NCBI GenBank assembly: GCA_023132155.1
Contig: JAGLYP010000012.1
Coordinates: 1 to 39,041 of the forward strand
Length of the DNA stretch: 39,041 bases
Source: Candidatus Parcubacteria bacterium
GTDB lineage: Bacteria; Patescibacteriota; Patescibacteriia; Patescibacteriales; UBA12075
Direction: 5' to 3'
In this document: positions 1 through 39,041 of the stretch, piece by piece
Layout of the letters: every line of letters begins with the position of its first letter
Numbering within the stretch: position 1 is the stretch's first letter
Notes under the pieces: generated by a model
Told to the model about the DNA's origin: nothing
Databases searched by the model: none
What the model saw: the letters and a program-made list of their open reading frames with translations, nothing else
Program-made: the position numbers and the translations under genes

Positions 1-1149
1 GGTTATTTTTGAAGATTTTGGAATTATTCCGGCAGGGTTAAGCTCGCCAGATTTTTCAATCTTGACATATCTCGGATTTCCTCTTTCCTCAATCATCCTC
101 CCCAAAGCCCCCTCCAACTCCAACCGCCCCAGCCATAATTGATACTCAGCCTCATAGCGGTTAGTATATTGCCGAGCCTTGGCAAATAAAGGCACCTTTT
201 TGGAAAGTCGAGATATTACTTCTTGCCTATCTTTTGGTGTCTTGATTTTTGCGGGGTCTTTAATTTTTATTTTATCTGCTCGCGCGTAATAGCCGTCCTC
301 AATGGCTATTTTCTCTTCATCGGTGAGTTCATCGCCGCCAAATAAATTCTTTATTGCAAGTAAGGAGCTATTTGCCACGCCCTTGGCTTTAACCGGAATT
401 GACCTATTATCTCGTTTTTTTTTGCTATCCTGCAAAATTTTTTCTTCTTTGGAAGTTAATTTTTTCCGTTTTTTAATTTTTGCTTCGATTTTTTCCAATT
501 TCTTCTCTCTATGTTCATCTGCCTGTTCTTCTTGTATATCTTCAATTTCAGCAATTTTTTTATCGGACATGTTGGCTCTAAAAAACTTTATGGGATCAAC
601 TCCAGTATAATGTTTATAGCTTGCCGGAGAAATCATGCACGCTGAATATACAATAACCATAATAATTGCATATCCGTATACCAATTTTTTTAGAAGTTTA
701 GACTGAAAACCCCATAGCGGAGCCGCTAAAAAAATAATAAAGAGGCCAAGAATGATTATCGGCATAACTCCGATATTTCTATCAAAGTGTATTGTCGCGC
801 ATACAAGAAAAAATATTGAAACCCAAATCATCATTTGGCCCAAAAACATTGTCCATACTTTGAGAGCGTCTGTAGTTCCGTTTATCGGTTCTTTTAATTT
901 AGTTCCCGTTCCAATGCCAACTAAGCCTGCCACAATTTTGGGTTGCGATGCAATGAAAGTCGCGGCGATAATAAAAATTATGCCTAGAAAACCGTTAATA
1001 ATCATCAGGTCAAAATAATTTAATGTAATACCAACCATGAAAATGGCTATTGCCGCAAAGAGAAAATCAAACACTTTAAGATGAATAATGTCGTAAAGTT
1101 TATAAGTGTCAATTAAGCCCCTTACAATTATATTTAGAAATCTTCTCAT
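1..1149 (-). CDS. Multi-spanning membrane protein with charged cytoplasmic tail (partial, C-terminus off window)
   Basis: This open frame is missing from the ORF track because it runs off the left edge; reading the minus strand from ATG at 1149 gives 383 codons with no stop. The first ~190 residues hold about five hydrophobic segments (such as FLFAAIAIFMVGITL, MIWVSIFFLVCATI and VMPIIILGLFIIFLAAPLWG). A highly charged stretch rich in Lys and Glu follows (residues ~195-250, probable coiled coil), then a soluble region with no motif I recognise. GGAG lies 7 bases before the ATG. It starts 15 bases after the stop of the 1165-1845 gene and should be its operon partner, driven from the copy 1 leader. 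No family is recognised; a membrane-anchored scaffold or envelope protein is only a guess. The antisense ORFs at 302-610 and 752-1018 are shadows of it. Confidence 0.75.
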   Translation of the reverse strand, partial: MRRFLNIIVRGLIDTYKLYDIIHLKVFDFLFAAIAIFMVGITLNYFDLMIINGFLGIIFIIAATFIASQPKIVAGLVGIGTGTKLKEPINGTTDALKVWTMFLGQMMIWVSIFFLVCATIHFDRNIGVMPIIILGLFIIFLAAPLWGFQSKLLKKLVYGYAIIMVIVYSACMISPASYKHYTGVDPIKFFRANMSDKKIAEIEDIQEEQADEHREKKLEKIEAKIKKRKKLTSKEEKILQDSKKKRDNRSIPVKAKGVANSSLLAIKNLFGGDELTDEEKIAIEDGYYARADKIKIKDPAKIKTPKDRQEVISRLSKKVPLFAKARQYTNRYEAEYQLWLGRLELEGALGRMIEERGNPRYVKIEKSGELNPAGIIPKSSKIT

Positions 1150-1164
1150 AGTATTTCTCCTTTT

Positions 1165-1845
1165 CTAGAAAAAAGTAAACATTCTTGCATACCATCTTTT
1201 TTTTCTTTCTTTTTCAATATATTCTTCTACTGGTTTCAAAATTGGATCAATGGCTTTGGTTTCAAGTTCTTTAACCAACTCATCAAATTTTTTATTTGCG
1301 AGCTTCAGATCAATCTCAGAAAGACTTTGAACGCCAAATACCTTAAGTATTTTTTCCTTAAACCATTTAACGCTGTTTCGCCACTGTTCCAAGGCTTTTC
1401 GCTCAATTGGATTTTCAATAATGACGCCGCCTGATAAACAGCGGCGACGCGCTTCTTCCGGTCCATAGTTCTCAACCAAAAAAGCAATTCGCTTTATAAA
1501 TGAAATTGCGTTATTTCTCTCTTGTACTGTAACTTTTTGATTCTTCTCTGATCTTGTAATCGTTTTTTCTTCAAAATCAGGCATACCGCTTACAATATTT
1601 CGGAAACGATTTCTTTCGTAGTCTTTGCAGGCGTTTAAAAAATCTGTTAAGTGCATATCTTCTTCATCGCTCAAGTGTGTCCTGATAGACGCAAATAATC
1701 TTTCATCTTCAAGCGACAACCCAAGAAATCCCGGTATTCGCGATCTTACTTCTTTTGTTACTTCTTTCCCGCCAAGCGTGTTGGCAAAAGTCATAATCCA
1801 ATTTAAAACATCGGATATTGAATTTATTCCTAATTTTTTTAACAT
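1165..1845 (-). CDS. Uncharacterised soluble alpha-helical protein
   Basis: This is a 226-residue protein, mostly charged and apparently helical, with no signal peptide and no clear membrane segment. The C-terminal third (KFDELVKELETKAIDPILK onward) reads as amphipathic helices ending in a basic, aromatic tail (KKRWYARMFTFF). The start is fixed by AAGGAGG eight bases before the ATG, one of the best ribosome sites in the window. Upstream lies the 248-bp leader (copy 1) with its own promoter. The membrane-protein gene 1-1149 follows after 15 bases, so the two are probably co-transcribed and may interact. I do not recognise the family and propose no function. Confidence 0.7.
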   Translation of the reverse strand: MLKKLGINSISDVLNWIMTFANTLGGKEVTKEVRSRIPGFLGLSLEDERLFASIRTHLSDEEDMHLTDFLNACKDYERNRFRNIVSGMPDFEEKTITRSEKNQKVTVQERNNAISFIKRIAFLVENYGPEEARRRCLSGGVIIENPIERKALEQWRNSVKWFKEKILKVFGVQSLSEIDLKLANKKFDELVKELETKAIDPILKPVEEYIEKERKKRWYARMFTFF

Positions 1846-1978
1846 AATTTCATCCTCCTTATATTACAAAAGTCATTAAATTTTATATATTCTATTGTCA
1901 AAGAGCATCTGTGAAATTAACACTCTTGTTTTTTCTCTTAAAAATCCCAATAATCCAATAAATTCTTAATCCCACGCC

Positions 1979-2063
1979 ATTCCAGCGGTTAGCTTAGCAC
2001 GACAACCGCGTTAAGCGTCTAACGCCTTGTGGCGGTTATTTTGCTTGTCAGCGCCACCGGAAT
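1979..2063 (-). ncRNA. Structured leader hairpin, copy 1
   Basis: This is a 10-bp basal stem around a branched interior; the partner positions differ from those in copy 2 but still pair. It would lie in the 5' UTR of the 1165-1845 transcript, about 45 bases downstream of the predicted transcription start. It could be a riboswitch-like or protein-binding leader, or an independent small RNA. Confidence 0.45.
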
Positions 2064-2105
2064 AGTATGAAATTAAAAGAATATTTGGGTTTTATGAATT
2101 ATTTT

Positions 2106-2134
2106 AACATAGCACAAAATAAAAAATCCGTCAA
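2106..2134 (-). promoter_or_regulatory. Promoter P1 of the 1165-1845 / 1-1149 unit
   Basis: The boxes are TTGACG (2134-2129), a 17-base spacer, and TATGTT (2111-2106). The same boxes, spacing and flanking ATTTTTT.TTTTGTGC are kept in copy 2, which supports function. Confidence 0.6.
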
Positions 2135-2153
2135 GGGTTGGCGGATTTTTTTT
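2121..2153 (-). terminator. Hairpin with T-run overlapping the -35 box
   Basis: The perfect 10-bp arms AAAAAATCCG and CGGATTTTTT flank an 11-base loop, with T-runs on both strands. It could end any read-through from the 2324-4081 gene. The -35 of copy 1 falls in its loop and arm. Copy 2 lacks this hairpin, so it is not part of the shared leader. Confidence 0.5.
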
Positions 2154-2260
2154 GTGTTATTTTAGGAAAAATTTATAAAATAACTTAATTTTAGAGGATT
2201 GAATTCTTGAATATTTTATGCCTTCTATATAATCAACTAACTTTCGATAAGTTGGCGTGA

Positions 2261-2300
2261 AAAAATAAAAAGGGGTACGAAAAAAATTCCACACCCCTTC
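2261..2300 (-). terminator. Rho-independent terminator of the 2324-4081 gene
   Basis: The arms AAGGGGT and ACCCCTT (2293-2299 / 2270-2276) are followed on the minus strand by TTTTATTTTTT, starting 24 bases after the stop codon. Confidence 0.7.
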
Positions 2301-2323
2301 CAAAAAAATTGTAAATTAGATAA

Positions 2324-4081
2324 TTATTTTTTGTTATCTGTTAATTTTTCAAGAAACTTTTTAAGAAATTCGTATGCTCCAAAAAATAAAACAGAGACAG
2401 GAATAATAAAGGCAAAGACAACTGGATCCTTAACTATAGCATAGGCTAAAACAAACATTAATATACCTAAAATTAATAGTATTATAAGCAATATGTTGCC
2501 TCTTCTTTGTTTAAAGCTTTTTAGTTCCTCTTTTTCTTTAAACTTCTCGGCTTCTTCAAGATTTTTTTCTGCCTCTGCAAGTCTTAATTTTTTTTCAGCT
2601 TCAGTCAATTTTTGCCTTTTTTCAGCCAATAGCTCCTTTTTTTTATCCACTAAAAGCTTTTTATTAATTTCAAATTCTTTTGCTTTTAAAAATTCTTTTG
2701 CATCCAGATAGTCAAAATATGTGTTACGTTTGAACGCTGTATTTGCAGCCTCTTTTACTAATTGATATTGACAAATATACCACTCGCCCTTTTTATTTTT
2801 TAATAAAACATTAATGTTGCTAAATGAGCTTTTAAAAGAGGTTATCGCCGCTTTCTTTAACCTGTTAATTAATTGTTTAACTAGCTTTTCAATAGGTTGA
2901 AAATCAGGATCAGATAAAACTTTAATGGCATATTTACGATCATGTTTTGTAATTACGGTTTCAATAATTTTTAAAGCCCTTGAATATTCACCTGATATAA
3001 CATAATATTTAGCTAAATAATAATAAGCTTTAAAATATTTTCTATCAAACACAATGGCTTTTTTTGAATAAACAATAGCATTTTCAATATTTTTTGAAAT
3101 GCTGGCTTCTATCCAAGCTGTGAAAAAACAGCCTTGAGCGGCAATAGAATGAGTTTCTTTTTGAGCCTCGCCATAGGCGGCGCACAACCTATAATGTTCT
3201 AATGCTTTCTGGAAATCGCGGTGCTCTTTTTGATAATGATAAATATGACCGAGTAGCAGATGCGCTAGAGGATTGCGGGAATATAGTTTAACGGAAGCTA
3301 AAAAATGCTTTTTTGCGTCTTTAAACCATTGTGGCTCATCGGGAAATTGATTTCCGTCTGCATAAAATTCAAGCGCATCGTCAAAGTGTTCTTGTGCATC
3401 TGTTTTTCTGCGATTTTCAAGAATATAACTAATATGTTCAAATCCTTCTCTGAATACGTCTTGAAGTAGCTCAATTTGCGTTATCACATTCCCCATGGCG
3501 ATGTTAAGATTTTCTCTTAATTCACCCATCTCCGATCCCAAATCTTTTATGCCCGAACTTATATCAAACAAATCATCGTGAAGAATTTCAAAACCTTTTG
3601 ACACATTTTTTGCCAAAAAATTTGCATTCTCATTTAACGTCTGCCTGATTAAATGTGTTGATAATGCCGTAGACGCAACTTGAACCGTAGCTAAGCCAAC
3701 CATGCCTTTTTTCATTATATTGGTTTGTTCTGTAATTTTATCACCCACATTCATAAAACCATCATCCATAGCGCCAACAATTGTATCCGTATTTTGATTT
3801 AGCGTTTCAATAACTTCTCCGGTATTTTGATCTAGAATATCGGCTAACGCATATATTGAATCATCATTACTGTTAATAGCGTAACGATTTTTATCAAGAT
3901 AGGATTCGTATGAATATTCTTCCCTAACCGCCAATGGATACTCTTTTAACGCGCAAGCAAGTTGTTTTTTGGTAATTTCTGTTTGTTCGGCTAACTGTTT
4001 TTTAATTTTTATTACATCGTGATATTCTTTTTTTCTTTCCCATGGCGCTAATTCATTATGATATGTTCTTAGTAGACCCAT
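2324..4081 (-). CDS. TPR-repeat, coiled-coil, C-terminally membrane-anchored protein
   Basis: The protein has 585 residues. The N-terminal ~230 residues resemble a long helical region with repeated polar stretches (DQNTGEVIETLNQNTDTIV, DGFMNVGDKITEQTN), reminiscent of chemoreceptor-type coiled coil, but no signalling tip is seen. Residues ~235-400 contain tetratricopeptide-like helical pairs (NPLAHLLLGHIYHYQKEHRD, YFKAYYYLAKYYVISGEYSRA). Residues ~470-525 are a strongly charged coiled coil (EAEKKLRLAEAEKNLEEAEK). Two hydrophobic segments end the protein (ILLIILLILGILMFVLAYAI and VFAFIIPVSVLFFGAYEFL). AAGGAGG lies 7 bases before ATG. It is a single-gene unit behind leader copy 2 with its own terminator. 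A scaffold or protein-protein interaction role at the membrane is likely; no specific function is claimed. Confidence 0.75.
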   Translation of the reverse strand: MGLLRTYHNELAPWERKKEYHDVIKIKKQLAEQTEITKKQLACALKEYPLAVREEYSYESYLDKNRYAINSNDDSIYALADILDQNTGEVIETLNQNTDTIVGAMDDGFMNVGDKITEQTNIMKKGMVGLATVQVASTALSTHLIRQTLNENANFLAKNVSKGFEILHDDLFDISSGIKDLGSEMGELRENLNIAMGNVITQIELLQDVFREGFEHISYILENRRKTDAQEHFDDALEFYADGNQFPDEPQWFKDAKKHFLASVKLYSRNPLAHLLLGHIYHYQKEHRDFQKALEHYRLCAAYGEAQKETHSIAAQGCFFTAWIEASISKNIENAIVYSKKAIVFDRKYFKAYYYLAKYYVISGEYSRALKIIETVITKHDRKYAIKVLSDPDFQPIEKLVKQLINRLKKAAITSFKSSFSNINVLLKNKKGEWYICQYQLVKEAANTAFKRNTYFDYLDAKEFLKAKEFEINKKLLVDKKKELLAEKRQKLTEAEKKLRLAEAEKNLEEAEKFKEKEELKSFKQRRGNILLIILLILGILMFVLAYAIVKDPVVFAFIIPVSVLFFGAYEFLKKFLEKLTDNKK

Positions 4082-4214
4082 TAGAATCCCTCCTTTTTAT
4101 TAAATTTTTATATTCTATTATCAAAGAGCATCTGTGAAATTAACACTCTTGTTTTTTCTCTCAAAAATCCCAAAAATCTTAAACCTCCCAACCATCCCAA
4201 ACAATTAATCCCAC

Positions 4215-4335
4215 ACTATTCCGGTGCTAAACCAATAGGGTGGTGAGTGCCTTTTTTTTGTTTGCGGATGTCTAAAACAATAGCCGCTTGCAGTTTATTT
4301 TATCGCATTTTTACTATCAGCACCACCAGAATAGT
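4215..4335 (-). ncRNA. Structured leader hairpin, copy 2
   Basis: The arms ACTATTCTGGTG (4335-4324) and CACCGGAATAGT (4226-4215) pair over 12 positions with a single G-U. Copy 1 has C and A/G changes at the matching positions that keep pairing. An inner GCGG/CCGC stem is also visible. Confidence 0.45.
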
Positions 4336-4373
4336 ATGAAATTAATAAGGATTTTAGATTGATGAATTATATT

Positions 4374-4402
4374 AAAATAGCACAAAACAAAAAATTCGTC
4401 AA
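4374..4402 (-). promoter_or_regulatory. Promoter of the 2324-4081 gene
   Basis: TTGACG (4402-4397), a 17-base spacer and TATTTT (4379-4374), the same geometry as copy 1. Confidence 0.55.
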
Positions 4403-4463
4403 GCGCATGTACTCGCTGACCCTGAATATTTTAAAAAAACTGTTCAAAGTTTTGTAAAAAATG

Positions 4464-4469
4464 TATAAT
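4464..4469 (+). promoter_or_regulatory. Probable -10 box of ligA-gatCA
   Basis: A perfect TATAAT lies 56 bases before the ligA ATG. The -35 side (TGTTCA at 17 bases) is poor, so this is a moderate call. Confidence 0.4.
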
Positions 4470-4524
4470 GTAGTTATAAAAGATAAAAAAAGAAATAAGT
4501 AAAATAAGAGAAAAAAGAACATAA

Positions 4525-6708
<2,184 letters not shown>

Positions 6709-6720
6709 ATATTATTTATT

Positions 6721-7011
6721 ATGAATTTTAAGAAAAAAGAAATAGAACATATTGCTAATTTAGCCAGACTGGAACTGAGCGGCGAAGAATTGGATATTTA
6801 CGGCAAGCAGTTGTCTGATATTTTAGGTTATATTGAACAATTGCAAGAGGTTGATACCGAAGGCGTAGAACCGACCGCGCAAATTACCGGCCTTGAAAAT
6901 TCCTGGCGCGAAGACGAGGCGCGCGCGTGGGATGATTCCGAGCGAATTAACGCGATCAATCAGTCGCCGGAAGTTGAAGAGGGGCAGATTAAGGTTGGGA
7001 GGGTACTGTGA
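6721..7011 (+). CDS. gatC: Asp-tRNA(Asn)/Glu-tRNA(Gln) amidotransferase subunit C
   Basis: This 96-residue small subunit stabilises GatA and helps anchor GatB in the complex that makes Gln-tRNA(Gln) or Asn-tRNA(Asn) by transamidation. The family pattern is clear: IEHIANLARLELSGEEL at the N-terminus and YIEQLQEVDTEGVEPTAQ in the middle. The acidic, variable C-terminus ends RVL. It sits between ligA (12 bases) and gatA (29 bases), all on one strand and probably one transcript. It ends in TGA, which shows TGA is a true stop here. There is no Shine-Dalgarno before the ATG. gatB is not in the window. Confidence 0.95.
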   Translation: MNFKKKEIEHIANLARLELSGEELDIYGKQLSDILGYIEQLQEVDTEGVEPTAQITGLENSWREDEARAWDDSERINAINQSPEVEEGQIKVGRVL

Positions 7012-7040
7012 ATTGAATTAAGAATTAAGAATTAAAAATT
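7011..7040 (+). repeat. Heptamer repeat in the gatC-gatA spacer
   Basis: AATTAAG units repeat about three times and fill the whole gap up to the gatA ATG, taking the place where a ribosome site would be. Confidence 0.65.
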
Positions 7041-8507
7041 ATGAAATTAAACGGTTTAACAATAAGACAGGCGCAAGAAAAATTAGAGACAGGTGAAATT
7101 ACCTCGGTTGATTTAACGCGGGCGTGTTTAGATAGAATTAAAGCTGTTGATAATAAAGTAAAGGCCTGTTTGACTGTGTGCGAAGAAGAAGCTTTGGTTG
7201 AAGCAAAAAAAGCAGATGCGCGGAGAGCAAAAGGCGAGTTAGGGGATTTATTGGGGATTCCGTATATTGCCAAAGACAATATTATGGCTAAAGGCGTTAA
7301 AATGACAGCCGCTTCAAAAATATTGGAAAATTATATCGCGCCTTTTGACGCGACTATAATCAAAAAATTAAAAGAAAAAGGAGCGGTGCTTCTTGGGAAA
7401 TCTAATTTGGATGAATTCGCGCACGGCGCCTCAACCGAGAACAGCGCTTTCGGTCCGACTCATAACCCTTGGGATTTAGAGCGCGTTCCCGGCGGCTCTT
7501 CCGGCGGATCAGCCGCGGCTGTGGCGGCGGATATGTGCTTGTTCGCTTTGGGCACGGATACGGGCGGCTCAATCAGGTGTCCGGCAAGTTTTTGCGGAGT
7601 AGCGGGGCTTAAGCCGACTTACGGCCTTGCTTCCCGCTTCGGGCTTATTGCCATGACTTCGTCAACTGACGTGCCCGGACCGATTGCCAAAACCGTAGAG
7701 GACGCGAAAATCGTTATGGACGCGATTTCTGGAATTGATAAAAATGACGCCACTACCGTGAATACCAAGGAGCTTAGCTCCGAAGCTTCGGAGCTAAGCT
7801 CCAAGCGTGTACTCAAAGGCAAAAAAATCGGCATGCCAAAAGAATATTTTAATGAAGGTTTGGATGAAGATGTTAAAAAGTTTGTCATGAAAGCTGTAAA
7901 CGAATACGAAAAACAAGGCGCGGAAATTGTTAATGTAAGCTTGCCGCACAACAAATACGGCGTTGCCGTTTATTATATCATCACTCCCTCGGAAATAAGT
8001 TCAAATTTGGCGCGTTTTGACGGCATTCGCTATGGTTTCAGCGATAAAGAATCAAAGAAACTGATTGATGTTTATAAAAAAAGCCGCGGAAAAGGTTTTG
8101 GGCCGGAAGCTAAACGCAGAATTATGCTAGGCACTTACGCTTTGTCAGCCGGATATTTTGACGCTTATTATTTAAAAGCGCAAAAAGTGAGAACAATCAT
8201 CAAAGAAGAATTTGACCGGGTTTTAAAAGAAGTTGATTGCATAATTACGCCGACAAGTCCGCATACGGCTTTTAAAATCGGCGAACAATCAAGCGATCCT
8301 TTAAAAATGTATCTGGAAGATGTTTATGTTACAGGCGCGTCTTTAGCCGGTTTGCCGGCAATATCAATTCCAGTCGGATTTTCAAGAGGCTTGCCGGTCG
8401 GCATGCAGATAATCGGCAAGAGATTTGATGAAAATTTGCTTTATGGGATGGGGATTGCTTTTCAAGGCGCGACTGATTACCATAAAGCAAAGCCTGAATT
8501 AAAATAA
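7041..8507 (+). CDS. gatA: Asp-tRNA(Asn)/Glu-tRNA(Gln) amidotransferase subunit A
   Basis: This is the amidase-signature subunit that releases ammonia from glutamine for the GatCAB transamidation. The catalytic Ser-cisSer-Lys set is present: Lys in IPYIAKDNIM (~78), the glycine/serine-rich GGSSGGSAAAVAAD (~151) and the nucleophile region TDTGGSIRCPA (~177). The C-terminal AGLPAISIPVG motif of the family is also intact. At 488 residues it has normal length. Residues ~243-254 (TKELSSEASELSSKR) are encoded by a perfect 34-bp palindrome and interrupt a variable surface region. It forms a unit with gatC; the next gene begins 36 bases later across an AT-only inverted repeat. Confidence 0.97.
   Translation: MKLNGLTIRQAQEKLETGEITSVDLTRACLDRIKAVDNKVKACLTVCEEEALVEAKKADARRAKGELGDLLGIPYIAKDNIMAKGVKMTAASKILENYIAPFDATIIKKLKEKGAVLLGKSNLDEFAHGASTENSAFGPTHNPWDLERVPGGSSGGSAAAVAADMCLFALGTDTGGSIRCPASFCGVAGLKPTYGLASRFGLIAMTSSTDVPGPIAKTVEDAKIVMDAISGIDKNDATTVNTKELSSEASELSSKRVLKGKKIGMPKEYFNEGLDEDVKKFVMKAVNEYEKQGAEIVNVSLPHNKYGVAVYYIITPSEISSNLARFDGIRYGFSDKESKKLIDVYKKSRGKGFGPEAKRRIMLGTYALSAGYFDAYYLKAQKVRTIIKEEFDRVLKEVDCIITPTSPHTAFKIGEQSSDPLKMYLEDVYVTGASLAGLPAISIPVGFSRGLPVGMQIIGKRFDENLLYGMGIAFQGATDYHKAKPELK
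7769..7802 (+). repeat. Perfect 34-bp palindrome inside gatA
   Basis: The half-site GGAGCTTAGCTCCGAAG is followed immediately by its exact reverse complement. Within each half, GGAGCTTAGCTCC is itself nearly palindromic. It is translated in frame as ELSSEASELSS. Confidence 0.9.
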
Positions 8508-8536
8508 ATATTTTATTTTTTAAAAATAAAAATATT
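8507..8536. repeat. AT-only inverted repeat between gatA and the DsbA-like gene
   Basis: The arms AATATTTTATTTTT and AAAAATAAAAATATT lie directly after the gatA stop. It may act as a weak terminator or mRNA end protector; there is no G/C in the stem. Confidence 0.4.
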
Positions 8537-8543
8537 AAATTAT

Positions 8544-9311
8544 ATGCGAGATGTTAACAAAGTTTCAAAAATTTTAATTTTAATCGCTATTTTATTGTTG
8601 TGCGTTTTAATTGTTTATGCGATATTTAATTTGCGGGAGATAGAAATAAACAATCAAGATTTGTCCGGTTCCGGCAATAGTCAAGAAGAGCCGGCTAGCC
8701 GGCTGCTTGCGGAAAACAATCAGGCTTTAGAGAAAGCAAAAACTGCGGAAAATAAAATTGTTAGAAAAATTGATAATACTGAATATGTTTTGGGGGATTT
8801 TAACGCGCCGATTCAAATAATAATTTATGATGATTTTGATAATCAATTTAGCGCGGATTATTTTCGCGTGCTAAAAGAAGCGCGCAGTTATTTTGATGAA
8901 AAAATCGTGATTGCTTTTCGGCATTTTCCCATGCGTTCCCATCAAAATTCAATAATAGCTGCGTTAGCGTCTGAGTGCGCCGGAGAGCAAGATTTGTTTT
9001 GGGAAATGGCTGAAAAATTATTTAAGGCCAAGACAGAAGAAAAATTGAATGAAGAAAATATTTTTGTTTTAGCGGGAGAAGTTGGTGCTAATAAAGATGA
9101 TTTTAATGAGTGCGCGCGAACGGAAAAATATTTTAAAAAAATACGAGATTCAATCGCGGAAGCCGATGATTTTAACGTAATCGGCGCGCCGACAACGTTT
9201 ATTAACGGCGTATCATATCCTGGCGCCTATCAGTTTGAAGATTTTGTTGACAGCTCCGGCAAAGAAAGAAAGGGTTTGAAGAGTATTATTGAGGAGCAGT
9301 TAGGAGTTTAA
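8544..9311 (+). CDS. Membrane-anchored DsbA-fold thioredoxin-like protein lacking the CxxC
   Basis: Residues ~9-30 form a single N-terminal membrane anchor (ILILIAILLLCVLIVYAIF), followed by a linker and a DsbA-like thioredoxin domain from ~80. The fold is recognisable from YVLGDFNAPIQIIIYDDF, SECAGEQDLFWEMAEKLF and the cis-proline loop IGAPTTFING. At the place of the active-site CxxC the sequence is DNQFSADYF, with Asn and Ser (residues ~100 and ~103) instead of the two cysteines. Two other cysteines (SEC and NEC) sit where many DsbA-fold proteins of this type have a structural pair. It is probably an extracytoplasmic protein acting as a chaperone or binding protein rather than a thiol oxidase. 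Confidence 0.85.
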   Translation: MRDVNKVSKILILIAILLLCVLIVYAIFNLREIEINNQDLSGSGNSQEEPASRLLAENNQALEKAKTAENKIVRKIDNTEYVLGDFNAPIQIIIYDDFDNQFSADYFRVLKEARSYFDEKIVIAFRHFPMRSHQNSIIAALASECAGEQDLFWEMAEKLFKAKTEEKLNEENIFVLAGEVGANKDDFNECARTEKYFKKIRDSIAEADDFNVIGAPTTFINGVSYPGAYQFEDFVDSSGKERKGLKSIIEEQLGV

Positions 9312-9326
9312 TTGATATTAAAATTT

Positions 9327-9407
9327 AAATTTCTAAATTATAATATCTAATGTCTAATTTTTTTTGAAATTATTAGATATTGTAATTTATAATTTAGAAA
9401 TTTTTTT
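9327..9407 (+). terminator. Large AT-rich hairpin with T-run before tRNA-Ser
   Basis: The left arm AAATTTCTAAATTATAA then ATATCTAAT pairs with ATTAGATAT and TTATAATTTAGAAATTT (a 7-base bulge), followed by seven T. It could end the 8544-9311 transcript. Its T-run nearly touches the tRNA. Confidence 0.45.
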
Positions 9408-9409
9408 AT

Positions 9410-9493
9410 GGAGAGTTCGCCTAGCGGCCTATGGCACTTGCTTGGAAAGCAAGCGGGTGAAAGCCCACGCGAGTTCGAATCTCGCACTCTCCG
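9410..9493 (+). tRNA. tRNA-Ser(GGA)
   Basis: The acceptor stem GGAGAGT/ACTCTCC has discriminator G. The D-arm is GCC...GGC. The anticodon stem CTTGC/GCAAG encloses loop TTGGAAA, giving anticodon GGA (serine UCC/UCU). A long variable arm (CGGGTGAAAGCCCAC) marks a class II tRNA, and the T-arm is GCGAG-TTCGAAT-CTCGC. All stems pair. The CCA end is not encoded. It is 84 nt in length. Confidence 0.97.
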
Positions 9494-9525
9494 CCTACGC
9501 TAAAGCTTCGGCGGATAAATCCGCC
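9491..9525. repeat. Palindromic repeat after tRNA-Ser (same family as in ligA)
   Basis: CCGCCTACGCTAAAGCTTCGGCGG is followed by GGCGGATAAATCCGCC. These are two overlapping hairpins that begin in the last bases of the tRNA acceptor stem. The core CGCTAAAGCT is shared with the ligA insert. Confidence 0.65.
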
Positions 9526-9566
9526 AATTTATAATTTCAGCGTTTTTGGGAATTTTTTATTTTTTT

Positions 9567-11327
9567 TTATATTATCTTATTCTCAATTTTATTTTTAACT
9601 TCCTTGATAAACTCGGTTTTTTTTAAATTTCTTATCTCCCCGGAACCGCGATCTCTGATTGATAATTTATTTGACTTCGTTTCTTTATCGCCCACAACCA
9701 AAATATACGGGATTTTTTCTTTAATTGCCTTTCTGGTTTTATTCCCAACAGTTTCGTCGCTATTATCAACCTCTACTCTGATATCATTATCCATAAATTC
9801 TTTAGCCAGCGTTTTACAATATTCAATATGGCTTTCGCCTACTGAAATTATTTTAGCTTGTACGGGAGAAAGCCAAACAGGAAAAGCGCCGGCAAAATGC
9901 TCAATTAAAAGCATTAAAAATCTCTCATACGAGCCTAAAATTGCCCTATGGATCATTACCGGAGTTTTTTCTTTTCCTTTTTTATCAATGTATGTCATGT
10001 TAAATCTTTTAGGCGTTGCAAAATCCAATTGTATCGTTGGTATTTGCACTTCTCTCCCTGTCGCGTCTTTAAACATAAAATCTAATTTTGGACCGTATAA
10101 CGCGGCTTCTCCTTCGCATTTTTTCGCGTCTAATTTCATTTCATTTGAAATTTCTTGTAATATTTTTTCACATTCGTCCCAGTCTTTCATATCGCCAATA
10201 TATTTTTCAGGATGAGCATAATCGCGAACCGAAAGAGACACCCAATGATTATCCCACATTCCGAGTGAATTATAAAAATCTTCAATAATGTTTACTATAT
10301 TTTTGATTTCTTCTTTCACTTGCTCAGGGGTGCAAAAAATATGGCCATCCTCAACTGTTATAGGTATTACTCTTTGCAAACCGCATAGTTCACCTGGTTT
10401 TTCATCCCTATATTGTTTTTCGGATTCCATATATCTAATTGGCAATTCCCTGTATGAGCGAGGTCTGGATAAATATATTTGTATTTGATGCGGACATTGG
10501 ACAGGTTTTAAAACATAGTGATCTTTATAATGAGATTTTACATGAAAAAGCTCATCGCCGAATTTTGCTTTATGTCCGGAAATTTCATATAAATCTATTT
10601 TTGTTAAATGAGGCGTTGCAACTTTGCCAAATCCGTAATTTCTGCAAATTTCTTCTACTCTTTTTTGCAATTCATCTAGTATTACTACGCCTTTGGGGGT
10701 AAAAAGAGGAAGTCCGGGACCAACCAATTCTGAAAAACAAAATAAATCTAATTCTTTCCCTAATTTTCTATGGTCCCTTTTGGCCGCCTCTTCCGCCATT
10801 TTAAAATATTCTTCAACCTTTTCTTTTGATTCAAAGGCAATGGCGTAAATTCTGGTAAGCATTTTATTATTTTCATCTCCTTTCCAATATGCCCCCGCGA
10901 TTTTATTCAGCTTGAAATTGGCAATTAATTTTTTGCCTGCTTTTTCCAGATGAGGTCCCTTGCACAAATCTTCAAATTCACCGATTTTATAATAACTTAC
11001 TTTGGTTTCCCCGTTGTTTTTCAAATCTTCCAATAGCTCTTTTTTATAAATTTGCCCAGCGCTATTCTCTTTTTTAATCGCTTCGTTTATATCAAGCTCA
11101 ATTTTTTTAAAGAGCTGATTTTTTTTTAAAATAATCTTCATTTCTTTCTCAATTTTTTTTAAATTTTCCTCTCCGATTTTTTTTTCTCCAAAATCAAAGT
11201 CATAATAAAATCCGTTTTCAATCGCCGGACCGATTGCGAATTTTACGTTAGGATATAATTTTTTTACCGCTGAGGCCATTACATGAGACAGGGAATGGCG
11301 CATTATTTCTAAATTTTCATTTTTCAT
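9567..11327 (-). CDS. thrS: Threonyl-tRNA synthetase without TGS domain
   Basis: It attaches threonine to tRNA-Thr. The protein begins directly at the editing domain (HSLSHVMASAV at residue ~11, DLCKGPHL at ~118), so the usual ~60-residue N-terminal TGS domain is missing and the length is 586 rather than ~640. The class II core carries the zinc ligands Cys (PVQCPHQ), His (EDGHIFC) and His (VMIHRAILGS). Motif 2 (RDEKPGELCGLQRV) and motif 3 (GSYERFLMLLIEHF) are also present. The C-terminal anticodon domain (QAKIISVGESHIEYC onward) is complete. It converges on tRNA-Ser. There is no Shine-Dalgarno. No in-frame ATG further upstream would restore a TGS domain. The many antisense ORFs in this region are shadows. 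Confidence 0.96.
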   Translation of the reverse strand: MKNENLEIMRHSLSHVMASAVKKLYPNVKFAIGPAIENGFYYDFDFGEKKIGEENLKKIEKEMKIILKKNQLFKKIELDINEAIKKENSAGQIYKKELLEDLKNNGETKVSYYKIGEFEDLCKGPHLEKAGKKLIANFKLNKIAGAYWKGDENNKMLTRIYAIAFESKEKVEEYFKMAEEAAKRDHRKLGKELDLFCFSELVGPGLPLFTPKGVVILDELQKRVEEICRNYGFGKVATPHLTKIDLYEISGHKAKFGDELFHVKSHYKDHYVLKPVQCPHQIQIYLSRPRSYRELPIRYMESEKQYRDEKPGELCGLQRVIPITVEDGHIFCTPEQVKEEIKNIVNIIEDFYNSLGMWDNHWVSLSVRDYAHPEKYIGDMKDWDECEKILQEISNEMKLDAKKCEGEAALYGPKLDFMFKDATGREVQIPTIQLDFATPKRFNMTYIDKKGKEKTPVMIHRAILGSYERFLMLLIEHFAGAFPVWLSPVQAKIISVGESHIEYCKTLAKEFMDNDIRVEVDNSDETVGNKTRKAIKEKIPYILVVGDKETKSNKLSIRDRGSGEIRNLKKTEFIKEVKNKIENKII

Positions 11328-11440
11328 ATTATTGTTAAAATAAAATTAATTAATTATTTTATATTAAAAGGTTTTTTGGACAATTCTGTGGGTTTAAGTG
11401 TTATATTTTTTGTCATTTCAGTTAAAAATACTCATCTTTT

Positions 11441-11591
11441 TGTCATCCTGGAATTTTTATTGGAGCGATAGCGGAAATAAAAATATCCGGGATCCAGGGG
11501 TAAAATGCACGTACTTGCGCTTATTTGTTATTGTTTATTTATTTCTCGCTCCCCTGGATTCTAGGTTGCGCTTCGCGCCCCTAGAATGACA
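11441..11591. mobile_element. MITE-like palindromic element with TGTCAT ends
   Basis: The ends TGTCATCCTGG and CTAGAATGACA form an imperfect terminal inverted repeat. Inside are GGATCCAGGGG and CCCCTGGATTC, a second nested pair, plus a GCGC-TTC-GCGC hairpin. No transposase is encoded. The GTCAT...ATGAC architecture resembles dispersed palindromic elements known from other bacteria. Confidence 0.55.
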
Positions 11592-11653
11592 GTAGATGGG
11601 GGGTATACTAAAAATTTATTAATTACCCATAAAATTGCCTGAAGAACCTATTA

Positions 11654-11709
11654 AAAAATCTCGTTCTAGCGCGTTAAAATTTATTTTAACGAGCTAGAAC
11701 GAGATTTTT
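11654..11709. repeat. 56-bp near-perfect palindrome
   Basis: AAAAATCTCGTTCTAGC, then GC, GTTAAAAT, TT, ATTTTAAC, GA and GCTAGAACGAGATTTTT. Only the GC/GA step fails to pair. The T-run at one end and A-run at the other give a bidirectional terminator shape, but the stem is far longer than usual. Confidence 0.75.
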
Positions 11710-11735
11710 CCCGCGGTTCCATCTAATTTTCCCGG

Positions 11736-11894
11736 TAGACCCGTTGCGTAATAAGTTGCGTAGCGAAATTTTCAGATTTTGAGGAAATTTCTTTTAAAAA
11801 TTTTTTGCTTATATGGTGTATAGGCCAAAAATTTTTAAAAGAAATTTACCAAAATATGGAAATTGCAGTAGCAAATTATTACGCAATGGGTCTA
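11736..11894. mobile_element. 159-bp full-length hairpin element with TA-GACCC ends (MITE-like)
   Basis: The terminal repeats TAGACCCGTTGCGTAATAA and TTATTACGCAATGGGTCTA match except for one base. The inner arms AAATTTCTTTTAAAAATTTTT and their exact complement continue the pairing to a ~15-base loop. TA at both outer ends fits a TA target duplication, as used by IS630/Tc1-type transposases. No coding capacity is seen. Confidence 0.65.
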
Positions 11895-11925
11895 ATGTTA
11901 TCGGGACGCTTGCTTTTTTTATTCC

Positions 11926-11959
11926 GGAATTAGCCCCGGCCTTACGGATCCGGGATTCC
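11926..11959. repeat. Small G/C hairpin
   Basis: GGAAT...CCCCGG pairs with CCGGG.ATTCC. It lies 32 bases after the 159-bp element and shares the GGATCC/CCGGG style of the 11441 element. Confidence 0.4.
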
Positions 11960-12155
11960 AAAAATAGTTGGAAATGCGATTGGTAGTCGCAACAATTTTC
12001 TGAAAATAAAATATTTAATTGCTTTATTTTTATTATAGCTAAAATAAAATATATGTCAAATTAAATTTATTGGCTTTTGTTGTAAAATTTTTAAAAATAC
12101 AGTAAGCTGGTAGTAATTGTTTTTAAGATTTTATGAGAACAAAAGAAAGTTTTAA

Positions 12156-12365
12156 AAATCAGAGCTGAAAATTTTAATTGATTATAGTTCGGCGGAAAAT
12201 AGCTTAAAAGTTTTTTTGGCAGTAGATTACGGTTTTGAAAAGCTTTATGTTTTCGAGTCGGTTTATTATTCAAATTCCCAAGTAAACCCCGGCTTGAAGC
12301 GCCGGCGGGATTATAAATTTTGGGATAATTATATTATTTCTATTCAAAAAGCTGACATGGGATGA
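12156..12365 (+). pseudogene. Possible gene remnant
   Basis: Seventy codons are open without a usable start (ILIDYSSAENSLKVFLAVDY and onward), with amino-acid use closer to protein than to chance. An ATG at 12133 lies in another frame and stops at 12166-12168, as if one frameshift separated them. No family is recognised, so this may be chance. Confidence 0.2.
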
Positions 12366-12432
12366 CATTCGCGGACAGTTGAAGTGATTTTTGCTTCTTT
12401 GTTATTTTGACCGGAGTCTTGCTTGATATAAA

Positions 12433-12542
12433 ATGATACGATTTAATTTTATTTTTTTGGCTAAATTTAAAATAAAATTAATAATAAGATTGATTAAATT
12501 ATTAAAATATGATACAATTAATATAGAAAAATGATACGATTT
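12433..12542 (+). promoter_or_regulatory. Triple operator-like repeat and promoter of the Fic gene
   Basis: Three copies of ATGATACGATTT (one as ATGATACAATTA) start at 12433, 12509 and 12531. The promoter TTGATT (12490-12495), 17 bases, TACAAT (12513-12518) places copy 2 on the -10 box and copy 3 on the leader directly against the start codon. Copies 2 and 3 are 22 bases apart, about two DNA turns. This is the classic layout for autorepression by the winged-helix domain of the encoded protein. Confidence 0.6.
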
Positions 12543-12544
12543 TT

Positions 12545-13594
12545 ATGTTAGATAGAAAACAAAAAATAATAAATATAGTAAAAAAGGGGGATATTGGCAT
12601 TAAAGATTTGTTGCTTGAAGTAAATAAGGGCGCGGCAAAAAAGGCTTCAAAAATTACTATTATTCGTGATTTGGATGGTTTGATAAAAAACAGCTTGATT
12701 GAAAGAATAGGAAGGGGCCCGGCGATAAAATATCGGATAGCGGCAGGATATAAGCTTTTTGAGGATATAGACGAGGCAGAGTATTTTTCAAGCGAGCCGG
12801 ATAAAAGAAGCGCTAAAAATGTTTTTAATTTTGAAGTTTTTGGTTTGCTTGAAAAAAATAGCGTATTTAATGAAACTGAGGAAAGTTTTTTAAATGAATT
12901 AAATGAGAAATACCAAAAAAATATCGCCAGCTTGCCTAAGGAAATTATCAGAAAGGAATCTGAAAGATTGATGATTGAGCTAAGCTGGAAATCTTCAAAA
13001 ATTGAAGGAAATACTTACGATTTGCTGGAAACGGAATTTTTAATTAAAGAAAACAGGGAAGCAAGCGGCCATACAAAGCTGGAAGCGCAAATGATTTTGA
13101 ATCATAAAGACACTCTGGATTTTATTCAAAAAGAAAAAATCAAAAAAATTTCATTGCGAACAATTCAAAGAGTCCATAAGGTTTTAACCCAAAAAATGGG
13201 TATTTTAAATAGTGTTAGAAGCAAGCCGGTTGGCATAACAGGAACGGTTTATCGGCCTCTTTCAGACATGGAAAAAATAAAAAAGGCATTATATGGCTTG
13301 TGCAAGCTTGTTAATGGTAAAGAAAATATTTTTGAAAAGTCTATGTTATTAAATCTTTTGATTGCCTATGTTCAACCGTTTAATGACGGAAATAAAAGGA
13401 CAAGCCGTCTATTGGGCAATGCGGTTTTGATGTCGCGCAATTATTGTCCTTTGTCTTTTAGGAGCATTGATGAGCTGGAATACAAAAAGGCTGTAATTTT
13501 ATTTTATGAGCGGAATAATTTAAGATATTTTAAGGAATTATTTATAGAGCAATATAAGTTTGCTGTTGAAAATTATTTTAGTTCAGGAATGTAA
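12545..13594 (+). CDS. Fic-family protein with N-terminal winged helix
   Basis: Residues ~1-75 look like a DeoR/MarR-style winged helix (KKGDIGIKDLLLEV, KASKITIIRDLDGLIKNSLIERIG), probably DNA-binding. The Fic part begins with the inhibitory helix SSKIEGN (~154), matching the S/T-x-x-x-E-G/N motif that blocks ATP binding in class II Fic proteins. The Fic loop is VQPFNDGNKRTSR near residue 279; the usual first His is Gln, and the second Gly of GNGR is Lys as in Doc. Gln at the general-base position makes ordinary AMP transfer doubtful, though the rest of the nucleotide pocket is kept. The gene stands alone with its own promoter and repeats. There is no Shine-Dalgarno, because the third repeat occupies that place. 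Confidence 0.9.
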   Translation: MLDRKQKIINIVKKGDIGIKDLLLEVNKGAAKKASKITIIRDLDGLIKNSLIERIGRGPAIKYRIAAGYKLFEDIDEAEYFSSEPDKRSAKNVFNFEVFGLLEKNSVFNETEESFLNELNEKYQKNIASLPKEIIRKESERLMIELSWKSSKIEGNTYDLLETEFLIKENREASGHTKLEAQMILNHKDTLDFIQKEKIKKISLRTIQRVHKVLTQKMGILNSVRSKPVGITGTVYRPLSDMEKIKKALYGLCKLVNGKENIFEKSMLLNLLIAYVQPFNDGNKRTSRLLGNAVLMSRNYCPLSFRSIDELEYKKAVILFYERNNLRYFKELFIEQYKFAVENYFSSGM

Positions 13595-13655
13595 ATAAGG
13601 TTTTATTTTTTTAAAATAAATTAAATTAGTAGATAGTAGGATTATTATATAAAAT

Positions 13656-14771
13656 ATGCTGGAAATAAAATATGACGAGCTTGGCGGAATAGTTAATGTT
13701 GATGAAAGGATAGACAAAAAAGATATTCAAGTTAAACGCAAAATACGGCAAGGTTATAATTTTTTAGAAAGATTGCTAATTAAAAATAGCAAAAAAGTAA
13801 ATTATTTATTTGATGAAAACGGGAAATATAGCTGCCGCGCGCAAATTGCCCCGAGCGTAATACGCATCGGCCCGACCAACCGCTGTACCGGCCGCTGTTT
13901 TTATTGTCCGCGGGAGTATATTCACGACAAAGGAACAGGGTATATGGATTTCGCGCTGTTTGAAAAAATAATCGCTTGGGCAAAAGCGAATAAGGTTGGC
14001 ACGATTTCATTCGCGCTTTTTGGCGAGCCGTTTTTGCATCCGCGTATTTTTGATATGCTGGATTTGGCGGTTAAGAACGGCATGAAAATCAGAATTTCCA
14101 CTAACGCGATTGTTTTAAAAAAAGAATGGGCAAAAAAGTTATTAAGTTATCCTTTTGAATCAATTGAGACATCAATGGACGGCTTTACCCGCAACGAATA
14201 TTTAAAAGGCAAGCAGGTTGATAAGTATGAGCAGGCAAAAGAAAATATTTTGTATTTGCTTAAAAAAGCCAAAGAAAAAAAATCAAAAATATTATTTAAT
14301 GTTCATTTTGTTGATATTGGCAATGTGTCGTTTTTAAATAAAGTCCGCTATATTAGATTCTGGAAAAAAGAATTAAAGGGATTAAAATATTTGACCAGCT
14401 TTTATTATGAACCGCACAATTGGGCCGGAACGAGGAGCCATCTTACTCGTGAGATGAATTTTGTTGATAGACTTTTAAATAAATGGGAGCTAAAAAAGCC
14501 CTGTATGTACATAAAGGGCATGAACATAGATTGGAACGGCGATGTTTATATCTGCACCAATGATCCGGCTGAAAAAGCGGTAATCGGCAATGCAAACAAT
14601 GACAGCTTAGAAAAAATATATAACGGCGAGAAAAGAATGAAATATTTAAGCGAACATGAATCAGGGCGTTTTAAAAATCTGAATTGCGCGGTTTGCAACG
14701 TAAACAGTGTCAGGCCATTGGCGGTTATTAAGAAGAGGATTATAAACGCGGTTGTCGGGGTTTTTAGTTGA
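13656..14771 (+). CDS. Radical SAM protein with SPASM-like C-terminal domain
   Basis: The [4Fe-4S] motif CTGRCFYC is at residues 77-84, followed by the SAM-binding GEP motif (FALFGEPFLHP) and a core fold to ~270. The C-terminal part has cysteines spaced as in a SPASM/twitch domain (PCMYIKGMNIDW, DVYICTNDP, NLNCAVCN). The substrate is unknown. Similar enzymes occur in sugar and peptide modification loci, and position at the head of a glycosyltransferase block suggests sugar or carrier chemistry. It overlaps or abuts the next gene (stop TGA at 14769-14771). Confidence 0.88.
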   Translation: MLEIKYDELGGIVNVDERIDKKDIQVKRKIRQGYNFLERLLIKNSKKVNYLFDENGKYSCRAQIAPSVIRIGPTNRCTGRCFYCPREYIHDKGTGYMDFALFEKIIAWAKANKVGTISFALFGEPFLHPRIFDMLDLAVKNGMKIRISTNAIVLKKEWAKKLLSYPFESIETSMDGFTRNEYLKGKQVDKYEQAKENILYLLKKAKEKKSKILFNVHFVDIGNVSFLNKVRYIRFWKKELKGLKYLTSFYYEPHNWAGTRSHLTREMNFVDRLLNKWELKKPCMYIKGMNIDWNGDVYICTNDPAEKAVIGNANNDSLEKIYNGEKRMKYLSEHESGRFKNLNCAVCNVNSVRPLAVIKKRIINAVVGVFS

Positions 14772-14785
14772 GAATTATAAAAATT

Positions 14786-15892
14786 ATGAAACTATTAATA
14801 TGCACGCAAAAAGTTGATATAAACGATGATTTACTGGGGTTTTTTCATTCCTGGATTGCGGAGTTTGCGAAAAATTGCGAGCAGGTAACGGTTGTGTGTT
14901 TATATAAGGGCGAGTATGATTTGCCTGAGAATGTGGATGTGTTGAGTTTAGGAAAAGAAAAAAGGAATCAGGAATCAGGAATCAGGAATAAGGGAATTGC
15001 CCAATTGTTAAATTGTTTGATTGTTAAATTGTTGTATTTTTTTAATTTTTATAAATATATTTGGCATGAGCGGAAGAATTATGATTCTGTATTTGTTCAT
15101 ATGAATTCTGTTTATGTTTTGCTTGGCGGGCTATTTTGGCGGATGTGGCGGAAAAAAATCGGGCTTTGGTACGCGCATGGGTATGTGCCGTGGGAGTTAC
15201 GGGTTGCGGAAAAGTTTGTTGATAATATTTTTACGTCAACAGCGAGCGGGTGCCGGATGAAAAGCGACAAGATTAGGATTGTCGGGCAGGGGATAGATTT
15301 TAACAAATTTCAAATAAATTCAAAATTCAAAATTCAAAATTCAAAATTCAATTTGATTACCATAGGCAGAATTTCGCCGGTTAAGGATATTGGGATACTG
15401 ATTAAGGCGGTAGATGTTTTGGTGAAAAAGGGAATTAATGTTAAACTTGATATTATCGGAAAAGCAGGGCTTGTTGAACAGAGAGAATATTATAAATTTT
15501 TGCAAGAATTGGTTAAAGAAAAAAAATTGGAGAATAATATAAATTTTGCCGGCGCTGTGCCAAATAAAAATATTGCCAAACATCTGCAAGAAGCCGATAT
15601 TTTTGTCAGCGCCAGCCAAACAGGCAGTCTGGACAAGACTTTTCTTGAAGCCATGGCCTGCGGTTTGCCGGTGATAGGATGCAACGAAGCCTTGCTTGCG
15701 GTTTTGGGAGATTATGAAAAGGATTTGTTTTACGCGATTGGGGATTTTAATGGATTGAGCGAGAGAATTAAGGGCGTGGTTGATTTGAGCGGGGATGATT
15801 ATGTGAGGATGGGTGATGATTTACGGAAGGTAGTTGTAGACAGGCATGGGCTTGAGAATTTTATTAAGAAGATAATGGCAATATTAAAATAA
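14786..15892 (+). CDS. GT4-type glycosyltransferase with repeat-rich insertions
   Basis: It is a retaining GT-B transferase. The C-terminal donor domain has INLITIGRISPVKDIG-type entry (IGRISPVKD), the AGAVPNKNIAKHLQEADIFVS stretch, and the EX7E-type end SLDKTFLEAMACGLPVIGC. I prefer ATG at 14786 over the track's TTG at 14768, which overlaps the previous stop. Three coding segments are made of short tandem repeats: NQESGIRNKG (14964-14990), a degenerate stretch at 14995-15033, and NSKFKIQNSKF (15318-15352). They lie in the N-terminal domain and the inter-domain linker. Unit gain or loss would shift the frame, so this gene could switch on and off. Confidence 0.88.
   Translation: MKLLICTQKVDINDDLLGFFHSWIAEFAKNCEQVTVVCLYKGEYDLPENVDVLSLGKEKRNQESGIRNKGIAQLLNCLIVKLLYFFNFYKYIWHERKNYDSVFVHMNSVYVLLGGLFWRMWRKKIGLWYAHGYVPWELRVAEKFVDNIFTSTASGCRMKSDKIRIVGQGIDFNKFQINSKFKIQNSKFNLITIGRISPVKDIGILIKAVDVLVKKGINVKLDIIGKAGLVEQREYYKFLQELVKEKKLENNINFAGAVPNKNIAKHLQEADIFVSASQTGSLDKTFLEAMACGLPVIGCNEALLAVLGDYEKDLFYAIGDFNGLSERIKGVVDLSGDDYVRMGDDLRKVVVDRHGLENFIKKIMAILK
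14964..14990 (+). repeat. Heptamer tandem repeat in GT4 gene (GGAATCA unit)
   Basis: Three exact GGAATCA copies plus GGAATA. Period 7, in the coding sequence. Confidence 0.85.
15318..15352 (+). repeat. Heptamer tandem repeat in GT4 gene (ATTCAAA unit)
   Basis: Five copies of ATTCAAA, the last imperfect. They encode a 7-residue protein period (NSKFKIQ) in the linker between the two Rossmann domains. Confidence 0.85.
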
Positions 15893-15899
15893 ATTAGAC

Positions 15900-16628
15900 A
15901 TGCAAACAGAACAAGTAAAAAATAAATATAATAAAGATATAAAAGGCAAATATAATAATAAATATGAGCAGGAGCGGTGGTTTAAAAACGATATTCAAAA
16001 GGCGGGATACGACATGACTTTGAACGCAATTAAAAAGCATGCGTTTGCGAGTGCTTACGTGTCTTGTTTTGAGCTTGGCCCGGGGCATGGAACTTGGACT
16101 AAAGAACTATTGGAATATAGTGATAAAGCAAATTATGATTTATTGGATATTTCCAGCGAGATGTTAAGACTGGTTAAGGAGAGGTTTAAAGACAGGGAAA
16201 ATATTAATTATATTGAAAGTGATTTTTTGGAATTTAAGCCTGAAAAACAATATGACTTTTTCTTTTCTTCACGCGTGATTGAATATATTCCGAAAAAAGA
16301 AGAGGTAATAAAAAAAATATCAGACCTAATAAAGCCACGCGGAAGAGGATTTATTATTACAAAAACACCAAAATATTTGCGCGACAAAATGCTCGGGCGC
16401 AAGATTGATGATTTTCATAGCGGACAAATTGCTCCGGAAAAATTAATGGAATTATTTAAAAAAAATAATTGTAAAAATATAAAAATTTATCCGGTTACAA
16501 TGAGCTGGCCGTTTTGGCGTTCGGCAAAAATGAATATGCTATTACACAAGACATTCGGCAATCATCGGTTAAATTTAATCAGCCAATTTTTTTCAGAATC
16601 TTATTGTGTTGTTTTTGATAAAAAGTAA
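15900..16628 (+). CDS. Class I SAM-dependent methyltransferase
   Basis: Motif I is CFELGPGHGTWTKELL and motif II/acidic loop is YDLLDISSEML. The FFFSSRVIEYIP segment and the GRGFIITKTP strand complete a Rossmann methyltransferase of 242 residues. The type II-like 11 family is the closest recalled group. Its substrate is probably a sugar or lipid-linked glycan, judged from the neighbours. It begins 7 bases after the GT4 stop and ends 4 bases before the kinase-like gene. Confidence 0.85.
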   Translation: MQTEQVKNKYNKDIKGKYNNKYEQERWFKNDIQKAGYDMTLNAIKKHAFASAYVSCFELGPGHGTWTKELLEYSDKANYDLLDISSEMLRLVKERFKDRENINYIESDFLEFKPEKQYDFFFSSRVIEYIPKKEEVIKKISDLIKPRGRGFIITKTPKYLRDKMLGRKIDDFHSGQIAPEKLMELFKKNNCKNIKIYPVTMSWPFWRSAKMNMLLHKTFGNHRLNLISQFFSESYCVVFDKK

Positions 16629-16632
16629 TTTT

Positions 16633-17244
16633 ATGCTCATAGAATTATACGGCCTGCCAGGGTCGGGAAAAACCACTTTGGCAAGAAAAATCGCCAAAAA
16701 AAGAGGATATAAAATAATTAAAATTCGCTTCAAGCGCGAACTGTTTTTTTATAATCTGATTTTTTTAATTAATCATCCGTACAAATTTTTTGTTCAGTTA
16801 TTTTATCTTGTAAGCAATTCAAATAATTTTAAAATTTTTTATTTTAAATTAATGAATACTTTTTTGGATTATAACGCTAAGTATCAAAAAGCGAAAAAGT
16901 ATGAAAACGCGATTTTGGATCAAGGATATTTTTTAAATGTTTTCGCAATATTTGACAATGAACAAACAGATGAAAAGATAGAAAAATATTTAAGTTATTT
17001 ATTAAAACCGGATTTGTTGATTATTGTGGATATTCCTTTTTATTTAAGCTTAGAACGTACTAAAAACAGGGGATATTTCGCACGCGAAAATTTTAGCAAC
17101 GAGTATAAAATTAAATGGCAGAAGGCTATAAAAAAAAATAATAGAGTATTTTTGAATATGATAAACAGTATTAAAATTAATTATATAAAAATTGATGAAA
17201 CAAATAATATGCAAGAACGTTTTTCAAAAGATTTTGCAAAATAA
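16633..17244 (+). CDS. P-loop kinase-like protein
   Basis: The N-terminus starts directly with a Walker A motif (MLIELYGLPGSGKTTLARK). It has a DQGYF segment and the strand PDLLIIVDIPFYLSLERTKNRGYF, in the style of thymidylate or small-molecule kinases of the AAA_18/33 type, with basic lid residues. ATG at 16633 is chosen over TTG at 16606, which lies inside the methyltransferase gene. A role in phosphorylating a sugar, nucleoside or carrier precursor of the locus is inferred only from context. Confidence 0.75.
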   Translation: MLIELYGLPGSGKTTLARKIAKKRGYKIIKIRFKRELFFYNLIFLINHPYKFFVQLFYLVSNSNNFKIFYFKLMNTFLDYNAKYQKAKKYENAILDQGYFLNVFAIFDNEQTDEKIEKYLSYLLKPDLLIIVDIPFYLSLERTKNRGYFARENFSNEYKIKWQKAIKKNNRVFLNMINSIKINYIKIDETNNMQERFSKDFAK

Positions 17245-17289
17245 TTATTTTTAATATTAGCCATTATTTTCGTATCGATATTATAGTAT

Positions 17290-17331
17290 AAGTCTGGTAT
17301 AGTTAAATTGGAATATAGTTATACTAGACTT
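17290..17331. repeat. Hairpin before the second GT4 gene
   Basis: AAGTCTGGTATA and TATACTAGACTT are arms with one G-T-type mismatch and an 18-base loop, in a 124-base spacer. It may be a regulatory or attenuation structure. Confidence 0.4.
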
Positions 17332-17368
17332 TAATTAAAATAAACAACTAAGCACCATTGTATAAAAT

Positions 17369-18532
17369 ATGAAAATTATATATATAGCAAACGCGCGTAT
17401 TCCCACTGAAAAAGCGCACGGCTATCAGATTTGCAAAATGTGCGAGGAGTTCAGCTCTGCCAAGTCTGAGCTTGAGTTGTGGGTTCCGACAAGAGAGAAT
17501 CCAATCAAGAAAAATGCCTTTGAATATTATAATTTAAAGGAAAATTTTAAAATAAAATACATAAAAAGTTTTGATTTTATTAAATATGATAAACTATTGT
17601 TAAGAAAATCGGTTTATTTGCAAAGTTTATGGTTTTTTCTAAAATTAGCCTTTAAAAAAATAGATAAAAATGATATAATTTATACAAGAAATCCGGAATT
17701 GGTCTGGTTTTTTAATTTACGAAAATTTAAAACCGCTTACGAGTGCCATGATTGGTTTGGGCGAAAAAAGAAATTGGCTTTATGGTTTTTGAAAAAATGC
17801 GATTATATTATCACGACTAATAATTATATTAAAAAAGAATTTGTTAAGCATGGGTTTGAAAAAGATATTCTGGTAGCGCCGAATGGAGTGAATTTGGAAA
17901 TTTTTAATATTGATATTCCCAAAGAAGATGCGATTGAAAAGTTGGATATTGGCGAGGAGTTAAAAAGAAAAATTAGCAATAAAAAAATATTGTTATATAC
18001 CGGAAGTTTTAAGACAATGGGAGTTGACAAGGGGATTGATGAAATTTTGCAATCGTTAAAAGGGCTAGATAGCAAAAATATTTTTTTTGTCGCTGTCGGC
18101 GGCAATGAAAAAGATATTAAGTATTATAAAAATTTCGCGAAAGATATTGGAGCGGCGGGGATTTGTGAATTTATCGGCAGGCGCGCGCAAACAGAACTTG
18201 CATTATGGCAAAGAGCGGCTGATATTTTGCTGATGCCGTTTCCTGACAAAGCGCATTATCGTTATTTTATGACTCCTTTGAAAATTTTTGAATATATGGC
18301 AGCAGGACGGCCGATTATCGCTTCTGATTTGCAGAGTATTCGGGAAATTTTGGATGAAAAAAATGCGTTTTTTTGCAAGGCGGGGGATGTTGAGGATTTG
18401 AGGGAGATGATTGATTATGTTTTAAATAATGAAGAAGAGGTTAGAATTAAAGTTGATCAGGCAAATAGAGATGTTTTAAAATATGGCTGGGATAAAAGGG
18501 CAAAAAGAATTTTAAATTTTATTGAGATTTAA
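17369..18532 (+). CDS. GT4-family glycosyltransferase
   Basis: The N-terminal acceptor domain starts IIYIANARIPTEKAHGYQICKMC, the form seen in capsule and S-layer glycan transferases. The donor domain contains LLYTGSFKTMGVDKGIDEIL, the IGRRAQTELALWQRAADILLMPFP segment and FEYMAAGRPIIASDL. At 387 residues it has normal length. It is preceded by a 124-base spacer with a hairpin and may start its own unit. Confidence 0.9.
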   Translation: MKIIYIANARIPTEKAHGYQICKMCEEFSSAKSELELWVPTRENPIKKNAFEYYNLKENFKIKYIKSFDFIKYDKLLLRKSVYLQSLWFFLKLAFKKIDKNDIIYTRNPELVWFFNLRKFKTAYECHDWFGRKKKLALWFLKKCDYIITTNNYIKKEFVKHGFEKDILVAPNGVNLEIFNIDIPKEDAIEKLDIGEELKRKISNKKILLYTGSFKTMGVDKGIDEILQSLKGLDSKNIFFVAVGGNEKDIKYYKNFAKDIGAAGICEFIGRRAQTELALWQRAADILLMPFPDKAHYRYFMTPLKIFEYMAAGRPIIASDLQSIREILDEKNAFFCKAGDVEDLREMIDYVLNNEEEVRIKVDQANRDVLKYGWDKRAKRILNFIEI

Positions 18533-18579
18533 AAATGAAAATAAATAAATTATTGTAAATTAAAATTTAGTTAAATAAA

Positions 18580-18604
18580 GAACAAAAATATTATTATTTT
18601 GTTC
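18580..18604. repeat. Inverted repeat after the second GT4 gene
   Basis: GAACAAAAATA and TATTTTGTTC, arms nearly exact, no T-run. The remaining 120 bases up to 18723 show no gene I recognise. Confidence 0.35.
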
Positions 18605-18723
18605 GGTTTGTAATTGACGAAAAAAGAGGAGAGTTTTTTAAGAATATTCATGGGCTAGAATAGCGTGCTTTACGCGGATTTAGCATCAAGCAGGGATGCG
18701 GCTGAGTATTAGTCAATAAAGGT

Positions 18724-19320
18724 ATGAATAAAAAATATGATGTTGCCGTTATATTCGGTGGCAGCTTAGGGCCACAAAAAATATTGCAGGATTTTGTTAA
18801 AAAAAGAGTGGAAAAAGGCATTGAGTTGTATAAACAAGGAGAAATTAGTAATTTAATTATGTCTGGCGCTTCCAGTTTTTTTGTTAAAAAAAATTTAAAG
18901 ACCCACGAGGCTGAAGCGATGTCTGAATATGCCGTATCTCGTGGCATAAAAAAAGAGAATATATTTTTAGAAGAAAAATCAAGGGATACAATTGGAAATA
19001 TTTATTTTTCCGGAAAAATTATTAAAAAGAATAAATGGAAGAGGATAGTTTGTGTTACTTCATGTTTTCATTTTAAAAGAGCTGAATATTTATTTAGCAA
19101 GGTTATGGGTAACAAGTATGAAATAAAGTTAATTGTTACTGACGATTGCAAGCCAAATCAAGATATGCTCAAGCGTGAAATTAAATTATTAAAAATAATG
19201 AAAAGAATATTTTGTTTTGTGCCTTCGGGTTGGGGTTTTGTTTTTGGCTTGTTTTTAGTTTTAGAATATAATATAATTCCTTTGTTTGCGGATTATTTAA
19301 AAAAATATCTTTCTTCTTAG
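18724..19320 (+). CDS. DUF218 (YdcF/ElyC-like) protein
   Basis: The pattern is typical of the family: AVIFGGSLGPQ near the start, KGIELYKQGEISNLIMSGA, then EEKSRDTIGNIYFSGKI and the CVTSCFHFKRAEYLF strand. A hydrophobic segment ends the protein (GWGFVFGLFLVLEYNIIPLF). DUF218 proteins are linked to envelope polysaccharide and lipid-carrier metabolism; the exact reaction is not known. AAAGG before the ATG is a weak ribosome site. It ends at a strong bidirectional terminator. Confidence 0.88.
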   Translation: MNKKYDVAVIFGGSLGPQKILQDFVKKRVEKGIELYKQGEISNLIMSGASSFFVKKNLKTHEAEAMSEYAVSRGIKKENIFLEEKSRDTIGNIYFSGKIIKKNKWKRIVCVTSCFHFKRAEYLFSKVMGNKYEIKLIVTDDCKPNQDMLKREIKLLKIMKRIFCFVPSGWGFVFGLFLVLEYNIIPLFADYLKKYLSS

Positions 19321-19327
19321 CATAAAA

Positions 19328-19366
19328 TAAAAACGCCCAATTTTAATAATTGGGCGTTTTTATTTT
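19328..19366. terminator. Bidirectional rho-independent terminator
   Basis: The perfect arms AAAACGCCCAATT and AATTGGGCGTTTT flank a short loop, with A-run and T-run on either side. It lies between the convergent 18724 and 19380 genes. Confidence 0.92.
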
Positions 19367-19379
19367 TGTAAAAAATATT

Positions 19380-20381
19380 TTATATTTTTCTATTATCACT
19401 AAAGAGAAATTTAACAGCGATTAAACTTCCGCTAATAACTCCCACCACCCATGCTAAGGTTCTGTAGAGAAAGAATGGAATAAAAACAGGATATAAGCAT
19501 AGAGGAGGTTTTATTTCTAAAATGTTTTTTAGATAGATTAACAGTAATATGCTTAATAAGACAATGGCGGGATAAAAAAGTATATCATAAAAATAAGATA
19601 AAAACAGAAAGAGGAAGCCAAGAAAAAATAACGGTATTTGGGCAGTCATAGAAAGGCTGGTAATGGGATCGGAAATAGCTCTTGTATTATGTCTGAAAAT
19701 CAAGCGGAAAGCCCATTTTGCTTGATTTTTTAGTTGTTTAAAATATTCAATAAAAGCATTTCTGTGGTAATGCCAAACTTTGGCTTTTTTTGTGTAAATG
19801 ATTTTTCCGTATTTTGATAATCTAAAGCCAAAATCAGTTTCCACCGCCACCATTTGCGTTTCGTCAAATTTAACTTTTTTGGCGATTTCAGTTTTAAGGC
19901 AAAGGCTCATTGTCGGGGCGCGATATATATATTTTGGCATGCGGTTAAAACGATTATCCATTTCATAGCCGATTAAGTTTTGCAAAAAAGAAACATTTTT
20001 AGGAGTGCCGCAATAACCGGCGGTAGCAACAATTTTTTCTCCTTTTTTCCCTGTCTCAAAAGTTAGTATGAGTTCATTAAGCCAATTTGGATCAACCACG
20101 CAATCCGCGTCTGTCATTATTGTGTATTTTGTTTTTACATTATCAAGCGCCCAATTAATCCTCCAAGAAAGCCCTGTTTTTGGAAATCGTTTTAAATCAA
20201 TTTTTTCGTTGTACTTTTTTAGAATTTCATAAGTACCGTCAGTTGATCCGCCATCCAAAACCAAAATTCGCTCCGGCTTGCTATCAAGCGCCAAGAGCGA
20301 ATCAATACACATTTTAATCGTGTCGGCTTTGTTGTATGTTGCTACTAGGATAGTTGAGTTTGGTGAGGGTTTGTTATTCAT
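19380..20381 (-). CDS. GT2 glycosyltransferase with C-terminal membrane segments
   Basis: This is an inverting GT-A transferase: STILVATYNKADTIKMCIDSL, VLDGGSTDGTYEIL, the DxD-type YTIMTDADCVVDPNW, and the acceptor-side VETDFGFRLSKYG. Residues ~245-325 hold three hydrophobic segments (PLFFLGFLFLFLSYFYDILFY, AIVLLSILLLIYL, FIPFFLYRTLAWVVGVIS), so it acts at the inner face of the membrane. It overlaps the preceding methyltransferase by 4 bases (ATGA), ending the 11-gene minus operon. Confidence 0.92.
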   Translation of the reverse strand: MNNKPSPNSTILVATYNKADTIKMCIDSLLALDSKPERILVLDGGSTDGTYEILKKYNEKIDLKRFPKTGLSWRINWALDNVKTKYTIMTDADCVVDPNWLNELILTFETGKKGEKIVATAGYCGTPKNVSFLQNLIGYEMDNRFNRMPKYIYRAPTMSLCLKTEIAKKVKFDETQMVAVETDFGFRLSKYGKIIYTKKAKVWHYHRNAFIEYFKQLKNQAKWAFRLIFRHNTRAISDPITSLSMTAQIPLFFLGFLFLFLSYFYDILFYPAIVLLSILLLIYLKNILEIKPPLCLYPVFIPFFLYRTLAWVVGVISGSLIAVKFLFSDNRKI

Positions 20382-21028
20382 CTTTTTTGCAAAATAGTAA
20401 TCGATCTGTAAAAAGATTTTTTTGTTTTTATAATTTTAAATTCTTTTTTGTATAATCCATTTATATAATTTTTATTTGCGAAGAATAAATCAAATTCTTT
20501 TATCTCAGTTTTGTAACCATCCCAGGTAGGTTTTAGCCAAGGTATAAAATAGAAGTTTTTGCAAGCAAATAACATTATTTTCCAAAAAAGGTTATTATCA
20601 GGCTCAGCTATAAAAATATATCCTTTTGGTTTTAATACGTATTTTAAGTTATTTACAGCTTTATTATATTCCTCTTTTGTGTATAAGTGGTGTAATACAT
20701 CGTGTATTATTATTATATCAAAAGTATCTTTTTTATAAGAATTAGATAGGCTAGTAATTGATTCTAATTTAATATTATATTTTTTATCAAGGTTTTTTAC
20801 TAGATTTTTTTCAACTTCACATCCGAATAATTGATTAAAACCCCGTTTTTTCAAATAATCAAGGCAATAACCGGTTCCGCAACCACAATCGAAAATTTTA
20901 TGATTTTTTTCAATGTATTTTTTTATTTCTAATTCTCTCATTCGAAAAGAGCGAAAGAATTTTAATAGTTTGTTATCAACTAATTTTGAATATTTTTCAG
21001 CAAATTGAGGGTTGTATTCTTTATGCAT
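20378..21028 (-). CDS. Class I SAM-dependent methyltransferase
   Basis: Motif I is KIFDCGCGTGYCLDYLKKRG, followed by LFGCEVEKNL, then IIIIHDVLHHLYTKEEY and VLKPKGYIFIAEPD. At 216 residues it is a Methyltransf_11/25-like enzyme. The hydrophobic helix MLFACKNFYFIPWL near residue 160 may place it at the membrane with its lipid-linked substrate. It is two bases from the SMR gene stop and overlaps the GT2 start. Confidence 0.88.
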   Translation of the reverse strand: MHKEYNPQFAEKYSKLVDNKLLKFFRSFRMRELEIKKYIEKNHKIFDCGCGTGYCLDYLKKRGFNQLFGCEVEKNLVKNLDKKYNIKLESITSLSNSYKKDTFDIIIIHDVLHHLYTKEEYNKAVNNLKYVLKPKGYIFIAEPDNNLFWKIMLFACKNFYFIPWLKPTWDGYKTEIKEFDLFFANKNYINGLYKKEFKIIKTKKSFYRSITILQKR

Positions 21029-21029
21029 A

Positions 21030-21404
21030 TTATTTGATTGCTACAATAGTTATCCCGATAATGATTATTATTGTGCCCACTGTTCTTAGTGTAGTTATGT
21101 TTTCATTTAATATAAAGTGAGATGCTAATAGTACAAGTGCAAATATTGATGCGGACATAATTGGAAAAGCGTAGCTAAGTTCAAATTTTGATAATATATA
21201 TAGCCATGCAAAGGCGCCAATTGCATATATTAGTATTGCAGATACAATCCAACGGTTTTGTAAAAAAAATATTATTGAATGAGTAGATTCTTTTAGGGAA
21301 GAAAAGGAAATTTTTTCGTTAATCAAGTTAACTCCTAACTTCAAAAAAATTTGACCAATAGTTCCAGTGAGTATTATTGAAATAAAAACAATGTATTTAA
21401 TCAT
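21030..21404 (-). CDS. Small multidrug-resistance/EamA-type transporter (ArnE/ArnF-like)
   Basis: This 124-residue protein has four hydrophobic segments (YIVFISIILTGTIGQIFLKLG, WIVSAILIYAIGAFAWLYIL, YAFPIMSASIFALVLLASHFI, TVGTIIIIIGITIVAI). The ELSYAFPIMSAS loop matches the DMT/SMR superfamily. Family members flip polyprenyl-linked monosaccharides such as aminoarabinose. In this operon, next to a polyprenyl-phosphate GT2, flipping a polyprenyl-phosphate sugar for the GT39-like enzyme is the most attractive role. Confidence 0.85.
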   Translation of the reverse strand: MIKYIVFISIILTGTIGQIFLKLGVNLINEKISFSSLKESTHSIIFFLQNRWIVSAILIYAIGAFAWLYILSKFELSYAFPIMSASIFALVLLASHFILNENITTLRTVGTIIIIIGITIVAIK

Positions 21405-21408
21405 GGTT

Positions 21409-22464
21409 TTACCAATTTGTTTTATTTAATTCTATAGGTAATTTTGTATCTTCACTAATGTAAGAAAAATAATTTTTTATAAATTCTTTATCTTCGGCGA
21501 TTAAACATTTAGGATGATATTTTTTATAATATTTTGTTTTGATTCCTTTTTCTCTAATTTTTTTAAGACTTTCTTTTAAAACATTGCCCAGTGAAACATG
21601 TATAAATGGACAACCCAATACTTCTCCATAAGGAGTGATAAATAGAACTTCTTTAACTGCCGGACATCCACTCCCTTTAAATCCAGTATCAGTATCTCTC
21701 ACTATAAATGGGTATTTTTTTCTAAGTTCTAGAAAATATTTCGTGTCTTCCTTGGACATTAAAATATCAATATTTTTATCCCAATTTCCAGAAGGACTGG
21801 CATACAAGGTATTAATCATTATATTGTTTTTGTGTGCAAATTTTATTATTTCTTCAAAACCTTCAGATTTGATATTGAAGTGTGATACTGTTGTATTGAT
21901 GGTGTAATTCATTTTTAGCTTTTTGCAAATTTTAATTGCATTCATCACTTTATCATAGCTTCCTTTAACTCCTCTAAATTTGTCATGTTCTTCTGGGATG
22001 CCGCTATCAACACTAAAAATCATGTAGTCAACACCAATATTTTTTAATTCTTTTATTTTTTTTTCATCAACAATAAAGCCGTTAGATGTTACAGTGATTC
22101 TATTTTTTTGAGGAAATACAGATTTAATTATTTCCAAATAATCTTTTCGTAAAAACAATTCACCACCCTGAAATCCAAAATAAGTACATCCAAGTTTCAT
22201 TGCTTCTTTGGCAACTTTTTGGTAATCTTGTAGCATCATTTTTTTATGAAAACCTTCTTTAATCAATGTTTTATCGAAACAATGTTGGCAATTCAAATTG
22301 CAAGCGTAATCAATTGCAAAATCAATTCCACGAATTGGAGTATAATTTTTAAATAAAAGCATTTTTGAATAATAAAACAAAAGCCTTGAAATATATTTCG
22401 GCTTTTTTAAAATTAAACCATATTTCCATATAAAAAATATTTTTATTATTTTTTTGTTTATCAT
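21409..22464 (-). CDS. Radical SAM/SPASM-type protein
   Basis: The cluster motif CNLNCQHC is at 55-62, with the GGE motif (YFGFQGGELFLRKDYLEI). VTSNGFIVDEKKIKELKNIG, DYMIFSVDSGIPEEHDKFRG and a C-terminal region with GSGCPAVKEV, VLGCPFIHVSLGNVL and a last Cys (KCLIAEDKE) follow. This is the pattern of SPASM enzymes acting on peptides, sugars or lipid heads. Unlike the 13656 enzyme it has a basic, aromatic N-terminal extension (IIKIFFIWKYGLILKKPKYI), probably for membrane contact. The product is unknown. Confidence 0.9.
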   Translation of the reverse strand: MINKKIIKIFFIWKYGLILKKPKYISRLLFYYSKMLLFKNYTPIRGIDFAIDYACNLNCQHCFDKTLIKEGFHKKMMLQDYQKVAKEAMKLGCTYFGFQGGELFLRKDYLEIIKSVFPQKNRITVTSNGFIVDEKKIKELKNIGVDYMIFSVDSGIPEEHDKFRGVKGSYDKVMNAIKICKKLKMNYTINTTVSHFNIKSEGFEEIIKFAHKNNIMINTLYASPSGNWDKNIDILMSKEDTKYFLELRKKYPFIVRDTDTGFKGSGCPAVKEVLFITPYGEVLGCPFIHVSLGNVLKESLKKIREKGIKTKYYKKYHPKCLIAEDKEFIKNYFSYISEDTKLPIELNKTNW

Positions 22465-22473
22465 ATTATTTTA

Positions 22474-23070
22474 TTATTTTTTAAATAGTAGTATTTTAAA
22501 AATACCGTTAAAAAGGTTTTGATTTTTAATTAATTTAAAATTATTTTTTTTAAAAATATAAATAAAGTCCTCAATACGATAATTGTATTCTAATACATTT
22601 TTACCTCCTCTTAAAATTTCAGCTAAATATATAGATGTTTTTCCCGTAAATGAACCATGATCAGTTTGTGTTATACAAACATATTTTGAGCTAATATCCA
22701 TTAAGTTTTTGGCTATGGGCTCAAAATTTAAAAAGTGTTCCAACATTCCGTCTGAAAAGACAAATTCAAATTTTTCTTCTACGTCTTCAAGTCTTTTTTG
22801 GATAGCATTAAGTTCCTTTTTTTTGCAAATTTCAATAGCATTTTTTGATATATCAATTCCTAGTGTTTTTATATTAAGATCTTGAAATACTGAAAGCGTG
22901 TAACCAAGAGCGCAACCAACATCAATTGCAGATTTAGGATTTATTTTTTTTAATACATTTTTTAATGCGGCTTGTTTTGATTTAAGCATTAATTTTCCGA
23001 CGAAAGTCAAATTTTTTTCATCATTGTCGGCCCAGCGATTATTCCATTTTTTATATAGTTCATTATTCAT
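22474..23070 (-). CDS. Class I SAM-dependent methyltransferase
   Basis: Motif I is SAIDVGCALGYTLSVFQDLN, then TLGIDISKNAIEICKKKELN, and the FVFSDGMLEHFLNFEPIAKNL segment of the Methyltransf_11/23 type. At 198 residues it is a short one. It sits between the radical SAM gene (9 bases) and gmhA (1 base), so it probably modifies the heptose or a nearby sugar. Confidence 0.85.
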   Translation of the reverse strand: MNNELYKKWNNRWADNDEKNLTFVGKLMLKSKQAALKNVLKKINPKSAIDVGCALGYTLSVFQDLNIKTLGIDISKNAIEICKKKELNAIQKRLEDVEEKFEFVFSDGMLEHFLNFEPIAKNLMDISSKYVCITQTDHGSFTGKTSIYLAEILRGGKNVLEYNYRIEDFIYIFKKNNFKLIKNQNLFNGIFKILLFKK

Positions 23071-23071
23071 G

Positions 23072-23650
23072 CTAATTGTTTATTGTATTTTTAAAATAGC
23101 GCGTAACCAAATGCCCCAAAACCAAATGCACATCTTCGGCTATATCATAGCGATTAATTTTTGCCACAATGGCCACATCGGAAATTTTTGCCAATTCGCC
23201 GCCTTCAAAACCGGCAAAGCCGATTGTTTTGGCATTATGTTTTTTTGCTAAATTAATAGCATTGATAACATTAGGGGAGTTTCCGCTGGCGCTTATTCCA
23301 ATAACTACATCTCTGGAGTTAATTAAATTTTTTAGTTGGTCAGAAAAAATATGGCTATAATCCGTATCGTTTCCCCAAGCGGTCATTGTTGCCACATTAT
23401 CTGTCAAAGAAATCACTCTAAATCGCTTGGTGTTATTTTGGCCGTTGTTCAATAAGGTTCCTTTCCCAAGGTCGCAGGCAAAATGCGACGCGGTCGCGGC
23501 GCTCCCGCCGTTTCCCATAATAAATATTTGCTTGTCGTTTTTGTACGCATCATGGATGATTTCTGTAATTTTTTCTAAAATATTTAAATCCAGCTCGTCA
23601 ATCACTTTTTTTAAATCAGAGAAATATTTTTTTGCGGTTTCCTTTATCAT
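23072..23650 (-). CDS. gmhA: Sedoheptulose-7-phosphate isomerase GmhA
   Basis: This SIS-domain enzyme turns sedoheptulose 7-phosphate into D-glycero-D-manno-heptose 7-phosphate. The family marks are present: IFIMGNGGSAATASHFACDL, LTDNVATMTAWGNDTDYSHIF, VVIGISASGNSPNVINAI and the C-terminal EDVHLVLGHLVTRYF. At 192 residues it has normal length. It is the first step of the heptose module and lies 2 bases from hddA. Confidence 0.93.
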   Translation of the reverse strand: MIKETAKKYFSDLKKVIDELDLNILEKITEIIHDAYKNDKQIFIMGNGGSAATASHFACDLGKGTLLNNGQNNTKRFRVISLTDNVATMTAWGNDTDYSHIFSDQLKNLINSRDVVIGISASGNSPNVINAINLAKKHNAKTIGFAGFEGGELAKISDVAIVAKINRYDIAEDVHLVLGHLVTRYFKNTINN

Positions 23651-23652
23651 AT

Positions 23653-24624
23653 TTATAATTTGTGGATAATTTTACTTCCTTCCGGTTCAAAACCGAAAGG
23701 AGTTTCTTTCAAATTTTTAAGCGCTTGGCGAATTTTTTCTTGGTTTTCTTTTTTTGCGTAAAAAAGGAAGAATCCGCCTCCGCCGGCGCCGCAAATTTTG
23801 CCGCCCAAAGCGCCTTGATTAATTGCTTTTTGGTAATTTATGTCTATTTCAGGGTCGCTAATGCCGTTGGCAAGCTGTTTTTTTTCAAGCCAATTTTGGT
23901 GTAAAAGTTCTCCGATTTTATCTATATCGGAATTGATTAAATCCTCTTTCAATATATTAACAAAACCTCGCATTTTAATCAATGATTTTATTTTATCTTG
24001 TGTGTTGATTTTTTGTTTGCTTAATATCTGGTCGGCGTTTCTTGTTTTTCCTGTATAAAAAAGCAATAAATTTGAATCTAAGCCCTTTATCAAATTTTCA
24101 GATACCGGAATATTTTCAACTTTAACAGATTCGTCCGGGTTAAATGTAATTGTTTTTAAACCTCCGTAGGCGGCAATATATTGGTCTTGCTTGCCAATCG
24201 GTTTTTTCAGTATATCAATTTCTATTTTACATGCTTCTTGCGCTAATTCTTCCGGAGTTTTGTTTTCCCCTTTGTAAGAATATAAAGCGTTAAGCAGACC
24301 GACCGCGAAACTGCTTGAGGAGCCAAGGCCGACTCCGGAAACAGGGGCATCTGACATTGATACTATTTCAACTCCGCTGACGCCGGTTAATTTAAACGCT
24401 TCCCTGATGATATCGTTTTTTATTTTATCAATGTCTTTTCCTTCTTCAATTTTTGAATATTTTAATAAATAGCTTTCACCGTCAAAATGTTTGTGTACGC
24501 AAATATAAATATATTTATTTATCGCGGTGCTGATTACTTTACCTGGTTCGTTTTTGTAAAAAGCTCTAAGGTCGGTTCCTCCGCCGACAAAGCTTATTCT
24601 TAATGGAGTTTTTGATATTATCAT
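23653..24624 (-). CDS. hddA: D-glycero-alpha-D-manno-heptose 7-phosphate kinase (HddA-like, GHMP family)
   Basis: This GHMP kinase begins IISKTPLRISFVGGGTDL, has the ATP loop VSGVGLGSSSSFAVGLLNALYSY, the KPIGKQDQYIAAYGG segment and the third motif KICGAGGGGFFLFYAK. These features fit the HddA group better than galactokinase or the bifunctional HldE, and the gmhA and guanylyltransferase neighbours fix the pathway. The product is the 1,7-bisphosphate. Confidence 0.9.
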   Translation of the reverse strand: MIISKTPLRISFVGGGTDLRAFYKNEPGKVISTAINKYIYICVHKHFDGESYLLKYSKIEEGKDIDKIKNDIIREAFKLTGVSGVEIVSMSDAPVSGVGLGSSSSFAVGLLNALYSYKGENKTPEELAQEACKIEIDILKKPIGKQDQYIAAYGGLKTITFNPDESVKVENIPVSENLIKGLDSNLLLFYTGKTRNADQILSKQKINTQDKIKSLIKMRGFVNILKEDLINSDIDKIGELLHQNWLEKKQLANGISDPEIDINYQKAINQGALGGKICGAGGGGFFLFYAKKENQEKIRQALKNLKETPFGFEPEGSKIIHKL

Positions 24625-24626
24625 AA

Positions 24627-25916
24627 TTATTTCGAAATTTTATTTACCGCTAATAATAAATTATTTGCCCTTTTAGTCTTAATAGCGCATTTATCGAAAT
24701 ATTCCTGATTTCTTTTGACTAATATGGTTTTGATTTTTGCGTTTTTTCCTGTTTCAATGTCTCTTTCAGCGTCGCCGATTATCCATGAGTTTTTTAAGCC
24801 AATATTAAAATCTTTTTTTGCTTGCATTATCATGCCCGGTTTTGGCTTGCGGCATTCGCACTCAATTCGCAGTTCGGGAACTCCGGGAAATTCTTTGGCA
24901 GGATGATGCGGACAAAAATATATACCGTCCAGTTTTGCGCCCTCATTGCCCAGTAAAGTTTCCATTTTTTTGTGTATCTCATCAAGTTGGGCAAATGTTA
25001 TGAATCCTTTTGCCAGCATGGGCTGATTTGTAACTAAAATTGCCAGATATTCTGAGTTATTTATTTTTTTTATAGCCTCAATTGTCCTGGGAAGAATTTT
25101 AAAATCATCAATGTTGGATAGATTATCGGAATCATAATTTATTACGCCATCCCTGTCTAAAAAAATTGCTTTTCTTTTATTTTTTAAATTAAACCTATTT
25201 ATTTTTCCTGACTTATAATCTTTATTTACTTTTTTTAATCTTTCAAGGGTTCCCATATCTTTAATATATTCAGGGGTGTTGTAGCCGTATATTTTTTCTT
25301 TTTTAAATATTTTTGGAAAGATATTTTTACCAAAATCCAATTCTATGTTTTCTTGAGATTTAATCTGTTTAAGAATTTTGGGGGATAAAATATATACGCC
25401 GGCGTTTACCATGTTATGAAAATAAAAACCGGATTTATGGGGCTTGGAATGAAACGCTGTTACTTGGCATTCTTCATTAATTTCCACCAAATCACTGTCT
25501 TGCGGATGATCGTTAGAATGAAGTACAAGCGTGCAACTGCTTTTTTTCTGTTCGTGAAAATTAATTAATTTGTCAAAATTCATATCAAGCATTACATCGC
25601 CGTATAATAATAAAAAGTCATTTTTTAATTTATTTTCTATTAATTTAACCCTGTCTGCCGTACCGATATTAATTTTTGATTTAAAACAGCTGACATTTGC
25701 TTTGTATTTTTTTGATTTAACATAATTCTCAATAATTTCAGATTTATACCCTGTCAGTATTGTTATATTGTTTATATTATATTTTTCCAATAATCTGATT
25801 TGATGTTCCAATATCGGAGTCCCGCCGATTTTAATCATTGGCTTGGGAATTTTTTTGGTTAGATTTCCAAGCCGCGTGCCTTTGCCGCCGGCCAGGATTA
25901 CTGCTTGTTTTATCAT
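24627..25916 (-). CDS. hddC-gmhB: HddC-GmhB fusion: heptose-1-phosphate guanylyltransferase plus heptose-bisphosphate phosphatase
   Basis: Residues 1-~240 are a sugar-phosphate nucleotidyltransferase (AVILAGGKGTRLGNLT, LLYGDVMLDM, YIKDMGTLERL). Residues ~248-429 are a HAD-IIIA phosphatase with nucleophile motif IFLDRDGVIN (Asp 254, Asp 256), the zinc cluster FCPHHPAKE...ECECRKPKPGM (Cys335, His337, Cys353, Cys355) and WIIGDAERDIETG (Asp 382, Asp 386), all typical of GmhB. The fused chain would carry out the last two reactions, removing the 7-phosphate and then activating to GDP-heptose. It overlaps the radical SAM gene by 4 bases. The usual arrangement is two separate proteins. Confidence 0.9.
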   Translation of the reverse strand: MIKQAVILAGGKGTRLGNLTKKIPKPMIKIGGTPILEHQIRLLEKYNINNITILTGYKSEIIENYVKSKKYKANVSCFKSKINIGTADRVKLIENKLKNDFLLLYGDVMLDMNFDKLINFHEQKKSSCTLVLHSNDHPQDSDLVEINEECQVTAFHSKPHKSGFYFHNMVNAGVYILSPKILKQIKSQENIELDFGKNIFPKIFKKEKIYGYNTPEYIKDMGTLERLKKVNKDYKSGKINRFNLKNKRKAIFLDRDGVINYDSDNLSNIDDFKILPRTIEAIKKINNSEYLAILVTNQPMLAKGFITFAQLDEIHKKMETLLGNEGAKLDGIYFCPHHPAKEFPGVPELRIECECRKPKPGMIMQAKKDFNIGLKNSWIIGDAERDIETGKNAKIKTILVKRNQEYFDKCAIKTKRANNLLLAVNKISK

Positions 25917-27364
25917 TTTAAATATTTAAAAAATGTTTTAGCGGCTATCAAGAGCCTTTTAATTTCTTTCGGGTGCGTGATTACCTGTTTAAGCTTCATT
26001 AAAATATACGCGCTCCGCAAATAATATTCTTTTGTCGCTTTGTCGCAAAAGTTTAAAATATCTTCTCTCTTTACTTCCGGCAAGTTTAATACGCAATTGT
26101 AAGTGCCGTCATCTTTTAGCCATTCATTGTATTTGTCGGTTATAAGATATCCGTTTTCTTTGGCCCAAGCAAAGGCTTCGGTTCCGGGGTAGGGGATTAG
26201 CGGATAAAATTGCATGCTATCGCAATTCAGTTCTTTTGCCAAAGCAAGCGTTTCGTTCATTGTTTCTTTTGTTTCTTCCGGATTGCCGATAATAAAACAG
26301 CCGTGTACAAGCAGTTTTGCTTTTTTGCTGTCTTTGACAAATTGCCTGATTTGTTCCACTGTTATTCCTTTTTTTATGTTATTAAGCAATTTTTGGTTTC
26401 CGCTTTCAAAGCCGATAGTAAGTAAATGACAACCGGCTTTTTTCATCCATTGCATTGTTTCCAGATTCAAGTTCGCGCGGACATTGCAGTACCATTTTAG
26501 CTTTATTTTCTTTTCAATCAGCAATTTGCAAATTTTAATTACTCTTTCCTGATCGGCCGTAAAAGTGTCATCCTCAATGCCGATTTCTTTGACTTCAGGC
26601 AGATTGTTTTTGATATATTCAAATTCTTTAACTACGCTTTCCGCGCTTCTGAGGCGATAGCGGCGGCTGTGGAATGTCTGCGGGTACAGGCAGAAGAAAC
26701 ATCTGAAAGGACAGCCTCTTCCGGTAATAATCATTACCATCGGATAATCGGAAGCGGCAAAAAAATAGTTTTTTATTTTAAAATGTTTTTTATATATTTC
26801 ACTTGCGAAAGGCAGGTCATCAAGGTTTTCAATTAAATCGCGCGGCGGATTAAAAATAATTTTTTTGTTTTTTTGAAATATAACTCCATTAACGCTTGCC
26901 AAATTTCCCTTGTTAAGCAAACAATAAGCCAGGTCTTTTATAGTGTAGTCATATTCGCCTTTGGTTACGGCATCAATCTTGTCGCTTAACTTAAGCGTTT
27001 CTTCCGGGACAGCTGATGGGTGAGTGCCTACTAATATTATAAATGTGTCAGGAAGCAACTCTTTGATTTTTTCCGCGTTTTTTATGTCGCTGTAAATACT
27101 GGGAGTGCTGGTGTCAACTACCAATAGTTCGGGCGTAAAATTAACGATTTGTTTAATGGTTTCTTCTTTGCTTAATTTTTCAGCCGGTCCGTCAATGACT
27201 TTTATGTCAAATATTTTTTTCTCTTTGTTTTCCTTGTCCAAAACACCGACCGCGTAGGCGAGCCAAAAAGGAAAATAAATCGTGCCGCCTCTGGTTACGG
27301 CTGGACTGCGGGATGTTCGGGAAAATTTTTCTTTAAATGAAGGGTTTAAAAATAATACTTTCAT
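25913..27364 (-). CDS. B12-binding-domain radical SAM protein
   Basis: Residues ~55-155 look like a cobalamin-binding fold (VVDTSTPSIYSDIKNAEKIKELLP, TFIILVGTHPSAVPEETL). Residues from ~210 are the radical SAM core with CPFRCFFC at 218-225, IEDDTFTADQERV, the FESGNQKLLNNIKKGI segment and the GNPEETKETMNETLALAKEL repeat common to these enzymes. The C-terminus is helical. These class B-type enzymes methylate unactivated carbon or do other chain chemistry. It may act on the polyprenyl lipid or a sugar. No DxHxxG is visible in the B12 domain. Confidence 0.9.
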   Translation of the reverse strand: MKVLFLNPSFKEKFSRTSRSPAVTRGGTIYFPFWLAYAVGVLDKENKEKKIFDIKVIDGPAEKLSKEETIKQIVNFTPELLVVDTSTPSIYSDIKNAEKIKELLPDTFIILVGTHPSAVPEETLKLSDKIDAVTKGEYDYTIKDLAYCLLNKGNLASVNGVIFQKNKKIIFNPPRDLIENLDDLPFASEIYKKHFKIKNYFFAASDYPMVMIITGRGCPFRCFFCLYPQTFHSRRYRLRSAESVVKEFEYIKNNLPEVKEIGIEDDTFTADQERVIKICKLLIEKKIKLKWYCNVRANLNLETMQWMKKAGCHLLTIGFESGNQKLLNNIKKGITVEQIRQFVKDSKKAKLLVHGCFIIGNPEETKETMNETLALAKELNCDSMQFYPLIPYPGTEAFAWAKENGYLITDKYNEWLKDDGTYNCVLNLPEVKREDILNFCDKATKEYYLRSAYILMKLKQVITHPKEIKRLLIAAKTFFKYLK

Positions 27365-27717
27365 GAAATATTTTTATTATTAATATTTTTTAAAGCTTCT
27401 TTTCTGGTGTTTTCTTCCAGTTTTTTATTGATTTTATTAACTGTAAAATAATTGTTTACGGTTAAAATTGTTAAAAACATAAATCCAAAAATTGTGAAAA
27501 AATCCATAGCCCTGACAATTCCCAGTTCGGATATTAATGTTCCCAATAAATTCGGAAAAATTACCGCGAAAACAAAGCCGATCCAAATAGTTTGCCAAAT
27601 AATGAATTGCGAACGCCCGAATTCTTTTCTTTTATAATGCAGGAATATAAAATAGGCCATAAATAGGCCGAATAGTATGCCGATGATTTGTATGCCTAGA
27701 ATCATAGAAATCGCCAC
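27361..27717 (-). CDS. DUF2304 small membrane protein
   Basis: It has 118 residues with three hydrophobic segments (ILGIQIIGILFGLFMAYFIFL, IIWQTIWIGFVFAVIFPNLLG, FTIFGFMFLTILTVNNYF) and a charged C-terminal tail, the standard layout of DUF2304. This family very often follows polyprenyl-phosphate GT2 genes and probably helps them at the membrane. Here it overlaps the GT2 by 16 bases and the next gene by 4. Confidence 0.88.
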   Translation of the reverse strand: MAISMILGIQIIGILFGLFMAYFIFLHYKRKEFGRSQFIIWQTIWIGFVFAVIFPNLLGTLISELGIVRAMDFFTIFGFMFLTILTVNNYFTVNKINKKLEENTRKEALKNINNKNIS

Positions 27718-28391
27718 TTTAATAAATTAAAAAATATAATTATACCGTCAATCGGAGTTGTGCCTTTGTGGTTGTCTTTGTAGATGGTTTGAATAGGCAC
27801 TGTTCCATATTTTAAATTATGCTTTCCGGCCCTGATAATCATTTCAGTTTCAACTGAATAATCGGTTGATACCCAGTGGATTTTTTTGTAGGCATCAGCC
27901 GTAAAAATTCTAAAGCCCGATTGCGTGTCTTCTAATTTTATTTTTGAAACCAGGTTTATTATAAATGACAAAAATTTATTGCCGGCTCGCATCAGCAAGG
28001 GCATTTTTTTGCTAAAGGTTCTTAGCCCGAAGATGATATCCAATTTTTCTTTTTCTAGTTTATGTATTAATTTTGGGATGTCTTCCCCCATGTGCTGTCC
28101 GTCGCCGTCAATCATGACAAGTGTTTTTGCCCCCATTTTAATTGCCGCCTCACAGCCGGTTTTTATTGCCGCGCCTTTTCCCAAATTGATCTTATGTTTT
28201 AAAATTGTTATTTGATTGTTAAAATTTTGCTTTAGAAGCGCATAAGTATCGTCTTCGGAGCCGTCATCAATTACGATAATATTGGAAATATACTTTTTAA
28301 TATTATTAATAGTAGAAATGATATTATTTTCTTCATTATATGCCGGTATAACGGCATATACTTTATTATTTTTTTTTATTTCATGATTCAT
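27702..28391 (-). CDS. Polyprenyl-phosphate glycosyltransferase (GT2, DPM1-like)
   Basis: The GT-A signature is VYAVIPAYNEENNIISTI, IIVIDDGSEDDTYALL, HKINLGKGAAIKTGC and the DxD-like MIDGDGQHMGEDIP. It continues with QSGFRIFTADAYKKI and the VETEMIIRAGKHNLK helix, all typical of dolichyl/polyprenyl-phosphate mannose- or glucose-forming enzymes. At 229 residues it lacks a transmembrane tail, which DUF2304 next door may supply. It heads the minus operon behind the 28443-28471 promoter. Confidence 0.92.
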   Translation of the reverse strand: MNHEIKKNNKVYAVIPAYNEENNIISTINNIKKYISNIIVIDDGSEDDTYALLKQNFNNQITILKHKINLGKGAAIKTGCEAAIKMGAKTLVMIDGDGQHMGEDIPKLIHKLEKEKLDIIFGLRTFSKKMPLLMRAGNKFLSFIINLVSKIKLEDTQSGFRIFTADAYKKIHWVSTDYSVETEMIIRAGKHNLKYGTVPIQTIYKDNHKGTTPIDGIIIFFNLLKWRFL

Positions 28392-28433
28392 TATATCACA
28401 CTAAAAAACATTGCTAAAATAAAGCAATATTGT

Positions 28434-28471
28434 TATAGTGTTATTATAGTATAATAATTATTGATTGTCTA
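28434..28471. promoter_or_regulatory. Divergent overlapping promoters of the two glycan operons
   Basis: The minus-strand promoter is TAGACA (28471-28466), 17 bases, TATAAT (28448-28443), giving a ~45-base leader to the 28391 start. The plus-strand promoter is TTGCTA (28411-28416), 17 bases, TATAGT (28434-28439), with a ~38-base leader to 28484. The two -10 boxes lie within 15 bases of each other, so the polymerases would compete. ATTGCT/AGCAAT (28410-28426) forms a small inverted repeat over the plus -35. Confidence 0.55.
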
Positions 28472-28483
28472 TATTAAAATTTT

Positions 28484-29875
28484 ATGTTTGATAATATTAC
28501 GGCAAGGAAAAATAGTTTTGTTGTTCTTTTTTTATTTTTTTTGGCTTTATTGAGCGGTTTGTTTTGGAGCTATGAGCGTTTTGGACAATCTGTTCCTGAA
28601 ATAGGCGGAGATGATGAATATTATAATCGCTTGGCAGTGGAATTTATTGAGAAAGGAGAGTTTACAAGCTACAAGACGGATAAAGTCAGAGCGGCGGTTG
28701 ATCCGCTTTATCCTTTATTTATAACTGGAGTTTATAAAATTTTTGGAATTAATTATAATGCCGTAAGAGTTATACAATTATTAATTTTTGCTTTAACTGT
28801 TGTCATTGTTTATTTATTGGCAAAAGAATTTGCAAATTTTAAAGTATCTTTTTTTACCGCTTTTGTTTGCGCTTTATTTTATCCTTTGGCAAGCTATTCA
28901 GGCGAGTTTAATAAAGAAATTCTCTTTACTTTTTTGCTAGTTGCGCTTATTTTTTTCTTGGTTAAGGGACAGAATAGCAACAAATTTATTTGGTTTGCGT
29001 TGGCTGGGGTTTTTTCAGGTTTGGCTTATTTGTTGAATAGCATAATGTTGTTTTTTCCAATTTTTGTAATCACGGGGTATATGTTTTTTTATGGCAAGCG
29101 TTTGTTTGAAAAAAAATGTTTTATAAATATATTAATTTTTTCAGCAATTTCAATAAGCTGTCCATTGATAATTTTTTTAAATTTTAATTATTTGAATGAT
29201 GCCAGAAGCGCCAGTGGAGCAATATTTATTGAAAGAAAATCGGCGATTATAGAAGAAATAAAAGGACAGTATTTTGATCACTTTATCGGTTTGTTTTTTG
29301 GATATTATTTTGCTGAAAAAATAAACACGGATATTGATGAGAAATTATTTCTTGATTTTTTTCCATTAGGTAAAAAATACGCAGAGGCGAGGCAAAAGGG
29401 AGTGAGCGATAAAGAATTTGCTTCTGAACAAAATTCGCCTAATATAAAAAATTTAATAAAAAATCCTTTAGGTTTTTTATTTACGACATTTTTGGATTTT
29501 ATTCAGTTTAACGGACCAACTATGCCGAATAAGATTATATCATCAGGAGGTCCCATGCAGAATATGTTTATTAACAATGGACATGCGTATATTCCCGATT
29601 TTGTTAAAACATTGATATTAGCGGTTTTGAGAATTATTTATTGGATATTTTTCGGATTTATTTTTTACGGAATTTTTAAAAGCGCGAAAACATGGAAAAA
29701 ATTTGTTATGCCGTATTTGATAATATTATATTTTAATCTGCTTTTTTCTATAATTTTCGGTTTAGCTCGTTATGCCATACCGATTTATTTTTTTTATATT
29801 ATATTTTTTACGATTGGAATTGAAGCGTTTTATCGGAAAAATAAATATAAATATAAACTTTTATTATTGAGATGA
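28484..29875 (+). CDS. Polytopic GT39-like glycosyltransferase (polyprenyl-phosphate-sugar dependent)
   Basis: It has 463 residues and about nine to ten hydrophobic segments (first FVVLFLFFLALLSGLFWSY). The first outer loop carries the acidic GGDDEYYNRLAVEFIEKGEF motif, which is typical of GT39/GT83-type (PMT/ArnT) transferases that use polyprenyl-phosphate sugars. A second large loop follows (residues ~240-345). It probably transfers the sugar made by the 27702 GT2 on the outer face. It is the first gene of the plus operon. Confidence 0.85.
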   Translation: MFDNITARKNSFVVLFLFFLALLSGLFWSYERFGQSVPEIGGDDEYYNRLAVEFIEKGEFTSYKTDKVRAAVDPLYPLFITGVYKIFGINYNAVRVIQLLIFALTVVIVYLLAKEFANFKVSFFTAFVCALFYPLASYSGEFNKEILFTFLLVALIFFLVKGQNSNKFIWFALAGVFSGLAYLLNSIMLFFPIFVITGYMFFYGKRLFEKKCFINILIFSAISISCPLIIFLNFNYLNDARSASGAIFIERKSAIIEEIKGQYFDHFIGLFFGYYFAEKINTDIDEKLFLDFFPLGKKYAEARQKGVSDKEFASEQNSPNIKNLIKNPLGFLFTTFLDFIQFNGPTMPNKIISSGGPMQNMFINNGHAYIPDFVKTLILAVLRIIYWIFFGFIFYGIFKSAKTWKKFVMPYLIILYFNLLFSIIFGLARYAIPIYFFYIIFFTIGIEAFYRKNKYKYKLLLLR

Positions 29876-29878
29876 TTT

Positions 29879-30934
29879 ATGAAAATATGCTATTTTGGCG
29901 ATTATGATGCTGGTTATTCCAGAAATCGCGTTATCATAAAAGGCTTAAAAGAAAATGATGTTACTATTTTTGAGTGCGGAAGTAAAATGCTTGGCTTCAA
30001 GAAGTTGTGTGAACTTTATAAAAAACATAAGCGTATAAAAAATAAATATGATATAATGATAATCGGTTATTCGGATAGCCGTTTTATTATATTTTTAGCC
30101 AAAATTTTGACAAGAAAAAAAATTATTTGGGATGCTTTTTATTCTTTATATGATTCTTGGGTGTATGATAGAAAATTAGTTTCAAAATATAGTCCAAAGG
30201 CTTGGTTGTATTGGCTGTATGACTGGTTTAATTGTGTTTTGGCTGACAAGATATTATTGGATACAGATGAGCATATTAATTATTTTGTTAAAACTTTTAA
30301 AATAAATAGAAATAAGTTTATAAAAATTTTGGTTGGGACTGATGATAATATTTTTTACCCTCGCGAGCAAAAAAAAGATAACAAATTTATTGTTCATTTC
30401 CATGGAAATTATATTCCTCTTCAAGGCGCGGAGTATATTATAGGCGCGGCTCAATTAATAAAAGATAAAGATATTTTATTTAGAATGGTGGGATCCAAGG
30501 GGCAAAAGTATAAAGAAATATTGAGTTTAGCAAAAAAAATGAATTTAAGTAATATTGAATTTTTAAATTCCGTACCATACCACATACTCCCGGAGCTAAT
30601 GGCGAAGGTAGACGTTTGCTTAGGTGTTTTTGGAGACACAGATAAAACAAAAAGGGTTATTCCAAATAAGGTATATGAGGCAATCGCAATGGAAAAGCCG
30701 GTTATTACAGCTAATACTCCTGCCGCCCAAGAATTATTTGTTGATAAAAAAAATATTTTATTTTGCGAAACGGCTAATTCTGAAAATTTAGCAAAAAAAA
30801 TTAAAGAAATTAAAAATAATAAAATATTAAAAAATAATATCGCAAAAAACGGTTATGATGTTTTTAAAAATAAGTGCAGACCCAAAATACTTATTAAAGA
30901 TTTATTAAAACAATTGTCTGATGAATTTAAATAA
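29879..30934 (+). CDS. GT4-family glycosyltransferase
   Basis: The N-terminal part begins KICYFGDYDAGYSRNRVII and has the WDAFYSLYDSWVYDRKLV region. The donor domain shows IVHFHGNYIPLQGAEYIIGAA, FLNSVPYHILPELMAKVDVCLGVFG and IPNKVYEAIAMEKPVITANT. The fit to GT4 is good, with the usual Glu-rich donor loop. It overlaps the DUF616 gene by 14 bases and begins 3 bases after the GT39-like stop, so the four genes 28484-32369 are probably one transcript. Confidence 0.9.
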   Translation: MKICYFGDYDAGYSRNRVIIKGLKENDVTIFECGSKMLGFKKLCELYKKHKRIKNKYDIMIIGYSDSRFIIFLAKILTRKKIIWDAFYSLYDSWVYDRKLVSKYSPKAWLYWLYDWFNCVLADKILLDTDEHINYFVKTFKINRNKFIKILVGTDDNIFYPREQKKDNKFIVHFHGNYIPLQGAEYIIGAAQLIKDKDILFRMVGSKGQKYKEILSLAKKMNLSNIEFLNSVPYHILPELMAKVDVCLGVFGDTDKTKRVIPNKVYEAIAMEKPVITANTPAAQELFVDKKNILFCETANSENLAKKIKEIKNNKILKNNIAKNGYDVFKNKCRPKILIKDLLKQLSDEFK

Positions 30935-31697
30935 AGGCAAATATAAAAAAATAATTATATATACCGCAATTTTCGGAGGAAAAGATAATTTAATTGAGCC
31001 TAAAGTTGTTCCTGAAAATTGTGATTTTATTTGTTTTACTGATTTAAATATTAATTCCAAAACATGGAAAGTAGTTAAAGTTGAGCCTTCGGTTAAGGGT
31101 GATTTTGTGAGAAGCGCGAGAAAATATAAGATTTTAGCGCATAGATATTTATCTGAATATAAATACAGTATTTGGGTGGATGGAAATTTATTAATTAGGG
31201 GTGATGTGGTAGAATTAATTAATAAGTATTTAAAAGATGCAAATATAGCGGTTTTTGATCACGCTAATTATAAAAGCAATTTGGGATATAATAAATTGCA
31301 GAATTTTTTAAATATTTTTCGCAGGAAATATGAGCTTGTCAGATATTGCGCATACGAAGAAGCAAAAAAATTAATAGAAATGAATAAGAATGGAATATAT
31401 AAAGATGATTCAAATGTAATCAAGAGTCAAATGGATAGATATAGAGTCGAAAAATATCCGAAAAATAATTCCGTTATTCAAAGTTCTGTTTTGGTAAGAA
31501 GGCATAATTCTTCTGATGTGATCAAAACCATGGAAGATTGGTGGAAAGAAATAAAAGAATATAGCCGAAGAGATCAGTTAAGTTTTAATTATGTGGCATG
31601 GAAAAATAAATTAAATTTTGTTTATATGAAAGGCGACCCAAGAAAGAATCGTTATGTCTTTCGTTTGCCCCATGCGATAAAGAAAGATTTTAGATAA
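30921..31697 (+). CDS. DUF616/TOD1-like glycosyltransferase
   Basis: This is a 258-residue GT-A-like protein: IIIYTAIFGGKDNLIEPKVV, CDFICFTDLNINSKTWKVVKV, SARKYKILAHRYLSEYKYSIWVDGN, VFDHANYKSNLGYN, and the C-terminal SRRDQLSFNYVAWKNKLNF. These match the DUF616 family. WVDGNLLI is the likely metal or nucleotide site. The sugar and acceptor are unknown. Confidence 0.85.
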   Translation: MNLNKGKYKKIIIYTAIFGGKDNLIEPKVVPENCDFICFTDLNINSKTWKVVKVEPSVKGDFVRSARKYKILAHRYLSEYKYSIWVDGNLLIRGDVVELINKYLKDANIAVFDHANYKSNLGYNKLQNFLNIFRRKYELVRYCAYEEAKKLIEMNKNGIYKDDSNVIKSQMDRYRVEKYPKNNSVIQSSVLVRRHNSSDVIKTMEDWWKEIKEYSRRDQLSFNYVAWKNKLNFVYMKGDPRKNRYVFRLPHAIKKDFR

Positions 31698-31709
31698 AAT
31701 TTGTAATTT

Positions 31710-32369
31710 ATGAATAAAAATGAAATAAATTTTAGACCCCCCCGTGAAGCTTATTATGATATGAGTTATAATAAATTACATCGCTTTATTCTTTATTATT
31801 ATCAGATATTTCATGTGGTAAAAACAAAGCCGCAAAATGTTTTAGATATCGGCGTAGGCGCCAAGACAGTTTCCGACGAACTTAAAAAAATGGGTTTGGA
31901 TGTAGTTACTTGCGATATTGATCCGAATTTAAATCCGGATGTCGTAGCTGATATAAAAAATTTATCTTTCAAGGAAAATGAATTTGACACAGTGATGGCC
32001 TGCGAAGTCTTGGAGCATTTGCCTTTTTCCGATTTTGAAGCATCGCTAAAAGAATTAAAAAGAGTAGCCAAAAATAATGTTATTATTTCAATCCCTTATT
32101 TTTCCGGATTTACGCAATTAAGATTTAGAATGTCGCTTAATATTTTGAAATTAAATATTGACAGAGACATGGGGGCGGTGTTGCGGCTGCCTTACTTTTT
32201 TAAAAAGGTGGATATTAATAAAAATAAAAAACATTATTGGGAAATGGGAGCAAAATATTATTCAAAGCGGAAAATTAGAAAAATTGTAAATAAATATTTT
32301 AAAATAAAAAAAGAATTTTATGTCCCGCTTAGCCCGAAACATTATTTTTTTATTTTAGAAAGTGATTAA
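31710..32369 (+). CDS. Class I SAM-dependent methyltransferase
   Basis: Motif I is VLDIGVGAKTVSDELKKMG, then CDIDPNLNPDVVADIKNLSF and the FDTVMACEVLEHLPFSDFEA segment of the Methyltransf_11 fold. At 219 residues it is complete. A run of seven C (GACCCCCCCGTG near 31735) lies early in the coding sequence at residues ~9-11, a possible slippage site. It starts 12 bases after the DUF616 stop. Confidence 0.88.
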   Translation: MNKNEINFRPPREAYYDMSYNKLHRFILYYYQIFHVVKTKPQNVLDIGVGAKTVSDELKKMGLDVVTCDIDPNLNPDVVADIKNLSFKENEFDTVMACEVLEHLPFSDFEASLKELKRVAKNNVIISIPYFSGFTQLRFRMSLNILKLNIDRDMGAVLRLPYFFKKVDINKNKKHYWEMGAKYYSKRKIRKIVNKYFKIKKEFYVPLSPKHYFFILESD

Positions 32370-32376
32370 ATGTAGT

Positions 32377-33972
32377 ATGAGTGTAAAAATTAGCGTTATT
32401 ATTCCAACTTGCAATAGACCCGAGAGAGTAGGAGCAGCTATTAAAAGTGTTCTTGCGCAAACATTTCAAGATTTTGAAATAATTATAGTTGATGATGGGT
32501 TAAAGAAGCGAGCCGAAAAAGCGGTTAAAGAATTTGATGATAAAAGAATCGCGTATATTCAGCATGAAATAAATAAAGGCGGAGGCGCCGCCAGAAATAC
32601 CGGCATTAAAAACGCCAAAGCGGATTTAATCGTTTTTTTAGACGATGATGACGAGTGGTATCCGGAGAAATTAGAAAAGCAATATAAAATAATTAAAAAA
32701 TATTGGGAGGAAATCGGTTTTGTATTTTGTCGAATTGAACTTGATTATGATGAAGAAGATAGAATTGACAAACAAAATTTGAAACAAATCGGCATTAATG
32801 ATTTGTATCAGGATTTGCTAGCTCATAAACTTAGAACTTTAACTTCGTCTTTATTGATAAAAAAAGAAGCGCTTGAAAAAGTTAAGGGGTTTGATGTTGA
32901 ATTTCCCAGTTGTCAGGAATGGGATATGATGATTAGGATATCCAGATATTATAAGGGGTATGGCATGAATGAAGTTTTGGTTAAGATGCATTATCTGCAA
33001 GGAGATCATGTGGGCGGAAATTTAAGCAAGCGAATATTAGGCAGGGAATTATTACTTAAAAAACATTTTGATGAGTTAAAAAAAATGCCAAAGGTTTTAG
33101 CTTGGCATTATTTTCAATTGGGTATTTTTTGCAGGGGTAATGAAGATTTTAAAAAGGCAGGAGAATATTTTTTAAAGGCGTGGGGGTTGAATAAAATAAA
33201 AACGAGATATTTATTACATTTTTTTTATATCTATTTTTTAAAAATTAAATTAAATTTAATTTGTATTATTGGTTATTCCCATGTTGGCCTATTTATTCGT
33301 TCGCGTTATTTTAAATATTATATAAGAAAAATAATTATAAAAAATATTAATGTTGTTAATATACTTGATGCCGGATGCGGCAGAGCGTTATATTCCAGAT
33401 TGTTAGCCGAGATGTTTCCGCAAGCAAAAGTTACAGGGTATGATATAAAGAAGTCGCAAGATTGGGAAAAAAATAAGAGAAATAATTTATTTTTAATAGA
33501 AAAAGATATTACAAAGTTAGATGAAAATAATATTTATGATTTGATTATATCAATAGATGTTTTAGAGCACATACCTAAAAATAAAATTGTGATGGAAAAG
33601 ATTTATAAAGCTTTGAAGGTTGGAGGTTTTTTTTACTGTACTATACCAAATGACAAGGCAAAAAAAAGGTTATTTCCGAATAAATATTTTATTCAATTTG
33701 ATAAGTGGGACGCAATAGAACATATTGGAGAACAATATGATTTGTATCAGCTCAAAGAATTAATGCAAACAATTGGATTTAAAATTAATTTTGCAAGATA
33801 CACTTTTACATTTTGGGGTAATTTGGCATGGGAAATTAATACAATATTGAAAGGGAAAAAAGTAGGAGATAAGTTAAATATAATATTAATGCCGTTATAT
33901 AGAATATTAACTTGGTTAGATATAAATTTTCCACTCGGAAAGGGAAATAATTTAATTATTGCAAGTAAATAA
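32377..33972 (+). CDS. GT2 glycosyltransferase fused to a SAM methyltransferase
   Basis: The N-terminal ~255 residues are a GT-A transferase (ISVIIPTCNRPERVGAAIKS, IIIVDDGLKKRAEKAVKEF, DLIVFLDDDDEWYPEKLEKQ, FPSCQEWDMMIRISRYY), followed by a short helical bridge (FKKAGEYFLKAWGLNK). From ~305 a methyltransferase begins: VNILDAGCGRALYSRLLAEMF, VTGYDIKKSQDW, LIISIDVLEHIPKN and VGGFFYCTIPNDK. The fusion suggests sugar addition and its methylation are coupled. ATG at 32377 is preferred to GTG at 32362. Confidence 0.9.
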   Translation: MSVKISVIIPTCNRPERVGAAIKSVLAQTFQDFEIIIVDDGLKKRAEKAVKEFDDKRIAYIQHEINKGGGAARNTGIKNAKADLIVFLDDDDEWYPEKLEKQYKIIKKYWEEIGFVFCRIELDYDEEDRIDKQNLKQIGINDLYQDLLAHKLRTLTSSLLIKKEALEKVKGFDVEFPSCQEWDMMIRISRYYKGYGMNEVLVKMHYLQGDHVGGNLSKRILGRELLLKKHFDELKKMPKVLAWHYFQLGIFCRGNEDFKKAGEYFLKAWGLNKIKTRYLLHFFYIYFLKIKLNLICIIGYSHVGLFIRSRYFKYYIRKIIIKNINVVNILDAGCGRALYSRLLAEMFPQAKVTGYDIKKSQDWEKNKRNNLFLIEKDITKLDENNIYDLIISIDVLEHIPKNKIVMEKIYKALKVGGFFYCTIPNDKAKKRLFPNKYFIQFDKWDAIEHIGEQYDLYQLKELMQTIGFKINFARYTFTFWGNLAWEINTILKGKKVGDKLNIILMPLYRILTWLDINFPLGKGNNLIIASK

Positions 33973-34054
33973 TTTGTCTAGATTATTATTGCATAAAGTA
34001 TTACAAAATGATGACTTGACATTGGGCTATAATATTATTAGCTAAAAAGTAATA

Positions 34055-35305
34055 ATGAATAAAAATAAAAAATTTAAAATTATTTCTAAAAAAGAAATTA
34101 ATATGGTTTGGCGCGAGGAATGGAAGAAAGATATAAATTCAAACCCTAAGGCTTTTTGGGGGCAGAGGCTTTTTCTTGAGGGCTACCTTGTATTTAAAAA
34201 ATATATTTCGGAAAAAGCAGGGCAGATTATTTTGGATATTGGCAGCGGTACGGGGAGGTATGGCGTAAAATTCGCGCAAGATTTTCCAAATAGCAAGGTT
34301 ATAATTTCAGATATTTTGGAGGAATCATTAGTTATTGGCAGAAAGTTAGCGGATTATTTGGGCGTGAAAAACGCGCAATTTCAAAAAGAAGATGTTTTAA
34401 AAATGTCGTTTCCGGATAATCATTTTGATGTTATTTTTTGTGATGTGTTAATTCAGCATATACCGAATTATGAGGCGGCCATGTCTGAAATGAAGCGTGT
34501 TTTAAAGCCTGGAGGCCGGATAATTGTTTCCGCCGTTAATTATTGGAATCCGCATACTTTGTATAAATTTTTTCTTAAATTAAGGGGTAAGGGATATGAA
34601 TATAATTATGAGAAATCATTCAAGAAAAAAGAATTAAGAAAATTATTTGAAGATTTTAATTTGGAAGTTGTCGGTGAAGATGGTTTTTATTTTGCTTATG
34701 GATTGTTTCGCCTTAAAAAATATTATGATAAATTTTTTCGGTTTTTGGGCGGCGCTTGCAATAGAATAGTAACAAAATTTATTGATCCTGTTACAAATAG
34801 ATTTGTTTCCCGTTTTTTCGGCTTTGAGATATTTATTGTCGGTGAAAAAAAGAAAGACGATGATCAATATAAAATAAAAGTAAAAAATTCCGGAATTGTA
34901 AAGTTGCAATTTTATAATGATTTTCCTGACGGAAATTTGGTTATAGCCGAATCGCTGAAAAGCGTTCCCTTTGAAATAAAAAGAATTTATTTTGTAAATA
35001 GCCTGCATAATCAAGAGGCGATACGCGGCAAGCACGCGCATAAAAAATTAGAGCAATATATTTTTTGTATTAATGGAAAATTTACTTTAAGTTTGGATGA
35101 CGGGACAGTAAAACAAAAAATCAGATTAGATAGTCCGTATTACGGAGTAAGACTTGGTCCGGAGTTGTGGCACACAATGATAGAGTTTTCACCGGATTGC
35201 GTTATTTTGGTTTTTGCCGGTGATTATTATAATGAAAGCGATTACATAAGGGATTATGATGAATTTTTAAAATATATAAAAAATAATCGGAATGATATTA
35301 TTTAA
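34055..35305 (+). CDS. SAM methyltransferase fused to FdtA-type sugar 3,4-ketoisomerase
   Basis: The N-terminal ~265 residues form a methyltransferase (ILDIGSGTGRYGVKFAQDF, ISDILEESLVIGRKLADYLG, VIFCDVLIQHIPNYEAAMSE, VLKPGGRIIVSAVNYWN). From ~277 a small cupin follows (IRGKHAHKKLEQYIFCINGKF, WHTMIEFSPDCVILVFAGDYY), matching FdtA/QdtA-type 3,4-oxoisomerases (WxcM-like) that act on dTDP-4-keto-6-deoxyglucose. It is followed with a 14-base overlap by the FdtB-type aminotransferase, which fits. FdtC and RmlA/RmlB are not in the window. Confidence 0.9.
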   Translation: MNKNKKFKIISKKEINMVWREEWKKDINSNPKAFWGQRLFLEGYLVFKKYISEKAGQIILDIGSGTGRYGVKFAQDFPNSKVIISDILEESLVIGRKLADYLGVKNAQFQKEDVLKMSFPDNHFDVIFCDVLIQHIPNYEAAMSEMKRVLKPGGRIIVSAVNYWNPHTLYKFFLKLRGKGYEYNYEKSFKKKELRKLFEDFNLEVVGEDGFYFAYGLFRLKKYYDKFFRFLGGACNRIVTKFIDPVTNRFVSRFFGFEIFIVGEKKKDDDQYKIKVKNSGIVKLQFYNDFPDGNLVIAESLKSVPFEIKRIYFVNSLHNQEAIRGKHAHKKLEQYIFCINGKFTLSLDDGTVKQKIRLDSPYYGVRLGPELWHTMIEFSPDCVILVFAGDYYNESDYIRDYDEFLKYIKNNRNDII

Positions 35306-36401
35306 TGATTTTAAAAAGAAATATAAAATATACAAGAAAGAAATTGATGGTGCAATAAACAGAGTTTTAAAGAGCGGGTGGTTTGTACTGGGAAATGAAT
35401 TAAGAAGTTTTGAAGAAAATTTTTCCAAATATTTGGGAATAAAATATGTTGTGGGTGTAAATTCAGGCACGGATGCTATATTTTTGGGATTAAAAGCGCT
35501 TGGCGTAAAAGACGGCGATGAAGTGATTACCGTTGCCAACACCGCTGTCCCGACAGTCGCGGCAATACGCATGGCAGGAGGAGTGCCGGTGTTTGTTGAT
35601 ATAGATGAAGACACAATGAATATTGATCCCGGTTTAATTAAAAAAGCGATTACCAAAAAAACAAAAGCGATTTTGCCGGTTCATTTATTCGGCTATCCGG
35701 CTGAAATAAATAAGATATTAAAAATTGCCCGAAAATATAAATTAAAAATAATTGAAGACGCGGCGCAAGCTGTTGGCGCGCAATTCAAAAATAGAATGGC
35801 AGGCACTTTTGGCGATATCGGCTGTTTTAGTTTTTATCCGACAAAAAATTTGGGCGCGTTCGGCGATGCTGGGGCAATAGTTACAAATAATAAAAAAATA
35901 GCCGATAGAGTAAGGCAATTAAGAAATTACGGTGAGGTTTCTAAATATAATAATACTATTGAAGGCGTAAATAGCCGGCTAGATGAAATTCAGGCGGGAA
36001 TTCTTAACTGGGAATTGCAAGAATTGAATCAATGGAATAAAAAAAGAGAAAAGCTGGTAAAATTATATATTAATAATTTGCAAAATGTCTCCGAGATAAA
36101 ATTGCCAATTGATTCTGATAAATTTCATAAAAATGTTTGGCATTTGTTCGTTGTCAGGACAAAACAAAGAAAGCGATTGCAGGATTTTTTATTGAAAAAC
36201 GGAGTTCAGACCGCGATTCATTATCCTATGCCCATATACAAACAGCCGGTTTATAGAAATTTTGGTTTTTCAGATAAAGATTTGCCAAAAACAAAGAAAG
36301 TTATGTCGGAAATTTTATCACTGCCGTTAAATCCTGAATTGGAAGAAAAGCAAGTAAATTATATTTGCGATAAAATAAAATTTTTTTATGCCAGTAAATA
36401 G
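35292..36401 (+). CDS. fdtB: DegT/DnrJ/EryC1/StrS aminotransferase, FdtB-like
   Basis: This PLP-dependent sugar aminotransferase has GVNSGTDAIFLGLKALGV, TVANTAVPTVAAIRMAGG, FVDIDEDTMNID, LPVHLFGYPAEINKI, IEDAAQAVGAQF and the cofactor lysine in FYPTKNLGAFGDAGAI. RQLRNYGEVSKYNN and LDEIQAGILNWELQELNQWN finish the fold. Its place behind the FdtA domain suggests it makes a 3-amino-3,6-dideoxyhexose. It overlaps the next gene by 14 bases. Confidence 0.92.
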   Translation: MILFNDFKKKYKIYKKEIDGAINRVLKSGWFVLGNELRSFEENFSKYLGIKYVVGVNSGTDAIFLGLKALGVKDGDEVITVANTAVPTVAAIRMAGGVPVFVDIDEDTMNIDPGLIKKAITKKTKAILPVHLFGYPAEINKILKIARKYKLKIIEDAAQAVGAQFKNRMAGTFGDIGCFSFYPTKNLGAFGDAGAIVTNNKKIADRVRQLRNYGEVSKYNNTIEGVNSRLDEIQAGILNWELQELNQWNKKREKLVKLYINNLQNVSEIKLPIDSDKFHKNVWHLFVVRTKQRKRLQDFLLKNGVQTAIHYPMPIYKQPVYRNFGFSDKDLPKTKKVMSEILSLPLNPELEEKQVNYICDKIKFFYASK

Positions 36402-37647
36402 TAATAAATTTAAAATAGCTTTTATTGTCGGCGTTTTTCCCGCTGTCTCGGAAACGTTTATTATCAATCAGGTGGCGGATTTGCAGGAAAGAGGCATTGA
36501 TGTGGAAATTTTTTCTTTTAAACGCGGAGGCAAAGAAGGCATTTCGCGGAGATTTTTTGAATACAACATGGCTGAAAAAGTAAAATATTTAGAAATGCCG
36601 CAAAATAAATTTAAGAGGATTTTTTTAGCGCTGCCAAAAATTTTTCAAGTATTGTTTTATAATCCTTTTTTAATTTTCAAAATATTTAATATTAAAAAAT
36701 ATGGAAGAAATTCTTGGAGTTTAAAATTATTATTTTGGGTTACTCCGTTTTTGGGAACAAAATTTGATTTGGCGCATTGCCATTTCGGCCGTATGGCCAA
36801 TAGATATTTAATAATCAGAGAAATTCTGCAATCCAATGAAAAACTAATAACCAGTTTTTACGGTTTTGATGTCAGTATGCTTTTTAAGCAAAAGCCGGCT
36901 GATTATTATGATAAACTTAAAAAGATTTGTTCTTTGTATTTTGTTATGTCAAGCAATATGAAAGACAGGGTGGCGGCACATGGTTTTTCAGAAAAAAAGA
37001 TTAAAGTATTGCCGGTAAGCATAAATGTGTCTGAATATCCGTATCAAGAGAGAAATTTAAAAAAAGATGAAACAATAAATATATTCTCAGTCGGGCGTTT
37101 TGTGGAGAAAAAGGGATTTGATGATTTACTGCGCGCTATCGCCATTGTAAAAGAAAAAACCCAAAAAGCATTTCGGGTTTTTATTGTCGGAGGGGGTCCT
37201 TTGGAAAAAGATCTCCATAAATTGGTTGAGGATTTAAAAATAACGGATATTGTTGAGTATAAGGGTTATATGAAAATAGAGAAAATAATAAAATATTTTT
37301 TAAAAATGCATTTATTCGTTCAGCCGTCAAAAACAGCCAAGGACGGAGATATGGAATAATTTATGAATACGGTAATATCACAAGCCTTGGCAACAGGATT
37401 GCCGGTGATAACAACCAAGCACAGCGGTTTGCCCGATCAGGTTAAAGACGGCAAAAACGGTTTTTTGGTTTTGGAAGGTGATTATAAAGCACTTGCGGAA
37501 AAAATTTTGTATTATATGAATCATCCAAAACTTTGGCCGGAGTTTGGCAAGTTCGGGCGAAAACATGTTCTGGAAAATTATGACGCAAAGTTATTAATAG
37601 ATAAGCAAGTTGAATGTTATTATGATGTAATAGAAGATAAAGAATAA
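36388..37647 (+). pseudogene. GT4-family glycosyltransferase interrupted by an in-frame TAA
   Basis: The first part (36388-37359, 323 aa) starts IAFIVGVFPAVSETFIINQV, has HCHFGRMANRYLI and SFYGFDVS, and ends at VQPSKTAKDGDME. The second part (37363-37647, 94 aa) continues in the same frame with MNTVISQALATGLPVITTKH and the remaining donor helix. Only the codon TAA at 37357-37359 breaks the reading. Related enzymes have Gly at this place (GDMEG-type). There is no homopolymer, so a simple frameshift error does not explain it. It may be a dead gene, a split enzyme made by reinitiation at the ATG 3 bases after the stop, or a consensus error. It is the last gene of the plus operon. Confidence 0.85.
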
Positions 37648-37669
37648 AAAGAATATTAGCGCTTGCATA

Positions 37670-37711
37670 AAAAAGCTTAAAAGATATTTAACATTTTCTT
37701 TTAAGCTTTTT
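37670..37711. terminator. Bidirectional terminator
   Basis: The arms AAAAAGCTTAAAAG and CTTTTAAGCTTTTT around a 14-base loop lie between the convergent GT4 and flippase genes and touch the flippase stop codon. Confidence 0.8.
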
Positions 37712-38957
37712 ATATTTTTTTAAAAAGATAATATAACAACAAACTATTAATAATAGAAGATATTAATAAGGCGGTAATGGCGCCCCATATTCCGTAGATT
37801 GGCAAAAGGCAAGCTAAAAGGATAATTTTAAGAGCAGGACCGGAAATGTTTGTAATATATAAACTTTTTTGTTTAGCTTGAGCAATTAAAGGGTAGCTTA
37901 ACCACCTTAAGGGGAATAATAGCAAAGTCAATGAAAAGAGCCATGAATATTTTACAGAGTCCATGTATCCGCTGAAAAATATTTTATAAAAATATGTGGA
38001 AAGCAGGATATATATAATAATAATTGCGATTAAAATAAGCATGAATTTTAATATTTTAATCGGCAGAGTTTTTTTGGTTATACTTATATCTTGGCTGGAA
38101 ATTTTAGGAAAAGCCAATGTGGAAACAGATTTAAGAAAAGATTGCATTTGCGTAATCGGTATCGTGGCAAACGAGTATATTGCCAGTTGAGCCGGACCTA
38201 AAAAATGCCACATTAATATTTTATCAAACTGATTGGCAATTAAGCCTAAAACGCTCATAAGACTTAAATGTTTTCCAAAAGAAATTGTTTTTGAATCTTC
38301 TTTGTCGTTAGGGTGATATTTTTTGTATGTTCTGATTAATAAAATAAACTTTATCAGGAGATTGGCGAAAAAATAAGCGAAAATGATAAGAATAATATTC
38401 GGATATATTAATAACGCGGCGAGAATGAAAATCGCAACCGTTATTTGGCTGATTATGCTGTATTGGCTTAAAGTTTTAAATAATTTTTTTCCTTCCAAAA
38501 ACGGGCTGTAAACCATGGAATTTATTAACGGAGAGAATAGCGCGGCAAAAAGAAAGCTGATACCCAAGGTATTGTTTTCATTGATAAAATAATAAGCTGA
38601 AATAATTAATCCGGCCGCGAGTCCCAAAAGGCTCCACTTCATTTTTATTTTTATTGCCTTTTTTAATGAGCCTTCGTAGCCGTTAATTATGCTTCTAACT
38701 AAAGACGTATCCATTCCGGCAAGCGCTGTTATTCCAAGAAGGCTTGATATGGATAGTATGTATTTATATTGTCCGTATGTTTCTTGCGGAAGGAGATTCG
38801 CGTACGCGATAGCCAGAATAAAAGCGGTCGCGCTCCCCGCTATTTTACTGCCGGTCAGCCAAGATCCGCCCTTTGCTAAATAGACCATATCGGTTTTGGT
38901 CCATTTCTCGGAAAGGCGGAGAAAATTGTAGGTTTTTTGTTTTAGTTTATTTAGCAT
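37710..38957 (-). CDS. Wzx-type oligosaccharide flippase (MOP superfamily)
   Basis: This 415-residue protein has about twelve hydrophobic segments (GSWLTGSKIAGSATAFILAIAYANLL near the start, FLFAALFSPLINSMVYSPFL, TVAIFILAALLIYPNIILIIF, ILIAIIIIYILLSTYFYKIFF, IILLACLLPIYGIWGAITALL). The DKILMWHFLGPAQLAIYSFAT loop matches the PST/Wzx family. It would move the finished polyprenyl-linked oligosaccharide across the membrane. It faces the glycan operon convergently and is transcribed apart from it. Confidence 0.9.
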   Translation of the reverse strand: MLNKLKQKTYNFLRLSEKWTKTDMVYLAKGGSWLTGSKIAGSATAFILAIAYANLLPQETYGQYKYILSISSLLGITALAGMDTSLVRSIINGYEGSLKKAIKIKMKWSLLGLAAGLIISAYYFINENNTLGISFLFAALFSPLINSMVYSPFLEGKKLFKTLSQYSIISQITVAIFILAALLIYPNIILIIFAYFFANLLIKFILLIRTYKKYHPNDKEDSKTISFGKHLSLMSVLGLIANQFDKILMWHFLGPAQLAIYSFATIPITQMQSFLKSVSTLAFPKISSQDISITKKTLPIKILKFMLILIAIIIIYILLSTYFYKIFFSGYMDSVKYSWLFSLTLLLFPLRWLSYPLIAQAKQKSLYITNISGPALKIILLACLLPIYGIWGAITALLISSIINSLLLYYLFKKI

Positions 38958-39015
38958 TTTTGATTGAAGATAATTTGTATTTATTTAATATTAGGTTTTT
39001 ATTCATAAAATTGTA

Positions 39016-39041
39016 TTGATTAGCATACCGCTGCTAATCAA
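39016..39041. repeat. Inverted repeat at the right edge
   Basis: The perfect arms TTGATTAGC and GCTAATCAA with an 8-base loop lie 59 bases before the flippase start and end at the last base of the window. It could be an operator or the foot of a larger hairpin that continues beyond the window. Confidence 0.55.

Follow-up and report, generated by a model that had tools for sequence, protein, structure and literature searches.

Two promoter-leaders of a Candidatus Parcubacteria bacterium carry a putative rRNA-type boxA that may be gated by RNA folding

In this Candidatus Parcubacteria bacterium a promoter and a structured leader occur in two similar copies, each ahead of a protein-coding gene, which raises the question of what such a leader RNA does for the genes behind it. 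We analysed the whole stretch of 39,041 nt that holds both copies (the window), part of an assembly of 1.23 Mb in 42 contigs, together with related genomes, the nameable relatives in the order being Candidatus Falkowbacteria and unclassified Patescibacteria MAGs. The reading we favour, with a probability of roughly 60%, is that each copy is a boxA leader in which RNA folding gates the access of NusB/S10 and which acts by antitermination.

The promoter-leaders lie at 2134-1887 and 4402-4110, where the original prediction had placed them and their parts, both are on the minus strand, and no further full copy was present in the assembly. Aligned with each other (2180-1830 with 4450-4060), the copies agree in the promoter, in both feet of a long hairpin (P1) and, with few differences, in a 3' block of about 60 columns, while the P1 apices of copies 1 and 2 are unrelated, as had been noticed. 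The -35 of the copy 1 promoter sits within a terminator-like hairpin, AAAAAATCCG...CGGATTTTTT (2121-2151), and transcription plausibly starts near 2099 and 4367. A terminator-like hairpin at 2301-2268 parts the two units, and leaders 1 and 2 therefore serve separate transcripts.

1..1149, minus strand: geneB, a membrane protein gene open at the window edge
1165..1845, minus strand: geneA, 226 aa, the first gene 3' of leader 1; in G015 and G324, too, an orthologue is the first gene of the operon
2106..2134, minus strand: promoter of copy 1, TTGACG-17-TATGTT with a TG-extended -10, conserved in the two same-genus loci L010 and L011
2268..2301, minus strand: terminator-like hairpin 3' of the 585-aa gene
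2324..4081, minus strand: the gene 3' of leader 2, 585 aa, with TPR, coiled coil and C-terminal membrane segments
4374..4402, minus strand: promoter of copy 2, TTGACG-17-TATTTT, also with a TG-extended -10

The genes behind the leaders had been described as two unknown transcription units, which is not wholly so, as copy 1 heads an operon conserved in the order. Relatives of geneA were found in G015 (31%, E 8e-43) and G324 (39%, E 2e-37), and homologues of geneB in 10 of 109 genomes of the order by protein search and 13 of 111 by profile, besides one genome of another order. The operon in relatives begins with geneA or another first gene, continues with geneB and ends with T4SS_pilin (PF18895), and its neighbours are often ROK-kinase or trmD genes; a protein scan of a contig collection gave five loci only and nothing beyond the genome search. 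T4SS pilins of Patescibacteria have been described (PMC12102498). An operon that ends in such a pilin may function in contacts with host cells. Between the TPR proteins of copy 2 and of G001 no BLAST relationship was found. Neighbouring G001 proteins (L055, 1635-2591 and 2851-3951) share a C-terminal domain of about 100 aa for which no Pfam family matched; geneB of G010 and its counterparts in G018, G019 and G098 end in a possibly related domain. Elsewhere in the window, 12545-38957 encodes glycosyltransferases, radical-SAM proteins and sugar-nucleotide enzymes and is probably a surface polysaccharide locus; there, a glycosyltransferase-like ORF (36388-37647, plus strand) has an in-frame TAA near 37357 with the same frame resuming at 37363, and represents a broken gene or an assembly error.

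The near-invariant block of both copies, CAAGAGTGTTAATTTCACAGATGCTCTTTGAYAATAGAATATA, contains two parts absent from the original prediction, a further hairpin (P2) and an element of boxA type.

1888..1906, minus strand: boxA-type element of leader 1, GCTCTTTGACAATAGAATA
4111..4129, minus strand: boxA-type element of leader 2, GCTCTTTGATAATAGAATA
1901..1927, minus strand: P2 hairpin of leader 1, AAGAGTGT-(TAATTTCACAG)-ATGCTCTT, with the 5' half of boxA as its 3' arm
4124..4150, minus strand: P2 hairpin of leader 2

The block had been proposed as either a second pairing partner or a binding site, and both guesses look right because it forms P2 and contains boxA. Judged by its sequence, it is an rRNA-type boxA antitermination element. 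The 3' arm of P2 runs on as GCUCUUUGACAAUAUGAAUA, which fits the boxA consensus save for G at position 8, and the window boxA (GCTCTTTGAYA) has no mismatch to GYTCTTTRANA and one (A8 to G) to the published gammaproteobacterial consensus GYTCTTTAANA (PMC5725501). The same G at position 8 occurs in rRNA leaders of the family, as GAACTTTGACAACTGAATA in G008. Both elements lie on the strand of the genes between promoter and first gene, at -48 and -61 from the start codons, and the 39-kb window holds just two instances of GYTCTTTRANAAY, both within the leaders (0.19 expected). These leaders precede protein genes and not 16S rRNA; boxA is placed within the 5' UTR of a protein gene, as in suhB.

The gammaproteobacterial consensus fits several relatives weakly, with three mismatches in the f4 leaders, and the identity of boxA therefore rests on the local rRNA leaders. 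A matrix was trained solely on 10 rRNA-leader boxA sites from ten genomes, chosen by boxA likeness at a roughly constant place ahead of the 16S gene, and applied to 16 operon leaders, in all of which its best site was the expected one. Against dinucleotide shuffles p was at most 0.01 in 12 of the 16, between 0.014 and 0.054 in three and 0.09 in G014, where boxA is only weak; the combined p of 3e-19 is a guide only, since kinship within genus and family inflates it. Operon boxA sites were found in families f1, f2, f4, f5, f16 and f18 and in another order (G324), mostly 46-67 nt ahead of the start codon in leaders otherwise quite different in sequence. As no 16S rRNA gene was found in the window's own assembly, the boxA of its own rRNA leader was not seen.

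Reading TTGACAATATGAATATAAAA in the block as a promoter was rejected, because a convincing -10 is missing at 16-18 nt and almost the same strings stand in rRNA leaders. Exact scans of genome and viral collections gave no match to the 3' block. A block pattern with three mismatches gave, in the own genome, 30 listed matches of which 26 lay in ORFs and the others were unlike such leaders, its spacing being one that missed both known copies. The rRNA leaders of the order (L049, L051, L052, L134, L139, L140) show a terminator-like hairpin and U-run (e.g. ACAGATTGTAAGATCTGTTTTTT) directly 5' of boxA, as if rRNA transcription could attenuate before boxA is made. In L138 to L142 the 16S matches are oddly long (2605 nt in G020, 1811 nt in G101) or broken near model position 873, reflecting inserts, introns or assembly faults.

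P2 pairs AAGAGUGU with AUGCUCUU in the window and AAGAGCAU with AUGCUCUU in G001 and G002. Its arms by family are AAGAGYRU/AUGCUCUU, AUGUGC/GCACAU, AAAGGA/UCCUUU, AAGGUUCGA/UCGRACCUU, AGGGUUCAA/UUGAACCUU, AAGGUGC/GCACCUU and AAGGUCU/GGACCUU. Three of the seven pairs change on both sides, with five pair types at boxA position 2 and three each at positions 3 and 5; such changes occur in 12 P2 cells (nine distinct sequences), a figure that none of 500 shuffles reached. As the arms were picked as best helices, the percentage of pairing is partly so by construction, and a fairer test is the score of the best helix between the first seven boxA bases and the 40 upstream bases against shuffles of those 40. 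By this score P2 was significant (p <= 0.05) in 12 of 15 operon leaders, the exceptions being G004, G031 and G324, with a combined p of 1e-12 that overstates independence because the leaders are related. Scoring 11 rRNA leaders in this way gave p 0.89, with no such helix evident. Taken alone, P2 in the genus of the window is modest (-6.6 kcal/mol, p 0.02).

The long hairpin upstream is of a different character.

1964..2078, minus strand: P1 of leader 1, a long hairpin with variable apex, z -8.3
1967..1975, minus strand: right foot of P1, leader 1, GTGGGATTA, whose partner is the left foot TAATTTCAT or the P2 loop
4203..4346, minus strand: P1 of leader 2, with a longer and unrelated apex
4206..4214, minus strand: right foot of P1, leader 2, GTGGGATTA

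Its fold is much more stable than those of shuffled sequences, with energies of -53.5 kcal/mol in copy 1 and -40.5 kcal/mol in copy 2 (z -3.1) and with z of -4.8 and -4.6 for the homologues in the two same-genus genomes; none of 200 shuffles did as well. In the alignment A3, 97% of P1 cells pair, against about 50% when the partner is slid by one base. The covariation claimed for this hairpin is genuine but thin: 17 of 23 pairs never vary, two change on both sides and 57 of 500 column shuffles do as well, and it is weak by itself because most pairs are invariant. The feet are kept across the genus (UAAUUUCAUACUAUUC / GGAAURGYGUGGGAUUA), while the sequence of P1 differs between genera and is not conserved outside its own. 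P1 may also have roles other than gating.

Further copies do exist in relatives: a DNA search recovered the homologous leader in two same-genus genomes, G001 (L010) and G002 (L011), once each and ahead of other genes. The check proposed with the prediction, a covariance-model search, was run with P1 on 381 genomes of the class and returned copy 1 alone, a weak negative because the strict filters lost even copy 2. Among 111 genomes of the order, DNA search gave only short low-complexity matches outside the three same-genus genomes, and the three inspected resembled coding sequence. Repeats have been inserted into the linker that joins P1 to the block, the genome-wide GGGATTTTTGGGATTTTT repeat in the window and an unrelated repeat of about 150 nt at the same place in G002, so the distance from P1 to the block is not fixed. 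In the linkers at 1928-1966 and 4151-4205 a genome-wide GGGATTTTTGGGATTTTTGAG repeat is present, which also occurs on contigs C5, C16, C40 and C42. A structured regulatory RNA in the 5' UTR is thus borne out by homologous leaders in related genomes, but the suggested new class goes too far, because boxA, which forms the core, is an element of a kind already known and the sequence of the long P1 is specific to the genus.

In four leaders (G015, G018, G019, G023) the 5' arm of P2 is the right foot of P1, and complete P1 and complete P2 therefore exclude each other, with energies of about -40 kcal/mol for P1 and about -10 to -12 kcal/mol for P2; the overlap was established in no other family. In the genus of the window P1 and P2 can coexist and the choice is limited to the P1 foot, which has two alternative partners, its left arm (-6.8 to -9.7 kcal/mol) and the P2 loop (-8.9 to -11.4 kcal/mol). 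Although three positions distinguish the P2 loops AUUUCAC and AUCCCGC, both are still complementary to the P1 foot GUGGGAU, a pairing matched by 0.7-1% of shuffled loops. A strand-exchange switch would require two alternative pairings of nearly equal energy, as predicted here.

NusB and ribosomal protein S10 (NusE) bind boxA as single-stranded RNA and, on boxA, modify the elongating RNA polymerase. In the mechanism that we propose, each copy would be an mRNA 5' leader bearing an rRNA-type boxA, and a closed P2 would hide the 5' half of boxA and should block loading, because NusB/S10 binds it single-stranded. P1, longer and upstream, would compete for the same strands. Pairing of the P1 foot with its own left arm, or some other event that opens P2, would expose boxA, the Nus complex could assemble and the modified polymerase would run through the long membrane-protein operon (geneA, geneB and, in relatives, a T4SS-type pilin). 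The sequences themselves show the conserved boxA-type element, P2 with its compensatory changes, P1 and the pairings that overlap or alternate, whereas Nus binding, gating by P2 and the antiterminating sign are things that we infer. Antitermination by boxA is reported for rRNA and CRISPR arrays (PMC10250234, PMC7862264), addition of boxA having raised array transcription about tenfold (PMC7862264), and it is established that other bacteria carry boxA in the leaders of some genes that are not rRNA genes (PMC5725501). A regulated antitermination switch, in which competing or exclusive folds set the openness of boxA and make expression of the T4SS-pilin-associated operon depend on the Nus/S10 pool or on a signal that P1 senses, is a tentative extension, at somewhat less than even odds.

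The same boxA leader could have the opposite sign, with boxA-bound Nus factors acting as translational repressors of the first gene, as in suhB, and P2 shielding the mRNA from such repression. In E. coli suhB, Nus factors recruited by boxA repress translation, and still do so when as many as 100 nt are inserted between boxA and the Shine-Dalgarno site (PMC5725501), and the window boxA lies about 35 nt ahead of that site. We consider repression unlikely, though the strongest of the rivals, as the operon is long with several genes and antitermination is the simpler benefit; that preference is a judgement resting on operon length and on a boxA away from the Shine-Dalgarno site.

A ligand-sensing riboswitch, with P1 as aptamer, the 3' block as expression platform and only an incidental likeness to boxA, would account for a leader that is structured, duplicated and conserved at its base and for the choice of strands between P1 foot and P2 loop. 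It appears improbable, since not even the two copies have loops or an apex of P1 in common, there is no Rfam match, and beyond the genus it is boxA that is conserved and not the sequence of P1. Equally doubtful is that rRNA-leader DNA survives here, as a relic or a copy, in the role of a strong promoter-leader, with P1 and P2 as mere 5' stabilisers. The element does resemble rRNA leaders and stable 5' hairpins commonly protect mRNAs, but boxA alone is shared: the stem GGCGCTAACAGGCGCC beside the rRNA boxA and the terminator-like hairpin are missing from the operon leaders, to which P2 is specific. A mobile or recombination element (an attC-like or transposon-end hairpin) that moved the promoter to two places would fit the duplicated unit, the conserved feet with variable apex and the repeats inserted between P1 and P2, but was rejected as very improbable, since the genome holds two copies only, both ahead of genes at similar spacing, orthologous leaders stay with one operon across the order and there is no phage or plasmid match.

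Returning to the gated boxA leader, the usual view of boxA is of a signal that acts constitutively on rRNA genes and has few targets besides. Should a conserved hairpin that the rRNA leaders of these bacteria lack indeed cover boxA in this operon, Nus loading could be gated by folding, which suggests that these ultra-small bacteria may use a folded, switchable boxA on a conserved membrane-protein operon. The leader also opens a first way into gene control in Patescibacteria. To our knowledge no boxA gated by a conserved hairpin has been described, and a small literature search found no description of one competing with P1; on Patescibacteria and antitermination it gave one paper, on groundwater plasmids, with a single mention of antitermination. 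At gathering score Rfam 15 had no match to the leaders, a tRNA being its sole match in the window, relaxed thresholds gave nothing credible, and phage and plasmid records had no match to the leader.

Among known systems, the rRNA leader (boxB-boxA-boxC, NusB/S10/NusA/NusG) likewise has a boxA-type sequence 3' of a strong promoter with a hairpin upstream, and the window-type element fits the rRNA-leader boxA of the same order, whereas the operon leaders precede protein genes and fold boxA in a conserved hairpin that the group's rRNA leaders lack. The suhB-type leader (PMC5725501) shares a boxA in the 5' UTR of a protein gene and few targets per genome, but belongs to another phylum, has boxA 6 nt from the Shine-Dalgarno site as against about 35 nt here, and is unlike a membrane-protein operon with structured upstream RNA and P2. 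The boxA leaders of CRISPR arrays (Stringer et al., cited in PMC7862264) also stand ahead of a long non-rRNA transcript, whereas the array is non-coding and the passages cited describe no conserved hairpin hiding boxA. The EAR element, LoaP hairpins and HK022 put RNA are likewise structured leader RNAs of long operons engaged in processive antitermination, but differ in sequence and structure from the leader here, which is boxA-cored and unmatched in Rfam. As boxA leaders of protein genes are already known, the leader is not a new kind.

What the first reader, a model, noticed from the sequence alone, without database searches (positions are those of the whole stretch)
23072..25916. Complete GDP-heptose module with a HddC-GmhB fusion
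gmhA, hddA and a fused guanylyltransferase-phosphatase lie head to tail within 2.9 kb with gaps of 2 bases. Four activities in three proteins suffice to go from sedoheptulose 7-phosphate to GDP-D-glycero-D-manno-heptose. Fusion of the last two enzymes, with the transferase first, suggests channelling. An organism of this type making its own heptose for surface glycans is notable.
Basis: partly seen in the sequence, partly recalled or inferred. Interest (0 to 1): 0.58.

Follow-up and report, generated by a model that had tools for sequence, protein, structure and literature searches.

The report
Sugar-nucleotide operon with fused heptose enzyme
A small-genome bacterium carries a compact, probably acquired set of three genes that most likely builds an activated seven-carbon sugar for its surface, with the last two enzymes fused; the fusion occurs in many other bacteria, but the first enzyme has an altered metal site and the cell seems unable to make the starting sugar itself.

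Summary
gmhA-like (23072-23650), hddA-like (23653-24624) and a 429-aa nucleotidyltransferase-GmhB fusion (24627-25916) lie on the minus strand, 2 bp apart, inside a longer glycan operon. All catalytic motifs of both halves of the fusion are intact. Both halves fall in one clade with the same fusion in Flavobacteriales, Clostridia and Erysipelotrichaceae; it also occurs on Lawsonia, Methylovirgula, Rhizobium and Azospirillum plasmids. RefSeq calls the annotated copies 'HAD-IIIA family hydrolase'. So the fusion is not unique to this genome, though I found no paper describing it. Unfused versions occur in at least six other genomes of the phylum.

Two results change the reading. First, the GmhA-like protein lacks two of the four zinc ligands reported as completely conserved in GmhA (E68 to D, Q175 to E). 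It belongs to a D/E subfamily cleanly separate from E/Q GmhAs. Second, the 98.8%-complete genome has no detectable transketolase, transaldolase or phosphoketolase; all ten sampled heptose-gene carriers of the phylum have transketolase. 'Complete from sedoheptulose 7-phosphate' is therefore true of the module but not of the cell, unless the substrate is scavenged or is a different sugar. GTP use and channelling are untested.

The parts
24627..25916 (-). Fused nucleotidyltransferase (aa 1-235) and GmhB-type HAD-IIIA phosphatase (aa 249-407), 429 aa
   Evidence: Motifs: GGKGTR (10-15), PKP (24-26), D107, D220; DRDG (254-257), TNQ (296-298), Zn C335/H337/C353/C355, K357, D382/D386; all invariant in 12 homologous fusions except K12
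23653..24624 (-). HddA-like GHMP sugar-1-kinase, 323 aa
   Evidence: Equivalents of WcbL R13, D22, S118-120, Q162, D163 (essential, PMC4691232) are all present
23072..23650 (-). GmhA-like SIS isomerase of the D/E subfamily, 192 aa
   Evidence: Ligand positions H/D/E/H instead of H/E/Q/H; D61 position is T
25913..27364 (-). B12-binding radical SAM protein (HpnJ-like), overlaps the fusion start by 4 bp; same operon
27361..27717 (-). DUF2304 membrane protein, overlaps the next gene; same operon
27702..28391 (-). GT2 polyprenyl-phosphate-sugar synthase-like, first gene of the operon
22474..23070 (-). SAM methyltransferase, 1 bp after the gmhA-like gene
21409..22464 (-). Radical SAM/SPASM protein
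21030..21404 (-). Small EamA/TMEM234-like membrane protein
   Evidence: weak matches, below cut-off
20378..21028 (-). SAM methyltransferase
19380..20381 (-). GT2 glycosyltransferase, last gene of the close-packed minus-strand run

Best explanation
The three genes form a nucleotide-sugar module, probably acquired horizontally, inside a surface-glycan operon. The most likely route is: the GmhA-like isomerase converts a ketose phosphate (sedoheptulose 7-phosphate) to heptose 7-phosphate; the HddA-like GHMP kinase phosphorylates C1; the GmhB half removes the C7 phosphate; and the N-terminal transferase half couples heptose 1-phosphate to a nucleotide, most likely GTP. The product would be used by glycosyltransferases of the same cluster. 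The fusion joins two consecutive steps and appears to be a single old fusion shared across several phyla. Shown: gene order, domain content, intact motifs of the fused protein and kinase, shared ancestry of the fusions, absence of the usual S7P-making enzymes, and the altered metal ligands of the isomerase. Inferred: substrates, nucleotide, product and surface role. Because the cell seems unable to make S7P, it would have to obtain it, or a precursor, from a host or neighbouring cells.
For: Domain and motif content. The AF2 model of the fusion folds well (pLDDT 83, pTM 0.82), and its transferase half matches GMPPB/VTC1 and Yersinia HddC (5xhw, 6jq8; TMt about 0.85). The same trio occurs elsewhere: HddA-fusion-GmhA in a rumen Clostridia MAG and HddA-epimerase-fusion-GmhA in Erysipelotrichaceae; fusion plus GHMP kinase in Lawsonia; GHMP kinase, SIS, epimerase and fusion in Methylovirgula. 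The transferase half shares an (N/T)DHPxDSDL-type motif with unfused transferases of HddA/GmhA/GmhB modules of the same phylum, absent from the plant M1P-GT (VTC1) sequence compared. A GHMP-type rather than RfaE-type kinase points to the alpha/GDP branch (pathway knowledge; PMC10680097). No fusion in 59 relatives of the same order. The contig belongs to the genome: its ThrRS is 80% identical to that of a same-genus genome.
Against: No transketolase N or pyrimidine domain, transaldolase/FSA or phosphoketolase in the genome. Two Zn ligands and one Ser/Thr phosphate-site residue differ from characterised GmhAs (PMC5705639; PMC7705670). None of the proteins passes a curated equivalog cut-off. The transferase half scores higher against mannose-1-P guanylyltransferase (133 bits) and archaeal GlmU-type (123) models than against HddC (85).
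Confidence: 0.55

Rival explanations
1. The module runs the same four-step chemistry on a different ketose phosphate (a pentulose or hexulose phosphate the cell can make), giving a non-heptose NDP-sugar.
For: No S7P-producing enzyme found in this genome or in most of its sampled family. The isomerase belongs to a D/E metal-ligand subfamily distinct from all characterised GmhAs cited. Some D/E-type genes sit away from heptose genes (L112 and L113).
Against: The kinase keeps all residues tested as essential in the heptokinase WcbL (PMC4691232). The GmhB half is a close GmhB match. Other genomes with D/E-type isomerases and the same module do have transketolase.
Confidence: 0.25
2. It makes a heptose nucleotide other than GDP-heptose (ADP-, CDP-, UDP- or dTDP-heptose).
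For: The transferase half is not an HddC-model member (85 of 300 bits) and matches several nucleotidyltransferase families. The GmhB half scores higher with the beta-anomer model (165.5) than the alpha model (110.5).
Against: GHMP-type kinase of the alpha branch. The best transferase matches are guanylyltransferases by profile, sequence and fold. The beta-anomer GmhB model simply has broad reach: it also matches the fusion next to HddA in L024.
Confidence: 0.15
3. The module is a recent acquisition that is idle or decaying in this genome, for want of substrate.
For: No fusion in 59 same-order relatives and no S7P source.
Against: All three ORFs are intact, tightly coupled, and every motif of the fusion and kinase is conserved.
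Confidence: 0.05

Closest known systems
[quoted passage not shown]
   Same: Same four predicted activities; GHMP-type kinase; HAD-IIIA GmhB with Zn motif; small nucleotidyltransferase without a C-terminal beta-helix
   Different: GmhB and transferase fused; transferase outside the HddC model; isomerase with H/D/E/H ligands; cell lacks transketolase
NTase-GmhB fusions annotated 'HAD-IIIA family hydrolase' in RefSeq (Lawsonia, Methylovirgula, Rhizobium) and in Flavobacteriales and Firmicutes MAGs
   Same: Full-length similarity 41-47% to the closer ones, one clade in both domain trees (MAG copies), several next to a GHMP kinase and SIS protein
   Different: Flavobacteriales copies stand alone next to TamB-like and TsaD genes; Rhizobium and Methylovirgula copies carry an extra C-terminal region of about 200 aa
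Unfused HddA/GmhA/GmhB/NTase clusters in the same phylum (G326, G114, G313, G225, G356, G084)
   Same: Same four components adjacent; most with D/E-type isomerase
   Different: Four separate genes (GmhB before the transferase in G326); genomes have transketolase
ADP-heptose pathway (GmhA, HldE, GmhB)
   Same: GmhA and GmhB families
   Different: Kinase here is GHMP, not RfaE/ribokinase type; no HldE in the module

Membership tests
GmhA (sedoheptulose 7-phosphate isomerase) | SIS fold family match | tested here: met
   PF13580 E 1e-18; phosphoheptose isomerases are the best PDB matches
GmhA (sedoheptulose 7-phosphate isomerase) | Zn ligands H64, E68, Q175, H183, stated to be completely conserved in GmhA orthologues (PMC5705639) | tested here: not met
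   H/D/E/H in the window protein. So filed as GmhA-like, not GmhA
GmhA (sedoheptulose 7-phosphate isomerase) | NCBIfam TIGR00441 equivalog cut-off (209 bits) | tested here: not met
   111.9 bits
HddA (heptose 7-phosphate kinase) | Residues essential in WcbL: R13, D22, S118-120, Q162, D163 (PMC4691232) | tested here: met
   all identical in the alignment to 4usm/4usk
HddA (heptose 7-phosphate kinase) | NCBIfam NF049969 equivalog cut-off (600 bits) | tested here: not met
   149.9 bits, but it is the best model
GmhB (heptose 1,7-bisphosphate 7-phosphatase) | HAD motifs I-IV and the CxH...CxC zinc motif | tested here: met
   D254/D256, T296, K357, D382/D386; C335, H337, C353, C355; invariant in 12 fusions
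GmhB (heptose 1,7-bisphosphate 7-phosphatase) | NCBIfam PRK08942 cut-off (178 bits) | tested here: not met
   165.5 bits; narrowly missed (a Flavobacteriales fusion reaches 180.9)
HddC (heptose 1-phosphate guanylyltransferase) | NCBIfam NF049965 cut-off (300 bits) | tested here: not met
   84.6 bits
HddC (heptose 1-phosphate guanylyltransferase) | Nucleotidyltransferase fold and catalytic signature | tested here: met
   GGxGTR/PKP/D107/D220; fold match to 5xhw/6jq8 with TMt about 0.85
HddC (heptose 1-phosphate guanylyltransferase) | GTP specificity | not testable with these tools
   needs an enzyme assay
Complete GDP-heptose pathway in the cell | A source of sedoheptulose 7-phosphate | tested here: not met
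   no PF00456, PF02779, PF00923 or PF09364 in the genome; import or other routes not tested

The most novel reading that the evidence does not exclude
The D/E-type isomerases are a separate enzyme family that acts on, or produces, a sugar phosphate other than the standard GmhA pair. The trio is then an undescribed four-step route to a different activated sugar, usable by cells without transketolase.
Probability: 0.2. Interest if true: 0.6.

Novelty: new variant of a known kind. Interest (0 to 1): 0.36.

Why it matters
If the reading holds, a bacterium with no visible way to make sedoheptulose 7-phosphate keeps an intact module that consumes it, which would be a genomic sign of taking phosphorylated sugars (or a precursor) from another cell. 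The clean split of GmhA-like proteins into E/Q and D/E metal-ligand types means many 'phosphoheptose isomerase' labels may cover two different enzymes. The widespread fused NTase-GmhB protein has only a generic database name and can be assayed directly.

Tried and rejected
Misbinned contig: rejected, because ThrRS on the same contig is 80% identical to a same-genus genome and 68% to two family members. Archaeal host: not supported; L15e is absent while it is found in four archaeal controls. No SSU rRNA was found, so the phylum rests on inference. Fusion unique to this genome: rejected. Fusion in G326: the fusion-length frame with a TAG turned out to be adjacent separate GmhB and transferase genes. 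A GmhA domain as the C-terminal extension of the Rhizobium proteins: rejected; only a P-loop PRK-like match to that region. Literature search for a description of the fusion: none found in the open library. Repeat search around the module gave only AT-rich chance repeats.

Full report
What is there. On the minus strand, 25916-24627 encodes a 429-aa protein, 24624-23653 a 323-aa protein and 23650-23072 a 192-aa protein, with 2-bp gaps. The 429-aa protein is a nucleotidyltransferase (aa 5-235) followed by a GmhB-type HAD-IIIA phosphatase (aa 249-407). The 323-aa protein is a GHMP kinase whose best NCBIfam model is HddA, and the 192-aa protein is a SIS isomerase whose best model is GmhA. The trio sits in a longer close-packed operon, 28391-19380: GT2, DUF2304, B12/radical SAM, fusion, kinase, isomerase, methyltransferase, radical SAM/SPASM, small membrane protein, methyltransferase, GT2. 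None of the four activities reaches the curated equivalog threshold, so 'complete GDP-heptose module' is an inference.

The fusion. Both halves keep their motifs: GGxGTR, PKP, D107 and D220 in the transferase; DRDG, TNQ, the CxH...CxC zinc motif, K357 and D382/D386 in the phosphatase. All are invariant among twelve homologous fusions. AlphaFold2 gives a confident two-domain model (pLDDT 83, pTM 0.82). Foldseek places the transferase half next to GMPPB/VTC1 and Yersinia HddC. GTP specificity could not be tested here, and channelling is only a possibility.

Where else the fusion occurs. Full-length relatives at 41-47% identity occur in Schleiferiaceae/Cryomorphaceae and other Flavobacteriales, rumen Clostridia and Erysipelotrichaceae. 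Plasmids of Lawsonia, Methylovirgula, Rhizobium, Azospirillum and others carry it too, and RefSeq names the annotated copies 'HAD-IIIA family hydrolase'. In trees of each half the MAG fusions and the window's form one group, so a single fusion event fits (approximate trees, few sequences). HddA and GmhA-like genes adjoin it in L024 and L027, a GHMP kinase in Lawsonia, and a GHMP kinase, SIS protein and epimerase in Methylovirgula. In Flavobacteriales it stands alone between housekeeping genes. Among 59 genomes of the window's order none other has it, so it was probably acquired horizontally.

The same module, unfused, in the phylum. A search of 380 genomes of the phylum with the GmhB half found 39 with a match, the window's own included. 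Of eleven loci read, six have HddA, a GmhA-like gene, GmhB and a transferase side by side as separate genes. At least two others carry the RfaE/HldE (ADP-heptose) type. ADP-heptose genes in the CPR class Paceibacteria have been reported (PMC9166423). Heptose genes in such organisms are thus uncommon but not new. The window genome is probably a patescibacterium: small genomes throughout the phylum, no archaeal L15e. It has no detectable SSU rRNA to confirm this.

No visible source of substrate. The genome is 98.8% complete, yet has no transketolase N-terminal or pyrimidine-binding domain, no transaldolase/FSA and no phosphoketolase. Eight of the nine sampled genomes of its family, including all three of its genus, lack transketolase, whereas all ten sampled genomes elsewhere in the phylum with heptose-type genes have it. 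The contig is not misbinned. The module therefore starts from a metabolite the cell does not obviously make. Scavenging or a different substrate are the two main ways out; other S7P routes such as sedoheptulokinase were not searched.

The isomerase is not a standard GmhA. In characterised GmhAs zinc is held by H64, E68, Q175 and H183 (B. pseudomallei numbering). These are described as completely conserved, and changes at all of them reduce activity; Q175E was one of the impaired variants, and it trapped the substrate (PMC5705639). The window protein has H, D, E, H. It also has T at D61, whose loss leaves 6% activity in B. pseudomallei, and A at the Thr122 phosphate-site position, where T122A costs about 14-fold in M. 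tuberculosis (PMC7705670; residue mapping). In an alignment of about 40 distinct sequences the pair is always D...E or E...Q, never mixed, apart from one degenerate outlier, L110. With these columns masked, the E/Q proteins still form a supported group (0.999), with the D/E proteins outside it. D/E types tend to lie near HddA (11 of 19) and E/Q types near HldE genes (11 of 19; Fisher p 0.017 and 0.005, not corrected for relatedness, hand-counted after removing duplicates). D/E enzymes may still be S7P isomerases with a re-balanced metal site, or they may use another sugar phosphate. The kinase, by contrast, keeps every residue shown to be essential in WcbL (PMC4691232).

Conclusion. The best reading is a horizontally acquired nucleotide-heptose module, probably GDP-linked, with a bifunctional phosphatase/transferase that is common in databases but apparently undescribed, serving a surface-glycan operon in a bacterium that must obtain the starting sugar elsewhere. 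The fusion itself is modest news. The D/E isomerase subfamily and the missing substrate supply are the points worth testing.

Noticed in passing
36388-37359 and 37363-37647: Two adjacent ORFs cover consecutive parts of one GT4 glycosyltransferase domain (profile 7-102 and 108-171): a split or frameshifted gene.
   Followed up: no
34055-36401: Methyltransferase fused to a WxcM/FdtA-type sugar ketoisomerase, followed by a DegT/DnrJ aminotransferase: suggests a dTDP-3-amino-sugar branch in the same contig.
   Followed up: no
32362-33972: GT2 glycosyltransferase fused to a methyltransferase.
   Followed up: no
30921-31697: TOD1/MUCI70-type glycosyltransferase domain, better known from plants.
   Followed up: no
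L080:4983-6932, L079:6064-7908: Rhizobium and Methylovirgula fusions carry a further C-terminal region of about 200 aa; in Rhizobium it matches a P-loop phosphoribulokinase/uridine kinase family.
   Followed up: partly
L018-L025, L029: In Flavobacteriales the fusion is a lone gene convergent with a TamB-like gene and near TsaD, without HddA or GmhA close by.
   Followed up: partly
L078: Lawsonia intracellularis plasmid has the fusion and a GHMP kinase beside a radical SAM gene, several methyltransferases and a GT2, a neighbourhood like the window's operon.
   Followed up: partly
19380-28391: Mosaic composition: flanking methyltransferase and radical SAM genes have third-position GC of 0.18-0.22, module and B12-radical SAM genes 0.31-0.40.
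   Followed up: no
G001:C58 (L075): The same-genus genome carries two ThrRS genes (80% and 56% identical to the window's) on one contig.
   Followed up: no
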